Positions 1 through 64,000 of a DNA stretch of 64,000 nt are shown here, one piece after another (position 1 is the first letter of the stretch; every line of letters starts with the position of its first letter). Position numbers and translations under genes: made by a program. Below the pieces are notes generated by a model. It was not told the origin of the DNA and did no database searches. It saw only the letters and a program-made list of their open reading frames with translations. Origin of the DNA: Ligustrum vulgare (Eukaryota; Streptophyta; Magnoliopsida; Lamiales; Oleaceae); assembly GCA_963555705.1 (NCBI GenBank), contig OY743176.1:37804497-37868496 (forward strand), written 5' to 3'.

Positions 1-320
1 CTCCCACCAGTGACTAGTTGCTCCAACAAACATGAATTCTGCGCATAATACCTTCTGTGCATCCGAACAAGCAATGTGTCGAAATATGCGCTCCAGGCTC
101 CTTATCCACTCCTCAACAACCAATGGATCAGAACCACCGTCAAAAGTAGGGGGCTTGTACCTTCGAAACTGCTCAACCACTGAGACAACTCCAGGAACAG
201 TCTGAGGTGCATTCTGTTGGGGCGGTGGATTTTGTGGTGGTGGTGGATTCTGCCTACTCAACTCTTGTACCGCTTGCAATAAATCACGCATCAAATTCGT
301 GTGGGTAGGGGGAGCCATTT
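1..320 (-). CDS. Gag N-terminus of a Tekay-like Ty3/gypsy element (partial)
   Basis: An open reading frame starts at an ATG at 320 on the minus strand and leaves the window at position 1 with no stop (106 codons seen). The product begins with a helix and a Pro/Gln/Asn-rich linker (residues about 23-40). It then enters the retrotransposon gag domain with KPPTFDGGSDP near residue 55 and ends at the conserved SHWWE. This is the capsid precursor that packages element RNA in cytoplasmic virus-like particles. The reading is undamaged, unlike most coding DNA in the window. It belongs with the primer site at 976-987 and the LTR at 991-2654. Clade assignment by eye is tentative. Confidence 0.85.
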
Positions 321-975
321 CCTAGAATTTAATATCAAGTAGCTCATCATATCGAAACCTAATATGTTATGCTTACACTCTTATAATTATGTCACATCCT
401 ATTTCCTGCTTGCCTATACACCTATTTAAAATCATGGATAACATGCTTCACTTGAAATATAAGACTTAAACGTGTAGATAAAACTTACATATCATATAAT
501 TTAGGCAATAAGAAAACTTTCAAAAATTTGAGCAATAGGTTGAACTAAACATATCTTTTCTTACCCCTTTACGTACCTTATGATCGTCGAATGATGGTCG
601 ATTGGTGGTCGTTGAGTGCCAAGGATCATATATTTATCTTACTCCTCTATTCTTCCAAAATATATAATGCATATGTATAACATCACATATTAAATATCCT
701 TCAATTTGAAGAATAAAATTGCATTTCTAATTCACACTTCAGTTTCACATATAATCAAATAAAATTTAATCGAAACCCATAACATACAATATTCACTTAT
801 TTAAGGTAAATAAAAAAAAATTAATGCATAAACCATTAAAATCAAATTGTGAATTTTTTTTTTTTTTTTTAAATCTACTGTTCACGACGTGAACAGTGAC
901 ACGTACTGTTCACCGTGAACAGTGACGTAACTTTTTTTTTTTTTTGGCATAGGTCTACAGAAAAATTAACCTTGT
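321..975 (-). other. Untranslated leader between primer site and gag
   Basis: This is the 650-base leader of the element whose gag starts at 320. It is AT-rich, without a convincing ORF. It contains T-tracts at about 855-870 and 931-945 and a pair of palindromes at 877-923. Confidence 0.6.
877..923. repeat. Two tandem palindromes in the element leader
   Basis: ACTGTTCAC and its complement GTGAACAGT occur twice in tandem: 877-897 with a 3-base loop, and 905-923 with a 1-base loop. Each can form a 9-bp stem. They lie 50-100 bases from the primer site and are flanked by T-tracts. Confidence 0.8.
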
Positions 976-987
976 GCTCTGATACCA
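976..987 (-). promoter_or_regulatory. Primer binding site, initiator tRNA-Met
   Basis: The minus strand reads TGGTATCAGAGC, complementary to the 3' end of plant initiator tRNA-Met, three bases after the LTR end at 991. It primes minus-strand DNA synthesis and fixes the orientation of the element. Confidence 0.9.
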
Positions 988-990
988 AAC

Positions 991-2654
991 TGTAACGACC
1001 CAAAATTTTATAGAACTTGACCGGTTGTGCAAGCTTTATTTCCTTTATAGTTTATAATTTTATAAAGGATCTTGTTAGTTAAAAAAATCGAAGCAAACCA
1101 TATGAATGAAATTTTTATCATTCAAACTCAATTTAAAATATATCATTGAGACTAATATAATACCAAACTCTATTTTAAAAGAAATCGGATCAGTTAGAGC
1201 ATTTACGTATAGCATGTCCTACACTTGCCTGCTTGTAGAATTTGGAACAATTCACAAATTTGATTTAAATACTAGTCCTAATGAAAATACAATTGATAGA
1301 GACGGAACATTATTCTAATAATGTCTACTAGAATGCACCATCATTGTCAAAAGAACTAGGTGTCAGGCTAAAGTTTAAAATTTCCAAAGGGGATAGATAC
1401 GTACCAATTCATGAAGTTGGTCAAAACAATAAATGCGTAAATATCATACGTTCATGTAGAACAACGTAGAAAACATTCTTAAATCCAAAATCAGAAACGG
1501 AACAATAGAAATATCCGTAAATTAACAAAATGAAATACTACTAGTAATAAAGTTATTTAATAAAAATTACTCCAGATTTAATTATTGAAATCCTTAGATC
1601 CTGGCATCTCGACACCACTGCATCAACCTCCAATCAACGATTCGTTCTAATCTGTAAAATAGTAGGGGTGAGTATATGGAATACTCAGTAGGACACGAAA
1701 ATTATGGTGCTATCCCGAATAAAATATCAAACGTATGTGCCAAGAATATCATACCGTCATCATATCTTTAGAAAACCGGTAAGAGCTCAATCATATCATA
1801 TCTTTGGTACCGGATGGCCATAAACATCATATCATATCATATCATTTACTTTCATAAGCATGATAAATTAACAACATGGAAAAATAATTTAAACAGGATA
1901 AAATCAACTGCACCTCGTTATCCTACCTTAAGTCTTTGAAAAACTTGATTTGCTGCTCACAAAATAAATTTTGTACTCCTTAAAACTGCTCAAGACTTGA
2001 TAATATATTTCTTTCTTCGTAGACTATGAAGATTTTGGATGAATTCTATTTGCGTTTGCAAATAAAAATATACTTAAAGAGATATATATACACGTGAAGG
2101 AAGAGTGGTGATACTTGAATAGGATTGTGTAAAATATCCTCACGTCTCTATCATCATGAAATATGAAATATCTTATAAAATATACTTGATGGGACACATC
2201 ATCATGAAATGTGAAATATCTTATAAAATATACTTGATGGGACACATCATCATGAAAGGAAGAGACCATTTCTATCCTACCTATCTAATCTAAAACCACT
2301 AAAATCCAAGAAACCTCATATTCTCTCTAAAATCTCAACGGCCATAACTTAACCATTATAACTCAAACACAAATAGTAAAATAACATTTATTGATAACTT
2401 CCTTAATCTTAAATAAATTAGGCTTCATTAATCCGAATCAAACTTTCTCGAGCCTATCATACATGATTAATTACAAGCTATCCAACGAGCCCAATATTGA
2501 TATATTTATCAATATCTCATAAAAACTTATATATATATGGGGTAAATTGAAAGAAATTTTGTATATTTACCAGTTAGCCCCTAACCTTCAAAGCATGTAT
2601 AATAGCATATAAAGAAAATAAATTTTGCTTTATGAAAATATTTGGGACCTCACA
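991..2654 (-). mobile_element. 5' LTR of Tekay-like element (minus strand)
   Basis: The LTR is bounded on the plus strand by TGTAACGACC at 991 and GGACCTCACA ending at 2654 (1,664 bp). The primer site lies just outside the left edge. The element entered a CRM LTR: the sequence from 2655 is the interior of that LTR. The expected 5-bp duplication would be TTGTC at 2655-2659; its partner is outside the window. A hairpin GAGTAT/ATACTC lies at about 1670-1687, at the position of the stem-loop found in the other long LTRs here. Confidence 0.85.
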
Positions 2655-3385
2655 TTGTCAAATCATTTGATAAGTTTAATTTGTTCGACGAGAACACGAA
2701 GAAAATATAAGGGAATATCTCACCCTCAATATCATTAATCTCAAGAATAAAAGTTGTATTTTACAATGCTGAATAAAGCCATATATATAGGCAAAGAAAA
2801 TAAAGCAACTAAAAATAAACTAGAATTCAACCTAAACTAAAAAGCTAAAAACGCCTAACATTAACTTTAAATTCGGAACCTAATTTACGGCCGTGAAAAT
2901 GACCTTTACGGCCGTAATCATGCTACGGATTAAAAGTTAACAACATATGTTACGGCCGTGAAAATGACCTTTAAGGCCGTAATCAATACTCTGAATTAAA
3001 ACTACTAAACTTTTTACGGCCGTGAAGATGTGGGTTACGGCCGTAAGTCCTCTTCTGCATAATTTCGCCATTGTAGTGTTACAGCCGTAATTTTGGCTTT
3101 ACGGCCGTGCAAAAGTTACGGCCGTAATATCAGGCTTTACGGACGTGATTCCATTGCTGCCCAATTTCTTGTTCTTCCTTGATCCCAATGTATTGCAATA
3201 ACTTTGGCTCCTCTTCCACATTGTTATGCAATGTAAATGAAGTCTTTCCACTAGAGCCCTCGTCCATCCACGCTTGCATGAATCCTTGCATTGCCTGCTT
3301 GATTCTTTTGGCTCTTTGTCTCGTTATTGGTCCTACGGGCACGTGCAACGGGTCAACGTTCTTCGAGCCACTCCGGAACTCATCA
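2655..3385 (-). mobile_element. CRM-type LTR fragment (family B)
   Basis: This matches the B LTRs at 30853-31748 and 20268-21127. It ends at CCGGAACTCATCA (plus strand) and is cut at 2655 by insertion of the neighbouring element. It carries the ACGGCCGT array at 2887-3146 and encodes a pol C-terminus on the minus strand (about 3385 to 3130). The right flank (3386 on) is the interior of a plus-strand A element, so this B copy entered an A element. Confidence 0.85.
2887..3146. repeat. Helically phased ACGGCCGT array
   Basis: Ten copies of TTACGGCCGTRA or one-base variants start at 2887, 2908, 2952, 2973, 3016, 3037, 3081, 3101, 3118 and 3139. Spacings are 21, 44, 21, 43, 21, 44, 20, 17 and 21 bp, so copies form 21-bp pairs. 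The core is its own reverse complement. Confidence 0.95.
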
Positions 3386-3871
3386 CTTTGGCTATGATTG
3401 TTAAGAAGGTGAGAGACTTGAGGAACGAGTTAGAAGATAAAAACTTTTGTAGTATTGAAGAGGTGGTGGAATGTGAAAAATTAGAAGAAGTGGTTGAGAA
3501 AAAAAGAAGAGAATGAGCAAGAAAGTTTATTGACTTTTGGAGGCGACGAGAAGGGCCTCGTGGTGGGAAAAAAAGTACTGGGGGTTTTGTATCATGAGTA
3601 CAAGCATCATTACTTTGTGCATGACACTAACATTTCCCTCCCCATTTTTTAAAAATACTTCTTGCAGATTGTGCATAGAAGTTTGATTTACATCAACCTT
3701 GGTCAATTCCCCTTGTGTTTCAATACATTCTTGCCTACGACCAATTGAAGAAGCAAAATTTATTGAATTCATGTTACGGAGTCCATAATTTTCCATTTGA
3801 TCCAGGAGGTACAGTGAAACATCAAGAACAACACTATGATTAGGGACGAATCATCCTAAAGAAGGAGGGAA
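3386..3871 (+). pseudogene. 3' internal part of an A-family element, decayed ORF
   Basis: On the plus strand this encodes pieces of the A-family polyprotein: the acidic segment with EEVVECEKLEEVVEKK (about 3455-3505), then out of frame the NISLP block (about 3630) and the terminal FPFDPGGTV (about 3793-3820). At least one frameshift near 3505 breaks it. After the stop come the imperfect palindrome TAGGGACGAATC (about 3841) and the purine tract AAAGAAGGAGGGA ending at 3871, directly before the LTR. The upstream part was displaced by the B LTR ending at 3385. Confidence 0.75.
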
Positions 3872-4625
3872 TGATACAAATCGTAGTGGACTTGACGGAA
3901 AGAACTACAAATCAAGCCAAACAAAGCTTTTAGCAGGTTCAAAGAGCTTCAAAGATCAAACAGAAAAATCGTCAAAGATGGTACAGGTACAAGTGACATG
4001 GGACGAGAATCGAGATCAAAATCTAGAAGTTGGAATTTCGAACCACGCGACCGCGTGGTATAAAATTTAGGGAGATCACGACATGCACTGAAAAAGTGAC
4101 CCCGAGAGCTTTTTGACCTAGCCACGCAATCGCGACCATGATACCTGCGTGATCGCGTGGGTATAAATATTAGGGTTTTCCGCATTTTAGGTTAAATTCC
4201 GTCTTTACTTATATTAGGGTTTATTATGCGCTTTTATAGCAGCTAGGGCTTCTTTAATTCCGTTTTGCTTATTTATATTGATTTTCTTTCATTGTAACAT
4301 TCAGACTTTTGATTAATGAAAATTGTGATGAGTTATTTCTCTCCCAAATATTTTATTATTGATTGAGCTTTCGAACTTATCAAATATTGTGAAATATTTG
4401 TGGCGTTCACCAAATCGAACTTATCAAGGATCTGGACATTCTTTGTGGGGTTCACCCCTTTGTGGTTGTTATTTCCGCATCGTAACGGGTCTCGGGTTTG
4501 ATATACCCCTGGTTCTTTCGTCGTGAGGTCAGGGTTGCATTGTTACCGTCCGCGCTAGCCTGAATTCGGAACTTTCCCGACGTTATTCCGCGCGTTCTTC
4601 CTGACCCCCTCCCGAGATCACATCA
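3872..4625 (+). mobile_element. A-family 3' LTR, variant subfamily C
   Basis: A 754-bp LTR runs from TGATACAAATC at 3872, after a polypurine tract, to GAGATCACATCA at 4625. The opening block (GACTTGACGGAAAGAACTAC) is shared with the LTRs at 59755-60641 and 53631-54433. In place of ACGGCCGT it has CCACGCG-AC-CGCGTGG-type palindromes (4043-4160). A TATA box (GTATAAATATTAG) is near 4161. It is inserted in a Tekay-like pol: reading resumes at 4626 in minus-strand integrase. Confidence 0.8.
4043..4160. repeat. Alternative palindrome cluster CGCG-type
   Basis: CCACGCG-AC-CGCGTGG at 4043-4058 is a perfect 7-bp inverted repeat. Degenerate relatives lie at about 4122-4137 (CCACGCAATCGCGACC) and 4145-4160 (ending ATCGCGTGG), about 23 bp apart. 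It occupies the U3 position that holds ACGGCCGT arrays in sister LTRs. Confidence 0.7.
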
Positions 4626-7600
4626 ATGAGAGGAATCTAAAATATACTTCCTCAACATTGAAACGTGAAGCACGTTCTGTACCACCGGATAGTGCTGGTG
4701 GAAATGAAACTCGATAAGCTAGATCACCCAACCTTTCAAGTATCTCAAAGGGCCAACAAAACCTAAACTCAACTTCCCTTTCTTCCCAAATTTCATAACT
4801 CCTTTCATAGGAGCTACCTTCAAAAAGACCATATCACCTATAGCGAATTCCAACAGTTTCCTTCTTTTGTCAACATAGCTTTTCTGTCTACTCTGTGTAG
4901 TTCTCATCCATTGACGAATATTTTCAACTTCTGCTATATGTTGTAATATTTCTGGACCCAATACTTTCCTTTCTCCTACCTCATCTCAGTGAATTGGCGA
5001 TCAAGACTTCTTCTCATATAGTGCCTCAAACGGAGCCATGTGGATAGAAGATTGATAGTTATTGTTGTAGGAGAACTTAACCAATGGGAGGAACTTGTCC
5101 CAAGTACCTGTAAGATCAATAAAACAAGCTCTCAACATGTCTTACAGGGTTTGAATTGTCCTCTCTGACTGTCCATCCATCTATGGGTGAAAGGACATGC
5201 CAAATCTCAATTGAGTACCCATGGCGCTATGTAGACTTTTCCAAAATGAGGAACTAAATTTTGGGTCTTGATCAGACACAATGGATAAGAGAATTTCATG
5301 AAGTCTGACAATTTTTTGCAACATATAACTTCGTATACTTCTCCATATTATAAATAGTCTTTACCGACAGAAAGTGTGCTGACTTGGTAAGACGATCAAC
5401 AATCATCACCTAGATAGAATTATAGTCTTTTTTCATCTTAGGTAGGCAAACAAAAAAATGTTTGCCCTTAAACTAGAAGGTCGTTGAGGTTTGGCCTTAA
5501 CTTGCTGACATGTGAGACAATGCTGAACATAATCTGCAACGTCACAACTCATACCAATCCACCAAAAATGTTTCCTCAAATCTCGAGCCATCTTAGTACT
5601 TCCAGGGTGAATTAAGTAAGGAGTGTTATAAGCTTATTTCAACATTTCTTGCTTCAATTCTTATTGTTAGGGACCACCAATCTACTACTGTGCCGAAGGG
5701 CTGTCCAGTGCGCTTTACCTTGGTAATCGCAGTACGAACTTTCCTTATTCGACGTTCCTCAGACTACAAGGATTTGAACTTCTCAAGCAATGTCAGTTCT
5801 AAATTCAAGTTGGCGAGATAACGTAACTTACCTTTTGGAACAATTTCTAAGTAAACCTTTGGATATCAACAAGCAACTGTTTTTTAACATCTTGTTAGGC
5901 AGCTATTGTTCCATGACCTTTTCTGCTAAGTGCATCAGCTACCACATTAGCCTTGCCATGATGATAATTAATAGCATAATCATAATCCTTGACAAGTTCC
6001 ATCCATCTGCGCTATCTCATGATCACTTCCTTCTAAGTGAATAAGTATTTGAGGCTTTTATGATCGGTGTAGATCTCACATCTAACCCCATAAAGGTAGT
6101 GACTCCGTATCTTTAATACAAAAACGAAAGTTGCCAACTCGAGATCATGAGTTAGGTAATTCTTCTCATACTCCTTCATTTGCGTTGAAGCATAGGCAAT
6201 CACCTTGCCATGTTGCACAAGCAACGGAGCCCTAACAATAAAGCATCACAATAAATGACCAACCCTTCATTACCCTATGGAATGGTTAAAATGGACCCAG
6301 TTGTCAACCTTGTCTTTAACTCTTCAAAGCTCAGTTCACAATCCGAGCTCTATTGAAATTTTGTATCATTTTTGGTCAACTTAGTCAAAGGTGATGCAAT
6401 CTTTGAAAATCTTTCCACAAATCTTCGATGGTAACCAGCTAATCCAAGGAAACCACGGACTTCCTTAACATAGAATACATCGGCCATTTTCAAACTACCT
6501 CAATCTTACTCGAGTCAAGTTCAATACCTTCCCTTGATACAATATGTTCCTAGAATGATACTCTATCTAGAAATAATTCAAACTTATCAAACTTGGCAAA
6601 TAATTTCCCTTCTCTAAGTTTTTGAATTACCTTCCTCAAATATTTTTCATGTTCTTCATCAGATCTCGAATAAATTAGTGTCATCAATGAAGATTATAAC
6701 AAATTGATCTAGATATTCTTTAAAGACTAGATGCATTAGGTCACTAAATGACCAAGGAGCATTAGATACAGTGCCTTGAATACTGGGGCTGTTCCAGACA
6801 CTAAGTTAAAGACAAATTCAATCTTCCTTTCTGGTGGTAAATCATAAAGGTCGTCCATGAACACATTCTCCTATTCTTGAACGATTAGAATGTGTTCAAG
6901 AGAATGGTTTATCTTAGACACCTTAATTAATGCAGCCATGTAAGCTTCACAGATTATTCACCAACTGCAATACTTTTTGGAAAACGCTGACAAAGCAAAA
7001 CGACATTCATTTAAGGGTTTAAACATAACTTTCTATCGTGCCAGTCAATTGAAGCCTTATATCGTAATAGCCATTCCATTCCTAATATTACATCAAGATT
7101 GTGGATATCCGGTTTTATGAGATATGTCATCCACTCCTTCCCATTCACCATGATCTAAAAATCTCTCTCAACACATACTTGAGTTCAACGCTGCTCCGGA
7201 CGGTGTTGACAATTAAATCTGAGTCTCCAGTTGTGAAGATGGATAACTTAATTTTTCAACAAATTTGAGACTAGCAAATGAAAGGGTAGTCCCGAAATCA
7301 AACATGATAGGAACAAAGTGCCTAACACTAAGTTCGATGCCTCCTCGGCTTCCTGTTTGGACATTTTATACTCTTGTGCTGGTATATATTATTCATGTTC
7401 ACTTCTTATCTTCACATAAAGAAACTTATGAATACAACCCAAATTATAAAAAACTATTGCCTTGTCATCTTCTCATTACATGTCCAAGTTACCCTTGTCA
7501 TAAATACTAACAACATTCCTAACTTTTCATTTAAAACATTACGTATTAACAAGTAGGAACTTACAAAACTTGAAACATTACCAAGCAGTTAATAACTTAA

Positions 7601-7731
7601 ATAGAAATTTAACCTTATCTGATGATCTAGAAAGATACACTTGAGGAGTGACTCAATACCCGAACACTTTCAGTTAAATATTTTAAAGTCATAGAATTGC
7701 TTTTAAAACTCTTAGTTCTGATACCACAAAA
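4626..7731 (-). pseudogene. Decayed Tekay-like pol (protease, RT, RNase H, integrase)
   Basis: A minus-strand chromovirus pol is broken by many stops and frameshifts. From the 3' side: an integrase C-terminal piece with RQKSYVDKRRKLLEFAIGD and FLKVAPMKGV (4719-4961); integrase core and zinc region (about 5000-5600, read from fragments); RNase H with [13 protein letters not shown] and [10 protein letters not shown] (6033-6224); RT fragments (about 6350-6800); and a degenerate protease/gag remnant toward 7270. Gag is largely missing, since only 3.1 kb separates the primer site from the break at 4626. It pairs with the LTR at 7732-8252. Its 3' end is cut off by the C-type LTR. Confidence 0.75.
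7715..7726 (-). promoter_or_regulatory. Primer binding site of the decayed Tekay-like element
   Basis: The minus strand reads TGGTATCAGAAC, one base from the usual initiator tRNA-Met complement, five bases from the LTR edge at 7732. Confidence 0.7.
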
Positions 7732-8252
7732 TATAACACTCCAAGTTTAAAATTCTAAACGTAGACTTGTAAACTTCCTTTTACTTTATATGCGAAAATA
7801 ATCAATTTAAATACTAAATTTTTTTTTCCTATTATAAAATTCTAAGAAATTTCAGCGGAGTCTCCCCTATAAATTGGACTTAACCAACCTGTAGAGGGAT
7901 ATCATAGCCAACCTAACAATTTAAAAATTCAATCACAACTCAACAACATTCAACATTTCAAAACCTTTTCAACATCTCCTCATCTATAACAAAAACCAAA
8001 TTATAAACTTCAACTGAAGAAATATAAAATAAAGTAAGCATTTCTAGAAATACCATAACTTATTTAAACTAAATCCAGCTTAAACCATTTAAAGAATATA
8101 CTAATAAAAGAATAACTAATGAAAAACTTATAAAAATCCTTAGTTCAATTTTTTTAAAAGAGAATAAAGTACGGGTACTGTCTGAGTTTGCCACCAAATG
8201 CTCTCCTCGGATCACCTAGCTTTCACCACATGAAATGTTGGGGGAGGGATTG
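7732..8252 (-). mobile_element. 5' LTR fragment, family D
   Basis: The sequence from TATAACACTCC at 7732 follows the solo LTR at 21730-24543 (TGTAACACCCC; shared block AACCAACCTGTAGAGGGA at about 7883-7900). It stops at 8252, where an A-family LTR is inserted. About 2.3 kb of the LTR is absent. Confidence 0.8.
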
Positions 8253-8743
8253 TGATAGGAACCCGGGAGGGGGTCCTCATTGTAGCTCGCGAAATAACGC
8301 TTGGAATGTTCCGAATTCAGGTTGGAACAGACGATAACAATGCAACCCCGACCTCACGACGCAAGAACCAAGGGTATATTAAACCCGAGACCCGTTACGA
8401 TGCGGAGATAAGAACCACAAAGGGGGAACGCCACAAGGAATGTCCAGATCCTTGACAAGTTAGATTTGATGAATGCCACAAAATTTGAATCTTGATAAGT
8501 TCGTTGTTTAAAGGGAAAATCCTCACCTTTAGAGAGAGTAAAAACACTCAATAATTTTATTCATTAAAAATATTCTGTTTTTACATTGAATGGAAAAGCA
8601 TATAAATAGGCAAAATAAACCCTAGTCGCTAACTGACTCTGAATAGAATTCTAATTAAGCTAAAATAGCTAAAATAACCAAAATAAACTAGAACTAAACA
8701 AAACCCTAACCGCCTAATTAATTCAAAACTGCGGTGCCTAAGT

Positions 8744-8838
8744 TACGGCCGTGACTTATGAGTTTACGACCGTAAGTAAGCTACGGATTAAAAATTAAAA
8801 ACATATGTTACGGCCGTGACAATTTTATTTACGGCCGT
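8744..8838. repeat. ACGGCCGT array, first part of A1 3' LTR
   Basis: Four sites start at 8744, 8765, 8810 and 8831, giving two 21-bp pairs 45 bp apart. The second site is ACGACCGT. Confidence 0.9.
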
Positions 8839-8871
8839 AAGTGACCTTCTGAACAAAATAATAAAAGTTAC

Positions 8872-11222
8872 TGTAGCGACCGAGATTTTCATGACTTATT
8901 TAAATGAATATTTTAGTTTAAATCGCGTCGCTGTGATTTCCTCCATTTATATATTTTATTTTAAACACGTAGGCGTATAGTCAATAAAGTGAAATTAAAT
9001 TAAATTTATTTTAAATTTATCCTATTCCAAATTCCAAAATTTATTAAATGATGTCCAAGCCAATTATTTATTTATTTTAAGGTCCAATTCTCAACTAATT
9101 GGATTCAAATTATTTTGAGCCCACAATTTTAATTATGATAGTTCCAACTCCTTAAGCCCATTTAAAATCCAATAAATCATCTTTGGCCCAAAATTTTGAT
9201 AGCAAGATTTAAGATTTCCTAGTTTAACAGATTTTAGTTCCAAAATTCTTCAACAATGTTTCCAATCTTCACAAGCACTTTCCATACCACATCAACTCAG
9301 AATTTCCAACGGAATTTTCATTGATTTTCCCCATTATAGGTTAGCCCTAAGTTTCCTTGTTTAACATATGATCAACCATTAAGTAGAACCATCAACCCTT
9401 GCATTCACGACACACACACAGAAAATTTCAGTAACTTTGGTAAGTTTTTCCAACTCAACCTTCTGCCCTTCAACTCTTCCTTGCCGACAGCACCTTCACC
9501 CCAAGCCTCATACCCGACAGCCTTCAACACAAACCACAACCAAACTGCTGTCAACACCAATTGCACAAGCCGCTGCATTCAATCAAACAAACCACCACAC
9601 GAAACCCGCCATCACCTACTGCCCAACGACGAAGTTCCCTCAGTCGAGACACCATCGAATCATCACCAACCACCCACAATCGAATCAACACGAATCACCA
9701 CTGTCAATATTCAAAACACCAACCAAAGGCAATAACACCACCACAATTCATCATAATCACCACAATTCCAATCCAGTCAAACCACCCCCTGCCCACTCAA
9801 ATAGTAAATAACGCCGCCACCACTAAATCAAAGCCGCCACTGCCCGTATACAACATCCACAATCAACACCCAACACCAAGCAAAACCAAAAATAAACAAG
9901 CCCAAACACTTACCTCGACCGCCGGCGTGCTCGACCCCACCTTCGCCGGAAATCAGGATTCCCAATTTTCGAACCCAAGCCACTGATTACCTCATTGCTG
10001 CACCCAAATCCACCTCCACCGCCGCCAAGTGATGGCGGCAGTTGCGCTGCCTACCAACCGGCGCAAGAGCGCCGGTATCCTTGACTGAAAAATGGGCGCT
10101 CTCCTCTGTTGATTTTCGATGGAGTGAGAGAGAGTGATGTCGAGAGAGAGAGAGAGTGAGTTGTGAGGGAAAGAGAGAAAAATCTGATATTATATTTTAA
10201 GATTTATCTTTTAATCCCCCAAGTTCCAAAATGACTTATTTCAGCCCCCTTTAACTTGAAACTCCTTTATTTCAGTCCCTACAACTTTAAATATTTTAAA
10301 TCTTACTTTAAGTTTCAAAAGCTATCATTTTAGTCCCCTGAGTATCAAACCAATTTAGTTTAAGCCCCTGCAGTTTTAAAATATTTTAGTCAGCCCCTTT
10401 AATTCTGAAAATTTCTCAAAGCAGTCCTAAACCTTTACACTTATCCTTTTAGTCCGAGTTTTACATTTTTAAATTATTTCAATTCAACACTCAAGTTTAC
10501 TTTCAATTACAAAACTTAAATTTCAAGTTCCTAATAGAAGTTATTTATTTATAGGGCTAGACGAGGCGCGAGAGAATTAGAAGTATTTTCCCGTTTGCTC
10601 AATACTCGAGAAATTAAGGTAGACTCTAATCTACAAATTTACGTTTTTCAAAAGTGCGCGTCAATAATTATTTTGATTATAAGTTTAGCATGTATGATTG
10701 TGTTCATGAGAATTACTTGCTTTTCTAAGCATGAGACTATGTTACGAGAATTTACTTGCTTAAATGCATGAGACTTGAACTTGTACGTTATTTACTTGTT
10801 CATGAGAATACTGGTGATCGTTAAACACCTGAGACTTGAATATCATGATTATGTGTTTTGATTTATATTGTTAAATGATTATTGTGCGCGAGTCTACTGA
10901 GTATTTCTATGAAATACTCACGTTTTCCAAAATAAATTTTGCAGATGACGGAGTTGGCGGCGGGGCGTGCGATGGTGGCTATTATTGAGATTTTAGAAAT
11001 GTTTTTATTTGAAATTGAAACTTATCTATTTCATGGTTATTCCAAGTTTATTTTCGAATTATTTAAATATTTGAATTGTTGACCTTTTGGGTCAAACTTT
11101 ATAAAATTTTGGTGAAATGAAATTTCAATTATTGTTTTTACTTTCCGCTAAATCATTATTTTCAAAGTAAATTTGAGACGATGAAGTGGCGTACCCGGGT
11201 GTTCAGAACCCGGGGCGTTACA
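8872..11222 (+). mobile_element. Solo LTR, Tekay-like family E (E1)
   Basis: A 2,351-bp solo LTR from TGTAGCGACC to GGGGCGTTACA is flanked by perfect 5-bp duplications GTTAC (8867-8871 and 11223-11227). No internal domain remains, so it arose by LTR-LTR recombination. It contains a CA-rich stretch at 9440-9990 with long but low-complexity ORFs (not genes), repeats of the type AGCCCCTTTAA/AGTCCCTGAGT (10215-10460), a 9-bp hairpin GAGTATTTC/GAAATACTC at about 10898-10920 and TTTTGCAGATGACGG at about 10936. It interrupts an A-family LTR. Confidence 0.95.
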
Positions 11223-11239
11223 GTTACAAAACTTTGTTT

Positions 11240-11381
11240 ACGGCCGTGAGTATTTGGATTACGGCCGTGAATACTTCCACTTCATTTACGGCTGTGAGAT
11301 CATGCGTTACGACCGTAATTGCCTTTCTGTGCAATTTCGTGATGTTGATGTTACGGCCGTAAAAATGGGTGTTACGGCCAT
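11240..11381. repeat. ACGGCCGT array, second part of A1 3' LTR
   Basis: Six sites start at 11240, 11261, 11288, 11309, 11353 and 11374, giving three 21-bp pairs. Some carry one-base changes (GCTGT, GACCGT, GGCCAT). Confidence 0.9.
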
Positions 11382-11543
11382 AAGTCAGCTTCTGCCCAAT
11401 CTTCTGATCCTTTGACATTAATTGATTTGATTTGAATCTCGACTCAAGCCCAACATGAAACTTGTTCATTTTCCTATGTAGAATATTGTTGAATTTCTCG
11501 TATCTTGATTTCTCATTTTTGACGCATTTTCCGGATCACATCA

Positions 11544-11655
11544 TCCCCTCTTCCTTTAAGATGATTCGTCCCGAATCGTAACATTGTTCTTAGCTTCTTT
11601 TCCGGATCACATCATCCCCTCTTTCTTTAAGATGATTCGTCCCGAATCATAAAGC
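11544..11655 (-). repeat. Duplicated polypurine tract and LTR-start module
   Basis: On the minus strand a roughly 79-bp unit occurs twice: palindrome GATTCGGGACGAATC, AAAGRAAGAGGGGA, then the first 18 bases of the LTR (TGATGTGATCCGGAAAAG). The inner copy abuts the real LTR. The outer copy carries a false LTR start. The same doubling occurs at 14752-14845, 53561-53629, 54901-54970 and 58282-58388. Confidence 0.85.
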
Positions 11656-11850
11656 TGTTCTTGGCTTGCTCACTTGGTTTAGCCTCGAACCTTCTTCGTA
11701 CAAGCAATATTTGATCTTTGACGTTCTCCGAACCTGCTTGACTTCTTGTTTTGGCTTGAATTATAGATTTTCCCGTCAAGCCCACCCTGATTCGTATGCC
11801 CTCCTTCTTTAGGGTGATTCATCCCGAATCATGGTGTTATTCTTGAAAAA

Positions 11851-13123
11851 TCAAACTGTACCTCCTGGATCAAACGGAAAATTGTCGATTCCCTGACATG
11901 CATTCAATAAATGATGCTCCTCCAATTTGTAGACAAGAAGGTATTGAAACACGAGGGGAATTGACCAAGGTTGATGGAAATCAAACTTCCATGCACAATA
12001 AACCTGCAAGAAAGATTTAAAAAAAATGGGGAGGGAAATGTTAGCGTCTCCATGCACAAGGTATGGATCTTTGTACTCATGGTACAAAATCTCCACAACT
12101 TTTTTTCCCACCACGAGGCTATTCTCGTCGCCTCCAAAAGTCAATATACTTTCTTGCTCATTCTCTTCTTTTTTCTCTACCACTTCTTCTAATTTTTCAC
12201 ATTCAACCACCTCTTCAATATTTTTATTGACAATTTCAACATTCAAATGTTGAACTTCTACCCCAACTTCCAATTCATTCCTATCATTGTCAACAATGTT
12301 ATTTTCAATCTCCTCTTCAAAAATTTTATTTTGTACTTCAAGACTCGGAGTTTGATCAACTACTTCAATTTCTTTTTTCGCACACTCAACCTCCACTTCT
12401 AAATTTCTGGGCTCAATCACCTCTCCTAATTTCTCATGCTTTTGCTCATGCACCTCCTCATAAATAATTTTATCGACGTGATTAGGCACCTTCTCAACAC
12501 TAACACAAATTTTTATCTTCTAACTCGTAACTCAAGTCTCCCTCCTTCTTCACAATCATATCCAAAGGCTTTTCTTGTAATTTAACTACCTCCTCTATTG
12601 CCCTTTCTCTCTCTTGCAACTCGGCTAACTTTTTTCTAGCCTCTTGGGCCTTCATCTCATTATTTAGCTGTATTAATTTCTTGGCCATCTCCACGAATTC
12701 AGCCTTCATACTCCATTCATCATCTCCGAATTTTCTTTGCTCATCCCTCTTTTCTCGCAATACTTTCTCTTCAAGTATTTGTTCCGGGGTTAACGGCATA
12801 AGCTTAATACTTTTCCCATCCTTAACGAATTTATATATATTCCTGCGCTTATCATAGACTGCTTTCCTCTCACACTTCCACGATCTACTCAACAAGATGT
12901 CACAAGATTCTAGAGGCACCACATCACACCACAATTCATCGCTATATCTTCCAAGTGACAATTTCACCATAACCCCGTGAGTTACATTTACTTGCCCACA
13001 CTCCTTTAAGCACGTCAGCCTATAAGGATTGGGATGTGTTAGTAAAGGTAAGCCCAACTCCTCAACCATGGTGGAACTTGCCAGATCGCAATAATACTCC
13101 TTATCAATAATAATATTGCACAC
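11851..13123 (-). pseudogene. A1 protease-linker polyprotein, RT/IN-less, frameshifted
   Basis: Two minus-strand frames (13123-12500 and 12489-11851) are one ORF split by a shift near 12495; unit A2 reads straight through here. In order: a retropepsin-like domain (IIID, then LASSTMVEELGLPLLTHP, SCDILLSRSW), a KFVKDGKSIKLMPLTPEQI block, a Lys/Glu coiled coil (REKRDEQRKF on), a long Val/Glu-rich acidic region, and a terminal block ending FPFDPGGTV. The family-B polyprotein has the same order (DGKNVKLMPLSPQQV; ANHSLP; IDFVPGA) and continues into RT, so A stops where RT should begin. The catalytic Asp-Gly-Gly of B's protease is Asp-Lys-Glu here. No enzyme of replication is encoded. Confidence 0.75.
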
Positions 13124-13801
13124 ATGACACCTAGTCTAGAAGGTAGGATCGAACTCATAATTCATCCCTTTTATGTAGCTTTCAAAAATTTGAGAGACTC
13201 AAAATAAGAGGGTCCAGATATTGACAAATATCAAGAAGGAATTTAATGTTGACTCGAAAAGGAAAACAATATCAAGAATTTTAAAGAAATTCAAGAAAAT
13301 TGTTCTTGAATTTGACTCGAGAGGAAAGAAATTCAAGAAAGTGGGTCTTGAATTTTGACTAGAAAGGAAAGAATAACAAGAATTTTAATTTGACTTAGAA
13401 GGTAAGGAATTATCAAGAATTTAAGGAAATTCATGAAAGTGGTTCTTGAATTTCGGAGTGACTTTTTTTTTTTTTAATTATGATGAATTTTCGGAATTAA
13501 TAAAAAATAAAATAAATAAATAATTTTTTTTTTAATAAAATTCGAAAATTCGACACGAATGCAACAAAACAAACGGGACAGGATTTGGAAAACAATCGAA
13601 TAAGAAAAACACTTTTGATTTTTTTACGACGACTCTTATGGATCAAACTGGAAAAAAATTTACTGGCAAGAAAAACAAAAAAAATTGAAAACAAAGACTC
13701 AAATAACAAAAATAGGATATTGATGATTTTTATGGGACTCGATGATAAACATAAAAATCAAACTGGATAGAAAAAACACAAGAACCTGAATCCAGAGTCC
13801 A
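13124..13801 (-). other. A1 leader with tandem hairpins, no gag
   Basis: This untranslated leader lies between primer site and ORF. Three imperfect hairpins of the form GAAATTCAAGAA-loop-TTCTTGAATTTC lie at about 13285-13313, 13328-13356 and 13426-13454, followed by A- and T-tracts (13464-13540). The gag N-terminal segment seen in unit A7 is not recognisable. Confidence 0.6.
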
Positions 13802-13813
13802 GCTCTGATACTA
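13802..13813 (-). promoter_or_regulatory. Primer binding site of A1
   Basis: The minus strand reads TAGTATCAGAGC, one base from the initiator tRNA-Met complement, two bases from the LTR edge at 13816. Confidence 0.8.
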
Positions 13814-13815
13814 TA

Positions 13816-14751
13816 TGATGAGAACCCGGGAGGGGGTCCTCGTCGTAGCTCGCGGAATAACGCTTGGAAAGTTCCGAATCCAGGTTGGAACGGACGGTAA
13901 CACTACAACCCGAGCCTCACGACGTAAGAACCATGGGTATATTAAACCCAAGACCCGTTACGATGCGGAAACAAGAACCGTAATGGTTTTATCGCCACAA
14001 AGGATGTCCACGCCTTTGAAAAGTTCGATTTGTTGAACGCCACAAATATCCCAAAATATTTGATAAGTTCGAAGTTTGTTCAATTCCAGAACAATGTTGA
14101 GAAAACACTCAATATAATTTTTATTCATCAAAATATTATATTTTTACATTGAATGGAAAAGCATATAAATAGGCAAAATAAACCCTAGTCGCTAACTGAC
14201 TCTAAATAGAATTCTAATTAAGCTAAAATAGCTAAAATAACTAAAATAAACTAGAACTAAATAAAACCCTAACCGCCTAATTAATTCAAAACTACGGCGC
14301 CTAAGTTACGGCCGTGACTTATGAGTTTACGGCCGTAAGTAAGCTATGGATTAAAAATTAAAAACATATGTTACGGTCGTGACAATTTTATTTACGGCCG
14401 TAAGTGACATTCTGAACAAAATAATAAAAGTTACAAAACTCTGTTTACGGTCGTGAGTATTTTGGATTACGGCCGTGAATACTTCCACTTCATTTACGGC
14501 CGTGAGATCATGCGTTACGGCCGTAATTGCCTTTCTGCCCAATTTCGTGATGTTGATGTTACGGCCGTAAAAATGGGTGTTACGGCCGTAAGTCAGCTTC
14601 TGCCCAATTTTCTGATCCTTTGACATTAATTGATCTGATTTGAATCTCGACTCGAGCCCAACATGAAACTTGTTCATTTTCAAATGTAGAATATTGTTGA
14701 ATTGCTCGTATCTTGATTTCTCATTTTTGACGCCTTTTTCGGATCACATCA
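13816..14751 (-). mobile_element. Shared LTR: 5' LTR of A1 and 3' LTR of A2
   Basis: This 936-bp LTR runs from TGATGAGAACCC to GGATCACATCA (plus strand). To its left is a primer site for A1. To its right is a polypurine tract for A2. One LTR therefore serves two internal regions, which is expected from unequal recombination between LTRs. Confidence 0.9.
14308..14589. repeat. ACGGCCGT array, reference copy
   Basis: Ten sites have centres near 14311, 14332, 14376, 14397, 14450, 14472, 14499, 14520, 14564 and 14585. Spacings are 21, 44, 21, 53, 22, 27, 21, 44 and 21 bp: five pairs, each two helical turns apart. Two sites are ACGGTCGT (14373, 14447). On the minus strand the array lies upstream of the TATA-like TATTTATATG at about 14165. 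Confidence 0.95.
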
Positions 14752-15037
14752 TCCCCTCTTCCTTGAAGATGATTCGTCCCGAATCATAACATTGTCAGCT
14801 TCTTTTCCGGATCACATCATCCCCTCTTCCTTTAAGATAATTCGTCCCGAATCATAAACCTGTCATTGGCTTGCTCACTTGGTTTGATCTTTGACGCTCT
14901 CCGAACCTGCTTGACTTCTTGTTTTGGCTTGAATTATAGATTTTCTTGTCAAGCCCACCCTGATTCGTACCATTCCCTCCTTCTTTAGGATGATTCGTCC
15001 CGAATCATGGTGTTGTTCTTGAAAAATCAGATTGTAC
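14752..15037 (-). other. A2 3' untranslated region with doubled polypurine module
   Basis: No ORF is seen. There are two copies of the GATTCGGGACGAATC / purine-tract / LTR-start module (14752-14845), then a further GATTCGGGACGAATC with purine tract (about 14985-15008) just after the end of the ORF. Confidence 0.7.
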
Positions 15038-15079
15038 CTCCTGGATCAAACGGAAAATTGTCGATTCCCTGACAAGCAT

Positions 15080-16225
15080 TCAATAAATGACGCTCCTCCA
15101 ATTTGTAGACAAGAAGGTATTGAAACACGAGGGGAATTGACCAAGGTTGATGGATATCAAACTTCCATGCAAAATAAACCTGCAAGAAAGATTTAAAAAA
15201 ATGGGGAGGGAAATGTTAGCGTCTCCATGCACAACGTATGGATCCATGTATTCATGATACAGAACCTCCACAACTTTTTTTCCCACCACGAGGCCCTTCT
15301 CTTCGCCTCCAAAAGTCAATATACTTTCTTGCTCATTCTCTTCTTTTTTCTCTACCACTTCTTCTAATTTTTCACATTCAACCACCTCTTCAATATTTTT
15401 ATTGACAATTTCAACATTCAAATGTTGAAAATCTACCCCAACTTCCAAATCATTCCTATCATTGTCAACAATGTTATTCTCAATCTCCTCTTCCACAATT
15501 TTATTTTGTACTTCAAGACTCGGAGTTTGATCAACTACTTCAATTTCTTTTTTCGCACACTCAACCTCCACTTCTAAATTTCTGGGCTCAATCACCTTTC
15601 CTAATTTCTCATGCTTTTGCTCATGCACCACCTCATAAATAATTTTATCGACATGATTAGGCACCTCCTCTTCTAACTCGTTCCTCAAGTCTCCCTCCTT
15701 CTTTTTAACAATCATATCCAAAGGCTTTTCTTGTAATTTAACTACCTCCTCTCTTCCCCTTTCTCTCTCTTGCAACTCGGCTAACTTTTTTCTAGCCTCT
15801 TGTGCCTTCATCTCTTTATTTAGCTGTATTAATTTCTTGGCCATCTCCACGAATTCAGCCTTCATACTCCATTCATCATCTCCGAATTTTCTTTGCTCAT
15901 CCCTCTTTTCTCGCAATACTTTCTCTTCAAGTATTTGTTCCGCGGTTAACGGCATAAGCTCAATACTTTTCCCATCCTTAACAAATTTATATATATTCCT
16001 GTGCTTATCATATATTGCTTTCCTCACACACTTCCACGATCTACTCAACAAGATGTCACAAGATTCTATAGGCACCACATCACACCACAATTCATCGCTA
16101 TATCTTCCAAGTGACAATTTCACCATAACCCCGTGGGTTACATTTACCTGCCCACACTCCTTTAACCACGTCAGCCTATAAGGATTGGGATGTGTTAGTA
16201 AAGGTAAGCCCAACTCCTCAACCAT
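15080..16225 (-). CDS. A2 protease-linker polyprotein (381 codons, RT/IN-less)
   Basis: This is the longest intact A-family ORF. It opens inside the protease domain at MVEELGLPLLTHP because a 7-bp deletion, compared with A1, shifts the frame of the preceding CNIIID segment. It then carries SCDILLSRSWK, KFVKDGKSIELMPLTAEQI, a Lys/Glu coiled coil (residues about 95-165) and an acidic Val/Glu region. The last about 30 residues are out of frame with the terminal block of A1 (FPFDPGGTV lies in another frame at about 15038-15066). It is probably a structural polyprotein remnant; whether it is translated is unknown. Confidence 0.65.
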   Translation of the reverse strand: MVEELGLPLLTHPNPYRLTWLKECGQVNVTHGVMVKLSLGRYSDELWCDVVPIESCDILLSRSWKCVRKAIYDKHRNIYKFVKDGKSIELMPLTAEQILEEKVLREKRDEQRKFGDDEWSMKAEFVEMAKKLIQLNKEMKAQEARKKLAELQERERGREEVVKLQEKPLDMIVKKKEGDLRNELEEEVPNHVDKIIYEVVHEQKHEKLGKVIEPRNLEVEVECAKKEIEVVDQTPSLEVQNKIVEEEIENNIVDNDRNDLEVGVDFQHLNVEIVNKNIEEVVECEKLEEVVEKKEENEQESILTFGGEEKGLVVGKKVVEVLYHEYMDPYVVHGDANISLPIFLNLSCRFILHGSLISINLGQFPSCFNTFLSTNWRSVIY

Positions 16226-16381
16226 GGTGGTACTGGCCAGATTGCAATAATATCAATAATAATATTGCACACTTTACTGCCCACATGACACCTTGTCTGG
16301 ATGGTAGGATCGAACTCATAATTCATCCCTTTATGTAGCTTTCAAAAATTTGAAAGACTCAAAATAAGAGGGTCCAGATAT

Positions 16382-18993
16382 TGTAGCGACCGGGAATTTT
16401 CATTTCTTTTTAAATAAAATGTTTTAAAACTTTAAATGCGCGTCGCTACGACTTTTCCAATTTAATTTAAAAGAGTTTTCGTCTAGCCAAATTATAAATG
16501 AAATTAAATTAATTTCCATCGTAATTAAATTTCCGAAGTTTATTTAAAATATTCCAATGTCACGATATTTTAATCTTAATTCAAAACTTTAACGATTTTA
16601 AAGTCCAAATTAATTTATTCCGATATTTTGATCTTTGTCCAATTTAAATTCCTTTAACTCCCAAATTGAATTATTTTCTTTGGACCAAGCACTTGGGCCC
16701 AAACACTCAAACCCAAATTCAAGCTTTAAGCCCATTTTACAATCCTGTTCACGCTTCTCCCTCACGTTTGCATTTTCAGCAAGATTGTATCAAATTTCTC
16801 CAAATCAAGCCGATCAAATTGTTTGGGAAACTGAATCATAGATTTCCTTCCAGCTTCACCTCCTCCTTCCATCCAGCTTGGATATCACAATCTTTCCATA
16901 AACTACAAATTTTGACCTAATCTACCAAAAAATTAAGTCAACAACCTATGTTTATTTCTCACAATCCCTCACCCAGCGAGAATCACACAAAGCTTCAACT
17001 TTTGGGTAAGCTCTCGACCCTCATAACAGCTGCACACGAATTTCCACTATTCCAAATCAACCACGGGACCTCCATTGTTCAAACCTCAACCATGGCCAAG
17101 ACCAACAATCCTCAATCCAGCTACCACAATTATCAGTTGCAGCCCCAAACCACAACCACGAAACCTATGTATCATCATCTCCATCGCACCTTGCTCACAG
17201 CCATCAACGCAACCAATCGCCAATCACCATCGATCTGCACAAACCATTATGCACCAACCAACATCATCACCACCCATCCGAGAACAACCAACACTGCCCA
17301 GCTACAACCAGCAGACAATCAACATCATCATCATCATCATCAGAATCAAACACCTTCACCGCAGACCACAAACCTGCAGCACCGTCACCTCCATTTTTCA
17401 AACACCCAGCATCATCATCACCACCATCATCATCATCATCATCATCATCATCTTCATCATCATCATCATCATCATCATCATCTCCACGCCCAAAACGAAC
17501 CTCAAACCCACACACAGCCCACTCCCATTGTAATCCAAATCAAAAACCCAAAACCCAAAACATAACTTACCAAACTACTCACCTTCGACCGCCGTTTCTT
17601 CGACCGGAGGTTCACCAGAAATTTCGCTCCCAAATCGCGATCTAAGCCACGGTTTCGTCTCAGTTTCTCACACCCAACTCGCACTGAAACCCTAATCTTC
17701 AACTTCCACCCTTGCCGCACCTTGCACCGGTGTTTCGCCGGCAAATCGCCGGCAGATTGGCGACACAGTGCACACACAGGATTTTCGCAGCCTTGTTTCG
17801 CCTTGACTCTCTCTCTGTCTAAATTTTCAGATCGAAATGGTTAGAGAGAGAGAGAAGATCTGATAATAAAATTTTATTTTCGAAAATTACACCTAAGTCC
17901 CAAGCTTTTAAAGTCTTTCAAATCAGTCTTTATGTTTTTAAAATGATCATTTCAGCCCTAAATTTCAAAAGTTATTATTTTAACCCCTAAGTATCAAATC
18001 CATTTTACTTCAGTCCCTGCTGATTTACTTTATTTGGTTTTAAGCCCAAGTTTTAAAGGATTTACATTTTAGTCCTCAAATGTTTAAAAGCAATCATTTA
18101 AGCCCCCATATTTTTAAAATCTTTTGATTTTGTTCATATTGATTTAAAGTGATATATATATGTATATTTATAAATCTCAACTTTTCAAAATATTCATTTT
18201 AGTCCCTCAACTTTCAAAGTATTCATTTTAGTCCCTCAACTTTCAAAACATCAATTTCAGTCCACAAATTGTAAATTTTTATTTTTAAACTACAAATTTC
18301 TAAAGGCTAAGGTAACTTATTGGCTAGACGAGGCGTACGGAGATTTAAAGGATTTAAGTCGTTTCCCGCTCAACTTTGCACTCGTCGGATTTAAGGTAGA
18401 CTCGCCCCCACTAATTGATTTATATTATAATTGCATGTGTTATGTGGATTTGTGTGATTTTATGCTTAATTGCATGAGAAAAGAATATCTCTTTTGAGAT
18501 AAAGAATTATGTTATGCTGGGCATAACTTATCTGCTAGCCAAGAAAAGAAAAGAATGTGTTCATTTGCGTTCACTATGTGATGCCTATGAATAAGAAAAG
18601 AATGTCACTACATTATTTGCATAATTCCTTGTTCAATTATCTTGTAGATTAATTATTGGCGATGAGTCTACTGAGTAATTCATTTTTGAAATGCTCAACC
18701 CGTTGTTTTAACAATTTTTGCAGATTTCGGAGACGGTGGCGAATGATGGGCAAAGACGGCAAATTACAAATTGATATTTTTTTAAAAGTCTTGAACTTTT
18801 AAATAATTATTTCATTTTATCAAGAATTGTTATTTTTATAAATCTGTACGAATTTACTTATTCCATTTGAATTTTCGCTAAACTTTAATTCAATAAATGC
18901 GATATTTAATATTTAGTCATTTTCCGCAACAAAGTTTATTCAAGAATTTAGAAAAGTGGCGTTCCCGCGCTCCTCGGAACTCGGGGCGTCACA
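16382..18993 (+). mobile_element. Solo LTR, family E (E2)
   Basis: A 2,612-bp LTR from TGTAGCGACC to GGGCGTCACA has 5-bp duplications GATAT (16377-16381 and 18994-18998). The uninterrupted target is visible in unit A1 near 13187. It contains a CA-rich stretch, a CAT microsatellite, several TTTAGTCCCTCAACTTTCAAA-type repeats (18185-18265) and the conserved hairpin at about 18672-18697, with a loop of about 6 bases and a T-G wobble. Confidence 0.95.
17325..17485. repeat. CAT trinucleotide microsatellite
   Basis: ATC/CAT repeats occur at 17325-17342 and 17410-17485, interrupted by CTT and ACC units. They create poly-His or poly-Asp frames on the two strands that are not genes. Confidence 0.95.
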
Positions 18994-19593
18994 GATATTG
19001 ACAAATATCAAAAAGGAATTTAATGTTGACTCGAAAAGGAAAACATTATCAAGAATTTTAAAGAAATTCAAGAAAGTTGTTCTTGAATTTGACTCGAGAG
19101 GAAAGAACCTCAAGAATATTGTAGAAATTCAAGAAAGTGGTTCTTGAATTTTGACTACAAAGGAAAGAATATCAAGAATTTTAATTTGAATTGAAAGGCA
19201 AGGAATTATCAAGAATTTAAGGAAATTTAAGAAAGTGGTTCTTGAATTTCGGAGTTACTTTTTTTTTTTTTTTTTGAATTATGATGAATTTTCGGAATTA
19301 ATAACTATAAATTTTTTTTTTTTTAATAAAATCCGAAAATTTGACACGAACGCAACGAAACAAACGGTACTGGATTTGGATGAAAAAAGAACAAGAAAAA
19401 CAATTTTGATTTTTTTGGGACTGACTCTTATGGATCAAACTGGAAAAAAATTTACTGGCAAGAAGAACAAGAAAAATTGAAAACAAAGACTCAAATAACA
19501 AAAATAGGATATGGATGATTTTTATGAGACTCGATGATAAACATAAAAATCAAACTGGATAGAAAAAACACAAGAACCTGAATCCAAAGTCCA
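18994..19593 (-). other. A2 leader
   Basis: This leader resumes after the solo LTR and is colinear with the A1 leader, with the same hairpin repeats (for example 19218-19250) and A/T tracts. No ORF can be supported. Confidence 0.6.
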
Positions 19594-19605
19594 GCTCTGA
19601 TACCA
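19594..19605 (-). promoter_or_regulatory. Primer binding site of A2
   Basis: The minus strand reads TGGTATCAGAGC, two bases from the LTR edge at 19608. Confidence 0.9.
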
Positions 19606-19607
19606 TA

Positions 19608-20266
19608 TGATGAGAACCCGGGAGGGGTTCCTCGTCGTAGCTCGCGGAATAACGCTTGGAAAGTTCCGAATCCAGGTCGGAACGGACGGTAACACTACAA
19701 CCCGAGCCTCACGACGTAAGAACCATGGGTATATTAAACCCAAGACCCGTTACGATGCGAAAACATGAACCGTAATGGTTTGAACGCAGCAAAGGATGTC
19801 CACGCCTTTGATAAGTTCGATTTGTTGAACGCCACAAATATCCCACAATATTTGATAAGTTCGAAGTTTGTTCAATTCCAGAACAATGTTGAGAAAACAC
19901 TCAATATAATTTTTACTCATCAAAATATTCTATTTTTACATTGAATGGTTGCATATAAATAAGCAAAATAAACCCTAGTCGCTAACTGACTCTGAATAGA
20001 ATTCTAATTAAGCTAAAATAACTAAAATAAACTAGAACTAAATAAAACCCTAACCGCCTAATTAATTCAAAACTACGGCACCTAAGTTACGGCCGTGACT
20101 TATGAGTTTACGGCCGTAAGTAAGCTACGGATTAAAAACTAAAAACATATGTTACGGCCGTGACAATTTTATTTACGGCCATAAGTGACATTCTGAACAA
20201 AATAATAAAAGTTACAAAACTCTGTTTACGGCCGTGAGTATTTGGATTACGGCCGTGAATACTTCA
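19608..20266 (-). mobile_element. Truncated 5' LTR of A2
   Basis: The LTR starts at TGATGAGAACCC and matches 13816 onward until GAATACTTC at 20265. Then it joins a B LTR (GATAGTAGACGG from 20268) with about two filler bases, an illegitimate junction. Six ACGGCCGT-type sites lie at 20089-20256. Confidence 0.85.
20089..20256. repeat. ACGGCCGT array in A2 5' LTR
   Basis: Six sites at the pair spacing seen elsewhere (first 20089, last pair 20228 and 20249, 21 bp apart). The array is cut by the junction at 20266. Confidence 0.9.
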
Positions 20267-20267
20267 C

Positions 20268-21127
20268 GATAGTAGACGGTAACAATGCAACCCCGACCTC
20301 ACGACGCAAGAACTATGGGTATATTAAACCCAAAACCCGTTACGATGCGGAGATAAGAACCACAAAGGGGGAACGCCACAAAGGTTGTCAAATCCTTTGA
20401 TAAGTTCAATTTGTTCGACGAGAACACGAAGAAAATATAAGGGAATATCTCACCTTCAATATCATTAATCTCAAGAATAAAAGTTGTATGTTACAATGCT
20501 AAATAAAGCCATATATATAGGCTAACAATATAAAGCAACTAAAAATAAACTAGAATTCAACCTAAACTAAAAAGCCCAAAATTAGGTTTTACTTACGGCG
20601 CCAAGTTACGGCCGTGACTTATACTCTTACGGCCGTAAGCAAGCTACGGATAAAAAATTGAAAACATATGTTAAGGCCGTGACTATTTATATTACGGCCG
20701 TAAGCTACATTCTGAACAAAAATTAAAAGTTGCAAAATCCTGGGTTACGGCCGTGAGACTTTGATTACGGCCGTAAGTATTCTATTTCAGTTCACGGCCG
20801 TGAGAAGATATGTTACGGCCGTGAAGGCCTTTCTGTCCAAAATCCGCAAACATGGTTTTATGGCCGTAAAAGTAGGGTTACGGCCGTGAGAATGCTTCTG
20901 CCTCAATTTCTTGTTGTTCTTTATTCCAAATGCATTGTAACAACTTTGGTTCTTCTTCCACTTTGTTATGCAACGTAAATAAAGTCTTTGCACTCGAGCA
21001 CTCGTCCATCCACGCTTGCATGAATCCTTGCATTGCCTGCTTGATTCTTTTGGCTCTTTGTCTCGTTATTGGTCCTACGGGCACGTGCAACGGGTCAACG
21101 TTCTTCGAGCTACTCCGGAACTCATCA
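20268..21127 (-). mobile_element. CRM-type 3' LTR of B2, left end missing
   Basis: It matches the B LTR at 30853-31748 from GATAGTAGACGG on and ends at GGAACTCATCA (21127), followed by the purine tract (TCCCCTCCCCGTTG on the plus strand). About 60 bp of the U5 end are lost. It encodes the pol C-terminus on the minus strand. Confidence 0.85.
20608..20887. repeat. ACGGCCGT array in B2 LTR
   Basis: About ten sites from 20608 to 20887, first pair 21 bp apart. The last site, TCACGGCCGTAA on the minus strand, is also the end of the pol ORF (Ser-Arg-Pro-stop). Confidence 0.9.
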
Positions 21128-21724
21128 TCCCCTCCCCGTTGAAAAGGATTCGTCCTCGAATCATCACCTGCATCAAACAGAGAAAGATCAGCAACATTAA
21201 ATGAAGCAGACACGTTATACTCACCTGGAAGATAGAGTTTATATGCATTCTCATTTATCTTTTCAAGGATCTGAAAAGGTCCATCACCTCTTGGCTGCAA
21301 CTTAGACTTTCTTTGGGTTGGAAATTGCTCCATTCACAAGTGCACCCACACCCAATCACCCGGCTCGAACGTCACTTGCCTCCTACCTTTGTTGGCATGA
21401 GTCGCATAACGCTCATTTTTCTTTTCAATTTTCCCTTTCACCTTCTCATGAAGCTCTTTCACAAGCTTAGCTTTTTTCGCCCCGTCCAAACTGCTCCGTT
21501 CATCTGTAGGTAAAGGAATTAAATCAAGACGAGTTAGCGGGTTGAAACCATAAACAACTTCAAAAGGTGAATATGAAGTAGTAGAATGCACAGATCGATA
21601 ATAAGCAAATTCCACAAATGGCAAACATTCCTCCCAACTTTTTAAATTCTTATTTATTACAGTGCGCAAAAGTTGGATTAATATCCTATTAACTACCTCC
21701 GTTTGGCCATCAGTTTGCGGGTGA
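20878..21724 (-). pseudogene. B2 CRM integrase C-terminal half (interrupted)
   Basis: Minus-strand pol: the integrase core end ([18 protein letters not shown]), [13 protein letters not shown], the [16 protein letters not shown] barrel, [14 protein letters not shown], then the CRM-type tail [17 protein letters not shown] encoded in the LTR and ending EAFSRP-stop. A stop at 21334 splits it into 21669-21334 and 21333-20878. At 21724 it is interrupted by a solo LTR and continues at 24549. Confidence 0.85.
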
Positions 21725-21729
21725 CATGT

Positions 21730-24543
21730 TGTAACACCCCAAGTTTAAAATCTAAAACCTAGGCGTGTTAACTTCCATTCACATTATATGCGGAAATAAT
21801 TGTCTAAAACACTTGAACGTTTCATTTACTATTATAAAAATTTTACAAAAATTTCGGCGGAGTCTCCTCTATAACTTGGACATAACCAACCTGTAGAGGG
21901 ACATCATACATACCATATATACAGAATTCTCAACCCATTTAAATCCAACATTCATCATCCAACCAAAATTCCAAAATTTAACTCCAACATTAATTCCCAA
22001 ACTCCTCAACACAAAATTTTCCAGAAATAACAATAAACATTGACAAAAATGAAATAAGAGGTAAGTTAACCTCTTACACGTCATCCATACTTAATCAAAA
22101 CTAATTCCAACTAAAAATTTTCCAATGATAAATGAATTAAGGAATAATTTAAATGATATCTTAAATAAATTTAAGTTTATTTTAAAAGGGTTGAAGCGGG
22201 TATAGCATGAGTCAGCTGCCGAGTGCTCTCCTCGAATCACCTAACTTTCATCACCTGAAATGTTGGGGAGGGATTGGGGTGAGCTAAAGCTCAGTAAGTA
22301 AACTTTATGCATGAATGCATGCTTATGATATGAATGCTTTAAAAATTTCCATACATGTATCCCCTTTTTCTTTACTTTCCAGAACATTCAAACTTCCACT
22401 TAACATTTCAAAACTTTCACTTGACATTTCAAAACTTTCACTTTATTTCCATCGTGAGCTCACTTGATGTAACTTCTAGTCAATCAGAATACAATGGGCA
22501 ATTACTTATTTGGAACCAGATTAACATGCGCATTTCCACCGCAAAGCGGTTTAACATTCACTTTCCCACCGCAAAGCGGTTTAACATTCACTTTTCCACC
22601 GCAAAGCGGCTCATTCACTTCATTCCACCGCAAAGCGGCTCATTACATTCGGGTACGCCGGTCCCCCGCGCCCCATTTCCCACTCGCATCTTTCATGACA
22701 TAGAAGTACACCCATTCTTTCAAAAAACTTGGGATACATAATTTTTGATAAAAATTGCACTTTGACACATTCCTTTCATTAAAACATTTGACTTTCCCAT
22801 TTCGATGCCAACGCATGTTTGATGATGCAATGACATGCAACGTGCATGCTTGAACATTTCCTTAACTACACATAATTGCATATGGTAGACCAAAAGCATT
22901 AAAATTTCGTAATTAACACGAATGTCAATCAAGCACATTAATTCCACGTTAACATTCAACTTTGATGAAAGTAGGGGGGGAGTTTACTTACTTGCAGTCC
23001 TTAGTAATTTACCGTTTCTGAATTTGCAAGTGGAGGAGCATCGGCTGCCCGTGACGTCAATGTACCAAAATCCTAGTTGTACCCATTCATTTAATAAAAT
23101 ATACTTTTAGTTCAAAATCGCATTTTAAACTCTAAGTAAGGTTAAAACTTTCATGTGACTTATAATTCAAATCAATTGGAATCTTAAACTATGTCAAACA
23201 CAAATCATACTTCATTCGAAATAAGAGATTAACTCAAATGCCAAAATTGAAATCTAACTAATCAAATTACGTAAAGGTTAAAGTGATGGAAATCTTCATC
23301 ACAACTTGAATTTCACAAAGACAATTCCAATTAGCATCTTAACTATTCGAAATCTGTAAATTCTCAAAAATGACAGTAAACCTTTCAATTGAATTCACAA
23401 ATTCATAATTTTGGAAATGTGAAATCATTCCATATAAATTAATAAATCAAAAATAAGAACTATAATTAAAAATGTACACTAAAAATTCAATTTATACAAT
23501 CTTATTATTTGAAATCCCAAATTAAAAATTTCTATTTAAAACAACCATAAACCAATAGAAAGTCAATTAAATACCCTCATTAGTTAAAATCTGAAAATTA
23601 TATACATTCAATAGCTAGACATAGATACTAGCATCATCATCCAAATTCTCAATTAGCATTCTATCAACTCATAAATCTGAAAGCTAATATATCTCTCTTT
23701 ATAATTTCTCCAAATTTAAAATTTACAAATATAGCACAAATTTAAACCCAACTTTTCAATGTAAATCACAAATTCATGAATTTCGAAATATGTAGAAATC
23801 ATACATACGTAAACACCAAATTCCCAAATTCAAAATATGAAAAAAAAAAGAAGAATAATATTACTCAAGTTTTAAATTAGGCAGTTCGCTAATTTTCACA
23901 GCTCTCACAGTTTAGGAAATATGATGTATAAACTAAAACACAACCAAATGTGTGTGTGCGCGAGTGTGCTGTGGGTGTGTGCGCAGCGGTGAAGGGGTGA
24001 AATATGGTCTCACCGAGGGCAGGGAAGTGGTGGGGCCGAGGTTGTGGTCACCGGCGGTGTGGTGGTTGCCGTCGAGAGATCGAGAGAGAGGGCGAAGTCG
24101 AGAGAAACGAGAGGGATGGAAGCGAGATGAGAGAGAGCGGGTGAGATGAGGGCTAGGTTTAATTGTTTTAAATTTTGAAAATTTGCAATCTAGTCCCTCA
24201 GCTCTCATAAATTGGTAATTTAAGTCCACGACCCTCAAATAAAATTCCAAAGTGTCACCAAACTTTTCTCAACTTCAATTTAATGCAATTTAGGCAACTT
24301 ACTACTCAATTAAAATAGAAATGGTAAGTAACAATTAAAATAAACAATTAGGTACAGAATTGTGCATAAACAAGTTTATCAACATTTTAATTGGTACATT
24401 GATCGTGACGGCGTCCAAGTCCTTCCACTGCAATTTCATTCAAAACATTGACGTAAAATTCATTAAATTTTAAATTTCAAATAACATTAACATAAATATT
24501 ACATGAAATTTTAAAGGGCATGAAAATGAAAAGCGATATTACA
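21730..24543 (-). mobile_element. Solo LTR, family D
   Basis: A 2,814-bp LTR from TGTAACACCCC to CGATATTACA has perfect duplications CATGT (21725-21729 and 24544-24548). It sits inside integrase of B2. Read on the minus strand it carries the hairpin GAGCT/AGCTC (about 22281-22293) preceded by TTACT, the counterpart of the E-family hairpin. CACCGCAAAGCGG-type units occur four times at 22537-22640. A GAGA-rich stretch lies near 24067-24145. Confidence 0.92.
22537..22640. repeat. Short tandem repeat CCACCGCAAAGCGG
   Basis: Four degenerate copies of a 14-base core (the part CCGCAAAGCGG is nearly palindromic) spaced 27-35 bp lie within the D solo LTR. Confidence 0.85.
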
Positions 24544-24548
24544 CATGT

Positions 24549-24960
24549 AGTAGAAAATAATAATTTAGTACCCATCTTTCCCTACAAGACTTTCCAAAAG
24601 TAGCTTAGGAACTTAACATCCCTATCAGACAAAATACTCCTAGGTACCCCCATGGAGTCTCACAACCTCCCTAAAGAATAGGTCAGCTATGTTTGTTGCG
24701 TCATCAGTTTTATTACAAGGAATAAAATGCGCCATTTTGCTAAACCTGTCTACCACCACAAATATCGAGTCTCTACCTTTTTTTGTCTTAGGCAGACCTA
24801 ACACAAAATTCATGGATATATCTACCCAAGGTTCATTAGGTACGGGCAAAGGTGTATACAAACCTTGTGGTAAGACTCTAGACTTAGATTGCTTACAAGT
24901 TATGCACCTTTCACAAATATGGTGAACATCCTTTTTCATTTTAGGCCAATCAAAGTGCTC
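24549..24960 (-). pseudogene. B2 CRM integrase N-terminal half
   Basis: This continues the frame broken at 21724: [17 protein letters not shown] (zinc motif), the first catalytic Asp region ([31 protein letters not shown]) and [10 protein letters not shown], where an extra base shifts the frame near 24645. It ends abruptly at 24960-24965, joined to a B LTR through the 5-bp microhomology TTGTA. The RT and RNase H of this copy are deleted. Confidence 0.85.
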
Positions 24961-25593
24961 TTGTATTTTACAATGCTGAATAAAGCCATATATATAGGCA
25001 AAGAAAATAAAGCAACTAAAAATAAACTAGAATTCAACCTAAACTAAAAAGCTAAAAACGCCTAACATTAACTTAAAATTCGGAACCTAATTTACGGCCG
25101 TGAAAACGACATTTACGGCCGTAATCACGCTACGGATTAAAAATTGACAACATATGTTACGGCCGTGAAAATGACCTTTACGGCCGTAATCAATACTCTG
25201 AATTAAAACTACTAAACTTTTTACGGCCGTGAAATAGAGGGTTACGGCCGTAAGTCCTCTTCTGCATAATTTCGCCATTGTAGTGTTACGGCCGTAATTT
25301 TGGCTTTACGGCCGTGAATCCGTTACGGCAGTAATATCAGGCTTTACGACCGTGATTCCATTGCTGCCCAATTTTCTTGTTCTTCTTTGATCCCAATGTA
25401 TTGCAATAACTTTGGCTCCTCTTCCACATTGTTATGCAACGTAAATGAAGTCTTTGCACTAGAGCACTCGTCCATCCACGCTTGCATGAATCCTTGCATT
25501 GCCTGCTTGATTCTTTTGGCTCTTTGTCTCATTATTGGTCCTACGGGCACGTGCGACGGGTCAACGTTCTTCGAGCCACTCCGGAACTCATCA
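24961..25593 (-). mobile_element. 3' LTR of CRM element B1, left part deleted
   Basis: The LTR portion from TTTTACAATGCTG to GGAACTCATCA (25593) is followed by the polypurine tract (TCCCCTCCCTGTTG, 25594-25607). About 300 bp of its U5 end are lost at the microhomology junction. A TATA-like TATATATAGG is near 24990. Confidence 0.85.
25094..25353. repeat. ACGGCCGT array in B1 3' LTR
   Basis: Sites start at 25094, 25115, 25159, 25180, 25223, 25244, 25288, 25308, 25325 and 25346. Spacings 21, 44, 21, 43, 21, 44, 20, 17, 21 are identical to the array at 2887-3146. The last (25346) is the degenerate ACGACCGT that overlaps the pol stop codon. Confidence 0.95.
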
Positions 25594-26585
25594 TCCCCTC
25601 CCTGTTGAAAAGGTTTCGTCCTCGAATCATCACCTGCATCAAACAGAGAAAGATCAGCAACATTAAATGAAGCAGACACATTATACTCACCTGGAAGATC
25701 GAGCTTATATCCATTCTCATTTATCTTTTCAAGGATCTGAAAAGGTCCATCGCCTCTTGGCTGCAACTTAGACTTTCTTAGGGTTGGGAATCGCTCCTTT
25801 CGCAAGTGCACCCACACCCAATCACCTGGCTCGAACGTCACTTGCCTCCTACATTTGTTGGCATGAGTCGCATAACGCTCATTTTTCTTTTCAATTTGTC
25901 CTTTCACCTTCTCATGAATTTCTTTCACAAACTTAGCCTTTTTCGCCCCGTCCAAACTGCTCCGTTCATCTGCAGGTAAAGGAATTAAATCAAGAGGAGT
26001 TAGCGGGTTGAAACCATAAACAACTTCAAAAGGTGAACATGAAGTAGTAGAATGCACAGATCGATTATAAGCAAATTTCACAAATGGCAAACATTCCTCC
26101 CAACTTTTTAGATTCTTATTTATTATAGTGCGCAAAAGTTGGATTAATGTCCTATTAACTACCTCGGTTTGACCATCAGTTTGTGGGTGACATGTAGTAG
26201 AAAATAACAATTTAGTACCCATTTTCCCCCACAAGACTTTCCAAAAGTAGCTTAGGAACTTAACATCCCTATCAGACACAATACTCCTAGGTATCCCATG
26301 GAGTCTTACAACTTCCCTAAAGAATAGGTCCGCTATGTTAGTTGCGTCATCAGTTTTATTACAAGGAATAAAATGCGCCATTTTGCTAAACCTGTCTACC
26401 ACCACAAATATTGAGTCTTTACCTTTTTTTGTCCTAGGCAGACCTAACACAAAATCCATAGATATATCTACCCAAGGTTCATTAGGTAAGGGCAAAGGTG
26501 TATACAAACCTTGTGCTAAGACTCTAGACTTAGATTGTTTACAAGTTATGCATCTTTCACAAATATGGTGAACATCCCTTTTCAT
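25344..26585 (-). CDS. B1 integrase with CRM-type C-terminal tail
   Basis: A 413-codon open frame. Zinc motif [12 protein letters not shown] (residues 6-17). Catalytic core: Asp in PWVDISMDF, second Asp in IVSDRDVKF, Glu in [17 protein letters not shown]-terminal barrel [13 protein letters not shown] and [16 protein letters not shown]; then [14 protein letters not shown]. The last about 83 codons lie beyond the polypurine tract inside the 3' LTR and carry [18 protein letters not shown], resembling the LTR-encoded tail of CRM centromeric retrotransposons. It inserts element cDNA into chromosomes. The frame is separated from RNase H by a one-base shift near 26620, so the Met start shown is not a true start. 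Confidence 0.9.
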
Positions 26586-26625
26586 TTTAGGCCAATAAAA
26601 CTGCTCTTGTAAAGTTTCTAATGTC

Positions 26626-27795
26626 TTAAAAACACCAAAGTGCCCCCATTAACCCCCCACCATGAGCCTCACGCACAAGCAATTCACGCATAGAACAATT
26701 AGGCACACAAAGTTTACTTTCCCTAAACAAATAGCCATCATGCCTATAAAATTTATCAATTGCACCTTTTTCACATGAAGCATAAATGGTAGAAAAATTA
26801 GGGTCATTAGCATACATACCTTTAATATATTCGAACCCAAGCAACTTCGCATTTAAAGAAGTTAAGAGAACATACCTGCGAGAAAGGGCATCTGCTACCA
26901 CATTCTCCTTACCTTGCTTATAGCGAATGACATATGGAAAGGTCTCAATGAATTCCATCCAACGGGCGTGTCTTTTGTTTAGCTTACCTTGTCCCTTGAG
27001 GTGTTTCAGTGACTCGTGGTCAGTGTGTATAACGAATTCCTTTGGCCACAGATAGTGCTGCCATGTTTCCAAGGCACGAACAAGAGCATAAAGCTCCTTG
27101 TCGTAGGTAGGATAATTCAAAACTGCCCCACTCAGCTTTTCACTAAAAAATGCAAGCGGCCTTTTTTCCTGCATAAGAACGACTCCAATACCTATTCCTG
27201 ATGCATCACATTCAATCTCAAAGGTTTGGTTAAAGTTAGGTAAAGCCAAAACCGGTGCGGAACATAACCTATCCTTAAGCATTTTAAAAGCATTTTCTTG
27301 TGCTACCCCCCAATGGAATCCTACACTTTTCTTGACTATTTCTGTGAGTGGTGCTGCAAGTGTGCTAAAATCTTTAACAAATCTCCTATAAAACCCAGCC
27401 AACCCGTGGAAGCTCCTAACCTCCGTAATAGTTTTGGGAGTTGGCCATTCTTTAATAGCTCGAATTTTCTCCTCATCTACCTCAACACCATTTGCACTAA
27501 CGAACAAACCAAGAAAAATTACCTTTTCCATGCAAAAAGTACACTTTTTAAAATTAGCATATAGTTTTTCAGTTTTTAAAACTTCCAAAACAGATCTTAA
27601 ATGTTCAATGTGATCACCTAAGTTCTTACTATATACCAAAATGTCATCAAAGTATACCACGACAAATTTACCAATGTAAGCACGCAAGACATGATTCATT
27701 AATCTCATAAAAGTGCTCGGTGCATTTGAGAGGCCGAACGGCATAACCATCCATTCATATAAACCATATTTGGTTTTGAAGCTTCCATTCATCAC
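26626..27795 (-). pseudogene. B1 reverse transcriptase (C-terminal half) and RNase H
   Basis: A 389-codon frame: [29 protein letters not shown], the RT catalytic box YFDDILVYS, the connection [20 protein letters not shown], then RNase H with [39 protein letters not shown] and VADALSRRY, and a linker ending in HGGGLMG. All recognisable catalytic residues are present. It is broken at both ends by frameshifts (near 27780 and 26630), so no full Pol can be made. Confidence 0.88.
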
Positions 27796-28681
27796 CTTCT
27801 TTCATACGAATTTGGTGATAACCACTCTTAAGGTCTATTTTACTAAAAATACTAGCACCATAAAGTTCATCAAGCATGTGATCAAGTCTAGGTATGGGAT
27901 GGCGATACTTTACCGTAATATTGTTGACTGCCCTACAGTCCACGCACATCCTCCAAGTCCCATCCTTTTTGGGTACCAACAGAACTGGTACTGCGCATGG
28001 GCTCATGCTTTCCCGAACATAGCCCTTTTTCAGCAGCTCTTCAACCTGCTTTTGTAGCTCCTTGGTCTCTTCTGGATTACTCCTATAAGCTGGCCTGTTT
28101 GGAATGACCGCTCCTGGCACGAAGTCAATCTGGTGTTCAATCCCTCGAATTGGCAGCAGCCCACTCGGAATCTCCTCGGGAAATAAATCTGCAAATTCCT
28201 GCAAAAGAGACACAGCTAAACTGGGGAGGGAGTGGTTAGCTTCATCGAGCACAAGGAGAGAGTCCTTGTACAGTAGTAAAATCACAGGTTTATTTATAGA
28301 AATAGCTTTGGTGATGTCACTCTGTTTTGCGTAGAAGCTTACCTTTGTTTTCTCTCTTTTACTGGCACTCTTCACACCCTCTCCTTTTTCTGGGATCGTG
28401 GTCCCAACTCTCGGTTTTTCACACAACTCTCCTTTTTTCGGGATCGTGGTCCCGACCCTCTTCTGTTCACTCAACTCTCCTTTTTCCGGGATCGTGGTCC
28501 CGACCCTCTTTCTCTCTTCCTCACTTTTTAATTTCAATTGGTCTTCATAGACCTGTTGAGGTGACAAAGGCATTAGTTTGACATTTTTCCCATCCTTAGT
28601 GAAGGTATACCTATTTTTAAATCCATCATGAATAACCTTCACAAACCACGCTATCTTCATACTTCCCAATCGCCAAATCAA
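27755..28681 (-). pseudogene. B1 protease-RT linker and RT N-terminus
   Basis: This reads GKNVKLMPLSPQQV, then three near-identical tandem units of about 19 residues (RVGTTIPEKGEL; 28366-28510), then ANHSLPSLAVSLLQEFADLF, PSGLLPIRGIEHQIDF, the RT fingers (MCVDCRAVNNITVKYRHPIP) and FSKIDLKSGYHQIRM. A frameshift near 27780 separates it from YFDD. The ANHSLP to IDFVPGA block is the part retained, as the terminal block, in A-family ORFs. Confidence 0.88.
28366..28510 (-). repeat. Three in-frame tandem repeats in B1 polyprotein
   Basis: The unit GGGATCGTGGTCCC (plus strand, itself an inverted repeat GGGA-TC..GTCCC) with CTCTCCTTTTT flanks is repeated three times at about 57-60 bp, coding RVGTTIPEKGEL-type units. 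It lies in the variable linker between protease and RT. Confidence 0.8.
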
Positions 28682-29063
28682 CTACCACCTGTTTATTTAC
28701 CTTAATCTCGCCCGATTCATTTAACCACTGTAGCTTATATGGCCTAGGGTGTTTTAGCATAGGTAGGCACAATTTCTCTACTAGAGTAGTGCTAGCAACG
28801 TTCGCACAACTACCCCCATCTATTATCAAACTACACACCTTGTTATTCACAAAGCACCTAGTATGAAATATATTTTCTCGCTGCTCACCCGACTCTTCCA
28901 CCTTAACTTGAGTACTAAGGGCTCTCCTAGTGACAAGTGATTTAGCTACTGCATAGTCCGCATCATCATTTTCACTAACATCCTCTAGAGCTGGCATATC
29001 CTTATACTCATCCTCCACTTCTCCCCCTTTCTCATCCTCCGAACTTAATACCCCATCACGCAA
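28626..29063 (-). pseudogene. B1 protease domain
   Basis: Retropepsin-like: RCFVNNKVCSLIIDGGSCAN with the catalytic Asp-Gly-Gly-Ser, then VASTTLVEKLCLPMLKHPRP and LNESGEIKVNKQVVVDLAIG. A frameshift near 28640 breaks it just before the second conserved motif. An acidic linker (EDEKGGEVEDEYKDMPALED) precedes it. It would process Gag-Pol in the particle. Confidence 0.85.
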
Positions 29064-29102
29064 AACTAATATTCGTTTATTTGGACATTGTGAAGAAATA
29101 TG

Positions 29103-30239
29103 TCATAAACCCGAACATTTAAAACAACGAATATCCCTAGTCCTAGGAGTTTGAGAATCAAAAGCAATTTTACCTTTGTTGGGTGGCTCTACTTTTCCCT
29201 TTGGTGCCTCAAATTTATTTTTCTGCACAATCCCTTCATTTTTTGAAGTCCCACTCCATGTAGACCTTCCAAAAGAATTGGAACTGGTAGAGAATTTGGA
29301 AGTTCCCTTCCTTTTTAATTGTCGCTCCACTTTCATGGCCATGTGAAGCATCTCCTCCAAATCGATATAATGCTGCAATTTAATAACATTAGCAATATCT
29401 CGATTAAAACCATTTAAAAATCTAGCCATGGTAGCATCGGGGTCTTCCTCTATATTTGCCCTAATCATGGCAACCTCCATCTCCCTGTGGTAATCCTCCA
29501 CACTCTTACTACCTTGCGAAAGGGTTTGTAATTTTTGGTAGAGATCCCTATAGTAATGTCCAGGCACGAATCATTTTCTCATAAGGGCCTTCAACTCATC
29601 CCAAGTTTCAATAGGCCTCTCCCCATTTCACCTTTTACTAGTTACCAATTGATCCCACCATACTATAGCATAATCAGTAAATTCTACGACTGCCAATTTA
29701 ACCTTTTTAGATTCAGAATAATTATGACAATCGAAAATCAATTCTACCCTCTTTTCCCATTCAAAATAAACGTCCGGATTACTTTTACCTTGAAACGAGG
29801 GAATGGACATTTTAATGTTACCAACATGTCCATCGACATCATCCCTACGATTACGCCTATATCCCCTATCACGTCTTTCTCCCCGATCTCGTCTCCTACC
29901 AACACTAGTAATAGATAAATCACCACTATCCTCATCACTATCAACAACCTCAACACGTTCAGTCCTAGCTCTAAATTGTGGGTTGAAGTCATACCTTAGT
30001 GGTCTCCGTAAATTAGGAAAATTGCGCGGTTGTTCCTGACGTGGTTGAACATTTCCCGCACCTCGTGTCTCCCCCGGATTATTATCCCTTTCCACATTCA
30101 CGCCGGATTGTTGACCAAATTTTGCTTCCAACTTGGCATCCAACCTCGCCTCAAATTTTGCAAAACGTTCCTCCACCATTGCAAGCATTTTGAAATCTTG
30201 AAGATCCTTTTCCGTTGACGAAACTTCCTTCTGTGACAT
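29103..30239 (-). pseudogene. B1 Gag with in-frame TGA stops
   Basis: Starts at ATG 30239. An N-terminal coiled coil (MVEERFAKFEARLDAKLEAKFG), an Arg/Asp-rich region (GRRRDRGERRDRGYRRNRRD), the capsid domain (IPSFQGKSNPDVYFEWEKRV; YAIVWWDQL), then after TGA stops at about 29628 and 29568 the capsid end (HYYRDLYQKLQTLSQGSKSV) and a zinc knuckle Cys-X2-Cys-X4-His-X4-Cys that itself contains a TGA at about 29100. The first two TGAs fit CpG decay of CGA codons. The N-terminal coiled coil resembles that of A7. Confidence 0.85.
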
Positions 30240-30837
30240 GGTTAGTAATAAAGAAAAGAGAAAAAATATTAAATAAAGATCCTCACGTGTTTTATCGCTC
30301 GTGTATCACTCAATTTGGCTTTTCCCCTCTATTAATCTCACCACTCTGCCTTTTTCCTCTCTATTCCCTTTTTTCCCACGTTCTCAAAGAACCCACCAAA
30401 CTAGTCACGGATTTGGTCCTTGTGGAATAAACCCCAAAGTGTAAATAAGGAAAGTTGATGGAAAATATTGGAATTAGGAAATTTAAGAAAGAAATTATGG
30501 AAACAAGAATTCTAGCAAGAAGAAGTTTTATGGAAACAAGAATAAAGAATTTTATGGAAACAAGGATTTGTTGGAAAGATTTGCCCAAGATTATTTTCTT
30601 GATTTCTTGTCCAAATCAACAACTATCTTTTTTTCTTCTTTTTTTTGTTTTTTTTTAATAATATCCTATTCAACAAGAATAATCAAGAATAAGAAAAACA
30701 GAAATTGGCAAATCTTGAATTTTCTGAAGAAATTTCAAGAAACACGAATTGGAATGAAATTTTTTTTTTTTTGAATGATTAATAACTGGAAATAAAAGAA
30801 AAAGAACTGGAATACTAAATAATTGGATTTAGAGACA
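30240..30837 (-). other. B1 untranslated leader
   Basis: AT-rich, with GGAAACAAGAAT-type degenerate repeats (30490-30570) and T/A tracts. No supported ORF. Confidence 0.55.
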
Positions 30838-30850
30838 GGCTCTGATACCA
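30838..30850 (-). promoter_or_regulatory. Primer binding site of B1
   Basis: The minus strand reads TGGTATCAGAGCC, two bases from the LTR edge at 30853; 13 bases match the initiator tRNA-Met complement. Confidence 0.93.
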
Positions 30851-30852
30851 GA

Positions 30853-31748
30853 TGATGTGATCCGTTACGGGGATCAACAAGAACACGCGGAATTAAACGC
30901 CGGAAAGCTCTAAAATCCAAGATAGTAGACGGTAACAATGCAACCCCGACCTCACGACGCAAGAACTATGGGTATATTAAACCCAAAACCCGTTACGATG
31001 CGGAGATAAGAACCACAAAGGGGGAACGCCACAAAGGTTGTCAAATCCTTTGATAAGTTCAATTTGTTCGACGAGAACACGAAGAAAATATAAGGGAATA
31101 TCTCACCTTCAATATCATTAATCTCAAGAATAAAAGTTGTATGTTACAATGCTAAATAAAGCCATATATATATAGGCTAACAAAATAAAGCAACTAAAAA
31201 TAAACTAGAATTCAACCTAAACTGAAAAGCCCAAAATTAGGTTTTACTTACGGAGCCAAGTTACAGCCGTGACTTATACTCTTACGGCCGTAAGCAAGCT
31301 ACGGATAAAAAATTGAAAACATATGTTACGGCCGTGACTATTTATATTACGGCCGTAAGCTACCTTCTGAACAAAAATTAAAAGTTGCAAAATCCTGGGT
31401 TACGGCCGTGAGACTTGGCCATGAGAAGATATGTTACGGCCGTGAAGGCCTTTTTGTCCAAAATCCGCCAACATGGTTTTACTGGCGTAAAAGTAGGGTT
31501 ACGGCCGTGAGAATGCTTCTGTCTCAATTTCTTGTTGATCTTTATTCCAAATGCGCAGTAACAACTTTGGTTCTTCTTCCACTTTGTTATGCAACGTAAA
31601 TGAAGTCTTTGCACTCGAGTACTCGTCCATCCACGCTTGCATGAATCCTTGCATTGCCTGCTTGATTCTTTTGGCTCTTTGTCTCGTTATTGGTCCTACG
31701 GGCACGTGCAACGGGTCAACGCTCGTTGAGCCACTCCGGAACTCATCA
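30853..31748 (-). mobile_element. 5' LTR of CRM element B1 (complete)
   Basis: An 896-bp LTR runs from TGATGTGATCC to CCGGAACTCATCA (plus strand), an imperfect terminal inverted repeat. On the minus strand: truncated copy of the pol tail, ACGGCCGT array, TATA-like TATATATATGG (about 31162-31174), then R/U5. The flank from 31749 (CAAGG, expected duplication) is A-family leader, so B1 inserted in an A element. The other flank is lost. Confidence 0.92.
31263..31508. repeat. ACGGCCGT array in B1 5' LTR
   Basis: About eight sites from 31263 (ACAGCCGT) to 31501. Compared with B2 a segment of roughly 37 bp between sites is missing near 31415. Confidence 0.88.
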
Positions 31749-32134
31749 CAAGGAATTATCAAGAATTTAAGAAAATTCAAGAAAGTGGTTCTTGAATTTC
31801 AGAATGACTTTTTTTTTTTTTTTTGTGAATTATGATGAATTTTCAGAATTAATAAAAATAAAAAAAAATTTAAATATTTTTTTATTAATAAAATCCAAAA
31901 ATTTGACACGAACGCAACAAAACAAACGGTACTGGATTTGGATGAAAAACGAACAAGAAAAACACTCAAATAACAAAAATAGGATATGGATGATTTTTAT
32001 GGGACTCGATGATAAACATAAAAATCAAACTGGATAGAAAAACACAAGAACCTGAATTCAGAGTCCAGCTCTGATACCATATGATGTGATCCGATACGGG
32101 GGTCACCAAGAACACGCGGAATTAAACGCCGGAA
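31749..32134 (-). mobile_element. A-family leader, primer site and LTR stub (A4)
   Basis: Leader with the hairpin AAATTCAAGAA/TTCTTGAATTT (about 31773-31800), primer site TGGTATCAGAGC at about 32068-32079 on the minus strand, and LTR TGATGTGATCCGATACGG from 32082 that stops at 32134, where a reversed E-type LTR is inserted. A small remnant of the element that received B1. Confidence 0.8.
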
Positions 32135-32712
32135 TGTAGCGCCCCGAGTTCCTATACCCGATTCACTACGTCATTTTCTGTCTAAATTTTTCGAATAATA
32201 TTTTTGCGGAAGAAATAATTGAAATTCATTTTTGGCAACATTAAATAAACTGTAATGTCCGATAAAATTGAAACATTTATGAAACCATTTGAAATAGTAA
32301 ATCGAACCATTAACTTTGTAAAGAAATTGACAATGTCATAATTTCTCAAATAAATGAATTTCTCTAAATTATTCGATTGTTTGGAAAAATACGGAAATCA
32401 TTAACGTCAAACTTTCAACCGTTTAACGATTATTGCCACCATCATTCATCGCTCGCCACCGTCTCCGAAATCTGCAAAACTGTTAAAAAGTAGGGTGAGT
32501 ATTTCATGGGGGAAATACTCAGTAGACTCATCGCAAATTAATTAATTTATAAGATGATTAAACACATAAATCCCGGCTCTTTATAAAACGGGCATTGATA
32601 GAGCTTCTTTATAAAACGGCTCTTGATAAAACTCATATTGTGCATTACAGCACGGGACATATTGCAAATCATAGGCTCTTTGAAAATAGCTCTTTGAAAA
32701 CAGCTCTTTGAA
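32135..32712 (-). mobile_element. Reversed E-type (F-like) LTR fragment
   Basis: Matches the first 580 bp of the reversed LTR at 60799-63946 (TGTAGCGCCCCGAG start; hairpin at about 32495-32522; GCTCTTTGAAAA repeats). It breaks at 32710-32712, with 3-bp overlap GAA, into G internal DNA. Confidence 0.82.
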
Positions 32713-33195
32713 GAAAAGACTTAATGTTGGAGATTAGAGAGAAAGTGTTCTTGCAAGTAACTCCTATGAAGGGTAATTTTCGTTTCGACAAGAACGGGAA
32801 ATTTGGTATTGTTTCATCGGACCATTTGAAATACTAGAGAAGTGGATAATGTGGCTTATTGTTGGCTTTGCCACCAGAACTTGCAGTTGTTCACGATATT
32901 TTTCATGTTTCTCTGTTAAGAGGGTACGTTCGTGATCCTAGTCATGTGGTGAATTATCAGTCTATTTCAGTGAAGAAGAATTTGACTTAAGAAGAGACAC
33001 TTATGTGCATAGTAGAGAGAAAAGTCCATGTCTTAAGAAACAAAGAGATTCCATTAGTTAAAGTCCAGTGAGGTAGACATGATAGCGATAAGGCTATCTG
33101 AGATAAAGAAGAAGAAGAAGTCTGGTTAAGTATCCAGAAAGAACAGATCAAGTAAGTTTAATTTCGAGGACGAAATTATTTTAAGGGGGTAAGGT
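32713..33195 (+). mobile_element. Duplicated 3' internal end of element G
   Basis: By eye identical to 39837-40319: a degenerate integrase/chromodomain tail (FRFDKNGKFG; VHVLRNKEIPLVKVQ), TTTCGAGGACGAAA and the purine tract AAGGGGGTAAGG. It lies left of a complete LTR, so the locus is internal-LTR-internal-LTR, as after LTR-mediated unequal crossover. Confidence 0.85.
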
Positions 33196-35926
33196 TGTAG
33201 CGACCAAGAATTTTTACGCAATTTAATATTTATTTTTAAAGTTTCGAAAAGCGTGTCGCTGCGATCTCATCCATTTTAAGTTAACGTCACGACGCGTTCG
33301 TCTAGCCAAATCGAGAAATATCGAGTTAATTCAATTTTAAATAAATTCCCGAATTTCTAAAATTATATCATTTATTTATTTATTTCTTTCAAAACCGTTT
33401 TAAAATCCAAATCGTGTTAAGCTTATTTTATCAGATCCATTTTTCCCAACTCAGTTGAATTCACGCGTATTAATTTCTCGATTTCCGTTCCTTGTGTTTC
33501 AAACCCCATAAAATACCCAAAATATTCTACTTCAACCCATACTTCCACCAACACTCCCCAACACCCAACCCATACCTTATTGCCCCCCTCCCTATTTTCT
33601 TCAGACTTCTTCCCCCTATGCACAACCAGAATTCTCCAACCGACGCCACTACCACCTCCTTCCTCACCTTCATCATCATCACATAAACCTGCAGACTCTT
33701 AATCCTAAACATCCAACTCCACTGCCTCAACCATTTTCGACCAAGCAACCACCCTCATTGCCAAGACTTGAGCACCACAGCCACCATCACTACCAATCAC
33801 CTTCACCTCCATTCCCATCAACCATCCACAACCAAGAACCCCACCCAATCACCATGAACCACCCTGAACTCCTCTGCAAGAACCACCATCAACCAATTTG
33901 CAATCAACCACAGTAGTAATCATCACCATCACGCCCACAAACCAGTCATCACCACCGTACAACACCACCGTCACCTCCGACTCACCTCCATTGCATACCA
34001 CCAATCAAACTCCAAACCCACCCATTTCCACCTCAACCACCGCAGCTGCCCAACACCACTACCCCCTTCACCCAACCAACCCGACCAAGAACCGCCTGCA
34101 GCTCCACCCACAACCCAGCCAATTGAACTCATCACCACCCAGAACCACAGACAACCTGTACACCAATCATCATCATCATCATCATCATCACCAAGCACCA
34201 CAGTCACCACCACCTCCACAAAACGCTCCACCACCATCACAAGCCCGCCGCGACCCCAACACACACACACCCAAAAACCCAAAAAAAATCGAAACCAAGA
34301 AAGAGAACAAGCCCGGAACCTTACCTGAACTTGACCCATTTCCGCCGGCAGAACTCCAATCGTGACCACCCAAGACCGCGACGTCACAGCCAAATCAGCC
34401 CCCAATCCACCACCTTTTCTCCCTCCTTGCGACGGCGGTGATACCCCCCGTGGATCGCCGGCGGTTGGCGCCGGCAATGGCCTCCGCCGCTCCTCCCCCT
34501 CCCCGTCTCTCGCTCCCTGCCTCCGCTCGCTCTCTCTCTACCTTGTGAGAGAGGGAGATATTATGTATGTATATATATATATATACACATATATATTTTA
34601 ATTTTAAAGTTTTCTTAAATTGCAGTTTAGTCCCTAAGTTCTTAAATGTTTTAAATTCAGTCCCTATAGTTTTAAAATCTGTTATTTCAGCCCCTTAAGT
34701 TCCAAATGATTTTAAACAGCCTTTCATTTTTAAAATCTGATTATTTCAGTTTGAATATTTTAATTATAATATAAAGTGGATCCTTAAAGTTTCAAAAATT
34801 TACATTTTAGTCCCTCAACTTTCGAATTGTTCATTTTAGTCCCTCAACTTTCGAATTGTTCAATTTAGTCCTCCAACTTTCAAAATCATCGATTTCAGTC
34901 CCCAAATTGTAAATTATCATTTTTAAACTATAAATTTCAAAAGACTAATTCGACTTAATCTTCTAATTGGCTATACGAAGCGTACGGAGAATTAAAGAAT
35001 GGAAGTCGTTTCCCGCTCAATCACACTCGTCCAGTTTAAGGTAGACTCGCCCCTATTAATTGATTTAAATTATGATTGCATGTGAATGTGTATGTTATGT
35101 GACTTATGTGAAAGTCATTTTTATGAAAGAAAAGAGAATGTATTTCTTCGGAAATAACGATATTGTTATGCTAGTCATAACTTATATGTTTTTATGCATG
35201 AGAAAGAAAGAAGAGAATGTCTTGCAAGATAAATGATGATGTTATGCATAACATGTGCCTTATGTGCACAAGAAGAAAGAGCCTCGTGCTATAATGCACA
35301 AAGAAGAGCAACCCACACCCTATGATTTTTAAAGAGCCTATTATTTTTAAAAGAAGCCAAGTGCTTAAATGCACAAGAAGAGCAACCCACACCCTATGAT
35401 TTCTAAAGAGCCTATGATTTTTCAGAAAGAAGCCAAGTGCTTAAATGCACAAGAAGAGCAACCCACACCCTATGTTTTCTAAAGAGCCTGCATTTATGTG
35501 TTCAATTATATTGTAGATTAATTAATTGGCGATGAGTCTACTGAGTATTTCATTCGAAATGCTCAACCTGTTATTTTAACAGTTTTGCAGATCTCGGAGA
35601 TAGTGGCAAGTGATGGATGATGGTGGCAATAACCGTTAAATGGTTGAAATGTCTTACTTTAATGATTTCAGTAATTTCCAACATTAGATAATTTTGAGAA
35701 TCTCAGTTATTGAGAAATTATGACATTGTCAACTGCTTTACAAAATTAATGGTTCGATTTGCTATTTCAGATTGTTTCATAAATGTTTTCAATCTTATCG
35801 ACCATTACAGTTTATTTAATGTTGTCAAAAATGAATTTCAATTATTTATTTCGCAAAAATATATTCTGAAAAATTAGATCAGACGATGACGTGGTGAACC
35901 GGGTATTCAGAACTCGGGGCGCTACA
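33196..35926 (+). mobile_element. 5' LTR of element G
   Basis: A 2,731-bp LTR from TGTAGCGACC to GGGGCGCTACA. It is the same length as 40320-43050; by eye one difference was found (CTCAACCTG versus CTCAACATG). It contains CA-rich DNA, a CAT microsatellite (34168-34192), TTTAGTCCCTCAACTTTCGAA repeats (34809-34885), about 67-bp tandem repeats (35275-35490) and the hairpin with GAGTATTTC/GAAATGCTC at about 35542-35563. Confidence 0.92.
35275..35490 (+). repeat. Minisatellite in G LTR
   Basis: About three copies of a 65-70 bp unit containing GCTTAAATGCACAAGAAGAG and CAACCCACACCCTATG. The F LTR has an unrelated minisatellite at the equivalent place (45430-45800). Confidence 0.85.
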
Positions 35927-35929
35927 GCT

Positions 35930-35941
35930 TGGTATCAGAGC
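35930..35941 (+). promoter_or_regulatory. Primer binding site of element G
   Basis: TGGTATCAGAGC follows the LTR end by three bases. Confidence 0.92.
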
Positions 35942-38900
35942 CAGTCTGCGTTTCTGTAGACTGGTAAGTTTTCAAAAAGAAATTTTCAAGAAAACGTTTT
36001 TCGTTATGTAATTATTAATGAAGATTGCCACTGCCATCATTCGTTCCACCGACTCCGAGGTAAAGAAGTATAAGATGTTTAAAGTTATTTCAGTATTTCG
36101 AATACTTATTTTACTGATTTATGAGAAAGAATGAAGAGTATTTCGGATACTTATTTTAATGATTTATGAGAAAGAGAAAGAAGATTTATGATGACGTTAT
36201 GCTTGTTAAAACTTACTTGCTTAAATGCATGAGAAAGAAGTAAAGACTATGAGTACGACTCGGATAAGTCCCCAGCGAGGGAGCCGGGTCGTTACTAAAG
36301 AGAAAGAGATTTTATCCGAATAAGAAAGAAAGAAATGAGTTTTGAAGCATAACGAGAAATTTTTTCAGAAAGAAAAGAAAAGAAAGAGAACGAGTGTTGA
36401 GCATAATGGGAATAATATGACTTAAGAATGATTTTATAATAATTTTTGTCCTCGAACTTAGAAATGATGAACCCTAACTGGACTTTGCATAATTTATTTT
36501 AGACATGGCACCATTTACGAGAAGTCAAAAGAAAGGATTAGACAATATTTTCGGAATATATCAACGAGAGATAGCAAGCCAATTTTATGAAGATGTGATG
36601 AGATGTTGAGATTATGAGTAATATGATTTTATTGAGACTTGTATGAGAAGAATTATGAAATTTGAGATTTAAAGTTTTGATTCTAAATTATTGGGAATTA
36701 AGAATTGATATAGTGTTTGAGTAAGTGAATTATGTCTCTATGTTGAAGAGAAATTTATTATGAAGTTTGACCTTGTGAAGAAATTTTGGAAATATTGATT
36801 TGTGGCATATATTTTATAAGTATGATGAATGAGTGGTCATTTGAGCCAATTAATGTATTGAAGAAGTGATATTGTGATATTGGAAACTGTGATTTGAAAT
36901 TGTTATGTTGAGGAATGATGAATTGATTTTCTGGGATATTTCGGTAGTATTGAAGTCTGTTGGAATTGTTGTCAATATTTAATCGTGGTGGTCAGATGTG
37001 GGATATAACTACAGGTTGTTATTGTTGGTTATGAAGTATACCTACGGGTTGGATTAGTCCATATTACAAGGGAGACTCTGTCCGGAATTTTATCAGTTTG
37101 AGTTAAGAGCATGGTATGGTAAAGCTACCAACTAAGAGAACTGAGGTTAGAGTTGCAAGTTCATTTACACCGCAAGCAAGATTTAGTAAGTGATTTAAAG
37201 GGATAATGACTCTTGAGATATTTTTGGCTTATTCGAAGCATAATCATTTTGTATTGGAGATAGTTATATTGAAATGATCTCCTTGTTGCACAATTTCAAA
37301 ACAAAATGATGTATACAACTATTGGGATATCAAGATATACGTGAAGTGATGTGATGAATTGATGCATACATTGGGAAATGTCAAATTATATTTTGAAAGA
37401 CAGTGAAGACAAATATTATGGTGTTATTGAGAAGAATCTTGATTATTTTGAGAACGAATTGAGTACTAGTTGGAGATGATCACTTGTATTGGAGAATATT
37501 ATAAATGATGAGGATATATGATAATACTGTTGATTTGTTTTGGAAGTTGATTGGTAGATGATGCGTAAGATTTGGTTGTTTACAAGTAATAAGATTATTT
37601 GGAAAAGTCAGTTATCATGAATGAGAGATATTGGAAGTATTTTACAGTGAGATGCCCTTAAAAGTATCGAGATTTGTTATAGTGAGAAATTGGGTACATA
37701 TGATCGAATGTTTGAGATTATGTGAGACAATGATGATGGTCATAAGGTCGTTTGAATATTAAGGGTACAATAGATGATTATAAGGAGTAATGTGATGATG
37801 AGAACTGAAGGTGACGATGTATTGAGATTATGAAGCAAGTTGACTTTTCATGAATCAGTTATGCTATATTTGGTTCTAAGTAGAATTCGAAGAAAGGTGA
37901 TTATCAGCCATGGAAATGAATCAGGGTTTCCTCGTAATGTGAATGATTCACAGATGTACATTAAGTTTTCATTTATAATATTAGAAGATCATGAGAGAAA
38001 ATTGTTGGATGAAAGTGATGACGAAAATTTTATCAGGTCCTAAATTTGCTCAAATATTGCAGAAGTAATGCATTGGAATGGAGGAAAGTTTATGATAAGA
38101 TCCTACCTGGAAATTTTGGAAAGAGTTACTAATGGTATCTTGGTTCGAGAATAAGAAATGAAATTTTATGTATTTGTCCTTATGGATAGAATTTGTGGAA
38201 TGAGGATCAGACTTCACAGTAATGCCTTATTACGGAGTAGTGTGCAGAAATAGTGACATATGACAGAATCCAAGATTTATTTAGTTTAAGAGATTGATAT
38301 ATAATCTTAGTGAGCAGATTGACGTACAAGGTTCACGTGATAGATATGATGGTTATTATATTGTAATCTTAGAGAGATTGATATGATTATTTGAGGTCAT
38401 ATGATACGACGATAAGTGACATGTTACATGATTACTACAAGATATGGTGATTAGACAGTTAATAGATGTTATGGTTATCCCGTGAAGAATTGTGTGAATA
38501 TATATGGAGTCAATTGATCTCATCTTGATGGGTTATTGCATTATGGTGAAATATTACCTACGATTGAGGATCTTCATTTTGAGTCATAAGATATAGAGAT
38601 TTATTTAAGATTTTGGTTATGCAGTTTCGATTACTTGTTAGCAGTTGTACTTCTGATGTGAGTAAAATATTTTACTACAATGATGGAAAACCTGAGATGA
38701 CCAGTTGTGTGACTTTATCTATAAAGAGATTGTATCTTTGGGTTAAGTAAACTTGATGAGGATTCCTATATGATCCACAAAAGTCTTGTCCAATGGTGAT
38801 GGACTTAATCAGAGTATTGTTCAAATGGTAACATGAATTGAAGTTTTGGGAGAGCAGGGAAATTGAATCTTGAACTTCAGATTGGGAAGTTAGTGAGGTT

Positions 38901-40319
38901 TCTTAAGTTGAGAATATCAGGTTTGATTCTTATGATGATACTTTAAGTAAGTACCTTTGTCCTCAGCTAGAATGAGTATGTGATACCAGATACTTGATAC
39001 ATGATTTAAAAGTATGGACTAAAGGATTTAAGTTTGAATTCCTTCATCTTGAAAGGGAAGTTTCAGTCGAGTTTAGAAATGATTTCGTTTGTAAATCTCT
39101 TCAGAAAGATTCTGCCAAGTTTGAGTTTGTACCCAAATGTTTTGGAATTGATACCGCGTTTCTATGTTTTGGGTGATAAGGTATTATTCTTGATCAATCT
39201 TCTTGGTTTCTAGTTTAAGCATTTGAATAATTGATTGTTTACATCGTGGATTCGATATCAGTATAGATTCTGGAAAGTTTGGGGATAGAAGGTTAATGAA
39301 TGAGTTAGTAAGTTGGATAATGACGGATGATTGATTGAGTTCTACTCAATAGCTATCCAGTGTCTTTTCGACAGCTTCGTATGAGGTACAGATATATGTT
39401 AGAGAGGTTGTCCGATTTCATGTATTGTTAGTATTCGTTTTTCGGATAGAGATTCGATATTTACTTCGAGATTTGGAACAGTTTACATGTGGCAATGGGT
39501 ACTAAATTAAATTTTAGTACTGCCTACCATCTCCAGATTCAGACATTGGAAGTTATGCTTAAGGCATGTGTTCTAGACCCAAATGGTAATTGAGAGATAC
39601 ATTTTCTATCAGTAGAGATTTCCTACAACAAATAATTTTCGAGCTACCTTTGGTATGGCACCCTATGAAGCTTTGTATGGACGGCGATGTTGATCGCCAA
39701 TCGAGTGGGATGAAGTTAATGAGAAGAAATCATTGGCTTCAGAATTAATTGAGAAGAACAGTTGATACTATCGAGAAGATCAGAGTACGAAGTAGAGCTG
39801 CCCAAGACAGACAGAATAGTTATGCCGATCAAAGAAGAAAAGACTTAATGTTGGAGATTAGAGAGAAAGTGTTCTTGCAAGTAACTCCTATGAAGGGTAA
39901 TTTTCGTTTCGACAAGAACGGGAAATTTGGTATTGTTTCATCGGACCATTTGAAATACTAGAGAAGTGGATAATGTGGCTTATTGTTGGCTTTGCCACCA
40001 GAACTTGCAGTTGTTCACGATATTTTTCATGTTTCTCTGTTAAGAGGGTACGTTCGTGATCCTAGTCATGTGGTGAATTATCAGTCTATTTCAGTGAAGA
40101 AGAATTTGACTTAAGAAGAGACACTTATGTGCATAGTAGAGAGAAAAGTCCATGTCTTAAGAAACAAAGAGATTCCATTAGTTAAAGTCCAGTGAGGTAG
40201 ACATGATAGCGATAAGGCTATCTGAGATAAAGAAGAAGAAGAAGTCTGGTTAAGTATCCAGAAAGAACAGATCAAGTAAGTTTAATTTCGAGGACGAAAT
40301 TATTTTAAGGGGGTAAGGT
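35942..40319 (+). pseudogene. Element G internal region, decayed Tekay-like gag-pol
   Basis: 4.4 kb with no ORF above about 70 codons. Recognisable shreds: a gag-like start near 36505 (MAPFTRSQ), the integrase core near 39490 (MGTKLNFSTAYH), the C-terminal region at 39749-39961 (RQNSYADQRRKDLMLEIRE; FLQVTPMKGNFRF), and a chromodomain-like VHVLRNKEIPLVKVQ (about 40147-40190) with stops. It ends with TTTCGAGGACGAAA and a purine tract. The coding decay contrasts with nearly identical LTRs, so G must have been moved by proteins made elsewhere. Confidence 0.75.
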
Positions 40320-43050
40320 TGTAGCGACCAAGAATTTTTACGCAATTTAATATTTATTTTTAAAGTTTCGAAAAGCGTGTCGCTGCGATCTCATCCATTT
40401 TAAGTTAACGTCACGACGCGTTCGTCTAGCCAAATCGAGAAATATCGAGTTAATTCAATTTTAAATAAATTCCCGAATTTCTAAAATTATATCATTTATT
40501 TATTTATTTCTTTCAAAACCGTTTTAAAATCCAAATCGTGTTAAGCTTATTTTATCAGATCCATTTTTCCCAACTCAGTTGAATTCACGCGTATTAATTT
40601 CTCGATTTCCGTTCCTTGTGTTTCAAACCCCATAAAATACCCAAAATATTCTACTTCAACCCATACTTCCACCAACACTCCCCAACACCCAACCCATACC
40701 TTATTGCCCCCCTCCCTATTTTCTTCAGACTTCTTCCCCCTATGCACAACCAGAATTCTCCAACCGACGCCACTACCACCTCCTTCCTCACCTTCATCAT
40801 CATCACATAAACCTGCAGACTCTTAATCCTAAACATCCAACTCCACTGCCTCAACCATTTTCGACCAAGCAACCACCCTCATTGCCAAGACTTGAGCACC
40901 ACAGCCACCATCACTACCAATCACCTTCACCTCCATTCCCATCAACCATCCACAACCAAGAACCCCACCCAATCACCATGAACCACCCTGAACTCCTCTG
41001 CAAGAACCACCATCAACCAATTTGCAATCAACCACAGTAGTAATCATCACCATCACGCCCACAAACCAGTCATCACCACCGTACAACACCACCGTCACCT
41101 CCGACTCACCTCCATTGCATACCACCAATCAAACTCCAAACCCACCCATTTCCACCTCAACCACCGCAGCTGCCCAACACCACTACCCCCTTCACCCAAC
41201 CAACCCGACCAAGAACCGCCTGCAGCTCCACCCACAACCCAGCCAATTGAACTCATCACCACCCAGAACCACAGACAACCTGTACACCAATCATCATCAT
41301 CATCATCATCATCACCAAGCACCACAGTCACCACCACCTCCACAAAACGCTCCACCACCATCACAAGCCCGCCGCGACCCCAACACACACACACCCAAAA
41401 ACCCAAAAAAAATCGAAACCAAGAAAGAGAACAAGCCCGGAACCTTACCTGAACTTGACCCATTTCCGCCGGCAGAACTCCAATCGTGACCACCCAAGAC
41501 CGCGACGTCACAGCCAAATCAGCCCCCAATCCACCACCTTTTCTCCCTCCTTGCGACGGCGGTGATACCCCCCGTGGATCGCCGGCGGTTGGCGCCGGCA
41601 ATGGCCTCCGCCGCTCCTCCCCCTCCCCGTCTCTCGCTCCCTGCCTCCGCTCGCTCTCTCTCTACCTTGTGAGAGAGGGAGATATTATGTATGTATATAT
41701 ATATATATACACATATATATTTTAATTTTAAAGTTTTCTTAAATTGCAGTTTAGTCCCTAAGTTCTTAAATGTTTTAAATTCAGTCCCTATAGTTTTAAA
41801 ATCTGTTATTTCAGCCCCTTAAGTTCCAAATGATTTTAAACAGCCTTTCATTTTTAAAATCTGATTATTTCAGTTTGAATATTTTAATTATAATATAAAG
41901 TGGATCCTTAAAGTTTCAAAAATTTACATTTTAGTCCCTCAACTTTCGAATTGTTCATTTTAGTCCCTCAACTTTCGAATTGTTCAATTTAGTCCTCCAA
42001 CTTTCAAAATCATCGATTTCAGTCCCCAAATTGTAAATTATCATTTTTAAACTATAAATTTCAAAAGACTAATTCGACTTAATCTTCTAATTGGCTATAC
42101 GAAGCGTACGGAGAATTAAAGAATGGAAGTCGTTTCCCGCTCAATCACACTCGTCCAGTTTAAGGTAGACTCGCCCCTATTAATTGATTTAAATTATGAT
42201 TGCATGTGAATGTGTATGTTATGTGACTTATGTGAAAGTCATTTTTATGAAAGAAAAGAGAATGTATTTCTTCGGAAATAACGATATTGTTATGCTAGTC
42301 ATAACTTATATGTTTTTATGCATGAGAAAGAAAGAAGAGAATGTCTTGCAAGATAAATGATGATGTTATGCATAACATGTGCCTTATGTGCACAAGAAGA
42401 AAGAGCCTCGTGCTATAATGCACAAAGAAGAGCAACCCACACCCTATGATTTTTAAAGAGCCTATTATTTTTAAAAGAAGCCAAGTGCTTAAATGCACAA
42501 GAAGAGCAACCCACACCCTATGATTTCTAAAGAGCCTATGATTTTTCAGAAAGAAGCCAAGTGCTTAAATGCACAAGAAGAGCAACCCACACCCTATGTT
42601 TTCTAAAGAGCCTGCATTTATGTGTTCAATTATATTGTAGATTAATTAATTGGCGATGAGTCTACTGAGTATTTCATTCGAAATGCTCAACATGTTATTT
42701 TAACAGTTTTGCAGATCTCGGAGATAGTGGCAAGTGATGGATGATGGTGGCAATAACCGTTAAATGGTTGAAATGTCTTACTTTAATGATTTCAGTAATT
42801 TCCAACATTAGATAATTTTGAGAATCTCAGTTATTGAGAAATTATGACATTGTCAACTGCTTTACAAAATTAATGGTTCGATTTGCTATTTCAGATTGTT
42901 TCATAAATGTTTTCAATCTTATCGACCATTACAGTTTATTTAATGTTGTCAAAAATGAATTTCAATTATTTATTTCGCAAAAATATATTCTGAAAAATTA
43001 GATCAGACGATGACGTGGTGAACCGGGTATTCAGAACTCGGGGCGCTACA
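40320..43050 (+). mobile_element. 3' LTR of element G
   Basis: A 2,731-bp copy of 33196-35926. The right flank (CCTTCC) has no matching duplication on the left because the left flank is duplicated internal DNA. Confidence 0.92.
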
Positions 43051-43260
43051 CCTTCCCTATTCATTTTCGAGAGTCAGAGAGGAAGAAAGAAAAGCGAGAG
43101 ACGGAGACGACAGAGAGAGGGAAATCCGTTTTCTAATCGGCGATTCGCCGGCGCTAGGTGAGGCGAAGGACGGGCAAAGTGTGGGAGTTCTGATTTGGGG
43201 TTCATATGCGAGGTTGGGTGCAAAACCGTGGTCAAAAACGAAAATGGGTTCGTGATGATA
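43051..43260 (-). mobile_element. Fragment of another reversed E-type LTR
   Basis: GAGA-rich then CGATTCGCCGGCGC and wording similar to the reversed LTR at about 62630-62840. It is cut on both sides and joins an A-family LTR piece at 43261. Identification is by general similarity only. Confidence 0.45.
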
Positions 43261-43274
43261 CCCTAGTCGCTAAC
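43261..43274 (-). mobile_element. A5 LTR stub left of element F
   Basis: CCCTAGTCGCTAAC is the A-family LTR sequence that continues at 53011 (CTAACTGACTCTG). The last five bases are the target duplication of F. Confidence 0.85.
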
Positions 43275-46200
43275 TATAGCGACCCAGAATTTTTATGCAA
43301 TAAATAATTATTTTAATATTTAGAAAATTGTGTCGCTACTATTTCACTCATTGTTTTAAAGTTAACGCCGCGACGGATTCGTTTAGCCAAGTCAAGAAAT
43401 ATCGAATTTGTTCGATTTTAAATTAAAATCCGAATTTCTAAAATTATGTTATTTTAATTATTTATTCTCAAATGTATTTTCAGTCCAAAAACATATCTGT
43501 TTCAAATACGCTTCTTGATCAAAGTTAGTCCAATATTCATAATCAAAATTTATATTACATAAATTTCCCCACATGTTTTCTTCTTTATCATCAAAGCATC
43601 CCCATCATATCTTTACACCAATTTTATCAAAGAATTCCCACCACCACCCGTATGCATCACATTTTACACCAAATCAACCATCATTATGTTTCAAGAATAT
43701 AATGATGATGTATCCATGTTCTATTTTTTTTATCACACCAAATTCTCCACTACAAATCATTCCTATGCCTAATGCCAATTATAAATTTCCACCTCAGTCA
43801 GAAAACCATCACCACCAGCAGCTCCATTACCAGACTCCAATATCAATTCACACAATAGGTACCATCGCAGTTCACTACCCTCAATCATCATCCTTAATAA
43901 ATCAACCCACCTACAGCTTAAATCATTCATCTATAACACCATCTATATTATCATCATCATAAATCTTCATCACCACCACTGGATTTCCACCACTGCCCAA
44001 ATCACCCTTTTGACACCATCAGTCCACTGCAGCACTTCAGTCATAACCATAACACCAACATCTAAGCACAATCAGTACGCCACCAAGAAATCATCACTGT
44101 CCAATTCAAGAAAAATCACTCAACCTATACAAATCCCAAGCTGGCAACCATCGCTCCATCACTGCCAAACCAGTTCACTGCCATGGCTCGCAGCCACCTC
44201 TATTGCCGATCGAACCTCAGTCACTGCCCCAGAATCACCACCAATCTGTATCACCTCTTCCACCAACACCACTGCACGATCAAATCCCTCAATCTGCCAT
44301 AATCGATACACCAAAACACCCACTGCCTACTGCTCAACATCAAACCCAACTCCAATCGCAATCCAAAATCAAAACCCAAAACCCAGATTAAGCCAAGCCC
44401 AAATACTTACTTCAATCGCCGCTCCCTTCGCCGGAATTTCAGACCCAAATCGCGAACTAAGATTTGATTTCTTTTCGGTTTCGCCCTTGTTTCTCGTACC
44501 CAAGCCCTCAAACCAGAAACCTTACCTTGGCCGCCTCTTGCCGCTACCCTGCGACGGCTATCCGCCGGCCAATCGTCGGTTGTAGCACCGGCAGTGGATG
44601 GAAGGAGGAGACGTCGCCCTTATTCGTTTCACTCTCTCCGATCCCTCTCTCTCTCTCTCTCTCTTCGATCTGAATGAGAAAAGGATATTTTAAATATTAT
44701 AAACTTTCGGAAATTTGCAACTTTAGTCCTGAAGTTTTAATTTGTTTCAATTCAGTCCTTTCAGCTTTAAATCTTTTTAATTTCAGCCCTTAAGTTTTAA
44801 ATGAGTCTTAATCAGCCCTTCATTTTTAAAATCTATTATTTCAGTCCCTGCTGATTTACTTTTAAGCCCAAGTTTTAAAAAGATTTACATTTTAGTCCCT
44901 CAACTTTCAAAGTATCTATTTTAGTCCCTGAACTTTCAAAAGTATTCATTTTAGTCCCTCAACTTTCAAAACATCAATTTTAGTCCTCAAATTATAATTT
45001 ATCATTTTGAACTATATATTCGATATACTAAAGTGACTTATTGGCTAAGACGAAGCGTACGGAGAATTTAAAGAAGTCATTCCCGCTCAACTTTGCACTC
45101 GTCGGATTTGAGGTAGACTCGCACTTATTAATTGATTTAAATTATGATTTCATATGAATGTCATGTGACTTGTGAAAGTCAATTTTTAAGAAAAGCAAGT
45201 ATGTTGTTATGAAAGGTAAATATACCTTATGTTGTTATGAAAAGTAAGTATGTTTTTATGAAAAGAAAATATACTTTATGTTTTTACGAAAAGTAAGTAT
45301 ACCCTATGCTTCACGAAAATGTTTTTTTGGATCATTGCTATGAAATCAATCTACCAAGATTGTTTTGGGTCCCATATGATAAGTTATGATATGTTAAGGG
45401 GACCGGAGTTTTAGTAGCGCTACACATAAGAATTCTTGCCACGAAGTTCGGTAACATTCTTGTGTCTCCTATGTTTATGAGGATTTGCCACGAAGTTCGG
45501 TAAAATTCCTGTGTTTCCATATGTTTATGAGGATTTACCACCTAAGTTCGGTAAAATTCCTGTCGCATATGTTTATGAGGATTTCGATCCTATCTTATGT
45601 TATGATGCAATTGATCCCTATGAATTTCAAAAATTATGCTTGGTATACTTACTACATAAGAATTCTTGCCACCTAAGTTCGGTAAAATTCTAGGATTTCG
45701 ATCTTATCCTATGTTATGATGAAAACTTACTGTTATTATGATTTTACTGCATAAAGAATTCTTGCCACCTAAGTTCGGTAAAGTTCTTGTATGTTTATGA
45801 GGATTTCAATCCTATCTTATGTTATGCTTTCAAAAGAAATTATGCTTGGCATAATTAAAATGTTTTTATAAGTATATGGTTTTCAAAGAGCTGTTTTCAA
45901 AGAGCTATTTTCAAAGAGCCTATGATTTGCAAAATATGTCCCGTGCTGTAATGCACAATATGAGATTTATCAAGAGCCGTTTTATAAAGAAGCTCTATCA
46001 ATGCCCGTTTTATAAAGAGCCGGGATTTATGTGTTTAATCATCTTATAAATTAAATTAATTTGTGATGAGTCTACTGAGTATTTCCCCCATGAAATACTC
46101 ACCCTACTTTTTAACAGTTTTGCAGATTTCGGAGACGGTGGCGAGCGATGAATGATGGTGGCAATAATCGTTAAACGGTTGAAAGTTTGACGTTAATGAT

Positions 46201-46463
46201 TTCCGTATTTTTCCAAACAATCGAATAATTTAGAGAAGTTCATTTATTTGAGAAATTATGACATTGTCAATTTCTTTACAAAATTAATGGTTCGATTTAT
46301 TATTTCAAATGGTTTCATAAATGTTTCAATTTTATCGGCCATTACAGTATATTTAATGTTGCCAAAAATGAATTTCAATTATTTCTTCCGCAAAAATATT
46401 ATTCGAAAAATTTAGACAGAAAATGACGTAGTGAATCGGGTATACGGAACTCGGGGCGCTACA
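43275..46463 (+). mobile_element. 5' LTR of element F
   Basis: A 3,189-bp LTR beginning TATAGCGACC (not TG) in both copies and ending GGGGCGCTACA. It has a CA-rich block (43560-44390), a CT repeat (44647-44664), TTTTAGTCCCTCAACTTTCAAA repeats (44892-44985), a minisatellite with AAGTTCGGTAAAATTC (45430-45800), GAGCTNTTTTCAAA units (45885-45925) and a perfect 10-bp hairpin TGAGTATTTC/GAAATACTCA (46075-46100). Confidence 0.92.
45430..45800 (+). repeat. Minisatellite in F LTR
   Basis: About five degenerate copies of GCCACSWAAGTTCGGTAAAA followed by TATGTTTATGAGGATTT, unit roughly 45-110 bp. The same array is in the 3' LTR (51975-52350) and reversed at 61480-61860. Confidence 0.85.
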
Positions 46464-46466
46464 AGT

Positions 46467-46478
46467 TGGTATCAGAGC
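46467..46478 (+). promoter_or_regulatory. Primer binding site of element F
   Basis: TGGTATCAGAGC lies just after the LTR end at 46463. Confidence 0.92.
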
Positions 46479-47209
46479 TAGTCTGCGTTTCTGTAGACTG
46501 GAAAAAATTTTCAAAAAGAATTTTCAAGAAATATTTTCCATTATAAAATATTATTGATGAAGATTGTCACTGCCATCATTTCGTTCCACCAACTCCGAGG
46601 TAAAGAAGTTTATGATGTTTAAAGTTATTTCAGTATTTCGAATACTCATTTTATTGATTTATGAGAAAGAATGAAGAGTATTTCGGATACTTATGATTTA
46701 TGAGAAATAAGAATGTATCTTTCGAAAATAATGATGTTGTTATGCTTTGTCATAACTTATATGCTTTAATGTATGATTATGAGAAAAAATTTTTAAGAAA
46801 GAAAACGAGTGTTGAGCATAAGGGAATATGATTTATGGTATATATTTATAATTATGAGTAGTCTTTTGAGCCAATTAAGGTATGGAAGGAAGTGATATTG
46901 TGATATTGAAAAATATGATTTGAAATTGTTATGTTGAGGAATTATGAATTGAATTATGAGATATTTTGATGATATTGAAGTGTTGGAATCGTTTTCAATA
47001 TTTTTTTATCGTTGTGATTAAATGTGGAGTTATTTATTATTGTGAGTTATGAAGTATGCTTATGGTTTGGATAAGTCCAAATTACAAGGGAAACTCTGCC
47101 TAGAATTTTTTTATCGTTTGGAATTAAGAGCATGATATGATAAGCATCTACTAAAGGAATTAAGGTTAGATATGCAAGTTCATTTACATCACAAACGAGA
47201 TTTAGTAGA
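46479..47209 (+). other. F internal DNA left of the cargo
   Basis: AT-rich non-coding DNA that follows element G in pieces (for example GCAAGTTCATTTACATCACA near 47172 corresponds to G near 37157). Similarity to G stops at GATTTAGTAGA (about 47209), the likely left edge of the cargo. Confidence 0.6.
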
Positions 47210-47222
47210 TGATAGCAGAGAT

Positions 47223-47228
47223 TTTATT
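47223..47228 (-). terminator. Poly(A) signal candidate for the LOG-like unit
   Basis: The minus strand reads AATAAA within GAGAAAATAATAAAATCTC, about 380 bases after the LOG stop codon and near the cargo edge. Confidence 0.45.
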
Positions 47229-47329
47229 ATTTTCTCATAAGGAGAACACACAAGAGTCACACTGGAAAGGAAATACATGAAACACACAAAAGCAAACGAG
47301 AGAAGCATGGGATAATCCTCAAAATGAGA

Positions 47330-47545
47330 GATGTGTTTCCGGAGTAGCCGTATCCTACCACCTCTGATCTTTTGAGGAAATAAAGAAACCTTCAAAGAGG
47401 TGTGTTTCGAGAGTAAGAATACTCCGTAATCTACCACCTGGAACCTTTGAGGTACACACAAGATTTAAACATTAAGGAAATCCTAGTAAATGGAGGGGTG
47501 TCTCGAGAGTGAGAATACTCCGTACTCTACCCCCACCTATTCTAA
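47330..47545 (-). repeat. Three degenerate repeats in the LOG 3' region
   Basis: Plus-strand starts near 47333, 47400 and 47499. The unit has GTGTYTCGAGAGTRAGAATA, then CTCCGTAATCTACC and a following TTTGAGG (two best copies; the third is diverged). Spacing is about 67 and 100 bp. No match to the surrounding retroelement DNA was seen. Confidence 0.65.
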
Positions 47546-47605
47546 GATTCACAGAGTTAAATTTACATTAACCGGACTCCATTTTCGCTTGATTCCCCTT
47601 CCTTG

Positions 47606-48202
47606 CTACCAATCTATCTTAACTCCTGCTGGATCTTGTATTGAGATATATGACTGCAGCTTATCCAGTAGTTCATCAATAGTAGGAGCGGAAATAAGAA
47701 GCCTTCTGGAAAATGGAGAGATGAATCCCTGTTCCACAGCATAATCAAGAAAGGTTAACAAACCATCAAAGAAATTGTTAACATTCAGAAGCCCAATAGG
47801 CTTAGTATGGAGATCTAGTTGAGCCCACGAGGTAATGTTAAAGATTTCTTCTAAGGTACCAAAACCTCCGGGCAGGGCTATAAAGGCATCAGAACCATAT
47901 AGCATACAAGTTATGCGTTCATGGATGGATAATGTTTGAACTTCATGCCCTCGTGTTTTGCCCGCAACATCTACCAAAGGGACAGGTATGACACCGATTA
48001 CTTTTGATTTCTCTGCAAGAGCAGATTGGGAAACACAACCCATTAGACCACTGCTACCACCCCCATATACAAGAGTGATACCTTTTTCCCCCAGTTTTTT
48101 TCCAAGATCTACAGCCGCTTCTAGATAACCGAAGCCTTTCCCCACTTTTGATCCACAAAATACACAAATAGTTTTGATTTGTCGAAGTTTTGGTGCTTCC
48201 AT
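47606..48202 (-). CDS. LOG-like: LOG-type cytokinin riboside 5'-monophosphate phosphoribohydrolase, intronless
   Basis: A 198-codon intact frame from ATG 48202 to TAG. LOG enzymes release active cytokinin bases from their riboside 5'-monophosphates, in cytosol and nucleus. Seen here: ICVFCGS (12-18), the nucleotide-binding loop VYGGGSSGLMG (45-55), Arg96 in IHERI, the signature PGGFGTLEE (111-119, PGGxGTxxE), WAQL (126-129), GLLNV (137-141) and GFISP (159-163). Length is near plant LOG size (about 200-220). The usual Lys after the Arg (RK) is Ile97. The C-terminus ends in a short IDW tail, as I recall for a divergent plant LOG-like clade. Plant LOG genes normally have several introns; this has none and lies antisense inside element F, so it is a captured cDNA-like or foreign copy. 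Expression is unknown. Confidence 0.88.
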   Translation of the reverse strand: MEAPKLRQIKTICVFCGSKVGKGFGYLEAAVDLGKKLGEKGITLVYGGGSSGLMGCVSQSALAEKSKVIGVIPVPLVDVAGKTRGHEVQTLSIHERITCMLYGSDAFIALPGGFGTLEEIFNITSWAQLDLHTKPIGLLNVNNFFDGLLTFLDYAVEQGFISPFSRRLLISAPTIDELLDKLQSYISIQDPAGVKIDW

Positions 48203-48502
48203 CTTTGATAGTATAGAAGAGAAAACTTACGAAGAAGATGTGATTTTGGGATGCCTGAACTATGAAATATGTTTGGCTATTTAAAGCCGGAAAAATTTAC
48301 TGTTTTTGATTGATTCTGAAAAAGTAAAGATTTACTTTTGACAAAATCAGCCCACTTTTGAATATTTTTATCGTATCGAGGCTGTCACCTTTCGGCGATT
48401 AAATATTTTATTTCCAGCTTTATCAAACCTCGAGAAAGGAAAATATATTTTATTTTCAAAACGCGTGAAAGAAAGCAGCAAAATATTTTAAAAAGATTTA
48501 CC
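48203..48502 (-). other. Intergenic region between the two cargo ORFs
   Basis: Three hundred bases, AT-rich, no ORF. On the minus strand it has two AATAAA signals (48449-48454 and about 48407-48412) shortly after the Cys-rich stop, then the TATA-like box of the LOG unit. This arrangement fits two separate transcription units rather than one spliced host gene. Confidence 0.55.
48277..48285 (-). promoter_or_regulatory. TATA-like box of the LOG-like unit
   Basis: The minus strand reads GGCTTTAAATAGCC, about 75 bases before the LOG ATG. The core TTTAAATAG is the same as upstream of the Cys-rich ORF (49087-49095). Confidence 0.5.
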
Positions 48503-49054
48503 TTATATAATTGCTGAACTGCCAGAAGCCTCATTTTGTAAAACAGACTGGCAAACAGGATCTTTCGATACTATATTTTGGAGACTATAACGATTTTTGT
48601 CCTCGTTAAACTGAGCGTATAAGGAGAGAAGTTCACGTTGTACATAACCACTTGGGTGCGTCTCAAGAGTCAGTCGAATATCATCCAAAGACTCCTTACT
48701 CAGTCCACCCTTTATGAATTCGATTTTATCATCCCGATTAGTAGAAGAATATCCTACTGATTTGCAACGAGTATCACAGTTCCAACGAGCACATTTGTAG
48801 CAACCACCCAGTCTTTTTGCTCTTCGTTTCTTTGCAAACGTGCTTTTGCCTAAACCAGGCATGTGCTTTGGAAATGTTGATGGTAATTCACCAGATAGTC
48901 GAACCTTTGCTTCTATCAACCAGCGAACATCTTCTGGAATATCATGAGCCATTAGCAACCTCAATCTTTCGAGCCTTATTCTATAGATCTTTCTCAGATC
49001 ATTCATAGGAAGACTGGAATAATACTTGCGAATGTTAGAAAGAATGATATCCAT
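48503..49054 (-). CDS. Basic four-cysteine protein, resembles virus nucleic-acid-binding CRP
   Basis: A 183-codon intact frame from ATG 49054; the context AACAATGG favours this start over an in-frame TTG five codons upstream. N-terminal helix rich in Leu/Arg (about 5-40); WLIEAKV near 45-51; a basic stretch AKKRRAKR (74-81) that could be a nuclear signal; then Cys85, Cys88, Cys93 and Cys97 (Cys-X2-Cys-X4-Cys-X3-Cys), a likely zinc site; then IEFIKGGL. A basic KRRA run directly before a Cys-X2-Cys, a later Cys pair and an FI-x-GG block is the layout of cysteine-rich proteins of carlavirus-like RNA viruses, which bind nucleic acid and modulate host transcription or silencing. The C-terminal about 65 residues are not recognised. 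This is a pattern match by eye; a host zinc protein is possible. Confidence 0.6.
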   Translation of the reverse strand: MDIILSNIRKYYSSLPMNDLRKIYRIRLERLRLLMAHDIPEDVRWLIEAKVRLSGELPSTFPKHMPGLGKSTFAKKRRAKRLGGCYKCARWNCDTRCKSVGYSSTNRDDKIEFIKGGLSKESLDDIRLTLETHPSGYVQRELLSLYAQFNEDKNRYSLQNIVSKDPVCQSVLQNEASGSSAII

Positions 49055-49086
49055 TGTTTGATGATTCAACCTCTTCTCAGCATGAA

Positions 49087-49095
49087 CTATTTAAA
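49087..49095 (-). promoter_or_regulatory. TATA-like box of the Cys-rich unit
   Basis: The minus strand reads GCTTTTAAATAG, about 33 bases before the Cys-rich ATG. A 5-codon upstream ORF (ATG at 49083) ends just before the main start. Confidence 0.45.
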
Positions 49096-49791
49096 AGCGC
49101 AAAGGATCTGAGTGAATCCGCGTGATGTTGTGACCAGCAAGAAAGCGCAGGATTATTTTAATGAAAAGAGGAGACAAGAAGTAATGCGCTGTTAAATTTT
49201 ATCGATAAAGGAGATTTGATTGGAGATTTGGAATATTTTCTTGGATTATGGGTACTGATATTTTGTTTTAATAATGATAATCTTGGTATAATGTGATGAT
49301 ACGTGGAAAGTAAAATGAGTACCGTATTGAATCAGAATTCATACGTATATACAAGTGAAAGAAATACTTTGCAGGAAATGTGGTAACATTTAAGTATAGA
49401 ATCTTAGTTTTGGGAGATATTTGTTTACTGAATTTTGGGTTACAAATATTGGAAAGATAAGTTGATGATATTATGTTGATATGTTTGGGTATATTACGTA
49501 GAGAAAATATTCAGGTAATTCTTTGATTATTTTGGGAATTTTCGATGATAAGAAAGGAAAAATTATTATGATACGATATGTCAGTAAAGATTTGTTGAAA
49601 TTTTAGAGATATATACGAATATTTGAGGTCACATGATACGATGATAAGTGACAAGTTACATGAATACTACAAGATATGATGAAATTTTTACATACGATTG
49701 GGAATTGTTTTGATTATTTTGAGAATATTCGATGATAAGAAGAAGAGATTCTGATTAAGTATTCAGAAATTATAAGATTAAGTAAGTTTAA
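49096..49791 (+). other. Right edge of cargo and F 3' internal DNA
   Basis: The cargo edge lies somewhere in 49130-49300. From about 49600 the sequence follows element G (TGATACGATGATAAGTGACA matches G near 38400). No supported ORF. Confidence 0.5.
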
Positions 49792-49825
49792 TTTCGAGGA
49801 CGAAATTATTTTAAGGAGGTAAGAT
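49792..49825 (+). promoter_or_regulatory. Polypurine tract of F with upstream palindrome
   Basis: TTTCGAGGACGAAA (49792-49805) is followed by TTTTAAGGAGGTAAGAT, directly before the 3' LTR at 49826. The purine tract primes plus-strand synthesis. The palindrome recurs upstream of the tracts in G and, as variants, in B and A. Confidence 0.8.
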
Positions 49826-52800
49826 TATAGCGACCCAGAATTTTTATGCAATAAATAATTATTTTAATATTTAGAAAATTGTGTCGCTACTATTTCACTC
49901 ATTGTTTTGAAGTTAACGCCGCGACGGATTCGTTTAGCCAAGTCAAGAAATATCGAATTTGTTCGATTTTAAATTAAAATCCGAATTTCTAAAATTATGT
50001 TATTTTAATTATTTATTCTCAAATGTATTTTCAGTCCAAAAACATATCTGTTTCAAATACGCTTCTTGATCAAAGTTAGTCCAATATTCATAATCAAAAT
50101 TTATATTACATAAATTTCCCCACATGTTTTCTTCTTTATCATCAAAGCATCCCCATCATATCTTTACACCAATTTTATCAAAGAATTCCCACCACCACCC
50201 GTATGCATCACATTTTACACCAAATCAACCATCATTATGTTTCAAGAATATAATGATGATGTATCCATGTTCTATTTTTTTTATCACACCAAATTCTCCA
50301 CTACAAATCATTCCTATGCCTAATGCCAATTATAAATTTCCACCTCAGTCAGAAAACCATCACCACCAGCAGCTCCATTACCAGACTCCAATATCAATTC
50401 ACACAATAGCTACCATCGCAGTTCACTACCCTCAATCATCATCCTTAATAAATCAACCCACCTACAGCTTAAATCATTCATCTATAACACCATCTATATT
50501 ATCATCATCATAAATCTTCATCACCACCACTGGATTTCCACCACTGCCCAAATCACCCTTTTGACACCATCAGTCCACTGCAGCACTTCAGTCATAACCA
50601 TAACACCAACATCTAAGCACAATCAGTACGCCACCAAGAAATCATCACTGTCCAATTCAAGAAAAATCACTCAACCTATACAAATCCCAAGCTGGCAACC
50701 ATCGCTCCATCACTGCCAAACCAGTTCACTGCCATGGCTCGCAGCCACCTCTATTGCCGATCGAACCTCAGTCACTGCCCCAGAATCACCACCAATCTGT
50801 ATCACCTCTTCCACCAACACCACTACACGATCAAATCCCTCAATCTGCCATAATCGATACACCAAAACACCCACTGTCTACTGCTCAACATCAAACCCAA
50901 CTCCAATCGCAATCCAAAATCAAAACCCAAAACCCAGATTAAGCCAAGCCCAAATACTTACTTCAATCGCCGCTCCCTTCGCCGGAATTTCAGACCCAAA
51001 TCGCGAACTAAGATTTGATTTCTTTTCGGTTTCGCCCTTGTTTCTCGTACCCAAGCCCTCAAACCAGAAACCTTACCTTGGCCACCTCTTGCCGCTACCC
51101 TGCGACGGCAATCCGCCGGCCAATCGCCGGTTGTAGCACCGGCAGTGGATGGAAGGAGGAGACGTCGCCCTTATTCGTTTCACTCTCTCCGATCCCTCTC
51201 TCTCTCTCTCTTCGATCTGAATGAGAAAAGGATATTTTAAATATTATAAACTTTCGGAAATTTGCAACTTTAGTCCTGAAGTTTTAATTTGGTTCAATTC
51301 AGTCCTTTCAGCTTTAAATCTTTTTAATTTCAGCCCTTAAGTTTTAAATGAGTCTTAATCAGCCCTTCATTTTTAAAATCTATTATTTCAGTCCCTGCTG
51401 ATTTACTTTTAAGCCCAAGTTTTAAAAAGATTTACATTTTAGTCCCTCAACTTTCAAAGTATCTATTTTAGTCCCTGAACTTTCAAAAGTATTCATTTTA
51501 GTCCCTCAACTTTCAAAACATCAATTTTAGTCCTCAAATTATAATTTATCATTTTGAACTATATATTCGATATACTAAAGTGACTTATTAGCTAAGACGA
51601 AGCGTACGGAGAATTTAAAGAAGTCATTCCCGCTCAACTTTGCACTCGTCGGATTTGAGGTAGACTCGCACTTATTAATTGATTTAAATTATGATTTCAT
51701 ATGAATGTCATGTGACTTGTGAAAGTCAATTTTTAAGAAAAGCAAGTATGTTGTTATGAAAGGTAAATATATCTTATGTTGTTATGAAAAGTAAGTATGT
51801 TTTTATGAAAAGAAAATATACTTTATGTTTTTACGAAAAGTAAGTATACCCTATGCTTCACGAAAATGTTTTTTTGGATCATTGCTATGAAATCAATTTA
51901 CCAAGATTGTTTTGGGTCCCATATGATAAGTTATGATATGTTAAGGGGACCGGAGTTTTAGTAGCGCTACACATAAGAATTCTTGCCACGAAGTTCGGTA
52001 ACATTCTTGTGTCTCCTATGTTTATGAGGATTTGCCACGAAGTTCGGTAAAATTCCTGTGTTTCCATATGTTTATGAGGATTTACCACCTAAGTTCGGTA
52101 AAATTCCTGTCGCATATGTTTATGAGGATTTCGATCCTATCTTATGTTATGATGCAATTGATCCCTATGAATTTCAAAAATTATGCTTGGTATACTTACT
52201 ACATAAGAATTCTTGCCACCTAAGTTCGGTAAAATTCTAGGATTTCGATCTTATCCTATGTTATGATGAAAACTTACTGTTATTATGATTTTACTGCATA
52301 AAGAATTCTTGCCACCTAAGTTCGGTAAAGTTCTTGTATGTTTATGAGGATTTCAATCCTATCTTATGTTATGCTTTCAAAAGAAATTATGCTTGGCATA
52401 ATTAAAATGTTTTTATAAGTATATGGTTTTCAAAGAGCTGTTTTCAAAGAGCTATTTTCAAAGAGCCTATGATTTGCAAAATATGTCCCGTGCTGTAATG
52501 CACAATATGAGATTTATCAAGAGCCGTTTTATAAAGAAGCTCTATCAATGCCCGTTTTATAAAGAGCCGGGATTTATGTGTTTAATCATCTTATAAATTA
52601 AATTAATTTGCGATGAGTCTACTGAGTATTTCCCCCATGAAATACTCACCCTACTTTTTAACAGTTTTGCAGATTTCGGAGACGGTGGCGAGCGATGAAT
52701 GATGGTGGCAATAATCGTTAAACGGTTGAAAGTTTGACGTTAATGATTTCCGTATTTTTCCAAACAATCGAATAATTTAGAGAAGTTCATTTATTTGAGA

Positions 52801-53010
52801 AATTATGACATTGTCAATTTCTTTACAAAATTAATGGTTCGATTTATTATTTCAAATGGTTTCATAAATGTTTCAATTTTATCGGCCATTACAGTATATT
52901 TAATGTTGCCAAAAATGAATTTCAATTATTTCTTCCGCAAAAATATTATTCGAAAAATTTAGACAGAAAATGACGTAGTGAATCGGGTATACGGAACTCG
53001 GGGCGCTACA
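49826..53010 (+). mobile_element. 3' LTR of element F
   Basis: A 3,185-bp LTR nearly identical to 43275-46463, also starting TATAGCGACC and ending GGGGCGCTACA, followed by the duplication CTAAC. Confidence 0.92.
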
Positions 53011-53629
53011 CTAACTGACTCTGAATAGAATTGTAATTAAGCTAAAATAACTAAAATAAACTAGAACTAAATAAAACCCTAACCGCCTAATTGATTCAAA
53101 ACTAAGACGCCTAAGTTACGGCCGTGACTTATGAGTTTACGGCCGTAAGTAAGCTACGGATTAAAAATTAAAAACATATGTTACGGCCGTGACAATTTTA
53201 TTTACGGCCGTAAGTGACATTCTGAACAAAATAATAAAAGTTACAAAACTCTGTTTACGGCCGTGAGTATTTGGATTACGGCCGTGAATACTTCCACTTC
53301 ATTTACGGTCGTGAGATCATGCGTTACGGCCGTAATTGCCTTTCTGCCCAATTTCGTGATGTTGATGTTACGGCCGTAAAAATGGGTGTTACGGCCGTAA
53401 GTCAACTTCTGCCCAATTTTCTGATCCTTTGACATTAATTGATCTGATTTGAATCTCGACTCGAGCCCAACATGAAACTTGTTCATTTTCCTATGTAGAA
53501 TATTGTTGAATTGCTCGTATCTTGATTTCTCATTTTTGACGCCTTTTCCGGATCACATCATCCCCTCTTCCTTTAAGATGATTCGTCCCGAATCATAACA
53601 TTTTTAGCTTCTTTTCCGGATCACATCAT
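53011..53629 (-). mobile_element. A5 3' LTR remainder and doubled polypurine module
   Basis: A-family LTR to GGATCACATCA at 53560, then the polypurine tract (TCCCCTCTTCCTTT), palindrome and second LTR-start module, broken at about 53629 and joined to a plus-strand A LTR. The internal ORF of this copy is gone. Confidence 0.85.
53118..53398. repeat. ACGGCCGT array in A5 LTR
   Basis: Ten sites with the same phasing as 14308-14589 (first pair 53118/53139, last pair 53370/53391, each 21 bp apart). Confidence 0.92.
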
Positions 53630-53630
53630 T

Positions 53631-54433
53631 CACAGATCAAGCATTGCGAGAGTGAATAAGGTATGAGGCTAAACCAAGTGAGCAAGCCAATAGACAAGCC
53701 GAGAATCGAGTTGGAAACCAAGAAAATCAAAAATTATGCAGAAGCAAAGTTACGGCCGTAACCAAATATTCTCACGGCCGTAAATCACTCTCGGATCAAA
53801 ATGAAGAATTTTAGATTTTCAAAGTTACGGCCGTAAGTTTATGGTCACGGCCGTAATCCTTAACCAGAAATATAGTTACGGCCGTAAGTAATGTTGTCAC
53901 GGCCGTAAATCCAGATTAACGCAAATCATACGGATTTTTATTTCCTTTATTATATTTTAATTCCTTTTTCCTATTTTAGTATTTTAGGAGTCTATTTTGA
54001 TAGATTTTATCTATTCCCTAATTAGATTAGATTTTATTCAGTTTCCTAAGTAGACTAGGATTTTATTCTGGTTGCCTATATAAAGGCGCCTTCATTGTAA
54101 TACAAGAAATGAGATTTTGATGGAATAAAAATTGTGTTGAGTTATTTCTCTCCCAAATATTGTTCTTAAATGAACTTTCGAACTTATCAAATATTATGAG
54201 ATATTTGTGGCGTTCACCAAACTGAACTTATCAAGGATCTGGACATTCCTTGTGGCGTTCAAACTATTACGGTTCTTGTTTCCGCATCGTAACGGGTCTC
54301 GGGTTTAATATACCCCTGATTCTTGCGTCGTGAGGCTCGGGTCGTAGTGTTACCGTCCGTCCCAACCTGAATTCGGAACTTTCCAGGCATTATTCTGCGT
54401 CTTCGTCGTGACCCCCCTCCCGGGATCTCATCA
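53631..54433 (+). mobile_element. 5' LTR of A6, start truncated
   Basis: Same subfamily as the solo LTR at 59755-60641, read in the opposite direction and lacking the first about 80 bp. TATA box CCTATATAAAGG near 54076. It ends CGGGATCTCATCA at 54433, followed by primer site TGGTATCAGAGCC (54436-54448). ACGGCCGT sites start at 53752, 53774, 53827, 53847, 53878 and 53899. Confidence 0.85.
53752..53906. repeat. ACGGCCGT array in A6 5' LTR
   Basis: Three pairs with spacings 22, 20 and 21 bp, about 170-330 bp upstream of the TATA box. Confidence 0.9.
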
Positions 54434-54970
54434 TTTGGTATCAGAGCCAGACTCTGGATTCAGGTTTTGTTTTTCTATTCTATCCAGTTTGATTTTGTGT
54501 TTTTATCATAGAGTCCACACAAAATCATCAATATCTTGTTCTTCGTGTCAGTAAAAATTTTCCATTATTTGATCCATACAAAAATCAATCAAAAATTCAA
54601 TATTGTTTATTTTATTCGATTCTTGTCCAAATTTTTTCCCGTTTGTTTTGCCGTGTTTGTTGTCGAATTTCGGATTTTAAAAAAAAAATTTATTTTTATT
54701 TTATTTTTTTATTTAATCCGAAATTTCATCCATTATTCAAAAAAAAAAAGAGTCAATTCCAAAATTCAAAGACCCCTTCCTTGAGTTTCATAGCTCCTTG
54801 TTATCGAATCTTTCCATTCCATTCCACATCCAACTCCACAATGTCTAAATTCAGGGAAAAACCTCAAATAGAGTTCCTCGAGTTAGGAGGGAGGATAGGA
54901 GATGATGTGATCCGGAAAAGAAGCTAACAATGTTATTATTCGGGACGAATCATCTTAAAGGAAGAGGGGA
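54434..54970 (+). mobile_element. A6 internal region, nearly fully deleted
   Basis: Only 537 bases separate the LTRs: primer site, leader with A/T tracts, the first about 22 gag codons (ATG 54841, MSKFREKPQIEFLELGG), then directly a false LTR start (TGATGTGATCCGG at 54903), palindrome and the true purine tract. A TRIM-like deletion derivative. Confidence 0.8.
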
Positions 54971-55680
54971 TGATGTGATCCGGAAAAGGCGTCAAAAATG
55001 AGAAATCAAGATACGGGCAATTCAACAATATTCTACATAGAAAAATGAATAAGTTTCATGTTGGGCTCGAGTCGAGATTCAAATCAGATCAATTAATGAC
55101 AAAGGATCAGAAAATTGGGCAGAAACAGACTCACGGCCATAACACCCATTTTTACGGCCGTAAAATCAATATGAAAAATTTCTACAGAAAGGCCTGTACG
55201 GCCGTAAACATATCATCTCACGGCCGTAAATGAAGAAGAAGACTTACGGCCGTACACGGTCGTGACTTAGGTTCCGTATTTTAAGATAATGTTAGGCGTT
55301 TTGGGCTTTTTTAGTTTAGGTTGAATTCTAGTTTATTTTTAGTTGCTTTATTTTCTTTGCCTATATATATGGCTTTATTCAGCATTGTACAATACAACTT
55401 TTATTCTTGAGATTAATGATATTTAAGGTGAGATATTCCCTTATATTTTCTTCGTGTTCTCGTCGAACAAATTAAACTTATCAAAGGATTTGACAACCTT
55501 TGTGGCGTTCCCCCTTTGTGGTTCTTATCTCCGCATCGTAAGGGTTTTGGGTTTAATATACCCATAGTTCTTGCGTCGTGAGGTCGGGGTTGCATTGTTA
55601 CCGTCTACTATCTTGGATTTTAGAGCTTTCCGGCGTTTAATTCCGCGTGTTCTTGGTGATCCCCATAACGGATCACATCA
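54971..55680 (+). mobile_element. Chimeric A/B LTR (3' LTR of A6)
   Basis: A 710-bp LTR. The first about 165 bp match A-family LTRs (58389 onward). The remainder, from about 55260, matches the B (CRM) LTR including GCCTATATATATGGC (55360-55374) and its U5 to GGATCACATCA. It differs from the A6 5' LTR, so template switching or gene conversion joined two families. Confidence 0.85.
55133..55263. repeat. ACGGCCGT array in chimeric LTR
   Basis: Six sites at 55133, 55154, 55198, 55220, 55246 and 55256. Spacings 21, 44, 22, 26 and 10 bp (the last is one helical turn). Confidence 0.9.
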
Positions 55681-55876
55681 AGATTACTGTTGTAGCGTGT
55701 TTTACAATAATCTTCATGATGTGATCCGGAAAAGGCGTCAAAAATGAGAAATCAAGATACGGGCAATTCAACAATATTCTACATGGAAAAATGAACAAGT
55801 TTCGTGTTGGGCTCGAGTCGATATTCAAATCACGTCAACGGATCAGAAGATCAGAAAATTGTGCAGAAGATGCGTT

Positions 55877-56077
55877 ACGTCCGTAACATTGTTTCTCACG
55901 GCCGTAACTTATGGATTTCACGGCCGCATCACATTCCTCACGGCCGTAAATGAAAATTGGTATTTTTGTTCAGAAGGAGATTTACGGCCGTAACATCAAT
56001 CTTCACGGCCGTAACTAATATGGTGACATTTTGATCAGAGAAGGAATTACGGCCGTAAGTCCGACTTTTACGGCCGT
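55877..56077. repeat. ACGGCCGT array in A7 5' LTR
   Basis: Eight sites at 55877, 55898, 55920, 55940, 55984, 56005, 56049 and 56070. Spacings 21, 22, 20, 44, 21, 44 and 21 bp. The TATA-like TATTTATATG is at about 56254, so the array is in U3. Confidence 0.95.
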
Positions 56078-56976
56078 AAGCGGTGCAAATCAGATTTTTC
56101 GGGATTTTAGTATTTCAGTTGATTTGTATTTCTTTTATTGGTTTTTAATTCCTTTTCTACTTTTGGTTATTTTAGTTATTTTAGTTATTTTAGGTATTTT
56201 AGCCTAATTAGAATTCTATTCAGAGTCAGTTAGCGACAAGGGTTTATTTTGCCTATTTATATGCTTTTCCATTCAATGTAAAAAAATAGAATATTTTGGA
56301 TGAATAAAAATTATATTGAGTGTTTTCTCAACATTGTTCTGGAATTGAACAAATTTCGAATTTATCAAATATTGTGGGATATTTGTGGTGTTCAACAAAT
56401 CGAACTTATCAAAGGCGTGGGCATCCTTTGTGACGTTCAAACCATTACGGTTCTTGTTTCCGCATCGTAACGGGTCTTGGGTTTAATATACCCATGGTTC
56501 TTACGTCGTGAGGCTCGGGTTGTAGTGTTACCGTCCATTCCAACCTGGATTCGAAACTGTCCAAGCGTTATTCCGCGAGCTACGACAAGGACCCCCTCCC
56601 GGGTTCTCATCATATGGTATCAAAGCTGGACTCTGAATCAGGTTCTTGTGTTTTTCTATCCAGTTTTATTTTTATGTTTATCAATCGAGTCCCATAAAAA
56701 TCATCCATATCCTATTTTTTTTATTTGAGTCTGTGTTTTCAATTTTTCTTGTTCTTCTTGCCAGTAAATTTTTTTTCCAGTTTGATCCATAAGAGTCAGT
56801 CCCAAAAAAAATCAAAAGTGTTTTTCTTGTTCCTTTTTCATCCAAATCCTGTCCCGTTTGTTTTGTTGCGTTCGTGTCGAATTTTCAGATTTTATTAAAA
56901 AAAAAAAAAAATTATTTTTATTTTTATTAATTCCGAAAATTCATCATAATTCAAAAAAAAAAAAAAAAGTCACTCT

Positions 56977-57005
56977 GAAATTCAAGAACCACTTTCTTGA
57001 ATTTC
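56977..57005 (+). promoter_or_regulatory. 12-bp hairpin upstream of A7 gag start
   Basis: GAAATTCAAGAA and TTCTTGAATTTC form a perfect 12-bp stem with a 5-base loop (CCACT), 82 bases before ATG 57087. A1, A2 and A4 leaders carry near copies. The position is where packaging signals lie in other retroelements; function here is inferred. Confidence 0.6.
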
Positions 57006-57086
57006 CTTAATTGATATTCCTTGCCTTCCAAGTCAAAATTAAAATTCATTATTAGTCCTTGTGTCAAACTATTATTCCATTCCACA

Positions 57087-58079
57087 ATGTCCAAATTTCA
57101 CGAAATTTCATCATCTAGGAAAGATAACCATCAATCTTCTCTGCTTGTCATGATGGAGAAACGGTTTGAGGAGTTAGCTGCAAAATTGGAAGCGAATTTT
57201 GATGCGAAATTAGATGCGAAGTTTGGGAAGGTTAAGAACTCAGTAAATATGCATAGTGCAGAACTTGATCAACGGCGTGAAAGGGAATATAGGCGTAACC
57301 ATAAACCTAGGGTTGGGATTGGAGTTGATTGGGATGAAGAGATTAATGCGAGGGCGCTTTTGAAGAGTCGAACAGAAATTTTTGAGGAAATGATGATGTA
57401 TGAACGGAAGGCTAGAAAAGAAGCTAAGTTAAGAAAGAGAAAGTGTGAAAGGGAGGATGAAGCTAAATTACAACAGGGTGAAAGTGAGATTGGAGGGGAT
57501 TTAAAATTGGAGTCTCAGGATATGGATGTTGAAAAGAAGGAGGGAGACTTGAAACTTGAAGTAGTTGAAGAGACCCCGAATTTTGTAGTAGGAGATGAAA
57601 AGGTGGAGTTAGGAGATCAAACTGCAATATTTGATGAGGAAAAATTGGAAGTTGGGCATGAAGAATTAGAAAAGGTGGTAGAGTCCAAAAATTTGGAAGA
57701 GGAGGTTGCGCGTGAGAATGTGGAGTTAGAAGAATTGGTTGAGTTTGGGAGTAAAAAGATAGAAGAGGTTGAGAAAGAAATTGCAAAGAAGGAAGGAGGT
57801 GAAGAGCGGAATTTTGTTGTTGGGAAAAATGAATTGGAAATAATTCATCATGAATACACGGATCCACACCTTGTGTCTCATGAAACTAACATTTCCCTCC
57901 CTATTTTGTTTGACTCTTTTTTGCAGGTTGATTACACATGGAAGTCTGAGTCAAGTTCACGTTGGCAAATTAACCTCGTGTTTCAATACATTCGTGTACA
58001 ACAATTGGAGGATTGTCGTCTATTAAATTCATGTCATGTAGTCCACAATTTTCCTTTTGATCCAGGAGGTACAGTTTGA
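57087..58079 (+). CDS. A7 Gag-like polyprotein, 330 codons, intact
   Basis: Starts at ATG 57087 (MSKFHEISSS, as in A6), stop at 58079. N-terminal coiled coil (MMEKRFEELAAKLEANFDAK, resembling B1 Gag), a Lys/Arg-rich segment (KARKEAKLRKRKCERED), a long Glu/Val-rich acidic region, and the family terminal block with HEYTDPHLV, NISLPIL, FLQVDYTWK and FPFDPGGTV. No capsid core, zinc knuckle, protease motif or RT is present, so the protein is more reduced than in A1/A2. It is open despite its low-complexity composition, which may reflect youth rather than selection. Confidence 0.7.
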   Translation: MSKFHEISSSRKDNHQSSLLVMMEKRFEELAAKLEANFDAKLDAKFGKVKNSVNMHSAELDQRREREYRRNHKPRVGIGVDWDEEINARALLKSRTEIFEEMMMYERKARKEAKLRKRKCEREDEAKLQQGESEIGGDLKLESQDMDVEKKEGDLKLEVVEETPNFVVGDEKVELGDQTAIFDEEKLEVGHEELEKVVESKNLEEEVARENVELEELVEFGSKKIEEVEKEIAKKEGGEERNFVVGKNELEIIHHEYTDPHLVSHETNISLPILFDSFLQVDYTWKSESSSRWQINLVFQYIRVQQLEDCRLLNSCHVVHNFPFDPGGTV

Positions 58080-58281
58080 TTTTTCAAGAACAACACCATG
58101 ATTCGGGACGAATCATCCTAAAGAGGAGGGAATGGTACGAATCAGGGTGGGCTTGACGGGAAAATGTATAATTCAAGCCAAAAGAAGAATTCAACCAGGT
58201 TCGGAGAACGTCAAAGATGAAACATTGCTTGTACGAAGAAGGTTAGAGGCTAAACCAAGTGAGCAAGCCAAGAACAGCTTT

Positions 58282-58388
58282 ATGATTCGGGACGAATCAT
58301 CTTAAAGGAAGAGGGGATGATGTGATCCGGAAAAGAAGGTAAGAACAATGTTATGATTCGGGACGAATCATCTTAAAGGAAGAGGGGA
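58282..58388 (+). repeat. Doubled palindrome / purine tract / LTR-start module in A7
   Basis: GATTCGGGACGAATC-CATCTTAAAGGAAGAGGGGA at about 58284-58316 with LTR-like TGATGTGATCCGG (58317), then a second copy ending at the true LTR start 58389. A third, diverged copy follows the ORF at about 58100-58133. Confidence 0.85.
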
Positions 58389-58548
58389 TGATGTGATCCG
58401 GAAAAGGCGTCAAAAATGATAAATCAAGATACGGGCAATTCAACAATATTCTACATGGAAAAATGAACAAGTTTCGTGTTGGGCTTGAGTCGAGATTCAA
58501 ATCACGTCAACCGATCAGAAAATCAGAAAATTGGGCAGAAGATGCGTT

Positions 58549-58749
58549 ATGGCCGTAACATTGTTTCTCACGGCCATAACTTATGGATTTCACGGCCGCA
58601 TCACATTCCTCACGGCCGTAAATGAAAATTGGTATTTTTGTTCAGAAGGAGATTTACGGCCGTAACATCAATCTTCACGGCCGTAACTAATATGGTGACA
58701 TTTTGATCAGAGAAGGACTTACGGCCGTAAGTCCGACTTTTAAGGCCGT
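58549..58749. repeat. ACGGCCGT array in A7 3' LTR
   Basis: Same eight positions as the 5' LTR. Individual sites have decayed (ATGGCCGT at 58549, AAGGCCGT at 58742) while spacing is kept. Confidence 0.92.
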
Positions 58750-59271
58750 AAGCGGTTCAAATCAGATTTTTCGGGATTTTAGTATTTCAGTTGATTTGTA
58801 TTTCCTTTATTGGTTTTTAATTCCTTTTCTAATTTTGGTTATTTTAGGTATTTTTGCCTAATTAGAATTCTATTCAGAGTCAGTTAGCGACTAGGGTTTA
58901 TTTTGCCTATTTATATGCTTTTCCATTCAATGTAAAAAAAAAGAATATTTTGGATGAATAAAAATTATATTGAGTGTTTTCTCAACATTGTTCTGGAATT
59001 GAACAAACTTCGAACTTATCAAATATTGTGGGATATTTCTGGTGTTCAACAAATCGAACTTATCAAAGGCGTGGGCATCCTTTGTTGCGTTCAAACCATT
59101 ACGGTTCTTGTTTCCGCATCGTAACGGGTCTTGGGTTTAATATACCCATGGTTCTTACGTCGTGAGGCTCGGGTTGTAGTGTTACCGTCCGTTCCAACCT
59201 GGATTCGGAACTTTCCAAGCGTTATTCCGCGAGCTACGACAAGGACCCCCTCCCGGGTTCTCATCACTTCA

Positions 59272-59749
59272 TCAACTACTTCTTGATTCCACAAAAGCTT
59301 CAAACCCTCAAGTCTTCCTCGGTATTCTCCAATGGTAGCATAAGGTGTGTGGTCACCTTTCTCTATACCTAGGTTTCACTAGAATTAGAGTTTTCTTTGT
59401 AAAGAGAAAATACACACTACACACTTTAGTGTGTGTCTCGTCACTTTGCAAACTAGGTTAAGAAAAATAGTCTTAGGAGACTATTTTTAACCCCTCTTTA
59501 CATTCCAAAACCTCATCAACACTAGTACCCTAACCCATGCCCATTTTTGCACAGCCCAATACAAGTAATAAGCCTGTATAAGCCTATTATAATGAAGCCA
59601 CGGAGGGAACCTAATCCGACCCAATTAAAGTAAGCCCCAATAAATTAATTATGACTTGGTCAACTCTTGATCAGTCAAAATTAATTTATTAATTGAAATT
59701 ACTGAAACAATAATCAATAATTATATCCTCTGACTTATTATCGTTCTAA
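59272..59749 (-). other. Possible Ty1/copia-type LTR fragment hosting A7
   Basis: With 55688-55711 it forms a block of about 510 bp, from TGTTGTAGCG to CGTTCTAACA (ending 59751), ends that pair as TGTT/AACA. On the minus strand the start TGTTAGAACG and the CACACTTTAGTGTGTG stem (about 59415-59434) look copia-like. No flanking duplication was found. No ORF. Confidence 0.35.
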
Positions 59750-59754
59750 CATGT

Positions 59755-60641
59755 TGATGTGATCCCGGGAGGGGGTCACGATGAACACGCGGAATGAACG
59801 CCGGGAAAGTTTCGAATTCAGGTTGCAACGGACGGTAACAGTACGACCCGAGCCTCACGACGCAAGAACCGGGGGCATATTAAACCCGAGACCCGTTACG
59901 ATGCGGAAACAAGAACCGTAATGGTTTGAACGCCACAAGAAATGTCCAGATCCTTGATAAGTTTAGTTTGGTGAACGCCACAAATATCTCACAACATTTG
60001 ATAAGTTCGAATTAAAGGGAATCCTCACCTTTAGAGAGTAAAAACACTCAATATATTTCATTCAATAATCAAAGTCCGTTTTGTATTACAATGAGACGCC
60101 TTTATATAGGCAACCAGAATAAAGATCCTAGTCTACTTAGGAAACTAAATAAAATCTAATCTAATTAGGGAATAGATAAAATCTATCAAAATAGACTCCT
60201 AATTTAATTGGAAACAATAATAAAAACAAAGTAAATCTAATCCTATAATTAAGGAAATAAAAATCCGCATGATTTGCATTAATTTGGAATTACGGTCGTG
60301 ACGGCATCATTTACGGCCGTAACTGTGCTTCTGCTTAAGGATTACGGCCGTGACCATAAACGACCGTAACTTTGAAAACCTGAAATTCTTCATTTTGATC
60401 CGAGAGTGACTTACGGCCGTGAGAATATTTGGTTACGGCCGTAACTTTGCTTCTACATAATTTTTGATTTTCTTCGTTTCCAACTCGATTCTCGGCTTGT
60501 CTCTTGGCTTGCTCACTTGGTTTAGCCTCGCACCTTGTTCACTCTCGCAATGCTTGATCTGTGAAGCTCTTCGAACATGCTGGAAGCTTTGTTTGGCTTG
60601 ATTTGTAGTTCTTTCCGTCAAGCCCGCCATGATTCTCATCA
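59755..60641 (-). mobile_element. A-family solo LTR (A8)
   Basis: An 887-bp LTR from TGATGTGATCCC to GATTCTCATCA (plus strand), with perfect duplications CATGT at 59750-59754 and 60642-60646. Same subfamily as A6 and related to the C-type LTR at 3872-4625. ACGGCCGT-type sites start at 60292, 60313, 60344, 60360, 60413 and 60435. Confidence 0.93.
60292..60442. repeat. ACGGCCGT array in A8
   Basis: Six sites with spacings 21, 31, 16, 53 and 22 bp. Two have single changes (ACGGTCGT, ACGACCGT). Confidence 0.9.
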
Positions 60642-60646
60642 CATGT

Positions 60647-60793
60647 TACCCCGGTCAAGCAACTCGAATATTCGAAGTAAGCTAAAATAACCAAAATGCC
60701 ATTTCTCTGAATATTTATAAATTTTCAACTCTGATGTTCTATCTGACAGTTCGATGTGATCAGATCACATGATATCATAGAATTCAACAGTCA
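60647..60793. other. Non-LTR spacer with a 17-bp palindrome
   Basis: A short stretch not matched to any element here. It contains ATGTGATC-A-GATCACAT at 60754-60770 (8-bp arms). No gene seen. Confidence 0.5.
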
Positions 60794-60798
60794 CTTTG

Positions 60799-63700
60799 TG
60801 TAGCGCCCCGAGTTCCGTATACCCGATTCACTACGTCATTTTCTGTCTAAATTTTTCTTTTTTCGAATAATATTTTTGCGGAAGAAATAATTGAAATTCA
60901 TTTTTTTGCAACATTAAATAACTGTAATGGCCGATAAAATTGAAACATTTATGAAACCATTTGAAATAGTAAATCGAACCATTAATTTTGTAAAGAAATT
61001 GACAATGTCATAATTTCTCAAATAAATGAACTTCTCTAAATTATTCGATTGTTTGGAAAAATACGGAAATCATTAACGTCAAACTTTCAACCGTTCAACG
61101 ATTATTGCCACCATCATTCATCGCTCGCCACCGTCTCCGAAATCTGCAAAACTGTTAAAAAGTAGGGTGAGTATTTCATGGGGGAAATACTCAGTAGACT
61201 CATCGCAGATTAATTTAATTTATAAGATGATTAAACACATAAATCTCGGCTCTTTATAAAACGGGCATTGATAGAGCTTCTTTATAAAACGGCTCTTGAT
61301 AAAACTCATATTGTGCATTACAGCACGGGACATATTTTTCAAATCATAGGCTCTTTGAAAATAGCTCTTTGAAAACAGCTCTTTGAAAATCATATACTTA
61401 TAAAAACATTTTAATTATACCAAGCATAATTTCTTTTGAAAGCATAACATAAGATAGGATTGAAATCCTCATAAACATAAGGAGACACAAGAACTTTACC
61501 GAACTTAGGTGGCAAGAATTCTTATGCAGTAAAATCATAATAACAGTAAGTTTTCATCATAACATAGGATAGGATTGAAATCCTCATAAACCTAAGAATT
61601 TTACCGAACTTCGGTGGCAAGAATTCTTATGTAGTAAGTATACCAAGCATAATTTTCTGATATTCATAGGGATCAATTGCATCATAACATAAGATAGGAT
61701 CGAAATCCTCATAAACATATGCGACAGGAATTTTACCGAACTTAGGTGGCAAATCCTCATAAACATATGGAAACATAGGAATTTTACCGAACTTCGTGGC
61801 AAATCCTCATAAACATAGGAGACACAAGAATGTTACCGAACTTCGTGGCAAGAATTCTTATGTGTAGCGCTACTAAAACTCCGGTCCCCTTAACATATCA
61901 TAACTTATCATATGGGACCCATAACAATCTTGGTAGATTGATTTCATAGCAATGATCCAAAAAAACATTTTCGTGAAGCATAGGGTATACTTACTTTTCG
62001 TAAAAACATAAAGAATATTTTCTTTTCATAAAAACATACTTACTTTTCATAAAAACATAAGGTATATTTACCTTTCATAAAAACATACTTGCTTTTCTTA
62101 AAAATTGACTTTCACAAGTCACATGACATTCATATGAAATCATAATTTAAATCAATTAATAAGTGCGAGTCTACCTCAAATCCGACGAGTGCAAAGTTGA
62201 GCGGGAATGACTTCAATTTCTTTAAATTCTCCGTACGCTTCGTCTTAGCCAATAAGTCACTTTAGTCTATCGAATATATAGTTCAAAATGATAAATTATA
62301 ATTTGAGGACTAAAATTGATGTTTTGAAAGTTGATGGACTAAAATGAATACTTTTGAAAGTTCAGGGACTAATATAGATATTTTGAAAGTTGAGGGATTA
62401 AAATGAATACTTTCAAAAGTTGGGATTTAAAATCAAATAAAGTAAATCAGCAGGGACTGAATAATAGATTTTGATACTTGAGGGTTTAAAATAAATACTT
62501 TTGAAACTTAGGGCTGAAATGATCATTTTAAAACTTGGAGACTGATTTGAAAGACTTTAAAACTATAGGGACCAAAGTTGAAATTTCAAATAATATAAAA
62601 TCAACATTTTCTCTCTCCTTCAAATGAATTCAGAGACGCGAGAGAGAGAGAGAGAGGGACGAACGGCGATTGAAATCCTGAGCTGAGGGATTTACTGGTG
62701 GAGGTGCTTCTGCCAACGATTCGCCGGTACCACGCCGGCGCAGGGTGCAGAAAAAGGTGGTCAAGGTGAGGTTTCAAATCTAGGGAGTTTAGTGCGAAGT
62801 TAGGTGCGAAATCGAAATGTAACCTAGGTTTTGAATTCACGACTTTCCGGCGAAAAACCGATCAATCAGTCGGCGTAGAGGTATTGTTCTGGGTTCTTGG
62901 GTTGATTTTGGGTTTTTTCTGATTTGCGATTGAAAATGAAAGTGGGCAGTTGTATGGGACTAGGTTTGGCCGCGATTGTGATGATTCTGACTGTAGGCGA
63001 TTGATGCAAATTGATTTCCAGATTGATGTAGATGATTGGCGTTGAATTGGGAAAACGGATTGAAGGTGGGTAGTTATGGTGACTACTTGAGCCGTGGTTT
63101 CTTGGTTGATTGCAGTGATGAAACAGTGGTTGCTTGGTTCGATTTAGGCAGTCTGCTGATTAGGAATTTGGGTTGTGATCCTGTGGTGGTTTATTGATTG
63201 ATCTTGGTTGAAATATGAAACGAGGCAGTGATAGTGTAGTGACTTTCTTGTGATGTTGAAAATGGTGGACTGGTTTCAAATCTTGGAGGTGATGACTGAT
63301 TCAGTTGTTGGTAAATTTTGGTGATGAATTGAGGGCTTGGTTTTTGGCAGCAAATTGGTGATGATTGCTGATTCTGAAATGGTTCTATGGTGATGTTTGT
63401 ATAAATTTGGTGATGCTCGGTGGTGATTGTGATGAGTGCTAAATTGATAGCTGTATATGGAGGTGAATATATTGTGTTTGTGATCATGTGTTGTGATGAT
63501 AATGGAGAATATAATCATTATGTTCTTGCAAGATAATGAATGCATACGGGTGGTGGAGTTAGTGGGGAATAAAATCATTGAATGGAATAATTATAATTTA
63601 GTTTAATATGATATGGATTTGGTGTAAAGAGAAAAGAAAGGAGGAGAAAACGTGGGGGATGAAATCAACTAAAAATTTAACTATCTTTGATCAAGAAACG

Positions 63701-63946
63701 TTTTTAAAACAGATATATTTTTGACTGAAAAATACATTTTGAAAATAATACTTTGAATAAATAATTAAAATAATATAATTTTAGAAATTCGGATTTTAAT
63801 TTAAAATCGAACAAATTCGATATTTCTTGACTTGGCTAGACGAACACGTCGCGGCGTTAACTTCAAAATAATGGGTGAAATAGTAGCGATACAATTTTCT
63901 AAATATTAAAATAATTATTTATTTCATAAAAATCTTGGTCGCTACA
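60799..63946 (-). mobile_element. Solo LTR, F subfamily, reversed
   Basis: A 3,148-bp LTR from TGTAGCGCCCC to GGTCGCTACA (plus strand), with duplications CTTTG at 60794-60798 and 63947-63951. It is the reverse complement of the F LTR type, with the same minisatellite, hairpin (about 61166-61194) and AGTCCCTCAAC-type repeats. Its ORFs are low-complexity and not genes. Confidence 0.95.
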
Positions 63947-63951
63947 CTTTG

Positions 63952-64000
63952 ATGCAAACCACGCAGCAATTATAGTTACGCAACCCACAAAATATTGAAT
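63952..64000. other. Flank right of the last solo LTR
   Basis: 49 bases continuing the spacer at 60647-60793. Nothing recognisable. Confidence 0.4.

What the first reader, a model, noticed from the sequence alone, without database searches (positions are those of the whole stretch)
47210..49150. Young LTR retrotransposon carrying an intact cytokinin-activating LOG-type gene and a Cys-rich gene
Seen: inside element F (TSD CTAAC, LTRs with only about a dozen differences) are two intact, intronless, same-strand ORFs antisense to the element. One keeps the PGGxGTxxE signature and nucleotide loop of LOG enzymes. Known: plant LOG genes have several introns, and LOG activity makes active cytokinin. 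Inference: F captured and spread a module able to raise cytokinin, next to a putative nucleic-acid-binding regulator. A mobile element that distributes a hormone-activating gene would be new to me.
Basis: partly seen in the sequence, partly recalled or inferred. Interest (0 to 1): 0.88.

Follow-up and report, generated by a model that had tools for sequence, protein, structure and literature searches.

The report
Retrotransposon cassette: virus-like suppressor plus LOG
A young, gutted retrotransposon in a plant genome carries two backward-facing genes, one resembling a plant-virus nucleic-acid-binding protein and one a cytokinin-activating enzyme; both proteins are preserved across the copies examined and in a second, unrelated retrotransposon family, so the pair likely helps these elements spread, probably by dampening RNA silencing and promoting cell division.

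Summary
Element F (43275-53010; TSD CTAAC; LTRs 12 substitutions in 3185 sites) carries two intact antisense ORFs. The 198-aa ORF is LOG-type (PF03641 1e-33). The Cys-rich ORF (183 aa) matches flexivirus nucleic-acid-binding proteins (PF05515 1.5e-7), known silencing suppressors. It is no one-off retrocopy: 150 of 150 scored genome places encode the identical LOG; in 20 copies chosen by a non-coding probe the pair is present in 20, NABP uninterrupted in 20, LOG open in 18. A second LTR family with unrelated LTRs shares only this ~2-kb cassette, again antisense; between families LOG omega is ~0.05 (dS ~0.6), NABP ~0.14. TATA-like boxes precede both genes. Three Orobanche gene models run from NABP into LOG in the same order. 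So: an old, selected, portable two-gene cassette of non-autonomous LTR elements. Against: a derivative with most of the cassette deleted also multiplied, LOG lost a conserved Lys and misses a curated cut-off, no expression data. LOG domains in Gypsy elements were already reported (Citrus, Populus); my searches found no report of the NABP partner or of sharing between families. Function is inferred.

The parts
43270..43274 (.). target-site duplication CTAAC, left copy
   Evidence: sequence
43275..46463 (+). 5' LTR of element F (3189 bp)
   Evidence: 99.5% to the 3' LTR; 12 substitutions in 3185 sites
46467..46478 (+). primer-binding-site-like TGGTATCAGAGC (tRNA-Met type, label recalled)
   Evidence: the 12-mer occurs in 19 of 20 fetched long F copies
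47312..49360 (-). cassette shared with the unrelated family B: promoter(s), NABP, spacer, LOG and ~300 bp downstream
   Evidence: main F/B alignment: 49098-47312 with L050, 49360-47312 with L052
47606..48202 (-). LOG-type gene, 198 aa
   Evidence: PF03641 1e-33; TIGR00730 3.8e-48; PDB 2a33 (At2g37210) 9e-57; 150 of 150 scored places identical
48277..48285 (-). TATA-like TTTAAATAG upstream of LOG
   Evidence: present in 21 of 21 (window + L029-L048) and in 3 of 4 family-B copies
48503..49054 (-). NABP-like gene, 183 aa (virus-type nucleic-acid-binding / cysteine-rich protein)
   Evidence: PF05515 1.5e-7, PF01623 6.4e-6, both above Pfam cut-offs; 342 homologues at E <= 0.01
49087..49096 (-). TATA-like TTTTAAATAG upstream of NABP
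   Evidence: present in 21 of 21; TTTAAATAG in 4 of 4 family-B copies
49810..49825 (+). polypurine-tract-like stretch before the 3' LTR (label recalled)
   Evidence: sequence
49826..53010 (+). 3' LTR of element F (3185 bp)
53011..53015 (.). target-site duplication CTAAC, right copy

Best explanation
The stretch is a two-gene cassette (a virus-type NABP-like gene and a LOG-type gene, each behind a TATA-like box) carried antisense inside two unrelated LTR element families of this genome and kept by purifying selection, and it likely serves the elements by predicted suppression of RNA silencing together with predicted local cytokinin activation. Shown: the anatomy, the copies, the conserved proteins, the two carriers, the selection. 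Inferred: the NABP-like protein would bind nucleic acid as its flexivirus relatives do, weakening silencing of element transcripts and/or switching on host growth genes; the LOG-type protein would release active cytokinin from its nucleotide and keep carrier cells dividing or meristematic, the cells from which new insertions are inherited; transcription would come from the cassette's own antisense promoters; and because the products would act in trans, carriers without gag-pol, and even deletion derivatives, could profit while autonomous elements supply reverse transcriptase and integrase.
For: LOG and NABP identity. Viral type of the NABP: 60 of 62 aligned family members match Viral_NABP; the four best of 7 BFVD matches of its model are flexivirus NABPs / RNA silencing suppressors, but weak, E 0.19-3.6, on a model of pLDDT 64.5. 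Copies: 150 of 150 scored places (9312 first-look candidates) identical over 198 aa without stops. Copies picked by a non-coding probe (20 fetched of 40 scored): pair in 20/20, NABP uninterrupted in 20/20, LOG open in 18/20, of which one has a two-codon gap. Variants in that sample: LOG 20 synonymous to 12 non-synonymous (expected 27% synonymous, P 2.7e-5), 7 to 0 among shared variants; NABP 24 to 24 (P 2e-4). Indels against the window: spacer 18 of 20, NABP 0. In 20 whole internal regions all 20 LOGs are 597 nt and all 20 NABPs 552 nt; diversity NABP 0.016 against 0.047-0.074 in the three fastest non-coding stretches. Second family: L049-L052 share only the cassette, have own short LTRs and, in 2 of 4, exact 5-bp duplications; LOG omega 0.045-0.057, NABP 0.137-0.140 in the 3 undamaged copies. 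Order NABP then LOG in three Orobanche gene models. Functions of viral relatives: passages.
Against: A derivative lacks most of the cassette: 102 of 150 places show a 128-aa frame, and the one fetched (L053) joins NABP codon 36 to LOG codon 104 out of frame at 96.6% identity to F, so the cassette is not needed in cis. The LOG misses the curated cut-off of the cytokinin-phosphoribohydrolase equivalog (109.4 of 300 bits) and has Ile where At2g37210 and At5g11950 have the Lys of HxRK; Orobanche P0018 and P0019 also lost the Arg and a Gly of PGGxGT. NABP zinc-finger spacing differs from a carlavirus (CX2CX4CX3C against CX2CX12CX4C). Two of 20 probe-chosen LOGs are frameshifted. Some non-coding stretches (leader, LOG downstream, promoter-proximal) are also slow, 0.015-0.029. 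No transcripts, activity or phenotype were testable; no autonomous partner was found.
Confidence: 0.6

Rival explanations
1. The pair is a captured endogenous viral segment: a lost or unsampled plant virus carried NABP and LOG together, and LTR elements picked up its DNA copy and kept it.
For: Pfam knows the NABP-like domain from flexiviruses, and the best structure matches are flexiviral; both genes are intronless.
Against: Two scans of viral contigs found no locus encoding a relative; each gene has its own TATA-like box, unlike an RNA-virus genome; the closest solved relatives of the LOG are plant LOGs; L050 shows no further ORF beside the pair except one antisense to LOG. It explains origin, not the purifying selection.
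Confidence: 0.2
2. Selection acts for the host: the cassette is a host gene pair (cytokinin tuning, defence) that LTR elements merely duplicate.
For: NABP relatives are annotated as genes in Orobanche, Populus, Acer and Xanthoceras.
Against: 300 listed LOG places in two searches; 18 of 20 long F copies and 4 of 4 B copies lie between recovered LTR pairs; tandem arrays (21 adjacent pairs 6.2-7.2 kb apart among 150); young insertions. Host selection would be expected to hold one or a few copies.
Confidence: 0.12
3. The LOG-type protein is no longer a cytokinin enzyme but a nucleotide-binding scaffold or decoy working with the NABP.
For: Lys of HxRK replaced by Ile; Arg and Gly of the active-site motifs lost in P0018 and P0019 while other family residues persist; equivalog cut-off missed.
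Against: PGGxGTxxE is kept in 37 of 38 and HER in 38 of 38 copies (21 of the 38 were chosen or defined as identical), with cross-family omega ~0.05.
Confidence: 0.25
4. Passenger only: a recent burst from one master with no function of the two ORFs.
For: LTR pairs are young; a cassette-deleted derivative also multiplied.
Against: Cross-family dS ~0.6 with LOG omega ~0.05 and NABP ~0.14; no indel in NABP in 20 copies against spacer indels in 18 of 20.
Confidence: 0.05

Closest known systems
LOG (YgdH) domain in Gypsy-type LTR elements of Citrus and Populus trichocarpa (PMC9289625, section 12; first report credited there to Steinbauerova et al. 2011, not held here)
   Same: LOG-family domain as an extra domain of LTR elements
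   Different: the section read names no NABP partner, antisense pairing, copy-wide selection or second element type; the 2011 abstract, recalled only, places LOGL4-like ORFs in Athila-like elements
Antisense additional ORFs of plant LTR elements (Grande gene23, RIRE2, Retand, PvRetro13; PMC7264820, passages)
   Same: conserved antisense ORF inside an LTR element; own promoter reported for Grande
   Different: no clear similarity to known proteins according to the review, apart from an SMC domain in PvRetro13; here two recognisable genes in an element without gag-pol
NABP / cysteine-rich proteins of flexiviruses (PF05515, PF01623)
   Same: Pfam match, basic stretch followed by CX2C
   Different: zinc-finger spacing, location in a plant genome, partner gene
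Plant LOG cytokinin riboside 5'-monophosphate phosphoribohydrolases
   Same: full-length match, PGGxGTxxE, the Arg of HxRK
   Different: intronless, distinct marks (IFNITSWA, NNFF), Lys to Ile, C-terminus 19 aa shorter than in family B
Gypsy AlkB/2-ODD elements of Phalaenopsis (PMC9289625, passages)
   Same: LTR element with an extra enzyme gene of a kind also found in flexiviruses (AlkB)
   Different: large element with gag-pol; different enzyme

Membership tests
LTR retrotransposon (element F) | two LTRs, target-site duplication, PBS and PPT | tested here: met
   (PBS/PPT labels recalled)
LTR retrotransposon (element F) | gag-pol (autonomy) | tested here: not met
   no match to the window's own gag-pol ORFs within 43275-53010; so taken as non-autonomous
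Ty3/gypsy or Ty1/copia assignment of F and B | RT/INT phylogeny | not testable with these tools
   no pol found in either; labels rest on recalled PBS/PPT types
LOG phosphoribohydrolase | LOG/Lysine_decarbox domain over full length | tested here: met
   (TIGR00730 163.6 bits, cut-off 96.35)
LOG phosphoribohydrolase | PGGxGTxxE and the Arg of HxRK | tested here: met
   window; 37 of 38 and 38 of 38 copies, 21 of them identical by choice
LOG phosphoribohydrolase | Lys of HxRK; NCBIfam equivalog cut-off | tested here: not met
   Ile in its place; 109.4 bits against 300. Hence 'LOG-type', not 'a LOG enzyme'
LOG phosphoribohydrolase | activity on cytokinin nucleotides | not testable with these tools
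   needs an assay
Flexivirus NABP / CRP | Pfam PF05515 / PF01623 above gathering score | tested here: met
   32.0/23 and 26.5/20.9 bits
Flexivirus NABP / CRP | C4 zinc finger CX2CX12CX4C behind a basic stretch | tested here: not met
   basic stretch and CX2C kept, but CX2CX4CX3C in 57 of 62 family rows; carlavirus spacing from PMC8839810
Flexivirus NABP / CRP | encoded at the 3' end of a flexivirus genome | tested here: not met
   inside LTR elements. Hence 'NABP-like'
Flexivirus NABP / CRP | RNA silencing suppression | not testable with these tools
   needs a patch assay
Conserved antisense aORF | antisense ORF kept in most copies | tested here: inconclusive
   20 of 20 probe-chosen copies keep the pair, but the deletion derivative is common too

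The most novel reading that the evidence does not exclude
A portable 'virulence cassette' of retrotransposons: a virus-type silencing suppressor and a cytokinin-activating enzyme, with their own antisense promoters, passed between unrelated LTR element families and kept through long divergence (dS ~0.6) because together they make dividing, germline-bound plant cells permissive for element spread, in trans, even for carriers without gag-pol.
Probability: 0.35. Interest if true: 0.94.

Novelty: new variant of a known kind. Interest (0 to 1): 0.85.

Why it matters
Extra ORFs of plant LTR elements have mostly had no recognisable function (review). Here two recognisable genes, one of a class that RNA viruses use against silencing and one that makes a hormone, are under clear selection in large numbers of copies and in two carriers. 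If the inferred roles hold, retrotransposons use virus-like counter-defence and host-growth manipulation, and the question of what antisense ORFs do becomes directly testable with two small proteins.

Tried and rejected
Recent retrocopy of a host LOG: rejected (cross-family omega, own marks). Host LOG genes of this genome: not found; two protein searches with At2g37210 letters (95 and 50 aa) listed 150 places each, 56-60% identical and of the element type, so the intron structure of host genes is untested. Element E (33-43 kb) as autonomous partner: the four frames tried gave no Pfam match. Viral contigs: no relative. Phage LOGs: 22 records, 20 listed, 32-44% identical; set aside as bacterial-type. 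Plasmids: no NABP. PDB for NABP: one match at E 0.8 by sequence, none by fold. A single-sequence model of LOG was unusable (pLDDT 36.5). Homologue some searches failed; one search answered and reported 3 of 3 used, so LOG homologues were never searched. The comparison mixed strands and was replaced: there the exact start of NABP was found in 6 of 8 loci L001-L008; L004 and L008 were not looked at further. Papers: ten searches; (Pfam names of the NABP) gave two glyoxalase papers only.
Full report
Observation. The window is C9:37804497-37868496 of an unnamed 1.385-Gb genome in 51 contigs; the best-scoring named NABP relatives are from Orobanche, so the plant may belong to the Lamiales (inference). 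Element F is a textbook insertion: LTRs 43275-46463 and 49826-53010, 12 substitutions in 3185 sites, CTAAC duplication, TGGTATCAGAGC behind the 5' LTR. No match to the window's own gag-pol ORFs lies between the LTRs, but two uninterrupted ORFs lie on the minus strand.

Identity. The downstream ORF is LOG-type over its full length (PF03641 1e-33; TIGR00730 3.8e-48; PDB 2a33, 9e-57). Its AlphaFold model is mediocre (pLDDT 64.5); of 7 BFVD matches the four best are flexivirus NABPs or silencing suppressors (Fig latent virus 1, Cherry mottle leaf virus, Grapevine Kizil Sapak virus, Sweet potato chlorotic fleck virus), but none is significant (E 0.19 to 3.6). According to passages of PMC8839810 and PMC12172455, such viral proteins bind nucleic acid, suppress silencing (weakly in one carlavirus) and in that carlavirus act as a transcription factor causing hyperplasia.

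A widespread family. 342 proteins match the NABP at E <= 0.01, 120 listed; named ones come from Orobanche, Striga, Populus, Acer and Xanthoceras. Three of the 120 (P0012, P0018 from O. gracilis; P0019 from O. minor) are gene models that run from NABP into LOG, with Pfam domains of both and marks shared with the window LOG (EIFNITSWA, GLLN[VI]NNFF) against two Arabidopsis LOGs. So the order NABP then LOG is not peculiar to this genome. In P0018 and P0019 the LOG part lacks the Arg and one Gly of the active-site motifs; P0012 lacks that stretch altogether.

Copies. The LOG protein query met 9312 first-look candidates; 150 were scored and all 150 are identical over 198 aa. 146 of these ties lie on C1-C3; if the list is complete there, about 790 such copies would exist genome-wide (extrapolation). 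21 neighbouring pairs lie 6.2-7.2 kb apart, as expected of head-to-tail arrays sharing LTRs. Of these 150 I fetched 20 as long stretches: NABP is without stops in 20 of 20 (L027 matched over 176 of 183 residues); LTR pairs of the 18 that could be compared are 99.46-100% identical, while aligned LTR pieces are 76-97% identical to the window's LTR with unalignable middles: several young subfamilies.

Selection. Because picks identical LOGs, I chose copies by a non-coding probe (49200-49820): 2785 candidates, 40 scored, 20 fetched, my choice. All 20 hold both genes; NABP is uninterrupted in 20; LOG is frameshifted in 2 (L029, also 2 stops; L040) and open in 18, one of these (L047) with a two-codon gap; these three were left out of codon counts. 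Pairwise pN/pS is 0.106 for LOG and 0.287 for NABP. By variants, LOG has 20 synonymous to 12 non-synonymous, all 12 being singletons, and 7 to 0 among shared ones; NABP 24 to 24, shared 10 to 7 (copies are related, so P values are guides). Indels against the window: spacer 18 of 20, LOG 3, NABP 0. In 20 whole internal regions (window plus 19 of 20; L027 dropped) diversity is 0.0094 in LOG (chosen as protein-identical, so biased), 0.0163 in NABP, 0.047-0.074 in the spacer rest, second leader part and far upstream part, and 0.015-0.029 in the PBS leader, the stretch downstream of LOG and the two promoter-proximal stretches. The TATA-like boxes are present in 21 of 21 probe-chosen copies and window.

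A second carrier. A search with Arabidopsis LOG letters listed another 150 places with no overlap with the first list; 146 have no stop. Four fetched ones (L049-L052) share with F only the cassette (window 47312 to 49098-49360, about 80-87% DNA). They are 6.1-6.4-kb elements with own short LTRs (174-234 bp), TGTTATAA/TTATAACA-type ends and exact 5-bp duplications in 2 of 4 (L051 4 of 5 letters, L052 none); the tract AAGGGGGAG and the site CGTTATCAGCACGAG make them copia-like by recall. The cassette is antisense again (inferred from those sites), and besides one 125-aa ORF antisense to LOG and one of 107 aa outside the element L050 shows no other ORF of 90 aa or more. Between F and three B copies (L051 has stops and was left out) LOG dS is 0.56-0.66, dN 0.03, omega 0.045-0.057; NABP (176 codons) dS 0.68-0.71, omega 0.137-0.140. 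This is the strongest result: both proteins were kept for a long time in two carriers.

Against. In a third search 102 of 150 places have a 128-aa frame. The only one fetched, L053, joins NABP codon 36 to LOG codon 104 out of frame, 96.6% identical to F around LOG; that the other 101 are alike is inferred from the equal frame length. So the cassette is not needed in cis; this fits products acting in trans, but weakens any claim that each copy profits. Of 45 copies fetched as L009-L053 the pair is present in 44, damaged in L029, L040 (LOG) and L051 (both). F's LOG ends 19 residues before family B's; the missing tail is still readable downstream of the stop.

Mechanism. Most likely (inferred): antisense promoters make the NABP-like and LOG-type proteins; the first dampens silencing and/or activates host growth genes, the second releases cytokinin, and both favour dividing, inheritable cells in which autonomous partners mobilise the carriers.

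Prior art. Section 12 of PMC9289625 (read) reports LOG (YgdH) domains in Gypsy consensus sequences of two Citrus species and P. trichocarpa, in line with Steinbauerova et al. 2011, which is not held; I recall its abstract as naming LOGL4-like ORFs in two Athila-like elements. Section 12 names no NABP domain; its supplements were not seen. Passages of PMC7264820 review antisense ORFs mostly without known relatives; passages of PMC11728184 propose silencing modulation for extra ORFs of Tekay elements. Ten searches of the library (listed in Tried and rejected) showed no paper with the NABP partner; most subscription papers are not covered.

Noticed in passing
L053; places with 128-aa frame: Common cassette-deletion derivative of F (NABP codon 36 joined to LOG codon 104, out of frame), a parasite-of-a-parasite candidate; only one of 102 examined.
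   Followed up: partly
window 47549-47605 (-): Directly behind the F LOG stop (TAG, then CAA) the frame stays open for the C-terminal tail that family-B LOGs carry; whether the stop is leaky is unknown.
   Followed up: partly
window 33198-43050: Related element E with roughly 77-87% similar LTR and leader pieces, but no cassette match and only short frames; a frame at 39749-39961 resembles the integrase end of chromoviruses (recalled; no Pfam match).
   Followed up: partly
window 60782-63944 (-) and 32135-32712 (-): Further F-type LTR pieces (about 88-93% and 98% identical to F's LTR), perhaps a solo LTR and a fragment.
   Followed up: no
G000:C22:15291560-15318065: Five probe matches at 6.45-6.53 kb spacing: apparently a long head-to-tail array of F elements.
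   Followed up: no
window 53011-53100: The right flank of F matches other places of the window (8629, 14192, 19982, 56170): F sits in another repeat.
   Followed up: no
window 53100-53420: Run of many short TTACGGCCGT(A/G)A-like motifs right of F.
   Followed up: no
L050:6318-6559: About six copies of a 40-bp tandem repeat inside a family-B element.
   Followed up: no
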